64,000 nt of DNA from positions 1 to 64,000 of the forward strand of contig JASANE010012605.1 of NCBI GenBank assembly GCA_030248225.1, written 5' to 3'. Position numbers and translations under genes: made by a program. Below are positions 1 to 64,000 of the stretch, piece by piece (position 1 is the stretch's first letter; every line of letters starts with the position of its first letter). The notes under the pieces were generated by a model. The model was not told the origin of the DNA. It did no database searches and saw nothing but the letters and a program-made list of their open reading frames with translations. The DNA is from Trileptium ribeirensis. Lineage: Eukaryota; Nematoda; Enoplea; Enoplida; Thoracostomopsidae.

Positions 1-187
1 TGATAGTGGCAGTATCGCTACGGGGAGTATGCAAGAGATGAGTTCGGATCCACTGGGCGAGAAACGTTCGTGGAGACCCTATTGAAGGGACGCCCTTGAT
101 GCGCCCGGGGCAAATTTAGGCGACTCCACTGACACGTTGGCCGACGTTTCCAGCGATATTTTGGGACCCGTCGAAGAGGTGCCCAGT

Positions 188-2926
188 ATGCCCTCGGGTA
201 ATTCGGGCAACCCAAATGAAATAGGTGTGATTACTGAGGAATCCGTCGAAGGGAAACCATGCATGTCCCCGGGTAATTTGGAGGACGCAGTGGGCATAAC
301 TAGTGAGGACTCGGACGTGTGTATGGGACATGAAAACTTACTTAACTTTACACGAGAATCTACCAACGAACGAGTACATCGACTTGACGAACAACTATTG
401 GACATGTCTGGACTTTGTCTTCCCGACAATATGCCGATCGAACTTGGACGAGTAAGAGAAATGACGGACGAGGAACGCAACCGAATTCTTGGGACTGACA
501 CATTGTTCACTATGTCTACGGACCATACCGAGACCGCAGCTTATCAATTCCCTCGCATCGAATTGACTGAGGATGCGCTTAATGAGTCAGCTGAGGGACT
601 CATCCCAATTAACTTTAGGGCCAGTGAAATCAATGCTGACTTTGGACAACCGCTGGCGTTGCAACCGCAAGCTCTCTTTTATAGGAGAGTCACCATCGTA
701 ATGGAACAACTGAATAATTTGAGCCGACTTTTTGAGCTTCGATTTGAGGTTAGTACACGCCCCGCCTTGCAACGAGACGCTGCCATGCTGAGCAGTATAT
801 TAGGCATGGCCTCCCCAATTGGGCACTGCATGACCGGAATGTATCTTGGTCCCGTAACTCTTGCTTCGTTGGAGTCTTTCATCGACCTGGTGGGTCAATG
901 CGTGAGTGGCCACCCGCTCCAACAGGTTATTGAGAGAGAATTCGAGGTGGAGTTGAGTAGGGATCCGGTATGTCGACAGTGCCAGGAGTGCCACACAAGA
1001 GATTCGCGGGACATCGGCTTAAGTTGTTACTTTTACGGTCAACGAGGAAGGTGGACTTATGACGGTACTTTGAGTACCGCGTGCGCGTCCATCCTCCCGG
1101 ATGGATATGTTGCCCCTCACTGGCCTTTCTACGTTGGAATTCAATCAGCCAGAATGCAGAAGACTTTCCGCGAGGCGAATCTCGAGTTACATGACCTCTT
1201 GTGCGAGGCGCCTTATTTGATCGAATTTATTTACCAAAACCAAGATACACGCGGTGTTCCGATCAACTCCTTTGTCGACCATGCAATGGACAATATGGAA
1301 TTTGACGACGAAACTCACAGACTTGCTCGACTAGTACTACTCAGTGCTCGCTTGAGACTATTGCGACGCCCCGACATTGCTGCACTGCTTGAGACGGAGG
1401 GAAACACATCAGTCGGACTAAAGGTAGGCAGGGACCGCCTAATCTCGGAACTATGCTTGTTTCCGGACGATGCCACCAACTATTCCGTTCCGAATTTGGA
1501 CAAACAACTAAACACGGCGCTAGCCGCTTACCTCGACTCATCCGAAGACGAGTCGGAGGATAGCTCTGATAGCGATTCAGCCCAGCAAGAAAGCGTAACT
1601 GAATCGAGTGACACAGAAATGAGTGACGAGGAAATTAAAAGCGACATTACGGGACACATCGCAAATAAAGAGACCAGGAGGGAACTCAATCGAACCGAGA
1701 TACGATCCCCTTCACCAAGTCTTAATAATGGCTTCGGCCATCCATCAGGTATGTGGAGGGTCTGTACAGTCCTATTATTACTTTGGCTCTCAGCGCTCAG
1801 TTCTACACGCGCAACACTTTCGCCATTCAGTGACTCAATCTCGCGCTTAGGTGCTTTTGTCAATAGACAAGTAGGAGTGGTCATCGAGCCACAGGGCTTG
1901 GTGGTCACCTCTGACCAGACCACGCATCTGCCAGTGGTATTGCAGTTATCACTTCGCGATTGGGAACGCAAGTCCGATCCTTACGTGAGTAAGTTCTGCC
2001 CGCCTTATGAAGCAAACGGAAAATGTCGCGCCGACTGCTGCCGAAAAGTCAACTGCACCGAATATCCACAGCTACATGAGACCCTAAGAGCTTTGGAAAG
2101 TGAGTTGGACGACGCCTACCATGGCGTACTGGACACCAATTATTATTCGCTGCTTGTGCATTCTTTTTGCGTTGCGAACGAGCAATTGTGTGATCTCACA
2201 CATAAAAGGGAGAAACGCTTTGCCAGCTTAATCGCCGCCGCTGCCGGCGCTGTCTCAGGTTTCTTGGGACTGGGAATGGCTTTCTCCAATGGAGTACATA
2301 TTAACAATGTGCGCCAACAGGTAACTGTCCTCGAGAAATTCATGCGCGAGACCAACGACGTCTCTTTTCGGAACACTAAAGCCATAAGGCAACTCACCCG
2401 AGCAAACGAGGATATTTACGCCTTTCTACACCATAGTATGCAAGAAGTAGTCTCTATGATTGAGCAGGTTAGGTGTGCCGACCAGAAAGAAATCGCACAC
2501 GTACACCACCAGTTGATAGATCACATCCTTCGAGCCAATATGCGCTCGTCGGTACAAGCTATAATGGAGTCCATGTTGAACGGCGAATTATCCCCTGCCG
2601 TTATCGATGTCGTCATGTTACGACGGTTATTTTCCATGGATCCACGCATTTCCAAAACTATCCTTATGCGCGAGCCTAGCCTCGCCTATCAGTTTGGTCG
2701 CGTCATGCCTGTGAGTGTGGATTTGACTGCTTTTCGCTTTGGATTCATTTTGCAACTACCATTGCCGATGCGCAATGATGTACGTCCGTATTTTCGGATC
2801 TATAACACCGGTTGGAACGCGCCTGCCACGCTAACGCAGCTGAGATTGCCGCTCCCTCAATACGCCGCCCGCTTGAAGAGGCACGTTCGCTTCGAATCGC
2901 TCAATCTGAGGAGCTTGCAAGTATAG
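188..2926 (+). CDS. Retroelement ORF1: unassigned N-terminal (Gag-position) region fused to an envelope-like glycoprotein segment
   Basis: The frame is open from 86, but the first ATG is at 188, and the true 5' end may lie upstream of the window. The first ~460 codons match no family I recognise. They are helix-rich, lack a CCHC zinc knuckle and contain a short cysteine cluster (CRQCQEC). An acidic Ser/Asp/Glu tract follows at about 1525-1650. From the in-frame ATG at 1751 the protein changes character: a hydrophobic leader (LLLLWLSALS) typical of a signal peptide, a Cys-rich stretch, a furin-type REKR site (codons 2207-2218), then an Ala/Gly-rich hydrophobic segment (2219 to about 2290) like a fusion peptide, and a heptad-like region. 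This is the layout of a class-I-like viral envelope protein. The frame stops at 2926 before any membrane anchor; an anchor-like helix appears at the start of the next ORF. The envelope is therefore interrupted in this copy. Gag identity of the N-terminal part is only positional. Confidence 0.75.
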   Translation: MPSGNSGNPNEIGVITEESVEGKPCMSPGNLEDAVGITSEDSDVCMGHENLLNFTRESTNERVHRLDEQLLDMSGLCLPDNMPIELGRVREMTDEERNRILGTDTLFTMSTDHTETAAYQFPRIELTEDALNESAEGLIPINFRASEINADFGQPLALQPQALFYRRVTIVMEQLNNLSRLFELRFEVSTRPALQRDAAMLSSILGMASPIGHCMTGMYLGPVTLASLESFIDLVGQCVSGHPLQQVIEREFEVELSRDPVCRQCQECHTRDSRDIGLSCYFYGQRGRWTYDGTLSTACASILPDGYVAPHWPFYVGIQSARMQKTFREANLELHDLLCEAPYLIEFIYQNQDTRGVPINSFVDHAMDNMEFDDETHRLARLVLLSARLRLLRRPDIAALLETEGNTSVGLKVGRDRLISELCLFPDDATNYSVPNLDKQLNTALAAYLDSSEDESEDSSDSDSAQQESVTESSDTEMSDEEIKSDITGHIANKETRRELNRTEIRSPSPSLNNGFGHPSGMWRVCTVLLLLWLSALSSTRATLSPFSDSISRLGAFVNRQVGVVIEPQGLVVTSDQTTHLPVVLQLSLRDWERKSDPYVSKFCPPYEANGKCRADCCRKVNCTEYPQLHETLRALESELDDAYHGVLDTNYYSLLVHSFCVANEQLCDLTHKREKRFASLIAAAAGAVSGFLGLGMAFSNGVHINNVRQQVTVLEKFMRETNDVSFRNTKAIRQLTRANEDIYAFLHHSMQEVVSMIEQVRCADQKEIAHVHHQLIDHILRANMRSSVQAIMESMLNGELSPAVIDVVMLRRLFSMDPRISKTILMREPSLAYQFGRVMPVSVDLTAFRFGFILQLPLPMRNDVRPYFRIYNTGWNAPATLTQLRLPLPQYAARLKRHVRFESLNLRSLQV
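1746..1754 (+). promoter_or_regulatory. Splice-donor-like sequence just before the envelope start codon
   Basis: CAG followed by GTATGT matches the eukaryotic 5' splice-site consensus. It lies immediately before the in-frame ATG (1751) that begins the signal-peptide-like leader. Splicing here would remove the envelope segment from the ORF1 message. Acceptor-like ATTGCAG sites exist at 2997-3003 and TATTGCAG at 10606-10613. This is inference from consensus only. Confidence 0.35.
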
Positions 2927-3164
2927 ACCAGGAATCGCTTCCTCTGCGAACCAGATGCGCCAGAAAATCACAACACACTAACTGTTAGAATGGATTATTG
3001 CAGGTGAACATGTGCCTGAGACCACTAAACATACATGCAGCAACCGCTCGCTAATAGGTCCACTTACCAACGACACGTCTGTAACACACAACTATACAAG
3101 GAGTATTACAAGGAGTATTGATCGGCAACTAGTGAACCTGAGAGGTCATACTGACAAAATCGTA
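2927..3164 (+). other. Broken inter-ORF stretch within the envelope region
   Basis: Short open segments lie in two other frames between the ORF1 stop and the downstream Pol frame. The frame used by Pol is open from 2991 to 3170. It then meets stops at 3171, 3198, 3240 and 3285. An acceptor-like ATTGCAG ends at 3003. The pattern fits either an envelope gene broken by small indels or an intron-like segment. I cannot decide between them without transcripts. Confidence 0.5.
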
Positions 3165-3318
3165 GACAACTAGCTCACGTTACAATGGGTAAGTCGATAA
3201 AAATCCCGCCGAATGGAGTGTTATGGTTTCCAACATATATGATAAATCGCAGGACAACTAGCTCACGTTACAATGGGAAGTCGATAAAGTCCCGCCGAAT
3301 GGAGGTTATGGTTTCCAC
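3165..3318 (+). repeat. Imperfect tandem duplication (period 88 bp) in the envelope region
   Basis: GACAACTAGCTCACGTTACA recurs at 3165 and 3253. Each copy goes on through a CCCGCCGAATGGA block and a TTATGGTTTCCA block. The copies differ by several small indels (for example GGGTAAG versus GGGAAG). Stops in the Pol frame lie inside both copies, so the duplication contributes to the break between ORF1 and Pol. Confidence 0.85.
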
Positions 3319-6300
3319 ACGGAAACTACACTCAGTTGGTTATAGGATCAATAGTGCTCACTAGCATGTTGAAACCCGAGAAGATTACAATAAAATTCGG
3401 ACCGAATATCACTATTGACCGGCTATCCGGTATCAAACTAAGACCTTTGACATGGGACTCACTTGACAATGCCAAAGCTATAAATTTACGGGTTGCACAG
3501 ATAGCTAAAGATCAAGTGCGTAGGGTGGTTAATCTCCCCGCTGTGGAGTACACCGGATTCCTGCCCTACTTCCTTATTACCGTCGTTGTGGGACTGATCA
3601 GTTTAATCTATTTTATGACCAAATGCAAGCTCCCACCTAAGTACGGATATTACATTCCCCGATGGTTCCCATGTCGTGGACGACTAATCAGGACCGATAG
3701 TAAGCCTAGAAAAGTGATTCGATGGACTAGAGCGAGACCCCAAATACCGAGTGCCCCACCCGAGGAAGACGACTTTCCTCATACAGACAGGACTTCGCCG
3801 ACCGAGGTCACGGTTGGGCCTTCGGGAACGCCGCGCGTGTCCGTAGCGTCCAGCCGTGCCCCACGTCGTTCGAACCGACTACTAACATCACGTAACTCTT
3901 CCGAGGAGGAACTTGTTTTCATCGAAGACGATGAACTATTTGTCGCTCCCACTCGCGACTTACGTCGTGGACCTCGCCAAGGCGTGTTCACTAGACAATT
4001 AAACACAATGAACGCAGGCAATACTCCACTACTTATTAACGCAACAATACTTGGTACCCCAGTTATGACACTTGTAGATACTGGAGCCGACGTCTCAATC
4101 ATGTCCCAAGCCCTGGCTGCCCGTTTGGGATTAGTTCCCCGTGACACGACCACTACCCGCATAGTATCAGCTACACAACAAGAACTAACCATCAGCGGAG
4201 TAGTAAAAGCACCGATCACAATAGGATCGCTAAGTACACCGTGCGACTTTCAGGTAACAACTGACACACCGTACGAATGCATTTTAGGAACCGATTTCAT
4301 GGCATTACTACCATACGTCGCCATAAACTTCAAGGACCGTTGCCTGGATCTATCTAACGGGACTGAGAACTGCTCAGCACCTTTCGCCGACCAAGGGGAT
4401 TACCGACCCCCGGTTATCAACGTGGTAACCAGAAAATACACTCAAGTACCACCAAACACCGAGTTATTCATCAACGCCATTCCGGAAATCACCCAACCAC
4501 CGACAGGTCAAGCCTTATTTGTGCCTGACCCCTTTATTAGGGACGTTGCCATCGCCCACTCCCTGGTACTTACTGGCCAACGCATGATACCAATAGCACT
4601 AATGAACTTTGGGAATTTTCCCGTCGCCATACACGCTGGACAGACAATAGGACATATTGAGATGCTTGACGACAATGAGGTCGAGTTCTTGTATGACAGT
4701 AACAAGCGCCTGCTACAGCTGGATCCTCCGAGACGCACTAAGCAATGCAACAATATTGGAGTTACCCGAGACAACGTTGTACAAATTATAAGTGAACAAA
4801 AGAAGACAATTGACACCGAACGATCCATACAAGTCTTGAGCAAAATTGACTTTGGACAAACGACCCTAAACCCTTTCGAACTCAAGCAATTGAAAACGAC
4901 TATCTCTGAAAACGCAGACATATTTAGTGTACACCCGTTCGATCTAGGCAGATGTGGTGTGCACCAACACAGAATAGTCACGGGAGACGCAAGGCCCATC
5001 AAACAGGTACCCTATCGTCTAGCACATTCATTAAGGGAACCCTTGCGTGAGGAATTAAACAATATGGTAGAAGCAGGTCTTATAACGCCATCAGATTCAC
5101 CTTGGGGTTCTCCCATAGTGTACGTCACCAAAAGTGATGGTACATTACGGTTATGTGTCGACTTTCGTAAGCTCAACGTAGTGGCAGAACGAGACTTATA
5201 TCCACTACCCCGTATAGACGACATCTTGGGATGTCTCCGAAACACTAAGTTCATGTCTAGTCTAGATCTTAACAAAGGCTTCTGGCAACTGGAACTGGAC
5301 CCTGAGACCAAGGAGAAAACCTCCTTCGTTACTGTCCATGGACAGTATGAATACAACGTTCTGCCATTCGGACTGAATTCCTCACCAGGCGCCTTTCAAA
5401 GGTGCATGTCAATCATATTAAAGGGTCTAGAATGGGAACGATGCCTTATCTATATAGACGACATATTGGTCTTCTCACCCACGTTTGAACAACACTTGGC
5501 CGACTTAATAACGGTATTTGACAGGTTCCGTAAGGCCAATCTTAAACTAAAACCTTCAAAATGCCAATTCGGACAGAAACAATTAAAATACCTTGGACAT
5601 ATTATCAGTTCAGAGGGAGTTAAGCCCGACCCCGAGAAAACCGCTGCGATAGACAATTACAAACGACCAGAAACTCTCAAACAGTTACAAAGCTTTCTAG
5701 GACTTGTAGGATACTATCACAAATTCATACCACACTACTCTGAAATTTGTGAACCGCTCAACGCACTCCGACGTAAGGACAGCGAATTCAAATGGACACC
5801 GCAATGCGAGGAAGCATTCGGAAAACTGCGTAAGGCATTGGTACAAGAACCACTTCTCATATACCCGGACTTTTCTAAACCTTTCATACTCCAAACGGAC
5901 GCTTCAGGATATGCCCTAGGAGCCGTGCTTTCACAAAAGACCGACAAAGGGACACTACCTATCGCCTACGCGAGTAAATCACTTGTGGACTATCAACGAC
6001 GATACCCCGCCATAGAGACTGAGGCTCTCGCCATTAGATGGGCTGCCTTACACTTTCGACACTACTTACTTGGACACGAATTTCACGTCGAAACTGACCA
6101 TAAGCCACTTAAAGCACTATTCGAGAGACCGCCGCGAAACTCGCGACTAGCTCAATGGCGTAACGAATTACTGATGGAATTCGGTGGTTTTAACATCGAA
6201 TATCGACCAGGCAAGGCAAATGCCAACGCAGACGGACTTTCACGTGATCCCCGACATGATGTGGAATTTTCTTATTCGTCGGACGAGGCTGAACAGGACG

Positions 6301-9300
6301 AACAGGACCATCCTCGAATGGTTGCTGTGGCTGTTAAAGGACAGGATCGCGGTAAAGGCAAAGCTCCAGCTAAACCACCCCGACGATTTCCCACCGAAGA
6401 AATTTGGAAACGACTTACGCGACAACTCTTAGGACTTCCACCGGACGCTCCTGTTAACCTACCACCCGAGTACGTTAGAGAACGTTTCTATCGTATGTTC
6501 GGAGGATCCGATCATGACCCCCTACCGGATCCGACACGTTTCATCTTCTGCGGAGACATAGACGACCCCTGGCCCGAAGGAGTTGAGATCCCCGGGAGAC
6601 GGACGACTGCCCCAGGACCGCCAGAGTCCACTGATAAACCGACCCACACACCATCTTCTGCACCCGAACCACCCGCCGAACCTCCGCAACCCCAGGAACC
6701 CCCAACTGCTCCGACACCGCCTGCTCCAATCGCGGCGAGTGAAAGCTCAACTCGCGCCACGGCTGGTACACCTGAACCCGCTAGACCACAGACGCTACCG
6801 ACAACTGCTAGACAAAGATATGGAGGCTTACCCGAAGTAGAGGAATTTGACACATTAATTAAGGTTGCTTACGCATGTGGACCACGAATACAATTACAAC
6901 GCCCTGAACAAGTCTATGACACTGGAGAACACATATACTTACCACACTTTCAACAATACGAAGGAAGGAACCTTCTCAATTATTTACCCTACATTCAACG
7001 CAGAGATAAACAATTTGGTCCTATTTGGTGGTATTTACACACACGACAGTCGCCTGCCGATGAAAGGGCAGCGACCGCCCTCAAACTAGAAGCCCACCAT
7101 TATAGGCTCTGCCCCGACACTGCTATTCTATACTTGCATCCCATTATGCCAAATGACCACCGACCCAAACTATGCGTACCTAGACTACTCATTCGACAGA
7201 TACTCAAACACGAACACGACACATTATTTGGTGGACATCCAGGTAGAGATCGGCTACTAAGCAAACTCAAGCAATTCTACTATTGGGAAACCATGGGTAA
7301 GGACGTGGACGAATATGTTAAGCGATGTGTACTCTGCCAACGATCACGCAACCTACCCCAAAACGTTCGAGCCGCGCTCGGAGAAAACCCGTTGGCTAGT
7401 GCACCCATGCATCGAATGTTTGTCGACATACTGGACACTCGGGTGCTATCCCGAAACGGAAACAGGTACGTAATTGCCTTTATCGACCAGTTCACAAAAC
7501 TAGTAATCGCTGCTGCGTTGCCGGACCAAACCGCCAAAAGCGTCGCCAAGGTCTTCGTCGAAGACGTGGTGTGTCGCTACGGCGCACCCGAGGAGCTAGT
7601 CTCAGACCGAGGCGGATGTTTCGTCTCCGAAGTAATGGAAGCCTTGTGCGCCAGACTACATACATTTAAGCGCGAAACGCTCAGTTACAACCCGAAGGCA
7701 AATGGAGAAATCGAACGTTTTAACCGTACACTACTATTCCTCCTAAGAGTAGCATTACCTGAAAAGGACCATACTACATGGGACGAAGTCCTGCCGTATT
7801 GCATCATGTCCTACAATTCAGCAGTACACGCTTCCACGCACTATCCACCATTCATGCTCATGCACGGATTCCAACCCCGAGTACCGGGTGGAATTGAAAC
7901 ACAAACTGATTGGGGACGCTACCCCGGAGCAGAAGCATACCGCGCTAATGTACAACGGTGGTTAGCTACCATTAGGGATCGAGCCTATCGATCCATGCAA
8001 TCCGCTCGGGAATACAGAAAACGCTATTACAATCGCAAAATCAAGGTCCCTGACTACCGCGTTAATGACCATGTATGGGTCTATCGATACTATACTACAC
8101 CAGGTCTATCACGCAAATTAGAACGCCGATGGTGTGGACCATACCAGATTACCAAAATAATGCTACCTTGCATTTGTGTTAAGCTCCCCGGACAACCTAA
8201 CGCGTCCGATCATGTGGTCCACATCAATCGTACCAAGCCATGCTATCGCCCGCTAAGCAGCTTCCCTGACATGGCTGATTTGCTCAAAGCCGTCCCTCCC
8301 GCATACATTGAGGCTGCACTACAGGAACCCGGAGAAACGATCCTCGCTGACAAGTATTTCGCAAGAGAATTACAGGCTGCAGACCCAGAAGCAGTAGATC
8401 GGTTGCGCCAGGAGATTGATGGTACATCCGACGTCGCTAGCATAGAGATTGGAGAACCTAACTTAGAATACACGCAAGCCCAGGCAGACATCCACCGCGC
8501 CGCAGTAGAACGGCTAACCATTCAAGCCCAAGACTCCTCCGGAGCCCCGCAACAAAATAGGCTTCCCCTCTGTGACCCTGACAGAACCCCGGACACCGAA
8601 TGGCCCGCTATATCACAGGAACTCGCAACCCAGGACTCCGCTAAGTTACCTTACGCACTGGATAAACCACCAGGTACTTTCTCGCCTGAGTATGGACAAC
8701 ACACCGCCCCAGTAACCCTACGAGAGCAGGAACGAGCCGTTCGGACTGATGAGGCTACAAGGCCTCTAAAGGTAAAACGATTAGACCCCGAACGCGCACT
8801 GCGACCATTCAATGCAAACGACCTCGGTCTTGTGGAATTACTCGCTTCACAGGACCCGGACGAAGACTCGCCTCACACTCCAGAACAAGCAACATCCCCA
8901 ACGTCAGCCATCGAGCATGCAGTCCAAACTTCGCCCCTCACGCCTGTAAAACACCGAGCCGCAATCGCCACTCAAACATCTCGCAGTCCTCAGACACAAC
9001 ACTTAATGACCGAAACAGACCAGCCATTAACACCATACCACACCTATTATGAGCATTCAGCGTCTTACGAACAACCCTATTCCATACCTCGTCAGGCATA
9101 TTCCGCCCCACCTACACCACTTCCACACACTCCCCTGATGCCACAAGGATTCGAAGCCACCATAGAGGACTACGTTCCAGATGAATGGCTCACACCATTT
9201 CACACCCCTCCAAGGCCACAACCCGCACAATCCGTCCCAGCAACCAGCCAACCTCCACTGGAACCCGCGCCAACACCAAAACCTAAGCCTAAACCACGAC

Positions 9301-10520
9301 GAAAACCAACTAAGGTTCCCGCGCCGACTAGTGAACAAGCATCATCTATAAGTTCAGAAACCACCTCATCGGAAACCGCCGATTTTCCGACACCGCCCCA
9401 ACGGTGGATAATTCCACCCCTATTATCACCCTTGCAGGAACGGGGAACCAAAGATCCACAGGTACCATCCTTTGGTCGATGGACCACCCGAAGACAAAAT
9501 GAACTAGCACAATGGGAATGGGAAATGCAGGAGATAAGAAGGAAAAGAGAGGAAGCCGCCCGTGCCCGAGGAGAAATACAGGATGCAACTGAATTAATGG
9601 AGTACTTAAGAGGATCCCCTATACAATACATCTCCTCGGAAGACCAAGTAGCTGCCGACGGGATTGTAGAAGAATTTATTGAGAGTTTAGCTCGACAACG
9701 AGAGGCAAGTAAACAACGTCGACCTTCCGAGTCTTCGGAAGGCGGTCGACCGAAACGATTACGACCACGGACTGTAGACAAGGACAATGAGACAATATCA
9801 ACCATTGGCGAATCAACCAAAGGCTCCTCTACCGGGAGGAAGGGAAGAGCGCCGCCGCGTAGCGCTCCCTCCACCCTTAAGGGAGTTCTAACACAACCAT
9901 CACGCGCCAAACCACGTAGACAAACCCCAGCTAGAGCCCAATCACAAGTTAGTTGGGAAGACGAAGAGGACGAGGTACCTCTTAGTCAACTTTTACCGGG
10001 ACCCCGACGAAGGCCCCACTTTGAACTCGATCCTCCAACTGAGGAAAGCGAGGGATCTCCTGAGATGGGACCCTCTGCGCCCGAGGTTAAGGAGAGGGAA
10101 GAACCCCCTCAACCTACTCGCCGACAACCACATAGGCAAGCCAGGGACCGTTGTCGTTGGTATGAAGAATACATACCATACGGAGAAGAAGCCCGAGTCG
10201 TAATACCACGTTTGGACACCCGACGATTGGAACCTAAAATTACGACACCAGCTCGACGGACTATACCCCTCGCTCCACCGACTCGACATCGTGACCCTGT
10301 TATGCCGATGGATTATCCATCTGGTAGTGCTCGTGCACGGCACGACATGTTTGAACCTTTTAGGGACATCTTTGATGAACAGGACATCGAGGACATGTTA
10401 TCCGCACATCCGGACTTGGAACCCGACGAGGACAGTGGACAAAGACAATTACGACCTGAAGATATCGGACTAGAAGTGGTCCGACCTCCGAGACAACCGC
10501 CTCGCGAGCGACGGTTGTAA
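3288..10520 (+). CDS. Gypsy-type Pol polyprotein with an N-terminal envelope-like membrane segment and a long disordered tail
   Basis: The frame is open from 3288 with no ATG before 3366, so expression probably needs splicing, frameshift or readthrough. Numbering from 3336, the order is as follows. A hydrophobic helix sits at about residues 70-92 (FLITVVVGLISLIYF), followed by a basic tail with a PSAP motif (3747-3758). The aspartic protease has its active site (VDTGAD) with Asp about 248. The reverse transcriptase has YIDD at 706-709. RNase H has its first Asp at about 855. A Pro-rich linker follows. The integrase has an HHCC zinc motif from about 1292, catalytic D1364, D1424 and E1460 (35 residues between the last two), and a GPY-like block near 1600. 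About 750 residues rich in Pro, Glu, Arg and Ser end the protein. All catalytic residues are present, so the enzyme part looks intact. Membrane-anchor sequence directly ahead of protease is abnormal for Ty3/gypsy elements, where env normally lies 3' of pol. No zinc knuckle is seen before the protease. Confidence 0.93.
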   Translation, partial: SPAEWRLWFPHGNYTQLVIGSIVLTSMLKPEKITIKFGPNITIDRLSGIKLRPLTWDSLDNAKAINLRVAQIAKDQVRRVVNLPAVEYTGFLPYFLITVVVGLISLIYFMTKCKLPPKYGYYIPRWFPCRGRLIRTDSKPRKVIRWTRARPQIPSAPPEEDDFPHTDRTSPTEVTVGPSGTPRVSVASSRAPRRSNRLLTSRNSSEEELVFIEDDELFVAPTRDLRRGPRQGVFTRQLNTMNAGNTPLLINATILGTPVMTLVDTGADVSIMSQALAARLGLVPRDTTTTRIVSATQQELTISGVVKAPITIGSLSTPCDFQVTTDTPYECILGTDFMALLPYVAINFKDRCLDLSNGTENCSAPFADQGDYRPPVINVVTRKYTQVPPNTELFINAIPEITQPPTGQALFVPDPFIRDVAIAHSLVLTGQRMIPIALMNFGNFPVAIHAGQTIGHIEMLDDNEVEFLYDSNKRLLQLDPPRRTKQCNNIGVTRDNVVQIISEQKKTIDTERSIQVLSKIDFGQTTLNPFELKQLKTTISENADIFSVHPFDLGRCGVHQHRIVTGDARPIKQVPYRLAHSLREPLREELNNMVEAGLITPSDSPWGSPIVYVTKSDGTLRLCVDFRKLNVVAERDLYPLPRIDDILGCLRNTKFMSSLDLNKGFWQLELDPETKEKTSFVTVHGQYEYNVLPFGLNSSPGAFQRCMSIILKGLEWERCLIYIDDILVFSPTFEQHLADLITVFDRFRKANLKLKPSKCQFGQKQLKYLGHIISSEGVKPDPEKTAAIDNYKRPETLKQLQSFLGLVGYYHKFIPHYSEICEPLNALRRKDSEFKWTPQCEEAFGKLRKALVQEPLLIYPDFSKPFILQTDASGYALGAVLSQKTDKGTLPIAYASKSLVDYQRRYPAIETEALAIRWAALHFRHYLLGHEFHVETDHKPLKALFERPPRNSRLAQWRNELLMEFGGFNIEYRPGKANANADGLSRDPRHDVEFSYSSDEAEQDEQDHPRMVAVAVKGQDRGKGKAPAKPPRRFPTEEIWKRLTRQLLGLPPDAPVNLPPEYVRERFYRMFGGSDHDPLPDPTRFIFCGDIDDPWPEGVEIPGRRTTAPGPPESTDKPTHTPSSAPEPPAEPPQPQEPPTAPTPPAPIAASESSTRATAGTPEPARPQTLPTTARQRYGGLPEVEEFDTLIKVAYACGPRIQLQRPEQVYDTGEHIYLPHFQQYEGRNLLNYLPYIQRRDKQFGPIWWYLHTRQSPADERAATALKLEAHHYRLCPDTAILYLHPIMPNDHRPKLCVPRLLIRQILKHEHDTLFGGHPGRDRLLSKLKQFYYWETMGKDVDEYVKRCVLCQRSRNLPQNVRAALGENPLASAPMHRMFVDILDTRVLSRNGNRYVIAFIDQFTKLVIAAALPDQTAKSVAKVFVEDVVCRYGAPEELVSDRGGCFVSEVMEALCARLHTFKRETLSYNPKANGEIERFNRTLLFLLRVALPEKDHTTWDEVLPYCIMSYNSAVHASTHYPPFMLMHGFQPRVPGGIETQTDWGRYPGAEAYRANVQRWLATIRDRAYRSMQSAREYRKRYYNRKIKVPDYRVNDHVWVYRYYTTPGLSRKLERRWCGPYQITKIMLPCICVKLPGQPNASDHVVHINRTKPCYRPLSSFPDMADLLKAVPPAYIEAALQEPGETILADKYFARELQAADPEAVDRLRQEIDGTSDVASIEIGEPNLEYTQAQADIHRAAVERLTIQAQDSSGAPQQNRLPLCDPDRTPDTEWPAISQELATQDSAKLPYALDKPPGTFSPEYGQHTAPVTLREQERAVRTDEATRPLKVKRLDPERALRPFNANDLGLVELLASQDPDEDSPHTPEQATSPTSAIEHAVQTSPLTPVKHRAAIATQTSRSPQTQHLMTETDQPLTPYHTYYEHSASYEQPYSIPRQAYSAPPTPLPHTPLMPQGFEATIEDYVPDEWLTPFHTPPRPQPAQSVPATSQPPLEPAPTPKPKPKPRRKPTKVPAPTSEQASSISSETTSSETADFPTPPQRWIIPPLLSPLQERGTKDPQVPSFGRWTTRRQNELAQWEWEMQEIRRKREEAARARGEIQDATELMEYLRGSPIQYISSEDQVAADGIVEEFIESLARQREASKQRRPSESSEGGRPKRLRPRTVDKDNETISTIGESTKGSSTGRKGRAPPRSAPSTLKGVLTQPSRAKPRRQTPARAQSQVSWEDEEDEVPLSQLLPGPRRRPHFELDPPTEESEGSPEMGPSAPEVKEREEPPQPTRRQPHRQARDRCRWYEEYIPYGEEARVVIPRLDTRRLEPKITTPARRTIPLAPPTRHRDPVMPMDYPSGSARARHDMFEPFRDIFDEQDIEDMLSAHPDLEPDEDSGQRQLRPEDIGLEVVRPPRQPPRERRL

Positions 10521-10643
10521 CGTTTAAATCACTCGAGAAACACCCCAGAAAACTCGAGCTCCCGCCACCAAACTCCCTCAAGAGCCGCCACTAATGGCGA
10601 TGAATACTATTGCAGGAACAACCAATTCAAAGGACTCAACGAC
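10518..10643 (+). promoter_or_regulatory. In-frame UAA and open 41-codon linker between Pol and the NADAR ORF, with an acceptor-like site
   Basis: Pol ends with TAA at 10518-10520. The same frame is then open through 10643 and enters the ATG of the next ORF. One stop codon is thus all that separates Pol from the NADAR protein. TACTATTGCAG, ending at 10613, resembles a 3' splice acceptor. The downstream ORF could be made by stop readthrough, by splicing, or the stop may be a recent nonsense change. Confidence 0.6.
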
Positions 10644-11777
10644 ATGGAACAAATTCCACAACCTCGAGTGCCGTACTACACTATCAATTATGATGCGCCG
10701 ATGGAAACGTTCCTGTCCAAAGGCACACATTGGCCAGAACTCTCCAACATGGCTCCGTTAGGCCAAACCGTCACCCAATACCCCATCGAATACGCCTCGA
10801 CGGAGCAAGGCTACCAGCTCCTCGTCACCTATTTATTCGACGAGGAGCAAGCAAAACAAGACATTTCAGACCTGAAACTGGGAGCTCGAGACGTCAAGGC
10901 CATCTCCCGACGAAACAAACAAAAGTTCCTCGACCCCGAAACAACCGAGCGCCTCCGCCCAGTACTCCCTCACCTTATGCGGACGGTGCTCCTGGAAAAA
11001 TTCAAAATACCTCGATTCAGGGACGCCCTGCTAGCCACCGGATTTGCCCAATTGCTCGAGGCCAATAGATCCGATTCCTTTTGGGGAATCGGCCTAGGGC
11101 CGGACGACATCAAGTTCGGCAAACGACCGCGACGCTGCCACAATGTCATGGGCCGCCTATTGGAGGAGGTTCGATCCTTCCTCCGTCACGACGTCGCCTC
11201 CTGGCCGACGGTTTTGATTTTGGGCGACTCCCTAGCAGCGCCTTTGGTCAACATGGCCGCTTCGCAGGGGTGGTTCGCTATGGCGTGGCCAGGAGCCACC
11301 ATGCAATTCCTGGTCCGGCTGGCAACGTGCATCGCCACGCCACAAACCAAGACAATAATGGTCCTTGGCGGCTATAAAGCGGCCCTACGAACCAAGCCGC
11401 ATGAAGGCCGTTTGCTGGACACGCCCAGTAAGGTCATGCGTCGAGTGCGCCGATATATATGCTCATTCGACTACCTACTCGGTGATGGAGCCCGAGCCGT
11501 CATCGCCCCGCCCCCGCCACACTGGGACCTCGGACAGGACAATACGGTCGAATGGCACGACGAATTTACCAAAATATTTCAAGACATTAAATGGCAATTC
11601 CCCGACAGGATGCAGAAGTCGTCGATGTCAGACTACCCACCCGAACTAGAAGAATCGGGCGCATGGGAAACCCTTACCGACGGCGACGAAGTTGCGGAGC
11701 CTCGCGTAACCGAACCCTACATAGGGTGCTTTCGTAAATGGGTTCAACTGAACTTAGTATCTGACAGTTGGGCTTAA
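10644..11777 (+). CDS. NADAR-domain plus SGNH/GDSL-like domain protein, last ORF of the gypsy element
   Basis: A real ATG opens 377 residues. Residues ~22-180 match the NADAR (YbiA-like, DUF1768) pattern as I know it: a start like FLS, then STEQGYQ with a conserved Glu (E54), ISRRNKQKF, LLEKF, LLATG (129-133), and FWGIG (146-150). Family members cleave N-glycosidic bonds in riboflavin intermediates or ADP-ribose/NAD derivatives. Residues ~188-320 look like an SGNH hydrolase: block I ILGDSL (Ser196), block II PGA, and a block III position reading GGYKA, where the usual Asn is missing, then a P-rich turn before HWD. Esterase-type SGNH domains are known from CR1-like retroelement ORF1 proteins. 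The ORF lies 123 bp after Pol, in the same frame and orientation and with similar codon use, so I take it as part of the element. Its role (NAD/ADP-ribose metabolism, counter-defence, RNA handling) is unknown. Confidence 0.82.
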   Translation: MEQIPQPRVPYYTINYDAPMETFLSKGTHWPELSNMAPLGQTVTQYPIEYASTEQGYQLLVTYLFDEEQAKQDISDLKLGARDVKAISRRNKQKFLDPETTERLRPVLPHLMRTVLLEKFKIPRFRDALLATGFAQLLEANRSDSFWGIGLGPDDIKFGKRPRRCHNVMGRLLEEVRSFLRHDVASWPTVLILGDSLAAPLVNMAASQGWFAMAWPGATMQFLVRLATCIATPQTKTIMVLGGYKAALRTKPHEGRLLDTPSKVMRRVRRYICSFDYLLGDGARAVIAPPPPHWDLGQDNTVEWHDEFTKIFQDIKWQFPDRMQKSSMSDYPPELEESGAWETLTDGDEVAEPRVTEPYIGCFRKWVQLNLVSDSWA

Positions 11778-12596
11778 CAATTTAGGAAGAAATTCCGACA
11801 ACACCACATGGACACTGGCTATTCGGAAAATTTTCTTGTCAATACGAACTACCAAACGCACTTGAGGTGAACCCAAAACCAATGTATTATAACGATATTA
11901 TATTTGTATAATCAGATGTAGGAACAACAGTATAAATGCCGTATTTAACCACCTATTTTAATCCTGTATCCGTTGCGTAATGTATATCTGTCTATGCATA
12001 ACTTTTACCATGGCACCTTGGCTAAATCAAACAAGTTGGATCATCTCGGAAAATTCTTTGAAAACTTAGTGCAAAGTCCTTTTCGTTCCCTAAAAAATAT
12101 AAGAGGAGGACTTTTTCGGACCCAGGAATTCTCAAATAGAAACTTTCAAAAATTATGTATGGCTAAGACCAACGATGGTGATAAGACATCTCGACGATAA
12201 ATATAAATATAAATTAAATTAGGAAACCGGAATTTTCAAGTATCATATCTCATCAGGTTATCTGTATATGGACTAATTTATTATTGGGTCGTAGAGTATA
12301 GGTTATTTTTCAGAACCAGGCACGATCCTTTTTGGAGACCCCATTATAGGCGAAAATTTTCATTATCTAGACAACAGAGGAAATTGCTTCCAACCCGAGT
12401 AATTAAGTCCGAAAATTTCCATTTAAAAATATAAGAGATGTAACAGGCTCGTTCCGACCCGTTACGCTTATTTTTCATGACTTCGGCGCCAAAATGGCCC
12501 GAACGCGCCTTAAATCGAACCAGACACAGTTACTGGAACTAAGTTTTCATGTGGTGCAGGGTGCCATGGTTTGTTAACTATATTATTCTGCTTGCT
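11778..12596 (+). other. Non-coding 3' region of the gypsy element
   Basis: This AT-rich sequence follows the last ORF. It presumably holds the 3' untranslated region and part of the LTR. A purine-rich run (AAGAGGAGGA, 12104-12113) could be a polypurine tract. No second LTR is available in the window for comparison, so no boundary is claimed. Confidence 0.4.
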
Positions 12597-12664
12597 AACC
12601 TTGCTTATTAACATTGATTGCCTATTTTGTAACCTTGCTTATTAACATTCATTGCCTATCCTGT
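12597..12664 (+). repeat. Two tandem 34-bp copies
   Basis: AACCTTGCTTATTAACATTG at 12597 is repeated with few changes at 12631. The unit length is 34 bp. Confidence 0.85.
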
Positions 12665-13690
12665 TTGCTATAACCCATTGTTTCTCTGTATGCGTTATCA
12701 TTGCATGTATTATTTCGTGTCTTGGGTTTTCCCGGAACCGGATGGACGGAATGCGTGGTATAAGGTGAAAGTGTAACTTGACCGGAGTTTGACTTGGACT
12801 GAAAAGTAGGAGCTGTTGTAGGCTCTGAGCATGTCTTCGGAACTCGACGGCCCGCCGCAACACACACAAGAAAATTCAAAATTTAGACCGTCCGGGAATA
12901 GGAGGCCTCTGACGATTTAAGGGGTCGGGAAGTAATCAAAATCAAGACTCTCAATTTTACCTGGTTCAAAGTAAACCATAGCTTAATGGTTGCAGAAGTA
13001 AGCTGAAACAAGTGGGTTACGGTAGTTTCCGATTATTCGGAAATAACGGACCTCGGGCCTGTTTATCGGCCCGTAACCGTCCAACGGTTCAGATTTACCG
13101 GAAATGCCCCGAGTGCTTTTCAGTAGAGAATTTTCAGGGCTCTCGAACGAGCCCAAGACATCGCAAATCGCTGGAGTATTTCACGAGATATCCTGGGGAC
13201 AAATAGGTGAACATTCAATCAACAGCCAATACTTACGCTAGGTTCGGCTGGTGACCATGGTCCCGAGTGGACCTGATATAGGCATATATGGATATATAGT
13301 TATGTATATATGTAGATATGTGTGTGCTGCCTGATCCTCGTGTCTCGGTATGTCTATTTTCCCGCCCCCACCGTATCAGGACTTTATTTTTATAGCATCC
13401 GTTGACGCCCAAAATGGCCTGACCACCATACTAACAACTGGTTTTTCTGGTTACCCTTGGATCGGTAAGTGAAGGTACGCGTGTTTCCAAGTAGCCTATC
13501 CATCTAGGCATCTGACGAGGCCATGCGGGTCTCGATCCGACCAGTCATCCTGCCACTAGGTCACTTATTTCCCTATATTGTATCGTACCACGGAAATTCA
13601 ACATCAAATCCCGCTTGTTCTGTACCAACTCCGTATTTGACCCCCGGCCCTAAACGTGCTCCTGCGACCCCTCATTTTATTCGTCTGCTC
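12665..13690 (+). other. Non-coding stretch, probable LTR/3' UTR sequence
   Basis: No convincing coding sequence is present. A short AT dinucleotide-like run (GGATATATAGTTATGTATATATG) lies near 13285-13315. The rest is unremarkable. Confidence 0.4.
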
Positions 13691-13700
13691 CTGGCGAGCA

Positions 13701-14110
13701 CAACGATATCCGGCGGGTCTTTGTCCGCCTTCGCGTTAGCCTCTTATGACCGATAATGTGCCCCCCCAATTTGGCATACCGACTGCAAGTGGGTACAGAC
13801 CGACCGAAAATTTAACCCCAACTCAAAGGTAGGCATAATGCCCCTCATTGCATTCGTCGCGTCGAGACATCTTCAACGATGCCCGGCGGGTCTACATCCG
13901 TCGCCCCGTTAACCCGGGACGGCCGAAAACGCGCCCCCACTTTTTGCCGACACTCTCTTTAACAGTCTTCAACAGTCGTGATTTTAGTGCCCCTCTACCC
14001 GCTGCCGTTAAAGTAGGGAAAACACCCCTCGTTTGAATCGCCTTTCCAAGGCGAGTTCAACGATGTCCGGCGGGCGTCGCTCCGCCCAACCGTTAGAGCG
14101 GGAGAGCCCG
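13701..14110 (+). repeat. Three diverged tandem repeats of about 175-185 bp
   Basis: The core CAACGAT..CCGGCGGG, followed by a GTCCGCC-like tail, occurs at 13701, 13874 and 14058. The flanking text (TTCGTC.. before; CCGTTA.. after) is also shared. The units are clearly related but well diverged, like subrepeats in an LTR or 3' UTR. Confidence 0.75.
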
Positions 14111-14363
14111 CTGAAACTCCGTATACTAATCTATGTCGGAACCCAAAATTGGGTCCCGACCCGCCACTGTGACTAACCCCCTCGTGTTTGGTATCATTCA
14201 GCCCCGTTTTTCGTCCTGGGACCGAATTTCGCCCCAGCCCCTCGAAATTCCCTCGGGAACCCCCTGTCCCGACTTCCTTCCCATGCCCTTCCTTTTTCGT
14301 CTTCTTTTCTTGTCCACTCTCTCTAACCGACTTCTTTTGGTCGGTTGTCGTCGTTGCTGTCGC

Positions 14364-14432
14364 CATGTGTGTGTGTGTATGTGTGTGTGTTGCTGTTGTT
14401 GTTGTTGTTGTTGTTGTTGTAAAAAAAAAAAA
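14364..14432 (+). repeat. Microsatellite cluster (GT)n, (TTG)n and poly-A
   Basis: A GTGTGTGT run passes into about nine TTG/GTT repeats and ends in twelve A residues at 14432. The tract abuts the left inverted repeat exactly. It may be the tail of a retroelement. Confidence 0.95.
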
Positions 14433-15941
14433 TAGTTCGTTCTCTGGGAAATTTTACGGTGGTGGCAAAAGAGTAATGGATAAAGTTTCTCGGTGGCTTG
14501 CTCATAACTCAGTTGCATTGGAGTACTGTACTGCCATTTCCAACTGTCCCATAAGTATTCCTGTCAAAGTTGACTAACAACATCAACGTGACGTGTCAAT
14601 TTTATAATTTGCGTCAACGTGATCTTGAACGACCATGGTGTTGTTCAAAATGGTGGTTTTGATACTGATTGTAGGAACTACCTGCGGAGAGTAGCTGTAT
14701 GGAGTAAAAAATCAAATATGCGGTTGAACATGGCATGTAGGAGGGCTTAAAATACTGAACTTATTTAGCTGTACAGGCGAAGCCCAGTAACACGTTCAAA
14801 AATTAGCTCGTCGGCATGGAATAGCTGGAATCGGAAACAGCAATCGCAACTGTTAATTTTAATTGCAGCTGTAACTATCCATTATAATAGTTGTTATAGG
14901 CTCATTTGTATCTTACCATTATTATTAAGCATGTAAAAACTTACAGCACGTGCCAGAAATGTGAGCTGCGAGCCTGCTGTAAAATCGAACGATCAGTGTT
15001 AATTAAATGTATTTGTTAAATTTGAACCTATCATTGCTGCTCGAGTAGTACTGTTTTGAAATTGAGCCTATTTTCATAAATTTGCCGGTTTACTGCTTTT
15101 ATTATTTTGTTTGGGACTATTCGTGAATAAAGATATCGATAAATTATATAAGTATATCGATATCGGTCTGTGGTATGATGCATTTGAGATCTTATTTTTA
15201 TGAAGTTATGTATAAGTTTATTTTATATCTGAGGTTTTCGACCAATCAGTGGTGGCAAAGTGTGTGGCGTGCTTTTCTCGTGAAGTTAACAGTCGAGGGC
15301 TTACGAAAACAACCAACAACTAGTAGTGCAACATACTATAGTGCTATAGAAAGGGAGTAGGCGAACAGAGATTGCTCTTGCTGTAGAGATTTAAAACAAT
15401 TGAGAAATTTTGGCGTTTTTCAATTCAGGTGCATGCAGAGGAATATTATGGGTCGATATTATTTTTTGGGCGCGCAATAAAAGCAACTCTATTTTTAGCT
15501 TCAAATACGGAAGTTTCAAGAGTGCACAACGTAACAAATCTCACTTGAAATTGTACTTCTTCCGGAAATTGATGGTTAATAAATAAAGTAGAATCTCGTT
15601 TTTGAAATGGGAAAAATTTCTTGCTTTCTTTCTCTTGACAATTTCTTGTTTTGTCCGTTAGTATAAATCACAACAAATGTTCGGGTGGACGGATTTTGAT
15701 AAGTTTTTTGTTCGTTTGCAAAAGTGATGTTTAGTTGAATACCAAGAAGTCGGACGCCATCTTCCCGGACAAAATATCCAAAATGGTTTTAAGGGTGCTT
15801 TGCCAAATCTGGTCGTGGTTGTGCCTATGTTCTGCAGCTTATATCTTGCGCAGAGTCGGTACACTGAAAAACAGAGTATAAAAGAACATATCGGATAACT
15901 GTTATCATGAATTTGACAATATCGTTGTCCTAAATATACTA
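14433..15941 (+). repeat. Left arm of a large inverted repeat (about 1.5 kb)
   Basis: The arm starts TAGTTCGTTCTCTGGG and ends ..GTCCTAAATATACTA. Its reverse complement makes up 17786-19299 with only scattered substitutions and small indels. The outermost bases are TA at both ends, which would fit a TA target duplication. No transposase-like ORF is present; a 61-codon ORF seen in both arms is an incidental repeat. A VDAC exon lies between the arms. Confidence 0.93.
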
Positions 15942-17331
15942 AATGATCATGCGCGGCTTTTGCACTCCAAACAGGATGCAGCATAATATCGCCATTTTTG
16001 ACCCTATCGGAAAAATTTAAACCGTTTTAAACTATAACTTGACATCTCTGGAAGAGAATGTACAAGAAATACATTCTTTCTGCGTTACAATGCTTACCAA
16101 TATGACGAACACCAAACAAAATCATTCCATCAACGAACAAGTCTTAAAAATTACAAAACGCTCTAAAAATTGCTAACAAAGATCTTCCGATCCTATCTGC
16201 CGACCATTGTACGAGAAAACGGCAGCCCAAAATGTTGTAATACGATTGCAAAAAAACAGTAGTTTAACTAGTTTTAGAAGTTTTTAATATAAAATTTCAT
16301 ACGACTGTCTATATGTACAATTTTTACTAACTATGCCCGTGCTTAATATTAATTTCTGGGCTTACGACTCAAAACGAAAATTTTACTACCTTAGTGAAAG
16401 CCCGATATTACTAAATAAAAAATATGACTCGAATAATTTGTAAACTCGTTAAAAACAGGTGGAGGCTGAAATGCAAACGCTCTACCGTATTACCAAAATC
16501 GAACTTCTAACATTATTATTACTATTAAATTAGTTTGGTAACTAACAAAGAATAAACAGTACCCTGAGGCCACGTTGATTGGAAAAGCAATACATATCAC
16601 AACAAACACACAATGATCAACGTTTGAGAAGGTAATTTATTATCTTTTGTGAAGTTAAAAAATAGTGTCCAACAATATACAGGCGAGCACCATACCCACT
16701 AATGGGTGCGCACATTATTTATTAAGTCTCACGCCCAGTCAAAATTGTTCAAATAGGTCAATGTTGACTTACAGTCTAAACGTCTAAACCGTTGTGAAAA
16801 AAGTATTGAAATTCTTCTGTACCACGGTCTATTTGGTTTCGACCTTAAATGCGGACCGGTATTTATCCATTTTTATAGCAAACCGACTCTATGAAAACAC
16901 CATGTTGTTTACTTAATAGAGTGGCTTCTTAAGTAGCGGGAGGGGTTCAGATACTTTGACATTCAATAGGTACTTCCTTGTACGACTAGACAATTACCAA
17001 ATTTTTTGATGGGACAAGAAATATGCAAATTTTTCCATATTTTCGCCTAAAACCATGCATTTCGCAATGCGGAGCTAAAAATTACTACAATTTCCCCTTT
17101 TTATGACCCCAAAATTATAGCAATCAGTTGCCAAATACATTTTTCATGTCTTTTGGAAGTTACGGCACTTTATGGTCGCAATGGTGGACCCCCAGATGAT
17201 ACGGTATGTTCCGTCACTCCAATTCCAAACAGCAGGGCGTCCCAAGTCAAGCCCCCAAATAAAACTTTGATAGTTTTAGAGAAGCCAGAGATACTATCGT
17301 ATGTTCATTAATACGCAATCAAACGGGTTAC
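15942..17331. other. Spacer between inverted repeats, VDAC intron sequence
   Basis: The stretch is AT-rich, with no coding sequence recognised on either strand. By position it is the intron downstream of the VDAC exon at 17332-17436. Confidence 0.5.
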
Positions 17332-17436
17332 CCCACTACTGTTGCGGCTGTCAGCGTTTTGCTGCTTAAGTCAAGCACAGCGTCAGTCATGATTTTGTCG
17401 ACACAGTATTCGGCTTTAGCTTTGCCAGAATGTTTG
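17332..17436 (-). CDS. VDAC (mitochondrial porin) internal exon, downstream of the 20129-20249 exon
   Basis: On the minus strand a CAG acceptor precedes 17436 and a GT donor follows 17332. The 105-bp exon reads KHSGKAKAEY.. in the frame required by the preceding exon: that exon ends AA, and this one supplies the third base. The SGK-x-K motif followed by alternating beta-strand sequence matches the VDAC region just after the TLTEKWNT exon. The exon lies between the two arms of the inverted repeat. The next exon, expected to carry the conserved EGW block, was not found below it. Confidence 0.75.
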
Positions 17437-17785
17437 CTGAAACAGAGAATACACCAAAATTATCAAACATTGTTCTGTTTTGCACATAAAATGTTAAATT
17501 CACTACTCAAAGATGAAAATTAAGCAACCGTAAATATTCAAACAGGTTATTTTTCATTGCAGGATAACCGTTCTGCTAGAAACCTGTCTCCTTGGCATCA
17601 GTAGTGCTCTTTTTAATATCTGTGCTAGAAAGCAATACTGCTGCGCGATTGAGGTCCTCAGGAAAATGAAGGTAACACATTCTATCACCGTGCGGATCTA
17701 AAGACCGAATGCTTAAAAACGCGACATTATTTGAAAATGATTTCGCTGAATACGGTTTGCGATATTTTAAGGTATATTTAGATTA
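17437..17785. other. Intron between the VDAC exon and the right inverted-repeat arm
   Basis: No coding potential is seen. It is intronic by position. Confidence 0.45.
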
Positions 17786-19299
17786 TAGTATATTTAGGAC
17801 AACCACAAATTTGTCAAATTCATGATAACAGTTATCCGATATGTTCTTTTATACTCTGTTTTTCAGTGTACCGACTCTGCGCAAGATATAAGCTGCAGAA
17901 CATAGGCACAACCACGACCAGATTTGGCAAAGCACCCTTAAAACCATTTTGGATATTTTGTCCGGGAAGATGGCGTCCGACTTCTTGGTATTCAACTAAA
18001 CATCACTTTTGCAAACGAACAAAAAACTTATCAAAATCCGTCCACCCGAACATTTGTTGTGATTTATACTAACGGACAAAACAAGAAATTGTCAAGAGAA
18101 AGAAAGCAAGAAATTTTTCCCATTTTTCAAAAAACGAGATTACTTTTTTATTTATTAACCATCAATTTCCGGAAGAAGTACAATTTCAAGTGAGATTTGT
18201 TACGTTGTGCACTCTTGAAACTTCCGTATTTGAAGCTAAAAATAGAGTTGCTTTTATTGCGCGCCCAAAAAATAATATCGACCCATAATATTCCTCTGCA
18301 TGCACCTGAATTGAAAAACGCCAAAATTTCTCAATTGTTTTAAATCTCTACAGCAAGAGCAATCTCTGTTCGCCTACTCCCTTTCTATAGCACTATAGTA
18401 TGTTGCACTACTAGTTGTTGGTTGTTTTCGTAAGCCCTCGACTGTTAACTTCACGAGAAAAGCACGCCACACACTTTGCCACCACTGATTGGTCGAAAAC
18501 CTCAGATATAAAATAAACTTATACATAACTTCATAAAAATAAGATCTCAAATGCATCATACCACAGACCGATATCGATATATTCTCTATAATTTATCGAT
18601 ATCTTTATTCACGAATAGTCCCAAACAAAATAATAAAAGCAGTAAACCGGCAAATTTATGAAAATAGGCTCAATTTCAAAACAGTACTACTCGAGCAGCA
18701 ATGATAGGTTCAAATTTAACAAATACATTTAATTAACACTGATCGTTCGATTTTACAGCAGGCTCGCAGCTCACATTTCTGGCACGTGCTGTAAGTTTTT
18801 ACATGCTTAATAATAATGGTAAGATACAAATGAGCCTATAACAACTATTATAATGGATAGTTACAGCTGCAATTAAAATTAACAGTTGCGATTGCTGTTT
18901 CCGATTCCAGCTATTCCATGCCGACGAGCTAATTTTTGAACGTGTTACTGGGCTTCGCCTGTACAGCTAAATAAGTTCAGTATTTTAAGCCCTCCTACAT
19001 GCCATGTTCAACCGCATATTTGATTTTTTACTCCATACAGCTACTCTCCGCAGGTAGTTCCACAATCAGTATCAAAATCACCATTTTGAACAACACAATG
19101 GTCGTTCCAGATCACGCTGACGCAAATTATAAAATTGACACGTCACGTTGATGTTGTTAGTCAACTTTGACAGGAATACTTATGGGACAGTTGGAAATGG
19201 CAGTACAGTACTCGTATGCAATGAGTTATGAGCAAGCCACCGAGAAACTTTATCGATTCTACTTTGCCACCACCGTAAAATTTCCCAGAGAACGAACTA
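17786..19299 (-). repeat. Right arm of the large inverted repeat (about 1.5 kb)
   Basis: This is the reverse complement of 14433-15941. The outer end reads AACGAACTA at 19291-19299 and the inner end TAGTATATTTAGGACAAC at 17786. Differences from the left arm are few, such as extra T residues near 18128-18150. It lies inside the VDAC intron that separates exons 17332-17436 and 20129-20249. Confidence 0.93.
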
Positions 19300-20128
19300 C
19301 CCCCACCGAAAACTGTGTTCTGTTTTCCGAAGGCTATGGGCAGGGCAAACAGATGCACAATAATAGTCAATATAGGCTAATTATGGCAACTCGATCGGGA
19401 ATAGTACGAAATGCACCGAACAAATTCAATTCAACGCGTATCATGGAAAAAAGTGGCATATGAATGATAACTATTTCCCCATAAAATGCAACCAATGTTC
19501 TATGTTTTCTTGACAGAAGTAGCAGTTTTTCGTGATTTCCAGGTATTACAGATTTTCCAGGTGGAACAGGAACCATGATTACAGTTCCATCAGCTCAGAC
19601 AGATTTTACATACGTACGACTATGACTCGGTTTAAAAGGGAAAACTTAAAACGCACCACAGTCTTCGTGAATAAACATTTCACAGAGTAATGTCTGTTCC
19701 TTAAACGACATCACTATACTAACCAACAAGAATTATTGGCCCGTTTTACTAATTACTAGCAATACCCAACGGTTATTTTTCTGGTCTGCATATAGAAACC
19801 GTCAACATATAACTCTCGCGTACCTGGGGTGAAATATAAATGTATCACAAAACGTACACTGATAAAGCTGCAGTGTGTTTAATGCACAGCCTTCAACTAT
19901 CGTTATATGATGTCCAGTAAGCATCTTTTGCAATATGCGACCTGCTTTCCGCATTTAATGTAAAACTCTGATAGAACATATTTAAACATCTTCGTTCACA
20001 GTCACCGGTTTAGTAGATTTCATTATTTCTAAATAAATAACCCAATCGGTATCGTTTAACATCACACCTCTATCAGTCATTACAATCAGCTTCATCCTAA
20101 CGTGACGTCTTAAATTAATTGGGTTTAC
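19300..20128. other. VDAC intron, nothing recognised
   Basis: This is AT-rich, non-coding sequence between the right repeat arm and the VDAC exon at 20129. Only small, unsupported ORFs are present. Confidence 0.45.
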
Positions 20129-20249
20129 TTCATATTCAAATTCATCGAGTTTTCCAAGGTAACTTTCATTCCTTTCGCTCCTCGATCTTGAATAACCACA
20201 TCGGTTCCAAGAGTATTGTCAGTATTCCATTTTTCAGTCAAAGTCATTC
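20129..20249 (-). CDS. VDAC (mitochondrial porin) internal exon carrying the TLTEKWNT motif
   Basis: The minus strand shows TTTTACAG before 20249 and GTAAAC after 20129. The 121-bp exon encodes the segment MTLTEKWNTDNTLGTDVV.., a hallmark of eukaryotic voltage-dependent anion channels, the beta-barrel pore of the mitochondrial outer membrane. Its first codon is completed by the final G of the exon at 22657-22791 (split Gly codon). Its last codon is split with the exon at 17332-17436. Consistent phases at both joins support a real gene. Confidence 0.9.
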
Positions 20250-22089
20250 CTGTAAAATAGAAGACGTAGATCCTCCAAATCAACAAATATTGTTATCCAT
20301 AGTACAGCGACGTTATTCGTGTTTAATCAGGTTTTCGATTTTGGATAAACGTCTTAGAACACGACAGTCAAATATAAAATTGTCTCGATATAAAAAGAAA
20401 CTACACGAAGATCATTTAATTTACAGCGAATGAGAGAAAGAAATGCGAAACCTCACTTAAATAGGTTTTTAACGGAATACGTAGGTGTTTGCATAGAAAT
20501 CATTCGCGTAACCACTGAAAAACATTCAGTAAACGCTACCGATATTTGCGTCGCAGGCCTTGAAATCCAATTTTAGCAGCTTGGGCCAATCAAAACTAAG
20601 ATAAGGGCTTTTCACCTCTACAAATCTGGAATTCGCAGCTCGCTGTTGATTACCATCTGCGTCTAATCAACGACGTGTGCATCGTTGAAGTTTAATAGAA
20701 TTTAGTGTCTAAACGAATGATAAGTTCTGCAGTTACGAAACCACATTATCATGTAATCGATGTGCTAAAAATGGTCCACTTTAAAACTGAAGGAGGAGGA
20801 TAAAACTTGTCCTACAAAAACCAAAATTACTGAGTCTTGATTGCACCTGCGAAATTACTGGCTACGCTACAATTTATTAGCACCCAAAAAGTTTCAAATT
20901 ACTGATAAATTAATGATTGCATCGAATTGAGCAGCACCTGCAGCTTATAAAATATGCTAATTCGGTGTAGCATCCACATTGGTTACGGGAAATTTTTTCT
21001 CGTCTTCAGTTTTAAAGTGAATGATGTATAAGTTCCTGATGGGTATACATCGATAATGGAATTATTTACATCATGAGTGAATGCGAGAGCTTTGGTGAGG
21101 TATATTACTAGCACGGTCTGTAACTAAAAATGATCCCGTAAAATTATCTGCATCGATAGAGCAATATTTCAATACATTTTCTCTTATCGACTCGTAAAAT
21201 ATTACTGTGCAACGTGGGAACAATGGTCGTCACGGGCAACAAAATTTCCAAAACCTTGCTTTGCGTGCATGATCAGTTAGCAGCAATAATACTAGTAGTA
21301 TATAATATCATTGTTCGTTGCTACATATTACCAGAGACGAGCTCCGCGGTAAGAGGCTGTCAGGATATGTAAATCTTCACTTAACAAACACGACCTATAA
21401 TTGACCCATGCAGTTTGCTGCAAGAATTTGAGTCCGTTGAATATACACATCCTTAAGAAAATTTCATAGCCCTTTAGTTGAAAACACTGCATGACATCAA
21501 ATATTAGTTCTATAGCTCCTGAAGCCTACTTACGAGCATGGAATATCACCGCAATCGGAACAAATAAGTGAAATACACCATCGGTAGTGGCTAGAAGCTT
21601 ATGATGATTACATATAATTGGTTCCCAAGACTGGCACCGCAAAATACACACCGTCACCTATAGCTATTAGTTACGCAAATATGCTTTCTAACTTAACGCA
21701 ATTTAAACGGAATCATGTCTGTTGTGGCTGTATAATGCAAGTTGTAAAACCCTTCGTTGCAATTATGAAAGTAAAGCATTATTGAAGTGAAGCAGTAGAT
21801 ACACGGAAACCCTAACGTATGTCTGGTTCGGTCAGGAACGTTCAGACGTCGTATATACTTGATTCAAATTTATGGCACAGAGAATGCGCCATCAAATATT
21901 AAACTAGTAACCTGTCTTATCGCCAAAGCGGGTGAATTATTCTATAAAATGAGACCAAAACATCCGTTTCGAGCAGTTGTGGACATATTACCATTTTCGT
22001 GTATATAGTCCTGTTCTCGTGGTTCCATTTTGAAATAAATTTTGACCCACATCCTACATCTTAACTGCACCGCGTAGCAAGAAATAACC
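20250..22089. other. VDAC intron, nothing recognised
   Basis: This is part of a 2.4-kb intron. It is AT-rich with no convincing coding segment. Confidence 0.45.
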
Positions 22090-22210
22090 GGAACCAGCAA
22101 CCGGAACCTGGTCTTCGAAACTTTATATAGTAAAACAGATTCAATATATCGGTTTTTGGACAGCCAGAGCAAAAAATGTCATCCACTATACACATTTGCA
22201 TATACTGCGT
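22090..22210. repeat. Dispersed repeat, copy 1 (CCGGAACC-led)
   Basis: AACCGGAACCTGGTCTTCGAAA, then ATATAGTAAAACAGAT, then CGGTTTTTGGACA..CAGAGCAAAAAATGT, recur in the same order at 23683-23940. There the two halves are separated by about 140 extra bases. Both copies flank the VDAC exon at 22657. Confidence 0.8.
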
Positions 22211-22656
22211 CTTGCATATATATATAGTTTTATAAAAGCTCATTTGCAATACAAAATGAGTCGAACTTGATTCAGATATGTAACCGGTTGTCGAGTTACA
22301 ATAAATGATATGTTTTTGGATTCTTTGGAACCCGACCCGAACAAATTTAGACTGCTTTTTCGAAGAAAACACGTTGGACAAATAGAGATTTCAAGCCTCC
22401 AAATGAGCTAAAAACCAAATAGCGGACATTGTCAAATTTAATCACTGCCACGGCTAATAATAATTGACAGACTACACTCGGAATTCAATAATTTCAGCAG
22501 TAGACCTATGATACAGATTTTCGATCAAGCGACTCAGCGAATCAAAACCGCTTTTTTCACCTTATTATTACAAATTCTTCCTGTAAGAAATTAATAGTAA
22601 AAAACTACATATTATTCATCAGTCGAATTTTCAGCAAATACTTAGGAAGTACTCAC

Positions 22657-22791
22657 CATATTCAGGCAGCGAGTATTTAACTTCGACCGATCCAAATAGT
22701 CGCCCCGACGATGTATTGTGACTTGCAGAGTTGTTAAATTGAATTCCAGTGCCCGTTTTGGTTCTTGTGTCTATTTTGAAGAATCCATAGT
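22657..22791 (-). CDS. VDAC (mitochondrial porin) internal exon, N-terminal part of the barrel
   Basis: The minus strand has TTTGCAG before 22791 and GTGAGT after 22657. The 135-bp exon reads YGFFKIDTRTKTG.. and ends ..VKYSLPEYG. It corresponds to the first beta strands of VDAC and runs in phase into the exon at 20129-20249. The SASHN and EYGMTLTEKWNT residues across the junction look like nematode VDAC as I recall it. The first exon with the start codon (about 20 residues) was searched for by eye upstream to 29 kb and not found. Confidence 0.88.
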
Positions 22792-23632
22792 CTGCAAAAA
22801 CATATTTGTCTTATAGGACGACTCAGTCACGGCTCTAGGAATCTTCGGCAAGTTAGGCGCGACAAGACAAAAAACTCTAGTACTAAGAAAACGCACAAGG
22901 ATGTTGACGGAAAACACGAGCTCGGGATCAATTTTGGAAACACTTTAAAAACGATGGCTTAGCATAGCGCTCGGGTTAAAGGCTGTAACGTTAAAGCAAC
23001 CTTTTATTTACTTAGAGCGCAGTTATTAGTGTATCGTGTTTGCATTTCATTGTAATATTCCGCTCAAAAATTTTAACCACACCGAAAAGATATTTTTGAA
23101 AATGAATCAGGCCGTACAATCGCCGTATACAGCCTTTAATAACATGTTGCTTAGACTAAAAAAGCAAAACAAAAATGTCGAATCAAAAACCATTGACTCG
23201 TTGAAAGGATACGGACGAAAAACCTCTGAACAAACACTATTTTGGAATTACTGAGAGGTCAGTAGCCTTAAAAGACGCTCCGATGCTTTTATCGTGTTGT
23301 CCAAACTAAAAGAAGAATAAAATGTTGGTCGAAATCCTCGACTCGCTGAAAAGTTACGGCAAAAAACCTGTAAAATAAAATAACACTATTTCGGAATTGA
23401 AGTCTGGCCGCTGGATGTGTGGGAGGCGTCGTGGGTAGCCCAAAATCTTGTTCATACTTTTCCATACCGATTTCCTACCCATAGAAAAAGGTCATCCAAA
23501 CGCAGACAAAAGTTATGGCCAAAATATGGGACACACAAACCAGCGAAGAAAGAGACAAACTTGCGGGAATTAGTATATATATCGGATAATGTCTTTTCGG
23601 TAAACCACCGATGGAACAGAGGCAGGGAATAA
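22792..23632. other. VDAC intron or upstream sequence with a short local repeat
   Basis: This stretch is non-coding. A phrase like GACTCGTTGAAAGGATACGG (about 23193) recurs loosely at 23341 (GACTCGCTGAAAAGTTACGG) and again in weaker form near 23500. It is a minor diverged repeat. Confidence 0.45.
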
Positions 23633-23950
23633 CCGGAACCGAAATTTACCGGAATCGGAACCGTTCATTTAATCCGGATCCGGAACCGGAACCTGGTCTT
23701 CGAAATTTATATATAGTAAAACAGATGATGGAAGAAATGAAGGTATAGTGGATTTAAAATGCATTAAAAATAACTTTTACATTAAACTTAATGTATTGCG
23801 ATGGTATTATTGCCTTTCTGAAACTTTAAAGAGACTGAGGAAGCTAATAATGTTTAATTATCGATCAAATATGTCGGTTTTTGGACATTCAGAGCAAAAA
23901 ATGTCTTCCACTATACACCATTGCGTATACTGCGTCAAATCGAATGTGGT
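23633..23950. repeat. Dispersed repeat, copy 2, with (CCGGAA)n low complexity
   Basis: A run of CCGGAACCG-type hexamers at 23633-23692 leads into the same sequence as 22090-22210, split by an insertion of about 140 bp. Confidence 0.8.
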
Positions 23951-24692
23951 TACAAAGCTTGGAGCGTAGAATACACACTTTCGCTCTGTCTCCAGTCGCC
24001 TCCCTTTACTACACATACGTTTGTTGCATGTTCTTCGGTAGGAAACTCAAAATTTTTGGTTTATATGATTCTAAGAGAAAATATTAGATAGAATGTAATT
24101 TTCTGATCAGTGGTCAGAGACACTGTTTAGGCTAGCGTTGAAAAAACAGTGTCTGTCAGTTAGATCATAATGATAACTTTCTAATCAGAATACTATAAAT
24201 GAGACACACTGTGATGCTGCTCCCACAGTTTCAATTAATACAGTTCATTGCCAAGAAAGCAGTTTCTAGCTGCGTTGCAGTTAACGTTAGTTTACTTCAC
24301 TTTAGACAGATTTAGCAAGTTTACAAGCGCACTGGCGGGTGCTTGACGCAATTTATGTTAGCCAAGCATACCCTAAGTACTTCTGCCTAAGCCATACTCT
24401 GTTACCGAGTTGGACCGGTTTAATTCAAACGTATCCCACAGACTTCTGGATGTGTAAAATAGCTGCTACAAGCATCGACCTGGCTTTGATTTAACAAACT
24501 CCTGCAGGTTATTATGAAAAAGTCCAACTGAAATTATGTGCACTACTTACGTTTCAAACGTCAAATTGCTTAGTTAATCTTTTCTTTTGCTTGGTTGTAT
24601 TGGAGCTTGATCATTGTATAATATATATTACATATATATGTTTGGATCACAGATGAAGCAAAAAACGTGGAAAATTTCAAACAAACTTTTTA
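23951..24692. other. Non-coding stretch containing one hairpin
   Basis: GACACTGTTT at about 24119 pairs with AAAACAGTGTC ending near 24157, forming a stem of about 10 bp. No gene is seen. Microsatellite-like TATATATTACATATATATG lies near 24620-24640. Confidence 0.5.
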
Positions 24693-24779
24693 AACCGGAA
24701 TTCCGGTTCCAGTATGGTTTTTGCCCTTTGCCGGAACCGCAACCGGAACACGATTTTCGCCGGAACCGGAATTCCGGTT
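24693..24779. repeat. CCGGAA-rich segment bounded by two identical 16-bp palindromes
   Basis: AACCGGAATTCCGGTT is a perfect palindrome at 24693-24708 and again at 24764-24779. The 55 bp between them contain further CCGGAACCG hexamers. The segment ends one base before the tandem duplication at 24781. Confidence 0.95.
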
Positions 24780-24780
24780 A

Positions 24781-26183
24781 CTTTCTGGTATGTACGTAAT
24801 ATGTATATATTACTTATCTCCATAGCTTAACTCCAGAAACTTACTGTATCCTTTATTGAACACATCATTGGCAGATTTTCCCAAATCACCAAATTTTGGG
24901 GGTGACATACTGAATTCTTTGGTACTACTACAACAAAGTAAAAATCCAAAGAGCTGAAAATTATATATACAGTACAGCAACAAATATGTGTATATGCTAG
25001 ATGCTTCGATCGGTCATGAATCTGAATCATGAAGATCAAATCCGTGTCATGAATATAGTTTCGGCGGACGTCCTCTTGAAAGCAGGGCATGCATCCGTGA
25101 CCTTGACGTAACGATTGCTGATAACCTGAAATGTTCCGCACATTGCGCTGATGCTGTGCATCGCGCGACGCAGGTTTTATACTGCCTGCGTAGAACTATC
25201 AGCAATAAGAATATCCCAATAATTCGTAAACTCTATAAGTCCTTGGTTAGAACGATACTTGTATACTGCTGCACTGTATGGTGCCCTTGCTACGCCAGGG
25301 ATATCGAACTAGTAGAGAAGGTACAGCATAGTGTAACTCGACTGATTCCTGGTTTTTGTGCTTTATCGTATGAAGAAAGGCTCAACCGTTTCGGCATACA
25401 AACCAAGACTAGGCGCCTGCGAGCAGATCTAATCTTAATATACAAAATTGTGCTATGGCTTGGTTCGAGTCTCTATTGATGCATTTTTCGAGGTTATTCC
25501 TCCGGGCTGTCTTCGAGGTCATCGTTTTCGTATTAAGCCGAAATTCAATCCAATCTGGAACTATGCGCTGCATTCCTTTTCGTACCGCACTGTTAATTAC
25601 TGGAATCAATTGCCTGAAGAAGTTGTTTCGGAAGCGACTATTGCCAAGTTCAAACGGATGCTCCACGACTCTGGTTCACTGCCACAATACTGACATTTGC
25701 TGCCGCGTGTTCTTGTCTCTTCAGGTATCTTCAAAGTACTCTACTCAACAGCTTTCAAGAAACAGAGCGCCGAAGACGGCGCTTTTGCTGGCAATACAAT
25801 TCAGCTCTTCTATCAACGGTGCTCATAGTTGTTCATTTGTTGCCTGCGGTGAGCATAACAAAAACGTCGAAGCCTAGTTAACAAAAAATTTCTTGGATAA
25901 ATCTTCGAAAGCCGTTGCGCTTCCGAAAGGCAATTTGGAGCACAGTTCATATACTATTTATTTCATGCCCCTTTCTTGTCTGTTCAAACTCTGAAAGAAT
26001 AACAAAGACTACTCCAGTAATTGTTAACTGACCTCTCCACAGGACCAAAATTTTACTTGGAGCCTGCAGCTCCAACCAGGGGGAACTGAGAATTCCCCCT
26101 GTATACTTAGACAAAACCGTACCCAACAGTTCAACTGAAGGTTTTATAGCTTCATTTTCCTGTTTTCCAAGCATTTACATCAT
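24781..26183 (+). repeat. Tandem duplication, unit 1 (about 1403 bp)
   Basis: The unit begins CTTTCTGGTATGTACGTAAT and ends TTCCAAGCATTTACATCAT. It is followed directly by a second copy starting at 26184 with the same words. It contains the C-terminal end of a non-LTR reverse transcriptase plus 3' sequence. The only difference I noticed is a 3-bp indel. Confidence 0.95.
25063..25692 (+). pseudogene. 5'-truncated CR1/jockey-like non-LTR retrotransposon, C-terminal RT fragment (unit 1)
   Basis: Segments in more than one frame read like the region after the RT active site: ADNLKCSAHC, then LYKSLVRTILVYCCTVWCP, VQHSVTRLIPG and YEERLNRFG. A final part in a shifted frame reads YWNQLPEEVV and ends FKRMLHDSGSLPQY. 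These are standard signatures of the thumb and C-terminus of CR1/jockey-group elements, and they match the copy at 41.5-43.3 kb. The RT catalytic motif is absent because of 5' truncation. A frameshift lies near 25445-25455. Confidence 0.85.
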
Positions 26184-27590
26184 CTTTCTGGTATGTACGT
26201 AATATGTATATATTACTTATCTCCATAGCTTAACTCCAGAAACTTACTGTATCCTTTATTGAACACATCATTGGCAGATTTTCCCAAATCACCAAATTTT
26301 GGGGGTGACATACTGAATTCTTTGGTACTACTACAACAAAGTAAAAATCCAAAGAGCTGAAAATTATATATACAGTACAGCAACAAATATGTGTATATGC
26401 TAGATGCTTCGATCGGTCATGAATCTGAATCATGAAGATCAAATCCGTGTCATGAATATAGTTTCGGCGGACGTCCTCTTGAAAGCAGGGCATGCATCCG
26501 TGACCTTGACGTAACGATTGCTGATAACCTGAAATGTTCCGCACATTGCGCTGATGCTGTGCATCGCGCGACGCAGGTTTTATACTGCCTGCGTAGAACT
26601 ATCAGCAATAAGAATATCCCAATAATTCGTAAACTCTATAAGTCCTTGGTTAGAACGATACTTGTATACTGCTGCACTGTATGGTGCCCTTGCTACGCCA
26701 GGGATATCGAACTAGTAGAGAAGGTACAGCATAGTGTAACTCGACTGATTCCTGGTTTTTGTGCTTTATCGTATGAAGAAAGGCTCAACCGTTTCGGCAT
26801 ACAAACCATGAAGACTAGGCGCCTGCGAGCAGATCTAATCTTAATATACAAAATTGTGCTATGGCTTGGTTCGAGTCTCTATTGATGCATTTTTCGAGGT
26901 TATTCCTCCGGGCTGTCTTCGAGGTCATCGTTTTCGTATTAAGCCGAAATTCAATCCAATCTGGAACTATGCGCTGCATTCCTTTTCGTACCGCACTGTT
27001 AATTACTGGAATCAATTGCCTGAAGAAGTTGTTTCGGAAGCGACTATTGCCAAGTTCAAACGGATGCTCCACGACTCTGGTTCACTGCCACAATACTGAC
27101 ATTTGCTGCCGCGTGTTCTTGTCTCTTCAGGTATCTTCAAAGTACTCTACTCAACAGCTTTCAAGAAACAGAGCGCCGAAGACGGCGCTTTTGCTGGCAA
27201 TACAATTCAGCTCTTCTATCAACGGTGCTCATAGTTGTTCATTTGTTGCCTGCGGTGAGCATAACAAAAACGTCGAAGCCTAGTTAACAAAAAATTTCTT
27301 GGATAAATCTTCGAAAGCCGTTGCGCTTCCGAAAGGCAATTTGGAGCACAGTTCATATACTATTTATTTCATGCCCCTTTCTTGTCTGTTCAAACTCTGA
27401 AAGAATAACAAAGACTACTCCAGTAATTGTTAACTGACCTCTCCACAGGACCAAAATTTTACTTGGAGCCTGCAGCTCCAACCAGGGGGAACTGAGAATT
27501 CCCCCTGTATACTTAGACAAAACCGTACCCAACAGTTCAACTGAAGGTTTTATAGCTTCATTTTCCTGTTTTCCAAGCATTTACATCATC
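26184..27590 (+). repeat. Tandem duplication, unit 2 (about 1406 bp)
   Basis: This is a near-identical second copy of 24781-26183. It has an extra ATG triplet near 26808 (CAAACCATGAAGACTAGG versus CAAACCAAGACTAGG). It ends ..ATTTACATCATC at 27590. Confidence 0.95.
26466..27098 (+). pseudogene. 5'-truncated CR1/jockey-like non-LTR fragment (unit 2)
   Basis: This is the same C-terminal RT fragment as in unit 1, with the same frameshift near 26855 and one extra codon. It arose by duplication of the segment rather than by a second retrotransposition, because flanking sequence is copied as well. Confidence 0.85.
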
Positions 27591-28084
27591 TTATCGTTAC
27601 ATTTGTGACATATTTCTTGTGTAAGCACAGAAAGTGTGTATTTCTGCAGGTCTTATTTCATTTTACTTAAGATTTTGTCATGAGTAATCTAAATATAAGC
27701 AATAAATTCATTTTTGTTAAAACTGTTCCTTGCTAGGATGATCATTTTTGTGTCACTTGAAAGTACCTGGTGGTTCTCGCTGGGGGTTGACCTGCGGGGA
27801 ATCCTAAATTTACCTGGTGGCACGATCTTGGGCACCCGAAATAAAAACTGACAGTGAGATTCTAAATGTTCCCACAGCTGCGCTCCAGAAAAATATTCTT
27901 GTTGCCAACCGAGTAAGCACAAAATGAGTATCATTAGTTTTAGCGTATTATGTAGTAATATTCTATATATTGCGATTTGCTACATATATATTATATATGT
28001 AGCTCGCACGCAAAGGTGAAACAGAGAGAACCATATGTAACAGGTTGTGTATGATGTATATACCGGCCTGAGACGTCGAACACT
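27591..28084. other. Non-coding stretch, nothing recognised
   Basis: This is AT-rich sequence with a short palindromic ATATATATTATATATG run near 27990. No gene is seen. Confidence 0.4.
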
Positions 28085-28505
28085 TAACCCATTGAAAATC
28101 ATAAAACGTCGTCGACCCTAAACACACCGAAAACCAACTGACAACGCATCAATATGTGCTTATCTCTATATAACCATATCATCGTGTTCGGCCTACCTTA
28201 GAACCTATATAAACAATTCTTGGTGACCTACATGCAATACGTAACTAAATACCTCAAGACTACTATATTCAGGAGATCCGGTTAATTGACCCTAACCCTA
28301 ATGAAAACCTATGGAAAGGTATTAAGATAGCCGTGTTACACTCCATATAACCAAACTGTCGTATTCAGCCTACCGGAAAACCTATATATGCAATTCTTGA
28401 TGACCCGTACGCAATGCCTAACCAAACAACAGAAGATGCTAGATTCTAGAATCAGGAAATGGGAAACCCTAAACCCATTACAAACCCATCAAAATGCATG
28501 TAATA
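28085..28505. repeat. Diverged tandem repeats of about 177 bp
   Basis: TATAACCA..TCGT(G/A)TTC(G/A)GCCTACC occurs at 28169 and 28346. It is followed in both by ACCTATATA(A/T)..CAATTCTTG(G/A)TGACC and later by AACCCTAA. A partial earlier unit (ACCCATTGAAAATC) begins near 28088. This is a small, diverged satellite-like array. Confidence 0.75.
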
Positions 28506-28984
28506 TGCACGCTAGAAATGTTCGACTAAAGGTCACATTCTCATCGCCGCTTATTCTATCGAATAAAAATGTGCCGAAATCTATCTACCCGAACATGAGT
28601 TACGAATGACAGAAAGACAAATTTTCAAGATCTTCCACCTAGAGCCGTCAGTGTAAACTCCGCTCGCTTTGTTCGCACCGTTTCATTTAGTCCGGGGTTA
28701 TAAAAGCAATTTGAATCATAATTGGCTTTTTTAAGTAAAACTTATACTTTTGTAACATAACTTTAAAGCGTCCAAATAAGGAACGTAAAAATAACGAAAA
28801 AGATATTAAAGAATTTATAGCAATTTTGAACTCAGAAATCATGCACACATTCAGTACGAGAGGATTAATCTTTGTACGCATTAAGTGACAAACATAAGAG
28901 ATCAATAGGCTTGATGAGGCAGAATAAACTTATACAGATATCTTCAACCAATTATTTACTATAACGCTTTACTTCGGGGTTCCC
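28506..28984. other. Non-coding stretch, nothing recognised
   Basis: No coding segment or repeat was recognised on either strand. Confidence 0.4.
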
Positions 28985-29400
28985 TTAGGGTGTAACACTT
29001 GGGTCAAAATGGGGTTTTGAATCAAAACAAACAAAAGCGACGATATCTTCGCAACCGCTGGAGCTACATAAGTGTTTTTGGTATGATTCTGCAGAGCGAC
29101 TTATGTTGTATGGATCTGCATTATCAATGCTGCAGGGTTGGAACAAAAAGGGTTTTGAACTAAACCCGTGGGATCCACAATACACAAAAACGGCAGATCT
29201 ACGCAACCATTCGAAACATATGAGTGTTATTGGGCTCAATTTGTAAAATGATTTGTTGCTATTGTCATTATTTAGGCTGCAAGGATGTGTCACGAGTTTT
29301 TGGATGAGTCCATGAGACCTAAAATACACGAAAACGGCAAATCTCCGCAACGGTCAGAATTTGTAGATGCCATTGGCCTCATTTTGTAGAACAATTTATC
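28985..29400. repeat. Three diverged tandem repeats of about 150 bp
   Basis: AAAA(G)CG(A/G)C(G/A)(A/G)ATCT.CGCAAC is found at about 29033, 29186 and 29331. In each unit an ATAAGTGTTTTTGG/ATGAGTGTTATTGG/GATGCCATTGGCC word follows. An open minus-strand frame across the array is a by-product of the repeats. Confidence 0.75.
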
Positions 29401-29479
29401 CGCTATGCAGCACTTACACATTGTGGGTGCCGAAATGTGCAATAAGCGGACATAGCTGCTCCCCTTCGCTTTTCATGTT

Positions 29480-31344
29480 CTAACCTGTACTTTTCCGCCC
29501 ATGCTTTTCTCTTGACTCGATGGTATCGTTTGCTTTTTCTATCTTTTCCTTAAGAACGTTTTGGATCGCTCGAATTTCTTCGAATACTTGTTTCGGAATT
29601 TCCGATTTTGTTTCATATGTTGAAAACCTTCCTGGTTCGACTAATGCTTCTACCGCTTTTTCATGGATCGTTACGGGACTGTCAGGCTGTAGTTGTTCTG
29701 CTACTCCCACTGTGAATGTTCTTTCAGCTTCTGCTTTTTCTATTTCTGATCTTGGTGTTGACGTCAAAAATCGATGAGTACTGTACGTTAATTGTTCGCC
29801 TGAGGACCATTGCCTTGGTGTAACAATTGGTTGTGCCACTACTGGTTTTGGTGTCTCGAATCTAGTGGTTATCGTTTATTTCAACGCTTTCTGCTTGGTT
29901 TTTGTTACCGGTACCGTTTCCACCTATCTTTTAGTGTCGCTTCCGTAGTCATGTTCTTGTGGTGGTTTCGGTCCTTCTTTAATTCGAGGATCTCTGCTTT
30001 TTGTGACAGCTTCTTTTACACTTCCGGCCTGTTGTACTTGTTTCGGTGGGTCGTATCGTCGCGGAATTGCTCTTCTGCTACGATCTACAAGTTTTGGTTC
30101 GCTTGCCGGTATTGTTGCTTGACGTTTCTCTTCCATCTCTGTTGGACCTTCTTTTTGTCCGTCCTGCATTCTTTTCCAGATCGCTCGTCCGATTGGTTGC
30201 CATAACACTCGATCTATTTGTTTTTGACGTCAATATGTCCATTTTTCTTGTCGTTCTTTTGTTTTTCTATCTTCGTAGTCTTGTTGAACTTGCTTTTTCT
30301 CTTCTTCTGGTGTTTGTCTAACCTTTCCACCTTTACCGACTTATTGACCAGCCCATTATACCATAAACGAATTCAGTTTTCTGCTCCAAGTTCATTCTTT
30401 TGACGATTTGCATGTCGAATCCGTATATTGCAGCTTTTTCTTTCGGTTTCCATTTCCGTAACCACGGTGCTCCTCTTTCGCTCGGCGGTGATTCTGTTTC
30501 TTGCGATTTTCTTTCATATTGGTATCGCCGTCTTCCTCACAGCACTGGTTTTCGGCATTCGTATCGTTTTGATGACGGATAATAGTACTTTGGTTCTTGT
30601 TCTGATCTTCTGCTCCCACTGCGATTCTGGTCGGCTCGATTGAGGTCTTCGGTTCTCGGTGTTCAAATGGTTCTGAGTATTTGCGTCTACCGTCTGTAGA
30701 CTCACGTCTTGAAGATCTCGGTCGGCCTTGTTTCGCTTCTTGTAATCCTTCTTTCGGAGATTTAGATCTGTTTGTGCCTTGTTTTTTCTTTGGTTCTTGT
30801 TCTTTCTTTTTCTCTTGTCTCATTTTCAATTCTCAGTAAGTTCGTTCGCCCGTTTCCATCACTGCTGGTCTTAATGTTTTATTTTCATCTTTTATATTAT
30901 TTTTGCCAACGGTTCGTCGTCATCATCTTCGTTGTAATCGAGATCTTTCTCTGGGGATTAGATTTCCTCCAATGGTGTTGGGTCGACTTCCATTGGTTCC
31001 TGGCTTGATGATCGATGTGCTTTCTCCAGGCTGCGCTTCCCGGTGAACTGACCCTGAATAGCTGCCAAGCCCACCGAGTTGCGCCTCCTGTTCTCACTTT
31101 CTTTTGGTATCGTTTCTTGGTCAGTCATAGCTTTCTACATTTGTGCTTGCTGATGAGCTGCCCCCAAATGGCTGGCAAGCACACCAGTTCGTACCTCCAG
31201 CATATCCCCATTTTTTGGAACTTCTGTCGTTGGTTGTTGTTCTTTCGGATCTTTTAGCGTTTCCAGAATTCGCATTTTGTTTTCCCTCTTTCTGGCGCTC
31301 TTCTTCCGTTTTGTGTCCTCGTCTTTCTTTTTGATGTTTTGCAT
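29480..31344 (-). pseudogene. Decayed accessory region of the left gypsy element, low-complexity charged protein
   Basis: Short minus-strand segments in changing frames encode Lys/Glu/Arg-rich, disordered sequence (for example KKKEQEPKKKQG). They lie 3' of the pol remnant in the same orientation. I recognise no domain. The position matches accessory ORFs of the better-preserved relative at 61-62.6 kb. Confidence 0.5.
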
Positions 31345-31517
31345 ATCCTTGTTTTGTGTCGTCGTGTTGTTGGCATGCTTTGATTCTTTGCGCTGTTTAT
31401 TGTTGCTTTGTTTCTATTCTTAGTGCGTTAATTTCTGTGTCGATTTTGTCGGTTTCTGAGAATCCGCCATGATTCATTCCGATATCGCCAATTTGGGCTG
31501 AGATTATCGCTCGCTGT

Positions 31518-31874
31518 TTAATTAGTTCGTTCAAGACTTCTTGATTTGTCTTGATCCATCGTGTTTCGTTGACGTATCTCGCGGAGATGTCTTCGTCTTT
31601 GCCATGATTGGCATCTTCTCTTGAATGTGGCTAACTGTTTTTGTTTCTCCGCTACTCTTTCATCAATTTGACATAACCGAAGTTTATTAACGTCGAATTT
31701 CTTTTGTTTCGCCGATCGATCCGGCGGCTGTTCGTACATGCTGCTCACGAATTGGCATTGTTCTTGTAAATATGGTTTGATCTTTTCGTCGAATTCGCAT
31801 TGGATCTTTGTGAATATTTCGACTTTCTTTTGCTCTTCCTCCAATGTTTGTGGCCTGGCTTCGATTCGTACCAT
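31518..31874 (-). pseudogene. Accessory ORF remnant, predicted coiled coil
   Basis: This is a 118-codon open segment rich in Glu/Lys/Gln with heptad-like spacing (for example EKIKPYLQEQCQFV and ERVAEKQKQLATF). It lacks an ATG at a credible place. Its function is unknown. It resembles in character, but not clearly in sequence, the coiled-coil ORF at 60992-61297. Confidence 0.45.
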
Positions 31875-32133
31875 TGGCGTTCGGAACCATGGTTATTTCT
31901 TTACAATCTTTGTGATCAGGTCCCACACTTCCTTGTTCACCGTTCTATTTATTGCTGTTTCGTTCGATCGACTCGCCATTGCGATTATCACTGGGAATAG
32001 TAATGTTGCATCGCGACGGTTTTTACCACTTGTATGATCGTCCCTGCGCTCTTTTTCCATTGTCAATTTTGATATTTGAATCGTATTGGTGCGAATAATC
32101 TGTTACTATCATATATTTGTTCGTAATATTCTA

Positions 32134-32595
32134 TTAATATTCTTTTTTGAGGACGTACCGTTCCACCAATTTCTGTGTCGTCATGGATTCTTGTTCGCCC
32201 AACAATTTTTGTAGCTCGCTAAAGTCAATTGTCGTAGGAACCGCCGGGTATGGTTGTTCTTTTGGTTTGAATGTTGCATCCCACATTTGTCTTCCGTTGT
32301 CGATATCGTTCCACAGTCTATATAATGTTCCCCTTTCTATTTCTTTATAGAGCACATCGGGTATTCGTCCTTCAAATTGGGCGATATCGACAATTCCCAC
32401 TTCGACATCGCTTGTTTGTATTGCCACGGATAGAATATATTTCCCGGCTGTCTTACTGGCTTTGTCGTCCCAAAACTCAATGTTGATCCACGTAAGGCAA
32501 TTCGGGTGGATGCCGTTTTCTTCGCAGAATTCTTCAAGTGCCATCTTTCCGGATGAGACTGCCCTCATTCTGAACATTGGAAGTTTTGCGACCAC
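32134..32595 (-). pseudogene. Accessory ORF remnant of unknown function
   Basis: There are 153 open codons with mixed, globular-looking composition (NIEFWDDKASKTAGKY, YRLWNDIDNGRQMWDATF). The apparent start is GTG, so the segment is probably the surviving part of a longer ORF. No family is recognised. It lies downstream of integrase/PHD and is collinear with the rest of the element. Confidence 0.5.
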
Positions 32596-33384
32596 TATTG
32601 CGATTGAAATGATGTTCGTTCGAACCGGGTGGATGACTTCGGCTTCCTTCAGTCTCGATTATAATTGCTACGTGCCCCGTCTTGACATTATATCCTAACA
32701 CCGTTTGGTAGTCGATCCAACGTTGCCGCCATCTGGATCGGACTAGGATTGAGTGGGTATCGTCGTTGAATTGCCATTATATTTTCGTTTCAATGATTGA
32801 ATGATATTATGATCACTCTTGTGATGGTTATGGTCACTTTGTACGACCATTCTTTTTGATCATCGACTATCGTATCAATTATTGATCACCGTTTGTTCGA
32901 TCGTGTGTCTTGTCACCGCTTGTTTGGTTATTTCGTTAAATCACTGATTGCGCACCCGAACTTTCTACTTCTCAATGATTGAGTCAGACGTTCTTCAAGC
33001 TCGCCGATTATGTCGTAGTTCACCGATTGTATAGAACGTTCTTTTTGTTGTCATCGATTGAATTCCCCGATTGAATTGAACGTTCTTTTATTCGATTCTT
33101 GCACCGATTGTCGATCGTTTCGATGCGATCAGTTTGTATTTGGTTTGGATACTGATTGATCGATCGATTGTTTCTTTCCGTATTGTTCCGGTCGTTTCGT
33201 TCGCCCGGCACCACTTTCTTCGCCCCTAACACCGTGATTAATATTTCTATTACGTACTTCCGCCGATTATAATTGTAGTATGCTATAATTAATAAAAATA
33301 CAATATAGTTATAACAATCAATTACAATTCTTTCAGTTTATATAAAAATATTTTATACTACTTTTGTACTTTTTATACAATACA
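32596..33384 (-). other. Decayed inter-ORF stretch with CGATTG-type simple repeats
   Basis: The sequence is enriched in ATTGATCGATCGATTG-like words. Two GAACGTTC octamers occur at 33034 and 33078. Minus-strand translation is Asn/Arg-rich and broken. No domain is seen. Confidence 0.5.
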
Positions 33385-33891
33385 TCACTGTTCTTTATTT
33401 GACCCTTTCTCCGTAAGTATGATCATGAACGATTGCATGTAAAACTTGCTCTTGCAGTGCGTAATTTTTATGAAATAGGAGCAGTACCATAGAGCTTCTT
33501 GAGGATCATCTTCTAATCCTACGCATGCTTGATGGAAACATGGAAAACACATATCGCATTGCACCCATTTTATATCTAGTCCTGTTTCATTATCTTCTTT
33601 CCATGATCCTTTGCATTTTCCAGAATAATAATCTTCCTGGGCTAAACGTTGGCGTGATTCTTTTTGAATATGCTTTAATTTGGCTTCATAACCTGCGTAA
33701 TCTTCTGGATCACCGCCGAAATGTTTGAATATTGTACAATTGTACCATGTTGGGCGTTGGGTTCCACTACGAACTTTTACTAATAAGATATTCGGAAATT
33801 CGACTTCAACGACCCGAAAGAATCTATCAAATTCCGGATGGTAAACGCTACTGTAAACGCCCATTAAGGATTTATTCGGATTATTCATCAA
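33385..33891 (-). pseudogene. Integrase C-terminus with degenerate PHD finger (left gypsy element)
   Basis: This segment is collinear with the intact version at 63055-63489. It has RFFRVVEVEFPNILLVKVR, then FKHFGGDPEDYAGYE, then a zinc-finger-like part reading WVQCDMCFPCFHQACVG and ALWYC. Several PHD ligands are lost: the first Cys pair is reduced to one Cys, and the final CxxC is broken. It supports a shared ancestry of the two elements. Confidence 0.8.
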
Positions 33892-34086
33892 AACTAGGTC
33901 GCCATTGCTGAACGTTCTTTTTTGTTTGCCCTTCGATCGAAATATTTATTGCTTATATTGTTTCTGGGCTGGGAATAATCTTTTCCGTACTTGGTCCCAT
34001 GTTGTTGTTAATTTATCGATTAATTGAAGCGCGGATCCTTCGTCGGTAGTTGCTGTTAGATATCCGTGAATTGAGTTCTCTCCCGG

Positions 34087-34919
34087 TTAATCAGGGTCAC
34101 AGCCGGGTAGTACAAAAATGGGGTTTGTAACCGTTGATACATGTAACGCTGTACGATATGCAAAACATAATGGCACCAGGAATTCATCCCATTTGTCGGA
34201 GTCTAGTTCTGTTATTGGTTTAAGCATTGCAAAGTGTTTGGTTCCATCTTTCGACCAGTCCGTTGGCTTGATGATGATATGGTGCTGAGTACACTTTATT
34301 TCCAATTTGTGCTAGTTCCTTAGTGAAATTATCGGCGGTAAAGCAAGGACCTTGGTCGGTTAGTACCACTAAAGGGTCTGTGTCGGCATACAATTCTTTC
34401 AATGAAAAGTTTGGTAATCGTACTAGCTGTTTGGTCCGGTACTGCAAACGTTTCGGGCCATTTCGTGAAGTAATCCATAAAACAGATGATATACTTGTTG
34501 GGTTGTTGTATGGGTCCAATGATGTCAATGCCTAGCGTATAAAATGGTGCTAGGGCCTTGATCGGTTGAAGCGGGTTCCTTCATTTCGGTCGTCAAAATC
34601 GGGCATACGGGATACATTCTTCGATGTATTGTCGTAAATCACGGAACATGCTTGGCCAAAAACCTTTTTCGTCATCTTGTACCATACTTTCTCGAATCCC
34701 AGGTGCCCTCCGTACTTCGTTGTGAGGTACATTTCGAATAGTGGTCGTCGAATAATCAGGTAAAGGCAAATGGAGGTATACCACAATCTGGAATTCATCT
34801 GGTTCGGTTTGTTGCGATTGATCCTTTCTTCGTAATCGGTACCGGATGTCGCCAAAGATGATGAATTGTTGTTCATGCGCTACGATCCATTTCTTTTCGA
34901 ATTCCTGGGTGGAATGCAA
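34087..34919 (-). pseudogene. Integrase remnant (left gypsy element)
   Basis: Broken frames contain a damaged zinc-binding N-terminus (34593-34919). A core fragment with LTDQGPCFTADNF and YHHQANGLVERWNQTL carries the second Asp and the Glu of the DDE triad. A downstream part (34087-34305) has FAYRTALHVSTV. The frame changes at least twice. It matches the integrase at 63529-64000. Confidence 0.85.
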
Positions 34920-35437
34920 AAATTCATTATTTTCGATGTAGTATATGAATGAAAGAATTCATTTTGCGTCTTCATTTTACGCACGTACCAGTTCTTCTGG
35001 TGTCCACGGTGGTTCCAAACGAAAGTACAGTGAATACATCTCGGCATCGGTTATTTCGGGTTCATCACGTTCTTCGGGTTGATCCAATTCCTCTTCCGAC
35101 TCGATTCTTTCTTCGTATGCGTTCGTTATGCATCGTTCTTTGACCTCTTTCTATTAACGGTTCAACTTGAACTCTTTTTCTTGTTTTTCGCCGTTTTGAA
35201 TATAAGGTGACGCCTCGGAATTCGAGTACGCTATCTTCTTAATCTGATGTTTCACCGCGGCTTCTGAATGGTTGCTCTCTTTTGATTCTTTGGTTTCTTT
35301 TTGTTGGGTTCTTTAGTTCTTATTTGAATCGCTTGTTGTTGGTTCCCGCTAATTCTCTTGGTGGTTAGCGGTTTGTATTCATTCTTTACTTCTTCATCCT
35401 CCGATTCCAGATTTTCTGTTCCAAGGAGAGCTGGTGG

Positions 35438-35946
35438 TCATGACATACAAGCCGCGTTGTTCTGATATCGTCCCGGCTTATATACAATTGTATATTCGTA
35501 TTCGAGAATCTTGTTCGCCATTCGAGCTAATCGCACGGTTCCAGGTCTCAGTTCCGGTCGGTTTTTGTTAAGGATATGGACCAATGGTGCTTGGTCCGTG
35601 ATGATCGTCTTGTGGTTCCCCAATAAGTACGTCCGGAAATGTTGAACCGCACGAATTACCGCCAATCATTCCTGTTCCGTGAAAGAGTAGCGGGTTTCTT
35701 CATCGCGATACTTGTTGCTATCATAATGGATCATATGTTCGTTCCCCGGTTCGTCTTCTTGGGATAGGATGTATCCGATACCATGTTTGCTTGCGTCAGT
35801 GTACAGAATAAACGGCCTGTACGGATCGGATATCCCAATACTGGAGATTTTGAAATCTTGGTCTTTAGATTATCGAATGCTTGTTGCTCCGTGCACAGTT
35901 GACAGAACTTCACCATCCTTGATCGTTTGTTGGTGATATCATACAA
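35438..35946 (-). pseudogene. RT thumb / RNase H remnant (left gypsy element)
   Basis: 35731-35946 reads like the RT-RNase H junction (QQAFDNLKTKISKSPVLGYP), with the usual TDAS block degraded. 35438-35665 continues with AVIRAVQHFRTYLLG and TIITDQAPLVHIL, typical RNase H sequence of gypsy elements. The two parts are in different frames. Confidence 0.85.
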
Positions 35947-36024
35947 CGGTGATGCTACTGTTCCATAGTTTTGTACAAATTATCTGTCGCATTCCAGCTA
36001 ACCCAAGGAAACTCTTGAGTTCTG

Positions 36025-36793
36025 TCACCGTCTTCGGTTTCGATAAATTATGTATCTTTTCGATCTTTCCAGGGTCCGTTGAAATTTTTCTTTCAGGAAT
36101 TCGCACTTTGATCCTTTTGCTTTGAGATTCGCTTCACAAAGACGTTGTAGTATGTGGCTGATATCGTACAAATGGTCCCAATACGACGTTGAGAAAATTA
36201 TGATGTGGCCGAGATAGTATAGGCATGATTCCATTAAGACGCCCGTCAAGATCAGCTGCATCATTCTTTGAAATGTTGCAGGAGCGTTCGTCAATCTGAA
36301 CGGCATGACGTCGAACTCGGACAGTCCGTCGTGACAGATGAACGCGGTGTGTTCTTTGTCTTGTTCATTCATCGGTACTTGCCAATATGAGATCAAGGGT
36401 TGAATAGTATTTTGCTACGCCTAACGCGTGCAAGGGAAAACTGTAACGCTTTGTTATTGAATTGAGCAAAATCTTTTTGGTCCGTCTTTCTTGTACGTAA
36501 AATACGATCGGTGATACCCATGCATCTTCTAATTATTCCTTGATCGAGCATCTCTTGTACTTGCTCGCTTGATTCCGATCCACGTATGGTAGGCGTCGTA
36601 ACGGTTGTTGTACCGGATCCTCGACTGTAGTTTCAATGTAGTGTTCTGCTTGCATATTGATCCCAATATCAAAGCCCGATTTTGAAAAGACTTCTTGATA
36701 ATTGTGAAGTACCGTTGCCAGGTACGCCTTCACTTCTTCGTCGGTAACAGCTTTTTCCAAATCACTTTCGGCTGGAAGTTCAATACTGTTCAT
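36025..36793 (-). pseudogene. Reverse transcriptase remnant with a destroyed active site
   Basis: 36533-36793 carries the link into RT (VFSKSGFDIG.., QPLRRLPY). 36025-36396 carries YWQVPM, FDVMPFRLTNAPATFQRMM and LCEANLKAKGSKCEF. The catalytic YxDD box reads YLGH (36205-36216), so both Asp residues are gone. A frame change lies between the two parts. Confidence 0.9.
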
Positions 36794-37402
36794 ATGCTCG
36801 GTTTGGCGTATTACTTACTCTTGGAACTGTTCGACGTCGATCCTTCGTTGTTCTATCTTCTTTTCGTGTATTCCCGTCTCTACCATTGATATAATTTGTG
36901 GATTCTTTATTTGGATGTTGCCGGTCCAGGATTTGATGATCGGCTTTCCTCTTTTTCCGAATTTCATCCATTTTGGATCTTCTTCTTTCTCTTCCATTTG
37001 GTTCTTCTTTTATTTCTTTTCAATCCGATCCATCGCTCTTTGGAAATTTTTCCACGTCGACCACTGTTATTACGATGGTTTCTTCGACCTTCCGTACAGT
37101 GGCTGATCTTCAATTATTTGAATTTCGGCCGTGTTCAGATTACACAGCGTATCATGATGTTGCTCTTTTCCGCTTTGGCAATACTGTTTCGATTCGCCAA
37201 ACCATTGTTGATTTTCGTCAAGGGTTCCACTACTATTGTGTCGCCTTCTTTTGTTCTCTCCGGAGTCTTTACTTCTATGAATTTCGTCGATCATGGCGGG
37301 ATCACTTGTTTGTATGAACACTTGCAAATTTCGACATGATTGTCATATTCTTTGCTAATTGACCCCATTTCGTTGGTTCGCCAACTATGAGGGATCGGTT
37401 GA
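36794..37402 (-). pseudogene. Protease-RT linker remnant
   Basis: Minus-strand segments are short, in several frames and rich in Lys/Arg/Glu. The stretch joins the protease and RT remnants and has no recognisable domain. Confidence 0.5.
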
Positions 37403-37717
37403 TTATTCATTTTGATTCGTAGTTGATGATAATCGATCACCAGTTCGAAAGCTACCAAGAGATCGTGTCCGTATATCGCGATTCTTGAAAAGTTCCGGAT
37501 TACGATGAATCGGATCTTTCGTAGCTACTTTCTTTTCGAACTGGACTTGTACGAAGAAGTAGCCCACTGCTCTTTCTGTTAGATCTCCGTTGAATTCAAC
37601 TGCGCATAGTGCTGTTTCTTTGAGCGCTAGATTTTTGAAATGCCTTTCATTTTGTTCTTCGCTGATGACCGTTATTTGTGATCCAGTATCGACCAAACCT
37701 CGTAGCTTCTTGTTCAC
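37403..37717 (-). pseudogene. Aspartic protease remnant (left gypsy element)
   Basis: LRGLVDTGSQITVIS near the start is the retropepsin active-site motif (DTG at about 37683-37691). It is followed by about 60 residues compatible with a protease fold (ETALCAVEFNGDL). It lies between the zinc knuckle and RT in the normal gag-pro-pol order. Confidence 0.85.
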
Positions 37718-37800
37718 TTCCGGATACGCACTAATGTATTATCGTGATAGCACGGTTGGATTGCTGCATGGTTCATGTTCTCTTGACTGGTCCACTTGAT

Positions 37801-38241
37801 TTACTTCGTCGAATGTTTCTTTTCGTCCACCGATATATCCGCGATCTTTCCAAATTCTTTTTGAGTATTCTCTTTTCTTTCTACTTCGCTAAATTTTGAT
37901 GGTCGGTTGTTTGCCGTTTCATTTGATTGATTCGGTCGGTTTGGTAATATCCTATATCGATTTGGGCCTTGTTGCTGATTTCCCATTCGGGTTTGTCTTG
38001 TACTCTGTCCCACATTTCTTGGGGCGCATTGCTCCGATCTATGGACAAACTTTCCGCAGTTGTTGCACCTTGATGGCCTTTGATTCATTACCATTTGTCG
38101 ATTCTGTTGCTGTTGAATTGCCATCAGTACTGGCATTCTTTGTTGTTGTTGCCAATTCATTTGCGGTTGTATTGGTTGTTGTGGTACTTGCACCCACTGC
38201 CTCGTTTTAGAAGTAGGTTTGTTGTATTTCCATCTGTCCAT
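37801..38241 (-). pseudogene. Gag nucleocapsid remnant with CCHC zinc knuckle
   Basis: A Gln/Asn-rich region is followed by CNNCGKFVHRSEQC (about 38026-38067), a complete CX2CX4HX4C knuckle, and then a basic tail. Such knuckles bind the genomic RNA during packaging. Confidence 0.88.
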
Positions 38242-38529
38242 AGTAAGGTTGTATCGGTTGCTGGTAATTCATGCCAGTCTGTGTTGGCATTATCGATATC
38301 GGTGTTGTCCACGGTTGCATTACTTGTTGCTATTGCGGATGGTGTACTTACATCGGTCGATTGTTCTACCGTTACGGCCGCCATTGTGTTTGTAGTCTTT
38401 GTACCATCGGTCGCCATATCGACCCATACTTCATTTCGCTTGACCCGGTCGGTTCGGTTGGATGTCTCGATACCTTAGTCGTTGATCGCTTGTACTTTGC
38501 AATACTTGGGTCATTTGTTGATCGAGGTT

Positions 38530-39437
38530 CTACACTGCTTCGACTTTCTCCGTCATTGTTGCGATAGTTCCTTCTTTTGTAACACATAATCGGCTTCGGT
38601 TGTCATTGTGTAACCCTGTGATCAACCAGGACTTGACGACTTCCTCGGCGATTGATTCGAGTATACTTTTCGTGATGAGATATCGTGCTGCGTAGTCCCG
38701 TAACCCATCTACGAAATCCTCGACTGTTCCCATTTGCAGTAGGCTTTGCAACTTGTTCATGTGATTTGTCAACGTCTTCGGTATATCCAATCTTTCTTCG
38801 AACTTCTTGACCAATTCGTTGTAGTTACTGAGTTCTTTATGCTTTTCGAGCGTCAGGACTTCCATGTATTCTTCTGCTTTCCCGCTCATCTTTGCTTTCA
38901 AGACTCTCAACTTCTCTTGTTCCTCGTCAATTCCATCTTGAGCCAGCGCTTTTACGATTTCTTTCCGAAATTTTTTGAAGGTTGACTCGCCCATGTAAGT
39001 TTGTAGATTGCGAATCTCGTTCTCCATTTTGACAATGATCGCTTGGACGATTGAATGTTGCGTTGTATTCGGTACTTGCGGCATTTCTTTGGTCAATACT
39101 TCGATCAATTGGTTTATTGTCGTCAGATCGTTTGTTGGGGTTGATGGTATTGACATACGTATGGCATTGCTATTGCTAATGGTACTCCGGGATGGATCAT
39201 CGAATTACTCCCAGCGAGTGGGATTTGATTGTATTGGGGAAACGATGGTGTTGCAAAATAGTACCCATATGCGCCGTTTTGTATAGTGCCGGTTGCCGTA
39301 GTTTGCGCTTGATTCCAAGTGTTCATCGTGTGAAATGCGTTCTTTGTTACGTGCGGGTTTGCATCCGATTGTATCCATTCTCGCTTTGCGTTGCACCGAA
39401 ACTCATTGTCGCGGTCGGAATTTGTACTTGATTCCAT
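38530..39437 (-). pseudogene. Gag capsid-like region (left gypsy element)
   Basis: 38530-39156 (ATG at 39156) encodes about 208 helix-rich residues, including YMGESTFKKFRKEIVKALAQ, EEYMEVLTLEKHKELSNYNELVKKFEERL (split here as two motifs, 38815-38905) and LITKSILESIAEEV. This fits a retrotransposon Gag capsid ahead of the zinc knuckle. 39123-39437 is a further Gag-like segment in another frame, rich in Asn/Gln/Tyr. At least one frameshift separates them. Confidence 0.75.
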
Positions 39438-39439
39438 GT

Positions 39440-39800
39440 GTACCCCGTTTGACTCGCATAAGTTTGTTCTTTATTTGCTAATTTTGCAAATCGGATTGTG
39501 TTAAATTGGATTTTGTTTGCACCGAGTTGGTATTGATTTGCACCGAATTGCGTTTGCCTTGCGTTGATCTCGCTTGTATTGCCTCGTATTTAACTTGCAC
39601 CGAATTCGTTTTGATCTGTGCCCATTCGTTCGTGATTTGTGTAGGTTTGGTCTTGATTTGTGTTGAATCGCATTTGGTTCATGCCAACTCGATATTGGTT
39701 TACACCGAATTCATCGTAACTTGCACCGAATTGTTCAAGATTTGCATCGAATTGATCGTTATTTGCCTCTAATTGTTCTCGATTTGTTTTGAGTCGAATT
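39440..39800 (-). repeat. Degenerate 21-bp tandem repeats in the 5' part of gag
   Basis: TTGCACCGAATT(G/C).TCTTGATT-type units recur about every 21 bp. In one plus-strand frame they give a seven-residue ladder (CTELVLI, CTELRLP, CTEFVLI, CTELFKI). On the coding minus strand they give Asn/Gln-rich heptads. The array resumes at 40617 on the far side of the inserted TIR element. Confidence 0.8.
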
Positions 39801-39816
39801 CGGCTTGTGCTGATTT

Positions 39817-40616
39817 GTAGAGTTGCAGCCGGGTCCGGGTATTCCGGGTATTTTTCGAAGAAAAATCCGGGTCCGGGTCCGGGTATTTACCTCCAACAAA
39901 TTCCGGGTCCGGGTCCGGGTATTCTTCCAAAGAAAATTCCGGGCGTTGGATCATGTAAAGCGTTGAAATGAAACAGCATTCGTTTCTTGATATTGCGTTT
40001 ATACCTGATCGCGTTCGTTAGCGTGTAGCAATAATTGCGTTCTTTTGTGCAAAAAGCTAAGGTCAAAAATAAGGTGGTTAGGGCTGGCAATCGACTCCGA
40101 ATGTTTTGTACCTAAGTACTATATATACGACGTACAGCACGAGAGTAACAACGCATGGTTTAGAAACCGAGACTGAAAAACCTTGTGACAGTTCGTACGT
40201 TGTTAACGCCTTGCAAAGATATGTAAACAAGCGAGTATATTTCTATTTTAGAAGCGAGCCTAGGAATTTCAGTATTCTCGCCTCTAGTAGGTGCGCATCT
40301 TCTCCATTGTTTCGACATTATGGCCCTGGCTGTTTTACCCCCTTACAATTTTTATTCTCTCGTCAACTTCTGGGTATTCCGGGTATTTTTGTTTCAAAAT
40401 TCCGGGTCCGGGTATTTGCCTCCAACAAATTCCGGGTCCGGGTCCGGGTATTTCTTTCCAAAAATTCCGGGTCCGGGTCCGGGTATTTCTTTCCAAAAAT
40501 TCCGGGTCCGGGTCCGGGTATTTCTTTCCAAAAATTCCGGGTCCGGGTCCGGGTATTTCTTTCCAAAAATTCCGGGTCCGGGTCCGGGTATTAATTTTTA
40601 ACTTTTGCAACTCTAC
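39817..40616. mobile_element. 800-bp TIR element inserted in the gag repeat array, with CCGGGT minisatellites
   Basis: GTAGAGTTGCA at 39817 is mirrored by TGCAACTCTAC at 40606-40616 (11-bp TIRs). Both ends carry runs of TCCGGGTCCGGGTCCGGG: two or three units at 39826-39950 and an array of 35-bp units at 40431-40590. The middle (39950-40380) is single copy and non-coding. No transposase is present, so it is non-autonomous. It splits the 21-bp repeat array of the host element. I could not fix a target-site duplication. Confidence 0.75.
40431..40590. repeat. 35-bp minisatellite, four full copies and a partial
   Basis: TCCGGGTCCGGGTCCGGGTA followed by TTTCTTTCCAAAAAT repeats exactly at 40431, 40466, 40501 and 40536, with a partial copy at 40571. 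The copies are essentially identical, implying recent expansion. Confidence 0.97.
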
Positions 40617-40990
40617 TAATTTGGTCGTAATTTATGCCGAATTGGTTATCATTTGCATTGAGTCGGCTTTGGTTTGCACCGACTAGTTCTTTATTTGCGC
40701 TAGATTGATCATCCATCATTTATATATATCGTTTCGATCTCGGTTTGCATGGAATAGTATTCGATTTACGCCAACTTGGTCTTGGTTTGCACTGAGTCGT
40801 GTTTGAGTTGTACCGGATTGGTCGTTAATTGCACCGAATGAATCGTACTTCGTGTCAAACTGATCTCGATTTGTGTTGGGTGGCATTAGTTTTGCGCCGA
40901 ATTGGTTTTCATTTCATTTTTCATTGACCTTATGTTCGATTCGTACTAAGTCAAATTTTACTGGGACTTGATTTGGACCGGCTGCTTTAT
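40617..40990 (-). repeat. Continuation of the degenerate 21-bp gag repeats
   Basis: Units such as ATGCCGAATTGGTTATCATT, GCACCGACTAG.. and GCGCCGAATTGGTTTTCATT continue the array from 39440-39800 with greater divergence. Confidence 0.7.
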
Positions 40991-40994
40991 TTTT

Positions 40995-41315
40995 TTAACT
41001 CAGTTGCTGTTGTTGCTCTTGCACTTGCTGGATCTCGCCGATTGTTTCTTGATCACTGACTGTAATTGTTATCAGTTGTGCCATCGGAATCTCCGGTTCG
41101 TCTTGATAGAAGACTTTGCATATTCGTTCGAGCTCTTTGGTGAGGGTCGCATGCTTCTTTATGAATTGTAGCTGCCTTTCTTTTCGGTGTGGCAGCGTTT
41201 GCATCGCTTCCCGCATTTCTTTTTTGCGGTCTTCTGTTGTGAATAGTTGGTCGGTGCTTGCTTCTTCTTGAAACCTCTCGGTATACGTTTCGTTTAGGCT
41301 TCTTCTTTCTTGCAT
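40995..41315 (-). pseudogene. N-terminal Gag-like or 5' ORF remnant
   Basis: There are 106 open codons, charged and helix-forming (RKKEMREAMQTLPHRKERQL..), ending in a Gln run. The position fits the start of gag of the left gypsy element. No specific domain is recognised. Confidence 0.4.
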
Positions 41316-41483
41316 TTGTTCTTGTCTTTTTGGTTCTGGAGTTATTTCTTCATTTCTTTCGTCATATTTGAGCTTTTCGTTGTTTTTTGGGTCATTTAGT
41401 TTGATAGTTCACTCCCGACGTTCTTTTTCGTCGTCGGTTCTTTGTCCGTTGTTGCGCTAGGTGATGTTCTCTAAAGTGGCATT

Positions 41484-43253
41484 TTAATATTTACAATTTA
41501 ACGTACCAGATATGCTCTTCCTCGCATTATCTGATAAACAGCAAGAGATACACCAATTGATTTTAGGAAGAGCACAGCCGAATGAACGGCTTACGATAAA
41601 TTTGTGTAGTTGATTGAATTGTGCATTGAGTTGAACGTGCTGATCGCCCTGAAACGGGACAGAACAGCAGCAGCGGCAGCCAGAGATACTACATAAGTGG
41701 TAGCCACCCCGAGTCATGTAATCGGCGCTTGAAAGAGTTGACTGACGGTGCGAGAACCACATCCGCCGGGAGGCTGTTCCATGAAGAAACAGTTCTATAG
41801 GCAAACGAATATCACGCACAGTCGAGATGTGATGTTGGTTTCGCACGAATTTTGAATGGGTGAGATTGGCGTGTACGATCTGATGATATTATTTCAAAAA
41901 ATCTTGATAACGGTAGGTCCACTAAATTGTTCACCATCTTGTAAATTGCAATCATATCAGCTCTCAACCGACGTGTTTCGAGCTTCTGAAGCTGTAAAGC
42001 AGAGAGTCTATCTTCATAGGGCAAGTGTCGAATTTCCGGAAGTAAACGGGTAGCTCTCCTTTGGACGTCTTCAATTAGTTTGATATCATGCGAGTAGTGT
42101 GGACACCAGGCGCTGCTGGCATATTCAAGCCGGGAGCGTACCATAGCAAAGGGGTAGATATGTAGCTTTATTGAGAAATTGGAAAGACCGTTTAATAACT
42201 CCAAGAATACGCTGAGCCTTTTTAATAACTTCAGTACAATGAGCAGATGCTTTTAGGTCGTCACTGATTTTAACTCCGAGGTCGTTTGTTACGGCGGCAT
42301 TGGGAATATTGTTGCCGTTAAGAGTGTATGTGTTGTGAGGATTGTTGAAGCCAAAGTGAATACAAACACACTTAGCGACGTTGAATTCCATAAGGCCGTC
42401 AGCTGCCCATAAGGCTAAACTGTCTAAATCGGATTGCAGATTGTTTACGTCCACGTATATGTAGGTTGAATGGAGTCTGCGCAAGATTTTAGTATCGTCA
42501 GCAAACATATAAATTTTACTGGCTGTGAAATGGTCAGCGTCATTGACGTAGAATAAGACGAGGAGGGGCCCCAAAACAGACCCCTGCGGCACCCCGCTAC
42601 TTGCGTTGCTCCACGGTGATAAGGCATTACGCACACGTTGACGTCGGCCTTTCAGGTATGCGGTGATCCAGCTGAGTAGCTTACCATTGATTCCAAACGA
42701 TCGCAGCTTCTCTATAAGATGTGAGTGTGATACTCGATCGAATGCTTTCGTAAGATCAAGGTAAATTGCGTCGACACTGTCACCTTGATTAATAATTGAC
42801 GAGATCCAGTCAATGTACGTAATCGAGAAGCTGTAGCTCACAAGAACGACCACACCGGAAGCCAAATTGGTATGACCGGAGAATTTTGTGTGAAGTTGCA
42901 TGAGATATGATGGAATCGCAAATTACACTTTCCATTAGTTTTCCTATGGACGAATTGAGGCTGATTAGGCGATAGTTTTCACAGAGTGACCTACAACCTT
43001 TCTTATAAATAGCAGTAATTTGGCCGTTGCGCCAGTCTTCTGGGACGATAGAATCTCGTATAGATAACTTGAATAGAGTAACAAGCTGATGAGTAAGCAC
43101 GTTTGAGGCTTTAAGCAGAAGAAGGTTGGGAATACGATCTGGGCCTGGTGACGCATTGAGCTTAAGCCGATTTATAGCTGCAGTCACATTAGCAATATTG
43201 AATTCAACTGTGGAGATTGAGGCATTAGTCTGCTTGGCATATGTATGAGCCAA
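41484..43253 (-). pseudogene. CR1/jockey-like non-LTR retrotransposon, 5'-truncated RT with frameshifts
   Basis: Minus-strand frames carry the RT fingers and palm in order: ASPGPDRIPN, QITAIYKKG, YLDLTKAFDRVSH with the first catalytic Asp (about 42757), SSGVPQGSVLGPLL, and MFADDTKIL (FADD at 42494-42505, intact). The thumb follows (SDDLKASAHC, FEIISSDRTR). The endonuclease part is missing, so the copy is 5'-truncated. Frames change near 42850, 42150 and 41830. A final segment readable in another frame matches the WNSLP..FKRRLHDSG C-terminus seen in the 25-27 kb copies. It belongs to the same family as those fragments but is longer. Confidence 0.92.
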
Positions 43254-44275
43254 AAATATTTGTATTTATTGATTATTTATAATTAGTATTTATACAGGCA
43301 TGCGTAAAATGTCCTGATTATGTAATGTAATACTTGCTACTGCCGTATTTCTGTTTTGGCTTCCGCATTATTTGGATTAGGGAGTTACTTTTTGGTTCTT
43401 GAAAATTTTTGATCACTTTTATTTTATTGGCAACTATGTTATGTTGTTTTCACAGTGTAGGCCTTGGAATGGGATTTTTCCATATGGCGGCTATCGGTTA
43501 AAAAAGGCGACGGGATTCGTCACCAGACTGTGCGGCTCGAGGTGTGACCAGTAGAATGCCGGTGGGACGATTTATAAGGCACGCGTGTTGCTTTTCGTGA
43601 TCGGTATTCGCTCTACATTTTACGATGCGACGTGATCCTTGCTCAGCTCTAATCAGTCGAGTTCCAGATAATTGAGCAAGACACGTATAAGAAATATTTA
43701 TTACAAAATGAGGTAAATATTAAGGAACTGATGTTGAACACCCGTCGATCACTTGTGGCACTATTCTTCAGTAACCGTACTGAAAAGCCGGAGCACTATG
43801 TTTAGTGCCGTATTTTGATCACGTTAAGCCTGCACCGGTTACTCTTGCAGCCTGACTTAATTTTTTGCACAGTCTGACTATCGGTTTCGTTTCAACTCGG
43901 CCACGCGTTTCAATCGGCTATCCCTATTCCTATTAGCTTGCGATTAGGTTATGTTACAACTACTTAGTACTTGGTCCAAGTTCTTAGCCTTAAGTTATAA
44001 CAGCCAATGTTTAAGAAGTATAGTTGAGCGATAGTGATTTTAGGTTAGGTTATCTACTATTCAATAATAGCCCTTGTGGGTTGACACAACACGCCCTCTG
44101 CTGGCTCACGCACCGTACGAGTATTTGATTACTTAAACCTAAGCCTTAGATTTACTCTAATAGTGTCAGTTATGTTAAACAAGCCGACCCCAGCTGGCTA
44201 CCGAACTACGTTACTAAAACTGTACGGTAGCGGTCGACTACTGTCCAGTTGAAGTTTCTTACTCAGCACGAACCC
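43254..44275. other. Non-coding stretch, possible LTR-like sequence
   Basis: No coding sequence is seen. GATTTATAAGGCACGCG near 43570 resembles a TATA-box promoter context, as in an LTR, but no matching second copy was found. Confidence 0.35.
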
Positions 44276-44393
44276 CGACTGGCTGTTCGTACGTGGAGAT
44301 CCGCGGCCACCGGCTGGCTGTTCGTACGCGGACATCCGTGGCCCCCGGCTGGCTGTTACTACGCGGAGATCCGTGGCCCACGGCTGGCTGCCC
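44276..44393. repeat. 35-bp GC-rich tandem repeat, 3.3 copies
   Basis: CGGCTGGCTGTTCGTACGCG..GATCCGTGGCCC repeats at 44276, 44311 and 44346, with a partial at 44381. A diverged CCCCGGCTGACTGCC occurs again near 44495. Confidence 0.95.
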
Positions 44394-47039
44394 AAAAATT
44401 GTAAGTGGGATCTAACGGCGATTCAAGGGGTAATCGATTCCTCGCCCCTTACTCACTCGTTCTTGTCAAGAGTAGTGCTACTTGCTCCGCCGACCCCGGC
44501 TGACTGCCAGACTTCAGAAGTATCACTACTAATTTCGGAACACACCAACACCATTCCCGTGGGTTTGCATACTCGACGGCCGAAATTTTTAACGTATTAG
44601 CCCTAAGTTATGTTACTCTACCGCTCCTAGTGCTTTTATAGCCACGTCTCTAAGAATTTTATTTAGGAAACCTAGTATTACTATGTCATTAATAATTGTG
44701 GCTAAATACCTAGGTGTGTAGCTTTAGTACTAACGCTAATATTCCTCCAAAATCACCAAAATATTAGCACAGGTAGTATCGAATTCAAAACGCAATTCTT
44801 TTGCGTAACACCATGGCATAACCTTGCTAGAATTGCACTAAATCCAAATTCAGAAGCCAAAGAACCATAGAAGTGTTGCTTTTAAATCACGTTTCCAATA
44901 CCGTATCATAAAAAAACGGAAACCACCACTAAACTAAACAATGCTGACGCCTGATTAGCTAAGTCACCGATTTTAGAAAACAATAAAAATCATGCAGGTA
45001 ACCACTGTCACAATATCCGACTACTTCCTCCGCATGCAAACCAAGACTGGATAATAATAAAATAACAGGTTAGCTACGCAATGAAATTATATCAATTTAT
45101 GCAAATTTATTTAGGACGTGAGCACTAAAATTTAAAGTTTTAGAACCAAAAATTACGGAGCCGTATAATAAGTAATTTAGTGAGTTTTTAAAACCAATTT
45201 TTATAAAATTTAACACCTGGGATACTTGACAACGCACTAAAAGTTACGATACCACAACACACACAAATCAACAATACTAGCTATGTTTGTCACCTTGGTT
45301 AGAGTTCGGTCACCCCCGACTTCGGCCAAGCCTAGTCTTATATAAGACATATTAATGCATAGTAACAATGTGGAAGCAATATTTTTATTGCATGAAAAAG
45401 CGGTAACAGTTGCAAAATAAAAAACTGTAATATTAAACGGTAATTGCCAAATGCTTCAACACCGTCAATAAAATTTTTTATATGGTGTCTTGTAAACCGT
45501 CAGTAAAAAACAGTAGGTAGATTTAGGCGCTACAGCTAAGTTGATGGTGTCTCATACACCATCTGTTTTATTATATAGTGTAGGTGTGCACTGTATACCA
45601 TTTGATGGTATGGTCTAGACCATACGGAGACAAAACTTTAACATGCGGTGTCCTTTATAACGTAAAAGTCGCATTAATGTCTGGTATTACCTGGAGGAAA
45701 TCCGACGTAAATATGTGTTATGCTGCAGTTGCTATGCGATATCGTAAATCTGATGTAACATTTACAACGTACCTTAATGATACCTGGTTGGGCATGCATG
45801 CTTGCAAGGAAAAGGGGTTATGACATTTTGAAAGGAGGGCCACGGAAATTTCTGGCCGAGAGTTTTATATAGGGTTAGGATGAAATGATTTAATGATGTT
45901 TTGCTTATATTCTACGATGTAAAAACACATCTGCGTGCATTTAAACTTAAATCGATGGGCTGGACCACATAAGTTTAAGTCATTGCTCAAAAACTAAACC
46001 TATGGAAAAGTGCTTAATTAATCACTGGAGTTGTGAAATTAAACTTGTTTATGTCAATATATTTTTTGTATGTAGACATGAAGAGTGCAATAGTACGACA
46101 TTTTAGGGTGGCGATGGCTTCTGGGGCCATCACCTGTCAGCAGCAAATATTTTATGTTCTTTAATCTCAACAATGCCGCTGAATCCTTCGCTGTTTGCTG
46201 GCACACTGGGATTATTCTGAAACAGTTGCAAACAAAGGCGTACTGCAGACGGCGAGAATCCCAACTACCACTATGAACCGATTACAGAAACTGCCGCATT
46301 TCTTGTAACCTCAATAACAATGCCGCTGAACAGTCTGTCGATTCCGTTTGTGGCTTAATTTACGCATATCGGTTTTGCACTATAATCGGAGGGCTAGAAC
46401 ACTGGCGACACTAAATAGAATTCATGAAAATCGTCAATGCCGCCATCGATCTGGGGGAAGTCCCAAGACAGAACTATGCTTTTGAAAATTGAAGCATGCA
46501 CAATTCACACCAAAAATTACGAATTCTGTACGAACTATTCAAGAATTATTGTATGTGAAAATTTAAAAATGTTGAAGTTATAAAACTCTCAATCAGAAAA
46601 TTGATTTTTAAATGTCAAGATTGCGACCAACAATGTCATACAAAACAAATATTATCACAGCAGAACGTTCCTTTAACTCACTGCTGGTAAACTGAATATA
46701 AGATCTAGTGCCAAAGCCCAAAATGCGCCTTTCGAAACTCTGCGACGGTACCGTTGTATTGGAAAAACGTATTGGCCAGATCAAGCATAATTCTATCCGA
46801 TGACGAATTGCAGTTAATGCAGCTCATTATCAATGTGTCTATCCGCAGGCTTTCCAGTCAGACGAAAGAAGGTTTGTCAGCTTGAATGCGACTTTTGTAA
46901 TCGTAATAACGTAAAACACCCAGTCGCGAATGGAGAGGCCGATGGTGCACGGTGGGTGGTGTGGATTCAACCGTCGTATGCGTCTTTCTTACGTAAGGCG
47001 TAGAATATTTATTGGGGGCTGCTGTTTAGGCTAACATAA
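44394..47039. other. Non-coding stretch, nothing coding recognised
   Basis: The sequence is AT-rich. GATGGTGT and ACACCATC at 45544-45564 form a short hairpin. An 80-codon ORF at 45584-45823 has no supporting features. Confidence 0.4.
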
Positions 47040-47295
47040 AAAATTGTTGACAGCAAGTTTGAAGAAATTAAACTTTTAACTGAGGCGAATGTTTTCAATG
47101 ATTCTTATCAGCTCTTCAAAGTCGACGAGGCTGGAATTCAACCCGTAACAGATGGCAATATATTTGTCGCTCCTACTGGTACTCGAGACTTGCCGTGCAT
47201 TGTGCATGGCGAAACACAGTAGTTCTTGTATATTGCAACGCCGCTGGAATTTTATATTACTCCCATGATAATTTTCAAGGTTTCAGTATCAAACC
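47040..47295 (+). pseudogene. DDE_1 (pogo/Tigger-like) transposase remnant, N-terminal catalytic part
   Basis: An open plus-strand segment reads YQLFKVDEAGIQPV, matching the first-Asp motif (N-x-DE-x-G) of DDE_1 transposases. It continues to PTGTRDLPCIVHGET and, after a stop at about 47220, to LEFYITPMIIF. The open reading starts after a stop at 47037, without an ATG. It is cut by the TIR insertion at 47296. Confidence 0.72.
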
Positions 47296-47618
47296 CATAC
47301 ATGGCTGCGGTCGGTCATGCCAGGGGGGTAGAGGCCCCCCACGGGCCATGGCCAGCCATTTTTCCTAGGGGGTTGGTCGTGAGGACCTTTTTTGGTCCTA
47401 GCAGCCATATTTTTCGCCTATGAGTTCAGTTTCTGCACTAGGGTCCGGCCTCAAAGCTGGTCGAGACGGGAGTTTTGAGGTCCGCACCTCCCCCTTCGGG
47501 GGGGGATGCTGCGCAACCCAACCCAGGGGGGTAACACCCCTGGATTTTCGGCCTCGGAGGTGGGGGTCCGGACCTCAGGGCGTTACCCCTCCCCCTACAC
47601 CCCCTGCCGCCATGTATG
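47296..47618. mobile_element. 323-bp GC-rich TIR element (MITE-like), copy 1
   Basis: CATACATGGCTGCGG at the left end mirrors GCCGCCATGTATG at the right end. The interior is rich in CCCCC/GGGGG runs. It has no ORF of its own. It interrupts the DDE transposase remnant. A related copy in the opposite orientation lies at 54539-55461. Confidence 0.85.
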
Positions 47619-48090
47619 ACCAAACCCTTGACTGCGCAAATATGCCAATATAGACAAGGTTTACGCGAACAATTGGCTAATCGAAGCTCCTACAATAGGA
47701 TACGTCAATGAAGAGCTTTTCACCACTTCTTGAAACATAGGCCTCCCCCTCAGCCTGGGTACAAAAAAGCGCTGTTTTTGGATGGGCACTTTGCCAACAC
47801 TCGCAACATTGAATTCCTGCAGAATATAGTGGAGAACTCCGTAGAGATTCTCTGACTACCACCCTATGGTTAACATTGCCTTCAACCGTTAGACAAGGGT
47901 CTTTACAACTCGTTTAAGATTTGCTGGAGAAATGAGGCTACTGCGCACCCACTTCAGACCGGCGGTAAACCTATAGTTCGTGAAAACTTCGGTCCAGTGA
48001 TTACCAAGGCCTGTTCGAAAGCAGCAAAGCCTGCTTTAGGTATATTGGGATTTCTTGTCACTGGCCTTTGTTCATTGAATGTTTCGGCTG
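47619..48090 (+). pseudogene. DDE_1 transposase remnant, C-terminal catalytic part
   Basis: Plus-strand sequence in one main frame includes NWLIEAPTIGYVNEELF, GYKKALFLDGHFANTRNIEF (second Asp), a degraded LPP block, QPLDKGLYNSFKICWRNEA and ENFGPVITKACSKAA. These are hallmarks of the pogo/Tigger/Jerky DDE_1 superfamily. At least three in-frame stops make it inactive. Confidence 0.85.
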
Positions 48091-48097
48091 TAGACAG

Positions 48098-48491
48098 TGA
48101 GACATTCAAGATAACATGTATGCAGCGTGTCACACCATGGCCCAACAGCCAGCCGCGACATTAGCCAATAATCATTAATATCGCAGTTGAAACTCACCGG
48201 ACAATGACAGAATGTCACATCGGACGGCTTAATTTATCCCCTGTAGTCGACAGCGGCTACATAAAAATTGCCTAAGAGTATCACGTGGGACTCCGTTTTG
48301 CTCAAACTCAGTATTAAACGAGTTTTAATATAGCCACTCGCGACTACAGGAGATAAATTAAATTGTCCGCTATGACACTCTGTCATTGTCCATTGAATGT
48401 CAGCTGTGACACTAACGGATTACTGGCTTTAATTGTTTGACTGTGGGACAATGGTGTGACATCCTGCACACACGTTATCTTGAATGTCTCA
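48098..48491. mobile_element. 394-bp palindromic foldback element (MITE-like)
   Basis: TGAGACATTCAAGATAAC at 48098 is mirrored by GTTATCTTGAATGTCTCA ending 48491. Much of the interior (GGACAATGACAGA.., ..GTAGTCG..) pairs as well, so most of the element forms one long imperfect hairpin. It has no coding capacity and abuts the end of the transposase remnant. Confidence 0.88.
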
Positions 48492-50416
48492 TAGATCTAA
48501 GCAGCAGTATGAAACAGCATGATAGGACACCGTCTGAAATTTAATCGGATAATGAAATCGTTAAATGCGGAAGAACTGATAACACAAAACGAACCGGCCG
48601 CACCTGACTTCGATAAACAGGGAACACATTTCAGCGCAGGATACACATGATTAAACTCAACAAACACCCGATAATACTTTCATGGTTTCGCGTTGATTAG
48701 ATAATGCGCCAGATTTCGCAACTCCCGCTCATGCGCAGTATCCAATATCTTGAATAGTGATGGTTTACAATTCTGCGATTTTACAAATGCCACTGTACCT
48801 ACTAATGTATAATAGCCCGAGCTTTTCTTCAATTCTACAAGTACTTACGGAAGGGACAAAAACGGGGCAAATATTAACCCAATGCACAGCCGCCTACCGG
48901 TAAAGCATGATCCCAGCGTAAATTTGTGCATTATTTTTTTCATATAAAATAAAATTATATTGTCATTATAATGTGTTTTATTTTATCACGTTGCACCTAC
49001 TAGAGGTACGCGGATTGATCTTTGCATCATAAAATCGAACTCTCATGATCCCAACTTGTGGGTATCCGGTCGATCCCCGAAACCATAAATATGTTGTATT
49101 AGTGCATTATGATAAAATGTAATCGTGCCTTATGTTTAGAAGGGTGTGCACTCAGATTAGCCGGGGACGGTGAACTGGACATTTACAACCCCTCGGTCGA
49201 TATCGGGAATTTGGTGCCCTAACACTGATCCCGGTGCGCATGTCTGACATTCGTATAGCGTTTAGCGTTTATATTGTAGTATGTAGCATATAGTACGTAG
49301 CAGGCTGGGTCGGGACAAGGTGCATGGCTCTTATAAACGTGCGCCGAGATCTTTTCGTAACGTTTAAAATATTAAAAACGGGCCTGTCCTGACACGTCGA
49401 AATAATAAATTTATTTTTAGATAAATGAGTGTGGCAACATCAGATAAAAACAGGATCTTTAGGGTAAAAGGGAATTCACCAAACTAACTGGACTTCATTA
49501 AAGGGGGTTGATTCAAATTCAAATTTTTGGGGTTTTCGTATGCTTAGAGTAAAATGGAACTACAGAATTATCGTTAGGGACCTCCAGCGCTTGTAAATCA
49601 GGCATTCTAGTAAGCCCATCGCTCACTCACAAGTACTTACGAGCCCCCATCTTAGCGTTTAAACGCTCATTTTTATAACTCCCAAAGGACAACAAAATAA
49701 ATCACAACTTTCCAATTTTTGGAGTTCCACGTGTTCAAGGAGCGATATACTATCTATTTTGTTACGAACAGTGGCCGACCCGCCCACATGGATCTGCATG
49801 GGAACGCTTAACTCATCCAATACACTACATTTGGCTTCGTCGACCACATAAAATAACCTAAATAACCTCTAACAGGCCACCTGTAAGAACTATCACAAAA
49901 CTTTCAATTTCTTTAGTAGCCGGGCAGCTTTCGTCGGTCGTCATTATTTATCGTTCACTGCCGTTGTAGGCTTGACTATTATGCGCATAGAATGTTGTTG
50001 TAGGCGGCGTCATTCTTTTGATTGTGTAAATGTTTATGTAGCGGCAACGCTGCCGCTTACAAGAGGATTTGTCTTTTTGTTTAACTTACTTGTTTTAAAA
50101 TTTGAAGCTCCAAGATTTTGGGGACAAGCCAAAACGACAGAGAACCAAAGGGAAGTAAAGCAAAGAATATGAAAGAAAGGGAACCGATGCAGCATCGAAA
50201 TCAGCAAAACTTTAATTTACACAAAATAAGTGGCGTCAATTTTTACGGTTATCGCCACGATAGTGTCGTTTTCACTCATATTTTGCTCTCGGAGTTTTTC
50301 ACTCTTTGGATTTTTGAATTCCCCCAGGCGACACTCTCGACGCGCAGACTTCGTGACAGGTCTCTGCTGACTTCTCCCGCGTAAAATTTATTCATGCAGG
50401 ACCGCCCTTGCGGGTG
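48492..50416. other. Non-coding stretch, nothing recognised
   Basis: No coding segment, repeat array or RNA gene was recognised. Confidence 0.4.
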
Positions 50417-50466
50417 CTGAGGCGTCCGGTGGATGCATCGTGCGCCCGTAAGTGCATGAGCCTCAG
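50417..50466. other. GC-rich 50-nt hairpin
   Basis: CTGAGGC (50417-50423) pairs with GCCTCAG (50460-50466). Inside it, ATGCA pairs with TGCAT. A further small CCGCCC/GGGTG-like pairing lies just upstream. It could be a structured RNA or chance. Confidence 0.4.
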
Positions 50467-52699
50467 AAAAATAGTTTCTTTCAAATTTGTTATCCCACCC
50501 TCAGAGCTCGACTGGTTCCCCACTTATCGGGTCGAAACTTGCTTGCAAAACCCGATGGGTGAAAATGTAGATAAGTGATGTGACTATTCTCAGGGGAGAC
50601 AAAGAAAGAAAGGGAAAGGGGACAGGTTACAAGGACACGGGATGGGAAACTTGCAAAAGAGTTAATGTTGACCTGGAAGCAGCCGCAACCATGACCGGCC
50701 GTTCAGTTTACAGTAAACATTTTGTCGGAGAAATCAAACCGAAATTTGGATAGTTGTCCCGCGAGGTTTCTGTGCATTAAATAGCTGACCACTCTAAATA
50801 AAAGAGAGGTTTCCACACCGTACATACATGGTGGGAAACTCTTCTAATTTCGTGCTGTAAAAAACTTTAATTTATTGCCTCCGCGGTTCGACCGCACGCT
50901 ATAGGACATCGGACTGCTTTTCCCCGTTTTAACTCTCGCTATTATCTGCACAAAAATATCATCAAATATTTTGGATTACAAAAAGAGGTTTGAACATGCA
51001 CTACAAGTTATTGAGGCGCGAGTGGCTCCAGGTCAAACGAGTACCTATCGTGCGAAGTGATGAGTGGAGAAACTCAGGATATCAACAAGGCAGACGTGGC
51101 CACTTGCAATTCAGGTCGAAAGAGTTTGAACTAAGCAACCGAGAACCTCCGATGGACCTACATCAAAAAATCCGAGTTCATTCCCTCGTGAGTTTGTGCT
51201 GCCAGAATAATGCGTACAGCGACAGGTAAATTTGTGTTACAAACGATGCGTCGTCCCTGCCTTGTTACAGACGATCATCGTTCGTATAATAGGTTATAAA
51301 CAACAAGGCGTCTATAAATTTTGGTACAGACCACGAATCGTCTGTACAGAATATTATAAATATATTATAAACATATATATGTTTATATATGTTTATATAT
51401 GTAACAAATATTATAAACAGCTGATCGACCTTGGAATACAATTGAAACCTGGAAGCACTTTTGATCTTGGAAGAGCTCTAAGTTAAACCTATGTTGTAAT
51501 AACTTTGAAAAGCTTAAAATATTTATTTGAAATGGTTTAATCCAGCTAATCCTACTTCGAAGAAGTTTTAATAACAAAATTAATTATCGTTCAGTAATTT
51601 TCTTACAGCTTCCTAGTTGAGGAACGTGGTGGCAACTAAGTGTTGACCGGCGCTGAGCAAGTGACCGCGGACTGGAGCATAATGCAATACTGCCCAGAGA
51701 GGCGTGAAAGATCAAACAGCGAGATGGGGTCAGCTGCGAGTACGATAGTTGTCACAATCTAAGTGCTTACCGAGACCGCACCCCTTACCAGAGTCAATGC
51801 CCTGATGAGATCGCTAAGGTAACACGCTCCCTCAAGTTTAATAAACTTTTAAAACGAGACCGTGCAGACACGGCAGTGGTCCTCATCAGGCTCATTTTAA
51901 CATTGAAAAGTAAATGAAAGCCGGTAACGTTGTCTGTACTCAGTAGACGCGGCATGGGTTTCTCTGTTTGTATGTCCATTAGCTCCCATCTAGCCAGGTG
52001 CGCAGCATTTCCCTCTTCCATAATAACTATTTTGCCTCAATCACACAGTTCTGAGCCGGTCTACCACAGGTGACTCCAAGCTCTGTAGTACGCTGGAAAG
52101 CGCATACTGGAAAAGCGAATGGCTGCCCAAGTATTGTTTATATAGAGAAAATCATTAGACCATTGGATATTTGTGTTGTTAGTCTAAAGGGGCCATATTA
52201 CGGGGATCTTTAGTTTGTTTGCAAAATGGGTCGAATACCTTGGGGACTCATATCATTAGTAAGATATTAGTCCTGGTGCGCTGTATTTCATATTGTACCA
52301 AAGACACCGATGCAATGTTTTACTCTAAGTAAATACATTGTTATTGTGTAGGTGTCTGTACAGCCACTTTGCGCTTTGGAACGTTATCATAAACTAATAA
52401 AGAATAAATTCAGGTGGTTACCGAAGGACTTTGGAATAAAACAAAAAGCACAGAAGGAACTTATGTTAAAAAACTTGCTAGATAGGTCGTAAAGTAATTT
52501 TAATTCGCCGCAAGAGACAATTCACGCGTTCGGCGCTTGGTTTTAGTTCGGCTGGGACAGGCATCCATTCTTTTAGCTTGAAAAAATCTGAAGAAATCTA
52601 CGGGCCCTGACATCATTCTTCAGGTATCCCAAGATTATTCTTGAATTCCTATTCTTGAATCAGGTTCTGGCAGACCCACGCCTGCGAGTATGGGAAATG
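50467..52699. other. Non-coding stretch with one hairpin and AT microsatellite
   Basis: GTTTCCACACC (50809-50819) nearly pairs with GGTGGGAAAC (50830-50839). A TATATATGTTTATATATG run lies at about 51375-51405. Inverted CCTGATGAG/CTCATCAGG lies at about 51802 and 51885. No gene is recognised. Confidence 0.4.
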
Positions 52700-53005
52700 A
52701 GGACCGTAAGCAAGCGATTTAGCGGAAGATGAGGGAACGGCGGGTCGGCCTTATTGCCTGTGACCAGACCTAAGGGTTAACCCACCCTCAGGGGACCTTC
52801 GTATCACTAGACGCGGTGGCTGATATAGGGGCCAGGCGGAACAGCCTGGTAAACCCTCCGGCAGCCTGCTAATCTAAGCGATTTTCTCAGGTCAACCAAT
52901 GGTTCACCGGCAAGTTGTGGAAGCCAGGGTTGTCCGGGCACCACAGTGAGGAATAGTGGTGCAGCTGGGATCCCTTAGAGCCAGAACTGGTGCCAGTACA
53001 ATGTA
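52700..53005. ncRNA. Candidate GC-rich structured RNA or LINE 5' UTR
   Basis: This GC-rich island in AT-rich surroundings has at least two clean stems: CCAGGC/GCCTGG (52832-52849, loop GGAACA) and GCACCAC/GTGGTGC (52938-52962). No open frame spans it. The identity is unknown, and non-LTR 5' UTR sequence is an equally good reading. Confidence 0.25.
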
Positions 53006-54538
53006 AGTCATCCAGAAATCTTCACCGACAGTGAGTCCACCTATTCACCGAAAATTGTAGCAGGTACTATCAAAGTTAAAACATTGTGCCTTACTCAATT
53101 TCATTCGTTCCAACAAATGGTAGGTGAATTTTTTGGCCAATCAGTAAAGCAGCAATCACAACAGGTAATCGGAAAAACACGCCAATATGTCTTACTGGAA
53201 CTGAGCACATAGCTTTATTAGGCAATGGAAAAGTCCTGGTGATTTGGATAAAAATACTAAGAGAAACCATATATGTAAGAGATATACACCGCAGTCGACT
53301 ATCCCTGCTGAAGTCTCCATATGCTCAGTATGCATTGTTTCTTATAGAAATCACAGTACACTGAGGGGTTGTAGTACCTGAACCAAAGGAAAAAAATAAG
53401 CGGAACAGTACAGCGATATCAACTAGCTCCTTATCAATGATGGCTATTTGGACAAAAGTTTTTATTTTGGAAGTGGGGTGGAAGGGAGTGATTTGTAAAT
53501 CAGCGGATCTGCATAATATTGTCAAAAGCACACTAGTAACTAGTATGCTGTAGGTACGTATAGTAACTATTTGATTCTTTTTGTACGTGCTCTACGGTAT
53601 TGACCCAGCTTAGGAATCATATGACCTACTTTAGGAGCTAGCTTACCCACATTAAGACAGTAGCCTAAAAGTGGGTCAGGGTCAATTTTCGGAAATTTTT
53701 GGGTCATATTACATGACTTGGTATTTCATCATCCAAATTTGCCAACAGCATCGTGTGTTATACAACCTAAGTGTTCCAAAGCTTGTGTAAATTGATTATG
53801 CCGCTACAGTTTTATTACAGCAAATACTGCGTTTTTTATTTCACAGAAATTTAGTGACCCATATTTGGCGTGTTTACTGTATGCATTTTACATGTTAAGA
53901 ATGTAGCATTGTTACCTTGTATAAATATATCTTTATGAATAACGGCTGCGTTTGAGCAGACTACTTATTCTATTCATTCGTTTAATATGTCAAAGGATAC
54001 GAATGGCTTGCATCAATTTTTTATACTTTTTTTAAATGCTTAATTTCACTACTGTGTTTACGATTAATAATTTCGTCTGGAAGGTGTGTAGTTAGTTTCG
54101 AAATGTTCTGCACATTTGTGCACATTGGAACTTAAGGGATGTAGAATAAACACCCGCTGCATTTATGGAGTATGATAATTTAGAATAGCTAACACACTAA
54201 TTAAGCGGCATAATGCATCGTTATAGTGATTGTACGTTTTTTCAATCATAATAATAATCTTTTCCCGTGTGAAGCTTACATAGCGCTATCGCTTACGGCT
54301 CAGGGAGCAACTTCACAACTAAGTTTCCTCAACGCCGAACCTAACAGGTTCTGAACGAATAACTCAGCTGGTCATAAATTTATATTGCGCTTAATGCTCT
54401 ACATCTACTTTTTAGCTAAAAAGTGTGCAAATTCTAAATTTTTATAAAAAATAGCATGACTGCGTCGGATTCGTTAATCAAGGTATCCCGCACTATCTTG
54501 TCGTTAAAAATGGAACAGTACATATTTTTTTGTCATTT
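53006..54538. other. Non-coding stretch, nothing recognised
   Basis: This is AT-rich sequence. No coding segment, RNA gene or repeat was identified. Confidence 0.4.
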
Positions 54539-55461
54539 CATACATGCCGGCAGGGGGTACTGGGGGTAACCCCTCCTGAGGTCCGGACCCCCCGAAGGGG
54601 GCTTGGCGGCTCCTCGACGAGTTTCGAAGTAGGACCTTACTGCAAAACCTTGCACAAATTGCCCCTGCTTGTTGCTAAAGGTGCATGTACGGCCGTACAT
54701 TTGTGGAACGCTTTTTTGTTGACGACGTCATTCCCTGAAGTAAAAGTTACTCGAATAATACTTATTTATATACTAACACTAACTAGATATTTAGACATTG
54801 AATGTCTGCTATGGTCCACGGTGGATTAAACCACGAATTTAGCACTAAAATAGGACTTGAACACTCCATCGCTGTAACAGTCGCACCCGATAGCTCAGCA
54901 GACAAAACCCACGGGCGAGCTTTCTTATGCCACAGACCCATACCACATGAAATTGCTCAATTTTTACTTAGTTGTCATTTCATTTGTTTCTGAATTTGAG
55001 AGATTTCCTAGTTGAGAGCTAGTGATTGCTTAAATAATTTACAATTACAGTACAAATTAAAGTTTGTTATCGACTCTGCATTGTCGATATACATACATAC
55101 GTTTTATATACATTATATAATCTATAATATTAAAATATATACTGTGATGTGTTCATGTATGGGTATGATAAGTGTTTCTGTGTGTATTTTGGTGTTAATG
55201 AGTTTGTTTACGTAGAAGAAAAAACCATTATGCCCAGAATATGAGCTCCAAATATTAGATAACGAATTAATGCTTCGAAAAGGGTTTGTATTTTAATAAT
55301 TTTTCTGCAAAAACTGCACTCATACGCGAAAAATGTGGCTGAGAGGACCAAAAAAGGTCTTCACGAGTAACCCACCCCCTAGGAAAAGTTGGCCGGCCAG
55401 GGGAGGTTACGCCCTTAGGATGGCCGCGACCCCCTGACATGATCGACCGCCGACATGTATG
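54539..55461 (-). mobile_element. GC-rich TIR element, copy 2, split by an insertion of about 650 bp
   Basis: 54539-54650 is the reverse complement of the right half of 47296-47618, and about 55310-55461 that of its left half. Shared words are CATACATGCCGGCAGGGGGT, GAGGTCCGGACC and GGACCAAAAAAGGTC. Terminal CATACATG/CATGTATG are preserved. The intervening ~54650-55310 is unrelated AT-rich sequence with a 63-codon ORF of no known family. Confidence 0.82.
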
Positions 55462-55770
55462 GTCATTATTCAATGTTTTCTGAATAAGCGTCACACGATC
55501 AAGCTTATGACCATGATAGCGTATATATATCCGTACTATCTAGCAATGTTATTCAGCTGGCTATCTGAAGGAGGATATTGTGCGTTGGCGGCAGCACTTG
55601 GCGTGCCACTATGCCAATTTTCGCTTGGATTTGTTGAGTTTATGTCTGCTGTTAAATGGGGTACATTCGCAGGTGAAGCCGGCCAAAGTTTGGTAACTAG
55701 AATTGAGCGTAATATTTACAATGCGTATCGCCAAAGAGTGTTCGTTCCTTATTCTAGGCCGCCGCAGTAG
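55459..55770 (+). CDS. Hypothetical 103-residue ORF, unrecognised
   Basis: The ATG at 55459 lies inside the terminal repeat of the TIR element, so it is unlikely to be the ancestral start. Codons from about 55550 read like real protein (GGYCALAAALGVPLCQFSLG, WGTFAGEAGQSLVTRIERN), with a plausible hydrophobic then amphipathic pattern. No family is recognised. It may be a fragment of an element ORF or an exon. Confidence 0.3.
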   Translation: MVIIQCFLNKRHTIKLMTMIAYIYPYYLAMLFSWLSEGGYCALAAALGVPLCQFSLGFVEFMSAVKWGTFAGEAGQSLVTRIERNIYNAYRQRVFVPYSRPPQ

Positions 55771-58700
55771 GAACACCTAGAAAGACGTGTCCGGGGGTTT
55801 TGGCACCCCAACCATGTCGGCATTGTATTTGCAGCAGTCTTAATAGTTATAAAGAAACCGAAGTTGCTGGAAAGGATATATGTCGGGTATAATTTGAGTT
55901 CTATGGGGTGCATATTAGACATCTACCACCGTTTTATTTTGCTCAGGTCAACAATGACTCAGGGTCAATAATACTGTATTTAACCTTGCGTGACATGGAA
56001 AGTCGGTGCAACGTTATTGCTTGGGCCGTTCTATAGGGGACACCTGGAGTGTACCTTCTTATCTTGTTTAAAATGTTTTGTTTCCGAAGTTTTTTGACTG
56101 CGATAGCAGACTTTTATTTGGTGTTGATATTATTATTTTGTATAGTACCTGAACAATTTTCAAAGCGCACTTCATGGCTTGAGCACGTGTATATTCTTTG
56201 AAATTCCGTCGTCAATATCTATAACATCATAATCAGGAACAATTTGATATGCAAAGTACAGCGTAAAGTTTTATTTTTGTTCTGTTGATAGTTTTGAAAT
56301 TTCATGAGTGTATTGTTAGATTAACAACTGACTACATTTTAGTGACTACCGTAGCCCAATGTGAACGCATGTGTATTGTGTACAATTAAATATTTGATAT
56401 GTCATAGGACTGAAAACTAAAAACCGGTTTTTTATATATTTAGTGTGTGCACATGCCATTGTAATTTTAAATTTGTCATTTAACATGCATTGGCCAGTTT
56501 AAGGACATTGCAATAAAAATGTTTTCGCTCAGAAAATTAGCGGTAATTGACAAAAGAATGTATAAGAAATACTAGACTGTATAAAAAGCAGAAAGTAAGG
56601 AAGTATAGAAAATAAAAAGCTGGAAGTTAAAAACAATTTGGAAAGGCACAAGGGTTGTGAATTTTATGAAAAATGTAGAATAAAAATGTTTAGTTACAGC
56701 CAAAAGTCATTAATTATTTACTTAGCTAGATGCATGAAAATTCGTAGAAAGAACTAAATATTTGATTTATGTACTCGGAAGTCTAGTAGGCTACCGTGCG
56801 GTTCCTGGGGCTAAAATACCAATTTTTGCTCTTTTTTCATAAAATACTTTATTATATTTTTTTCCCGGGTTTTTAATTTCTAAAATTTTAAAATTTATAA
56901 AATGGGTTTTTTCTTTCTGTAAGGGGTTTACCAGGCTACCATGGGGGTTTCCGGTCCAAACCCGGCGGGTTTAACCCGCCCCAAATCACCAAAATTTTCC
57001 AAAAGCCTGGAATAGATCACCCAATTCTTTATTACATCCCTCCCCCCTTCTACGCCCATGGTTTTGGTTTTCGAGCTTTTTCTTATGTTTTAGGCTAATT
57101 TGCATGAATTAGCACTTGTTTTTCTGTTTAGCTAACTCAATGTTAGCTTAAGTTTTAATTTTAATTCAGTGCAGAAGAAGTTCTCGCAGAGCGAGGTGAC
57201 CAATTTCTAGCAGTTTAGGAGCTTCCGCCGATATACGTCCTATTATCTTCATCCGACTAAGTTCGACATTGTTTTTCGATTATTATTATACGCATCTCTT
57301 ACTACGATCGAATGTTTGTTCTTGAATTACTTAGCTAACATATAGCTCTTATGTTTGAATTGTCGACTACTGGTTACGAATTTCTTGTTCTTTAATGGGT
57401 TTAACTATTGTTTTATGGTTTATGGTGCGAAAGATAATGCGAACGCGTAAGTGAATACCTGGGCTGCGCATCTAGTGCTGTGTAATAGCAAGAAGCTTGA
57501 CTGTCGGAGCTTAATCTTTTTCGATGGCGTGTAGACTCGTGCTTACGCGACGCCCCGACCCCCAGGCGCTACTGTAACACACAAAGAATATAGTTTACGC
57601 CACCAATTAATGTAGTAGTAGCTGGGGTGCGCGAGTTCGTGGTCTGGGCGAACCAGTAAAGTAGTGGTAACCGACCTAGTGTCTTCAGTTCCGGGAATGC
57701 TCCAACGGCTTTAACAGCTCAGCACCTACCAAGAGAATTTTATTACGCTCTTTTCGGGATGCCAATAATAGCCGAATAGTTATAACTATTTATTCAATAA
57801 TGCCACGCAGTGCCAGTTCGCAGTGAGACCTTCGACAACAAAGTCGATTTCTTTAATTCTCGCAAAACATTGGCTGGAGCGGCCAACTGAAGCAATAACC
57901 CTATTACGTTCAGAGTCGAAATGCCTACGCAATGGCACTCCGTGTTCCGGCAACAGTAACACAATTCTAAACCACAATATTATACGCCAAGTATGCCAAC
58001 CGGAAAATCTGTATCTATAATAGTTAAACACCTTCGAACTGTTCTTACACAATCGAACTTTTTTAGCCGTAAGATCGCATAGAAATCCAGACTCATTCGA
58101 CTCGACACTGTATAGCGAAAAATTCCCAATGCAAACAGTTCAGTTTATCCAAGTGTTATACACGATATATACTACCTAGATTAATTGACGATGCTTTCCT
58201 AAGCCGAGTAAGTCGATAAGCTATCACGAAATTAATTTTAACGCCAATGTTCACTGTTCCGCGTACATACACAACTTTAGTTGGCAACCGGTAATCAATG
58301 TACATATGAAGTTATTGACAAAGTTAGTCGCTGATCGAGATATTGCTATGACAATCTGTTAGTAGCCAATAAAGTTAACCCCGAGCAAAACTCGCATAAA
58401 GCCGGTAGCACAATGACCTGTACCCAATGAGCTGCTGAATGCAATTGAATTTAACGCACTCCACTCTTATATTTAGTTTCCATGTACATCATATGCTAAC
58501 AGTCAAATCTAAATCGAGAAAACTCGCTAACTAGAAAGTTCAGCACCTTTGCTAAACAACACACGAGTCAAACGGCTGAATGTAAAGCGGTAGCGAAACA
58601 CGCAGTACTTTTGAAGCTTAGAACAGGCAAAACATTAATAGCTATATCTTCCATAAAATTAATCATCCTATACTCATAATCTGAACCAAAAATTCAAAAT

Positions 58701-59115
58701 CGACAACTGTCTATTGCAAGAACACTATATATTAAATTTAAACGAAAACTCAATGTACACGTTGTAGGCACTAGGTAGGTCGTCCAATTCGAATTAATTT
58801 AAAAAACGTAACCGTTAATAATAATAATGAATTCGTTGATATTCAAACGCAACCGCTAGCGAATAAAAATTAACACTATATGCATTAGAACGACACGTAG
58901 CATTCAGTATGACATAGTCCCTCGTGTAGCTAAATCATTAACCAACTAACTCAAAAACATCATTCAACATCACTAATCATAATACAGTCCAATTCTATAT
59001 ATATATATATATATTAAGCAAATGCATTTGGGTATACGCAACGTCGTACAATACGCAAACAAACGGTACCCCGTACCGTATTAAAGTTATACGCGACTCC
59101 CGCGAAAATTATAAC
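55771..59115. other. Non-coding stretch, nothing firmly recognised
   Basis: It is mostly AT-rich, with a T-rich patch at 56830-56930 and a GC-rich CCCGGCGGGTTTAACCCGCC palindrome-like word near 56960. A TATATATATATA run is at 58998-59014. It probably includes the 3' LTR of the right-hand gypsy element, but no boundary could be set. Confidence 0.35.
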
Positions 59116-59872
59116 ATATATATTATATATTTATTATATAATTTAGAGGAATTTTAAAGAAAAATTTGAAATGAGAAATGGGGTAGAAATGTGGGGTGGG
59201 GTTTGAGAAAAGTAGAGAGAGATGGATTATGAAATTTTAATATGATGAAGGGGGTAGGTAGCGGAGTTTGTATTTTAAATTTGAACAGTGGGGGTTAAGT
59301 TTGGAGAAAATAGGAGACGTTTGAAAAATGTGAAAAGTTGGAGAAAAATGGAAATTTTGGAAAATAGAAATTTAAAGGGAATAAAAAGGAGGAGAAAGGG
59401 GTAGGGTTGGTATTAAAATTTGGGATGGGTTGGTAGGGTTTTGGGGAAATGGGGGATATTTGAAAAATGAAGAAAAATGAAAATTTAGAAAAAGGAAATT
59501 TTATGGGAAGAGGTAAGAGGGGAAAGGAGAGTTTTATATATTTTAATAGATGGGGTAAGGGGAAGAAAATATTAAATTTTGGAGGGGTTTGGTTAGGTAG
59601 GTATTGGGAGAGGGAGGGTAGTTTGAATTTTAGTAGAAAAATGAGAAAAAGGACAAAGGGATTTTGGGTAGAATTTTGGTTGTGGGTAAAAGAAAAGGGT
59701 GGATGAAGTATATATTATAGGAAAAAGGGTAGGGAAAAAGAAAAAGTGTGTTTTGGGGGTTTAGGGTGTTTAATTTAGGTAGGGAAGGGTAGGGTTATTT
59801 AGGGGAATTTTATAAATAAGTAATATTATATTAATATTATGTTTAGTTTTAATTAAGTTAGGAAATTAATTA
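59116..59872. repeat. 757-bp cytosine-depleted, G-rich tract
   Basis: Only four C residues occur on the plus strand (59262, 59286, 59318, 59654), and 59319-59653 (335 bp) has none. G is abundant, in runs of GGG to GGGGG. The flanks on both sides are AT-rich. The tract is not a simple tandem repeat: no short unit recurs. An 80-codon Lys/Gly/Trp-rich ORF inside it is a composition artefact. Confidence 0.97.
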
Positions 59873-60616
59873 CATAGCTAGCTTACAATATATATATAAT
59901 ATATACAGGTATATATACAAGTTTACGTAAATATCACGCTCATATACCAGGCCGAGGACGACTGGGAATACCAGGGCGGCGTGGGGGCGGCCTTTATTGA
60001 AAAGAAAAAGAAAAATTTTGTGGTGAAAAAGGCACCAGCCCCAACACCCCCCTTAGTAAGCCCATGACGTCCCGGCATGGGTAATAACAACCTGAAAACA
60101 ACAAGTAATGACAAATGATAATACGAGTAACATCAAATATATAAATGAAAGTTCCAATTACTTGGAAACCCAACGAATATAAGGCAGTACACGTAAATCG
60201 TTATGATGAGCAAAAATCGAATGACAAGAGTTATGGCAAAATAAAGATAAGTGAAAAATAAAAATAAAAATTTTGGGAATTTTTTATTGTTTTTGGAATT
60301 TATAATTATTTAAATTTTTATGAAAATTTTTTGTAAGTTTTATGAATGAAAAGTAATATGGAAATTTTTCCAAAAGCACCATATAACACAAGTTATGCTG
60401 AAAACAAGTAATATAAATCAATACGGGCTATACCCAATTTACCGATATTTAACGAGTTGAGCTCGATTCGTCAGTATATTCCACTACGCCTACAGTATAT
60501 ATTGTCATTATTGACGTATAACGCGGTTGCCACGGGCATACATCGTTCGTCCATGACGAGGCAAAGATTAAACATTATCCAGATGAAAGCCATGGTGAAA
60601 TGTAAAATGTCGATAA
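59873..60616. other. Non-coding stretch between the C-poor tract and paired hairpins
   Basis: This is AT-rich sequence with a GC-rich patch at 59945-60000. No coding segment is recognised. Confidence 0.4.
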
Positions 60617-60708
60617 GAGTTCCTGTAACCCAGGACTCACAATAGTGCTTAACACAAAATTGTATTATTCGAAGACCAAATAAAAGAGTTCCTGCCATTC
60701 AGGACTCT
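60617..60708. repeat. Two near-identical hairpins 68 bp apart
   Basis: AGAGTTCCTG-N5-CAGGACTC occurs at 60617-60638, and AGAGTTCCTG-CCATT-CAGGACTCT at 60685-60708. Both stems have the same one-base bulge, while the loops differ. They lie downstream of the accessory ORFs of the right-hand gypsy element, likely in its 3' UTR or LTR. Confidence 0.8.
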
Positions 60709-60991
60709 GCCATAGTTAGCATAACGTTCATTATCTTAAATGTTCGACATTGAATTCGCGACGTATTAGAAAATAATGTTCGGCAAATGGCATATTACCA
60801 ATAAACATTCGCGATAACCCAAAATGTTTAACTATGCCGACAATTTTAGTAAAGTTATACTAATACTTTTTAAGGTTATGACTATTACTGTTTCGATCAT
60901 TGTGCCCAACTAACGACAAATGACAATATTGTTACATTGTTTTAATTTCGACGTAGTGCTGGCAAATAAATTGGCCTGTCACGTTCCAACG

Positions 60992-61297
60992 TCATAGATG
61001 CTGGTTGTCCCGGATGGTCATTATGTTGATCGTACCATTCCGTAAGATAACGAAGTTCTCGTAAAAAACGCATTCCGAGAATTGTAATGTTTCCCGTGAT
61101 GCTCGTTTAACCAGTCGTTGAAATTGTTCTCGCCGTTCTACCAACAGGTTCCCCGATATTTGCTGATTATGCAGATGACATTCTATTTCGTCCAGATCAT
61201 CGCGCAATTGCTGATAACCTGAATCTGGAAAAACATGATCACGAATGCGAGCTACTTGGCTCGAAACACATGTTCGCGTATCGGCATAGCGTCGCAT
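60992..61297 (-). CDS. Small accessory ORF of the right gypsy element, predicted coiled coil
   Basis: There are 101 codons, helix-rich with charged heptads (LRDDLDEIECHLHNQ, EQFQRLVKRASRETL). The ORF starts with ATG six bases beyond the stop of the preceding ORF (61304-62593). It may be a separate gene or the frameshifted end of that ORF. Its function is unknown. Confidence 0.5.
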   Translation of the reverse strand: MRRYADTRTCVSSQVARIRDHVFPDSGYQQLRDDLDEIECHLHNQQISGNLLVERREQFQRLVKRASRETLQFSECVFYENFVILRNGTINIMTIRDNQHL

Positions 61298-61303
61298 ATC
61301 TCG

Positions 61304-62593
61304 TTAGACGTCACTTTCCCATTTACGTCGACTAAAGCCAATGAAGAGCAGTTGTGGAAAATATTGTATCGCGATACTGCGCCTTCGCAGCACTTCGTAA
61401 ACGAATCCACGCACTGCATACGCCAATCGACGTATGAATAGATCGTATAGTTCCGGTGTAACTATAACGTCCCATTGTTTTTGGAAAATGATATTTCGGG
61501 CGCGCTCCTCCCATTTGAAAAAGATGTCGATTAAATCGCGTTCGGTAACACGACGTCCACGTTCACCAATCTGTTTGAATTCGCGTCGCAATTCATAGCG
61601 CAATTGATGATACAACATGTTCATGCGTGGTGGCATCGGTTCATTGGACATAGTTTGGTAAAACGTAAAGTAATGGTAAATCATCCGGTTACCGAACGGT
61701 GTAACACGACCGGTTCGTAGGTCATTACCATTAAACTGCAATGAAGTCATTTCCATGGCGTTTCGTCGTTCGCCAAGAAGCGCTAATTGACCGATACCGC
61801 TTTGCTGCGGCGGTGCTGGTTGAATAGACAACTCTACCACAGCTTCGGCAGTTGTGCATTGTACTCCAGACGTCGTCTGAACTGTTTTAATCGGCGTAAC
61901 AACCGATGCTTCCCCAAATATTTCTACCTCGTTCAATTTCTGCTGTGCTTCGGTAGCTATGGTTAACGTTGCGGCAGCTGACGTAGACGAAAAAAACGGC
62001 GCGAAGATCGCCGTCGACGTTGACTGTTGCTCCGTGTAATAAATTAGTTCTTGCCGCTGTGGTGGTCGTGGCACCACTACATTTGGAAAAACACCTGATT
62101 TGCCTCGCTCTCGTCGTTTTGCTTCGCGATCACTATCAATAGATTCACTGGTCGCTTTCTCGTAGTCGTCGTGACGTTCTCGTATGTTTTGACATTTTTC
62201 CCACGCCGTTTGAAATTGTTGTTGCTGTTGATAGCTGATGTTTACATCTTCGCTATTAATACATGCTGTTAAGTTGGTGGCTGAGCGTTTGATAATTCTT
62301 ATCGCTGATTCAATTTGATCCTTTGCGTCTACCACAGCTACACTGGCGGGGTGCATCCACTCATGACCAATCATCTCCGAACCACTGGTCCCCGCATACA
62401 ATTTCCACACTGGGTGGTTACGACCCCTCCAAGGTGGTCCTTGCAGTCCCTCTGGCCAAGCTAACTGTTGATCTATCCCGTTAATTGAACACTCGAAAGG
62501 GATATCCCTTGGTTTTGATTTGAGACAAGCCAACCAATTGGAACCACCCAACAACCCACCTTCGCTATCAGAGTTTCTTATTGAATCCGCCAT
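61304..62593 (-). CDS. Accessory ORF (429 aa) downstream of pol in the right gypsy element, unknown function
   Basis: A genuine ATG (62591-62593) opens 429 codons with no stop. The N-terminal ~110 residues look globular (WRGRNHPVWKLYAGTSG). A Gln-rich helical part is followed by a Ser/Thr/Ala-rich disordered middle. A C-terminal ~150-residue helical domain is rich in Arg and aromatics (YHYFTFYQTM, LRYELRREFKQIGERGRRV, RNIIFQKQW). No signal peptide, membrane segment, zinc finger or catalytic motif is seen. It lies about 460 bp after the integrase-PHD frame in the same orientation, the position where env lies in errantivirus-like elements, but it does not look like an envelope. Confidence 0.75.
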   Translation of the reverse strand: MADSIRNSDSEGGLLGGSNWLACLKSKPRDIPFECSINGIDQQLAWPEGLQGPPWRGRNHPVWKLYAGTSGSEMIGHEWMHPASVAVVDAKDQIESAIRIIKRSATNLTACINSEDVNISYQQQQQFQTAWEKCQNIRERHDDYEKATSESIDSDREAKRRERGKSGVFPNVVVPRPPQRQELIYYTEQQSTSTAIFAPFFSSTSAAATLTIATEAQQKLNEVEIFGEASVVTPIKTVQTTSGVQCTTAEAVVELSIQPAPPQQSGIGQLALLGERRNAMEMTSLQFNGNDLRTGRVTPFGNRMIYHYFTFYQTMSNEPMPPRMNMLYHQLRYELRREFKQIGERGRRVTERDLIDIFFKWEERARNIIFQKQWDVIVTPELYDLFIRRLAYAVRGFVYEVLRRRSIAIQYFPQLLFIGFSRRKWESDV

Positions 62594-63054
62594 TCCAATT
62601 GCCGTTATAAGATCGAAATTTTGTTGATGCCGAATTGTTCGTTGAATAACGCTGAATATGACGACAATTGCTATTAAAGTCTTTAAGCAGTGTTACTACC
62701 GACAGTCGAATTAAGCTTACCGTGAAGTAGTATAATCACCAGCAATTGCCTAAAATCTAAAACAATAACGGTCTATAATTGTTCATCGAACATATCAATC
62801 GCAAATCGCCATATCAGTAAAACATCGTCACCATTTTCCAACTGGAGAAGCTTACATTCCAGACACTCTACCGTTCTGCCACAAGTACCAATTTTGGGAG
62901 AAACACCGCTATAGATTCATGCCAAAAACCCGGCACGAACTTCCACTGTATCACTCCCATAAACACTATATTGTTCACTGTTTATATCATCCGATAACGG
63001 AAAATCAGAATAGATAGAAGTTAAAATTCTAGGAATAAAATATCGATTTACCGT
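62594..63054 (-). other. Spacer between pol and accessory ORF
   Basis: No open frame of note is present. It may hold a subgenomic promoter or splice acceptor, but none is clear. Confidence 0.4.
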
Positions 63055-63489
63055 TTACGTACATAGTCGTCGAACACACGCTGGGCAATACCATAGCATT
63101 GTTTCGGGCTCCTTTTCCAACTCTACACAACGGAAATGGTACCATTCGAGACAACAGTCGCATTCGACCCAATTGATATCGTCTTCACCTATTCGAAGAT
63201 CTTCTTCGTAGCTCTGACCACATTCTCCACAGAACCAATCGATTTCGATGGCACGTAACCTCTGTTCATATTCGAGGTAATCCCTCGGCTCTCCACCGAA
63301 ATGCTTGAACAGACTTTTGTTGTAATTCTTGGTTTTCCTACGGGCGTCTCCCAAACGTAATACTTCTAAATTGGCACCTTGTACTTTGACCACTCGATAT
63401 AAGCGTTCGAAATTCGGGTGAAACTTATTTGTAATCCTTCGAGGGTCGATTTTCTCAGGTCTTCGCATTAAGACTACATCGCCAGGCAA
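63055..63489 (-). CDS. Integrase C-terminal domain with a C4HC3 PHD finger (right gypsy element)
   Basis: The segment continues the integrase frame after a single TAG at 63529-63531; its apparent start is a TTG, so it is really the tail of Pol. Residues 1-75 form the usual post-core basic/GPY-like part (YRVVKVQGANLEVLRL, FKHFGGEP). Residues 87-138 form a complete PHD finger: C87, C90, C110, C113, H118, C121, C135, C138, with Trp116 two residues before the His, the aromatic position typical of methyl-lysine readers. A PHD module at the end of an integrase would plausibly direct integration to marked chromatin, as chromodomains do in chromoviruses. That role is inference. The fold assignment is strong. 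Confidence 0.85.
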   Translation of the reverse strand: MPGDVVLMRRPEKIDPRRITNKFHPNFERLYRVVKVQGANLEVLRLGDARRKTKNYNKSLFKHFGGEPRDYLEYEQRLRAIEIDWFCGECGQSYEEDLRIGEDDINWVECDCCLEWYHFRCVELEKEPETMLWYCPACVRRLCT

Positions 63490-63528
63490 AAAGCCACGAA
63501 TACGTGCTCTACGATCAAAATAACCTTT

Positions 63529-64000
63529 CTAAGCATCTTGCGCCAAGCGTACAGACATACTGGCTTCCTTCCATGTAGTTAAAGTTTCTAACAGTTTTTG
63601 TACGTGTGGGTCTGGACTTACACCTTTTGTGATGGACAACAACGGATTTTCTCCAGGCAAATCCGGATCACGACCATGCACTAGGAAGAACGGAGTTTGG
63701 CCCGTTGACACATGAACAGTGGTACGATACGTAAAAAGTGCGCTATCGATATAGGTATCCCAATTGTCGGGCTCCAATTCGGTGAGAGGCTTAATCATAG
63801 CCATGAACGTCTGATTCCATCGTTCCACAAGACCATTACACTGGTGATGATACGGTGTAGCAAACACCGTTCGACTTCCTAGCTTAGCCGCTTCAGACGT
63901 AAACAGTTCAGGCGTAAAACGACAAAATGATACGTGGGACACCGTGTCTGGGCACTATCTTGTTTAGCAATAAATCAACAATGGTCGCAGCAGTTTGGTC
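63529..64000 (-). pseudogene. Integrase core (right gypsy element), with a deletion across the second catalytic Asp and an in-frame stop
   Basis: Minus-strand sequence from the window edge reads TAATIVDLLLNKIVPRHGVPRIILS, split by a frame change. It continues in another frame with FTPELFTSEAAKLG, TPYHHQCNGLVERWNQTF (catalytic Glu), and FTYRTTVHVSTGQTPFFLVHG. Where S-D-x-G-x-x-F is expected (about 63915-63935), the Ser is followed directly by Phe-like sequence. The catalytic Asp and neighbours are therefore deleted and the frame is shifted. A TAG at 63529-63531 then interrupts the frame before the PHD part. The copy is therefore inactive. The element continues beyond 64000. Confidence 0.85.

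What the first reader, a model, noticed from the sequence alone, without database searches (positions are those of the whole stretch)
10644..11777. NADAR plus SGNH-like protein as the terminal gene of a gypsy-type retrotransposon
The ORF has the NADAR signature (STEQGYQ with Glu, LLATG, FWGIG) joined to a GDSL-type domain (ILGDSL, PGA). It lies collinear with and in the same frame as an intact Pol. NADAR proteins act on N-glycosidic bonds of NAD/ADP-ribose derivatives, a currency used in anti-viral and anti-transposon immunity. A retroelement carrying such an enzyme could be counteracting NAD- or ADP-ribose-based defence. The fusion with a second hydrolase-like domain adds to the oddity. I do not know of this architecture as standard for gypsy elements.
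Basis: partly seen in the sequence, partly recalled or inferred. Interest (0 to 1): 0.9.

Follow-up and report, generated by a model that had tools for sequence, protein, structure and literature searches.

The report
ADP-ribose-enzyme-like gene in giant retrotransposon
A giant virus-like jumping element, present in this genome in more than a hundred sampled copies, carries a well-preserved extra gene related to enzymes that remove ADP-ribose tags, but with a key active-site residue replaced; the gene likely helps the element handle a chemical mark on its own DNA or RNA.

Summary
The ORF at 10644-11777 is real, contains a true NADAR domain (Pfam 62.9 bits, cut-off 35.1), and belongs to the retroelement. 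The genome search scored 109 copies of 2,874 candidates (88-100% identical), 101 of 109 without a stop. In 52 of 109 the element's integrase lies 3.2-3.8 kb upstream on the same strand. The ORF is under purifying selection (omega 0.05 NADAR, 0.07 C-terminal domain, 30 loci); the spacer after Pol is non-coding, so the gene is no Pol read-through. The host is a Burro-like giant gypsy: Gag, Env and Pol in one frame of about 4,700 codons; in the one copy measured, LTRs of about 6.7 kb and about 31 kb in all. NADAR in retroelements is published; I found no report of this fusion or host. Other elements here carry NADAR too.

The parts
137..2926 (+). Env-bearing part of the giant Gag-Env-Pol frame (this copy): signal-like stretch from about 1751, furin-like KREKR from 2204 followed by an Ala/Gly-rich fusion-peptide-like stretch. 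Gag lies upstream, off the contig.
   Evidence: the piece 2201-2800 was found in 150 scored places of 1,731 candidates, with open frames up to 4,749 aa. The Env label is by motif and position: no Pfam family over its cut-off (three weak matches, E 0.16-0.21).
2927..3335 (+). Interrupted junction in this copy: frame change, stops and a near-duplicate stretch; described only.
   Evidence: three-frame translation, read by eye.
3336..10520 (+). Env membrane anchor (about 3558) continuing in frame into protease, RT, RNase H, integrase and a long proline-rich tail
   Evidence: gag-asp_proteas 2.5e-13, RVT_1 1.5e-32, RT_RNaseH_2 3.7e-36, Integrase_H2C2 5.6e-20, rve 1e-11; tail piece 8136-10517: 0 families at E<=1. 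Coordinates.
10521..10643 (+). Non-coding spacer between Pol stop and ATG
   Evidence: omega 0.62 against 0.13 (Pol tail) and 0.05 (NADAR); length changes not a multiple of 3 in 6 of 29 loci that reach across it.
10609..10615 (+). Conserved ATTGCAG, possible 3' splice site of a message for the downstream ORF (untested)
   Evidence: TATTGCAGG in 33 of 36 loci of both subfamilies, in a spacer that is otherwise only patchily alike; one of the 3 misses (L057) does not reach this far.
10644..11777 (+). NADAR plus GDSL-motif two-domain ORF, 377 aa
10731..11186 (+). NADAR domain, residues 30-181; E54, E139, D144, W147 kept, usual Lys is V61
11187..11633 (+). C-terminal domain with SGNH-like motifs (GDS 194-196, PGA 216-218, LGG 241-243); inferred SGNH-like, probably not a hydrolase
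   Evidence: Motifs and omega 0.070; no SGNH profile hit; Ser and His lost in 5 of 5 of subfamily B.
11634..11774 (+). Variable C-terminal tail of the ORF
   Evidence: omega 0.191; 14 of 47 residues invariant.
12437..14420 (+). Start and first 2 kb of the 3' LTR of the element (begins near TGTAACAGG)
   Evidence: window 12437-12568 matches the 5' flank of copy C15157; 12875-14420 matches both of its flanks (91% and 93%).

Best explanation
The ORF is a selected second gene of a multicopy Burro-like giant gypsy retroelement: a NADAR domain joined to a domain that is likely SGNH-like, probably translated from its own spliced message and predicted to recognise, and perhaps cleave, a ribose-linked mark on the element's RNA, cDNA or nucleoprotein. 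Shown: element membership, position, copy number, purifying selection on both domains, the absence of the usual lysine, and the loss of Ser and His of the C-terminal domain in a sister subfamily. Inferred: the altered NADAR pocket keeps the residues that in published structures hold the distal ribose (Glu, Glu, with Asp and Trp nearby) while the phosphate contact has changed, so the ligand is likely a ribosyl adduct other than the standard guanine-ADP-ribose, or the same adduct bound without fast cleavage; the C-terminal domain likely works as a binding scaffold rather than a hydrolase. I give about 0.97 to the architecture and about 0.4 to this mechanism.
For: NADAR by profile and fold. 109 scored copies of 2,874 candidates, 101 of 109 without a stop; 29 of 30 fetched loci carry Pol-tail sequence directly upstream and the 30th (L057) starts at a contig edge; integrase 3,226-3,809 bp upstream in 52 of 109; ORF present in 6 of 6 loci looked at in a second subfamily. 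Omega 0.050 NADAR and 0.070 C-terminal domain among 30 loci, no stop or gap in any; 0.055-0.089 and 0.068-0.116 between subfamilies (5 comparisons). E54, E139, D144, W147 in 35 of 35, Lys absent in 35 of 35 against K in 23 of 23 homologues. TATTGCAGG in 33 of 36 spacers. One more ORF with GDSL (E 1.4e-7) and a weak NADAR match (E 1.4e-4, 22.6 bits, below the cut-off) stands behind a BEL/Pao-type integrase end in the same genome, which supports the reading of the C-terminal domain.
Against: No substrate, transcript or protein evidence. No profile links the C-terminal domain to SGNH; hhalign of the C-terminal alignment with three recognisable GDSL domains of this genome scored 14.8, within the 12.2-15.2 of 10 column shuffles; with the whole-ORF profile it scored 19.9, equal to the best of 12 shuffles, though over 244 columns against 10-65. 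Loss of Lys, and of the Trp that 22 of 23 homologues have at column 104, could mean that no ribosyl ligand is bound at all. The 23 homologues were found with a profile seeded by Lys-bearing NADARs, which may favour Lys. The splice site is a motif only; no donor was sought.
Confidence: 0.42

Rival explanations
1. An active counter-defence enzyme: the NADAR domain strips ADP-ribose from element nucleic acid and so defeats a host ADP-ribosylating defence.
For: NADAR is carried by several unrelated mobile-element types here, some with Lys kept; [quoted passage not shown] PMC11125620, passages).
Against: The lysine essential in the published enzyme is absent in 35 of 35 copies; no DarT candidate in the genome (introns ignored).
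Confidence: 0.2
2. A non-catalytic nucleoprotein cofactor: both domains have become binding folds that package or traffic element RNA, with no role for NAD or ADP-ribose; comparable to SGNH ORFs of other retroelements, to the noncatalytic SGNH-like domain of Oskar (recalled), and to the nematode NADAR protein SNA-3 in RNA processing.
For: Lys and SGNH catalytic residues not kept; strong selection all the same; the NADAR protein SNA-3 acts in trans-splicing (PMC9303266, passages); a role of SGNH in RNP assembly is proposed for non-LTR elements (PMC5408684, passages).
Against: E54, E139, D144 and W147 are fixed in 35 of 35, more than a mere scaffold would seem to need.
Confidence: 0.28
3. A passenger host gene captured once and drifting, or a host gene that merely lies next to the element.
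For: None found beyond the lack of known function.
Against: 109 scored copies, 52 with the integrase at nearly the same distance, and purifying selection; 6 of 6 loci of a second subfamily have it too.
Confidence: 0.02

Closest known systems
Burro giant gypsy elements of planarians (PMC6431247, section 7 read)
   Same: Gypsy PR-RT-RH-IN; Env in frame between Gag and Pol in one giant ORF (4,873 aa there, up to 4,749 here); total over 30 kb with LTRs; accessory domains.
   Different: Accessory domains named there are BIR, BCL2-like, MATH, ankyrin, SUMO-like and a dUTPase; NADAR is not named. Here no dUTPase was found in the pieces scanned and the accessory protein is a separate ORF after Pol.
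NADAR-bearing Gypsy lineage of Ectocarpus and NADAR ORF1 of oyster Tx1 LINEs (PMC12477816, passages)
   Same: YbiA-type NADAR carried by a retrotransposon; a role in processing the element's RNA is suggested there.
   Different: [quoted passage not shown] the passages read mention no GDSL fusion, no Env and no loss of the lysine.
ORF3 GDSL esterases of bdelloid LTR retrotransposons (Vesta), PMC5408684, passages
   Same: GDSL/SGNH-type extra ORF3 in an LTR element.
   Different: There the invariant residues are reported intact and no NADAR is mentioned; here Asn is Tyr, and Ser and His are lost in subfamily B.
DarT1-NADAR toxin-antitoxin NADARs (PMC11543638, section 12 and passages)
   Same: Same fold family and most pocket residues.
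   Different: No essential Lys, no DarT candidate found, carried by a eukaryotic retroelement.

Membership tests
NADAR superfamily (PF08719) | Profile score over the curated cut-off | tested here: met
   62.9 bits against 35.1; two rows of subfamily B 60.3 and 62.1.
NADAR superfamily (PF08719) | NADAR fold | tested here: met
   Foldseek of the model: 8bau E 3.1e-6, TM (target) 0.70; 2b3w E 1.1e-4.
Catalytically competent NADAR | Glu of SxEQ, late Glu, Asp and Trp (P. nicotianae E43, E125, D130, W133) | tested here: met
   E54, E139, D144, W147 in 35 of 35 copies; L068, with an odd insert, left out. Equivalence to the P. nicotianae numbers is from my reading of the alignments.
Catalytically competent NADAR | Lys seven residues after the first Glu (K50/K95) | tested here: not met
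   V 34, I 1 of 35; K in 23 of 23 homologues.
DarT1-associated antitoxin NADAR | DarT toxin gene present | tested here: not met
   0 candidates for PF14487 in six frames; control rang in 1 of 14 genomes; spliced genes could be missed.
SGNH/GDSL hydrolase | Profile match | tested here: not met
   No GDSL family for the window protein at E<=1 or its C-terminal piece at E<=10 (NCBIfam 0 families); in PDB 12 sequences at E<=10, best E 0.23, none named as an SGNH enzyme.
SGNH/GDSL hydrolase | Catalytic Ser, Gly, Asn, His | tested here: not met
   Subfamily A: Ser and Gly 30 of 30, Asn position Tyr 30 of 30, His 30 of 30; subfamily B: Gly 5 of 5, Tyr 5 of 5, Ser to Asn 5 of 5, His to Ala/Thr 5 of 5. 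The match of these positions to SGNH blocks is by motif.
Ty3/gypsy LTR retroelement | PR-RT-RH-IN order with LTRs | tested here: met
   domains; LTR pair in one copy, C15157, 93% over 4.7 kb and about 80% over 1.4 kb.
Burro elements | Env in frame between Gag and Pol in one giant ORF | tested here: met
   16 of 150 integrase hits lie in frames of at least 4,700 aa; env and integrase hits on the same contigs share frame lengths such as 4705, 4711, 4749; Gag CCHC at its start in the one copy read there. Env identity by motif only.
Burro elements | dUTPase between PR and RT; BIR, BCL2, MATH domains | tested here: not met
   None in the pieces scanned: first 1,231 aa of the frame in L071 and window 137-2923 and 3336-10517; two different copies; 2927-3335 not scanned.
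Burro elements | Common RT ancestry with Burro | not testable with these tools
   No Burro sequence at hand.

The most novel reading that the evidence does not exclude
Four kinds of mobile element in one genome (an Env-bearing giant gypsy, a helicase-bearing gypsy, a BEL/Pao-type element and Maverick-like DNA elements) have each taken up NADAR, in two retroelement lineages as a NADAR-SGNH fusion placed after Pol. This would point to an undiscovered animal defence that ADP-ribosylates nucleic acids, with elements carrying erasers or, as here, a reshaped reader.
Probability: 0.22. Interest if true: 0.92.

Novelty: new variant of a known kind. Interest (0 to 1): 0.68.

Why it matters
It gives a high-copy retroelement family whose accessory gene is a NADAR-type protein under strong selection, in two subfamilies that share the altered NADAR pocket but differ in the GDSL residues. 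Physiological roles of NADARs found across eukaryotes are stated to be unclear (PMC11125620, passage). Repeated uptake by unrelated elements in one genome makes the question whether animals mark foreign nucleic acid with ADP-ribose directly testable.

Tried and rejected
Read-through of the Pol stop to make a Pol-NADAR fusion: rejected, because the spacer shows omega 0.62 and frame-breaking length changes in 6 of 29 loci. Host gene next to the element: rejected. Second active hydrolase: rejected for the family as a whole. Homologue searches of the full ORF and of residues 182-340 in the large protein collection scored nothing at E<=0.001 and E<=1; viral contigs gave no relative; 22 phage records matched, the 20 listed only over the NADAR part at 27-40% identity. 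AlphaFold on the single sequence was useless (pLDDT 36); with 23 homologues the NADAR part was good and the C-terminal domain was not. A tree of 32 NADARs puts the element's NADAR on a branch of length 3 with no supported nearest kin, so its source is unknown. The hhalign tests of the C-terminal domain were not significant. Taxon: a COX1-like nuclear fragment and an SL1 search whose controls were silent did not settle it; the rRNA search (RF01960) did not complete. That the host is an animal is inferred, not shown. A weak Pfam OAS1_C match in 4 of 6 C-terminal rows (best E 0.0022; 13.1 bits against a cut-off of 19.9 in L065) was set aside. L064 gave nothing of use.

Full report
The ORF. Window 10644-11777 (+) encodes 377 residues. 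Residues 30-181 match Pfam NADAR at 62.9 bits, cut-off 35.1; PDB 8bau, a NADAR, matches at E 7.7e-5. A model made with 23 database homologues is confident over the NADAR part and its only PDB matches at E<=0.001 are the NADAR 8bau and YbiA 2b3w. The rest carries GDSL- and PGA-type motifs but no SGNH profile match.

It belongs to the element. A search of the window's own genome (687 Mb, 20,229 contigs) scored 109 of 2,874 candidates; the 109 are 88-100% identical and 101 have no stop (the tool says counts of repeats are lower bounds). In 30 fetched loci (L034 is the window itself), 29 carry Pol-tail sequence directly upstream as far as the locus reaches, and the other (L057) begins at a contig edge just before the ORF. 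The integrase piece was found in 150 scored of 4,638 candidates. Comparing the two lists, 52 of 109 ORF copies have an integrase on the same strand 3,226-3,809 bp upstream, most at 3,246 as in the window; 36 more are + strand copies within 3.3 kb of a contig start; 21 are unlinked in these lists, of which L048, L050, L051 and L057 are cut by contig ends. I then looked downstream of six 97-98% identical integrase copies that were not linked to the first list: 6 of 6 have the ORF, at 69-79% identity, as a subfamily B. One of the six, L068, has a low-complexity insert in the NADAR part and is left out of residue counts.

Selection. Over 30 loci, pooled pairwise omega is 0.134 for the Pol tail, 0.623 for the 41-codon spacer, 0.168 for residues 1-29, 0.050 for NADAR, 0.070 for 182-330 and 0.191 for the tail; no ORF copy of the 30 has a stop or gap and the ATG is kept in 30 of 30. 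Pairs are not independent, so these are descriptive. Between subfamilies omega is 0.055-0.089 and 0.068-0.116 in five comparisons; synonymous sites are near saturation there. The spacer is thus non-coding, although its frame is open in many copies. It holds TATTGCAGG in 33 of 36 loci of both subfamilies, ending at 10615, which I read as a likely 3' splice site; this is untested and no donor was sought.

The host element. Gag with a CCHC knuckle opens the frame in the one copy read there (C6937). In 16 of 150 integrase hits the open frame reaches at least 4,700 aa. An Env piece with furin-like and fusion-peptide-like stretches was found in 150 scored of 1,731 candidates, and by my reading of the two lists at least 30 contigs give the same frame length for the Env and the integrase hit, e.g. 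4,705, 4,711, 4,749. So Env lies in frame between Gag and Pol. In copy C15157 the 3' flank matches 521-7008 of the fetched 5' piece, 93% over 4.7 kb and about 80% over the last 1.4 kb; the window's LTR start (12437) aligns at 313 of that piece, so the LTR is about 6.7 kb. The two copies of one LTR block lie 24.3 kb apart with the ORF, integrase and Env hits between them, giving about 31 kb in all. These are traits of Burro, a giant gypsy of planarians for which in-frame Env between Gag and Pol was reported as the first case (PMC6431247, section 7). The dUTPase and apoptosis-type domains of Burro were not found in what I scanned and no Burro sequence was at hand, so I say Burro-like only. In the window copy Env is interrupted at 2927-3335.

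The active site. In published NADARs a Lys seven residues after the SxE glutamate is essential for efficient guanine-ADP-ribose hydrolysis and is thought to coordinate phosphate (PMC11543638, section 12; Arg keeps activity in vitro). Here that residue is V in 34 and I in 1 of 35 copies (30 of A, 5 of B), while E54, E139, D144 and W147 are fixed. In 23 of 23 database homologues it is K, and W stands in 22 of 23 at the column where the window has L104; these homologues were found with a profile whose other rows bear Lys, which may favour it. By eye the two other GDSL ORFs read in full, C6260 and C2957, also lack a Lys there. The pocket is therefore reshaped and held so by selection. The C-terminal domain keeps Ser 30 of 30 and His 30 of 30 in A but has Asn and Ala/Thr in 5 of 5 of B, and Tyr instead of the block III Asn in 35 of 35. 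A conserved esterase is unlikely.

NADAR in other elements of the genome. A NADAR search gave 2,317 candidates; 150 were scored, all over the cut-off. Of the 30 fetched, 28 have neighbours of a Maverick-like element (A32-type ATPase, TBP, or the ORFs beside NADAR; L012 by one 29% match only) and 2 (L017, L029) follow an SF1 helicase ORF. The 10 kb stretch L031 has integrase with chromodomain, A32 ATPase, NADAR and TBP; no polymerase B was found in the ORFs scanned, so Maverick membership is not shown. L032 has a gypsy-type integrase, a 1,151-aa helicase ORF and NADAR; 2 of 2 further copies fetched have the integrase at the same distance. A search for GDSL domains gave 36 matches among 107 candidates, none at a listed place of our ORF. 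Of three fetched, the C6260 ORF has NADAR E 1.4e-4 (22.6 bits, below the cut-off 35.1) and GDSL E 1.4e-7 (32.7 bits, cut-off 32.9) and stands directly behind a DUF5641 domain, E 4.2e-15, which I recall as the BEL/Pao integrase end. The C2957 ORF shows GDSL and no NADAR match; L079 was not scanned. So a NADAR-GDSL ORF after Pol occurs in a second retroelement type, seen once. hhalign between the families was not significant.

Mechanism. Selection on an altered but largely kept ribose pocket, joined to a domain that is conserved but does not keep its catalytic residues, fits best a protein that recognises (and perhaps slowly cleaves) a ribosyl mark on element nucleic acid. An active eraser against host ADP-ribosylation is weaker because of the missing Lys and because no DarT candidate was found. 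A ligand-free RNA-binding cofactor is a serious rival.

Literature. [quoted passage not shown] GDSL ORF3s are known from bdelloid LTR elements (PMC5408684, passages). Searches NADAR+retrotransposon (7 papers), NADAR domain+transposable element (30, 1 paper), NADAR/YbiA/retroelements (31, 20 of 34 listed), SGNH hydrolase+retrotransposon+gypsy, Maverick+nematode+NADAR (38, 3), NADAR+Polinton (100, none) and NADAR+planarian (137, 6 of 7 listed) showed me no paper on a NADAR-SGNH fusion or on NADAR in Burro-like or Maverick-like elements; most were seen as listings only, and only open-licence PMC papers are in that library.

Noticed in passing
window 14513-19221: Nearly perfect inverted repeats (four arm pairs, 96-100% complementary, about 1.4 kb per side) right after the part of the 3' LTR that aligns; probably another mobile element inserted in the LTR.
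   Followed up: partly
G000:C520 (L031), L001-L028: Maverick-like elements with NADAR that keeps the catalytic Lys (L004, L016), plus a TBP-type gene beside it; a second group (L001, L025) has Tyr or Asn in place of the late Glu and Phe for the Trp.
   Followed up: partly
G000:C7014 (L032), C7321 (L072), C19225 (L073): Another gypsy-type element with a UPF1-like SF1 helicase ORF followed by a NADAR ORF after the integrase.
   Followed up: partly
G000:C6260:16100-18126 (L080, L082, L083): BEL/Pao-type integrase end directly followed by an ORF with a weak NADAR match and a GDSL domain.
   Followed up: partly
window, about 3747 in the 3336-10520 ORF: A PSAPP motif, like a viral late-domain motif (recalled), follows the Env membrane anchor, before the protease.
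   Followed up: no
window 24781-27110: 300-nt blocks repeated identically 1.4 kb apart.
   Followed up: no
window 33385-33891 (-) and 63055-63489 (-): ORFs, probably retroelement remnants, that carry a PHD finger.
   Followed up: no
L068: Proline-rich low-complexity stretch replaces part of NADAR while the frame stays open; may be an assembly error.
   Followed up: no
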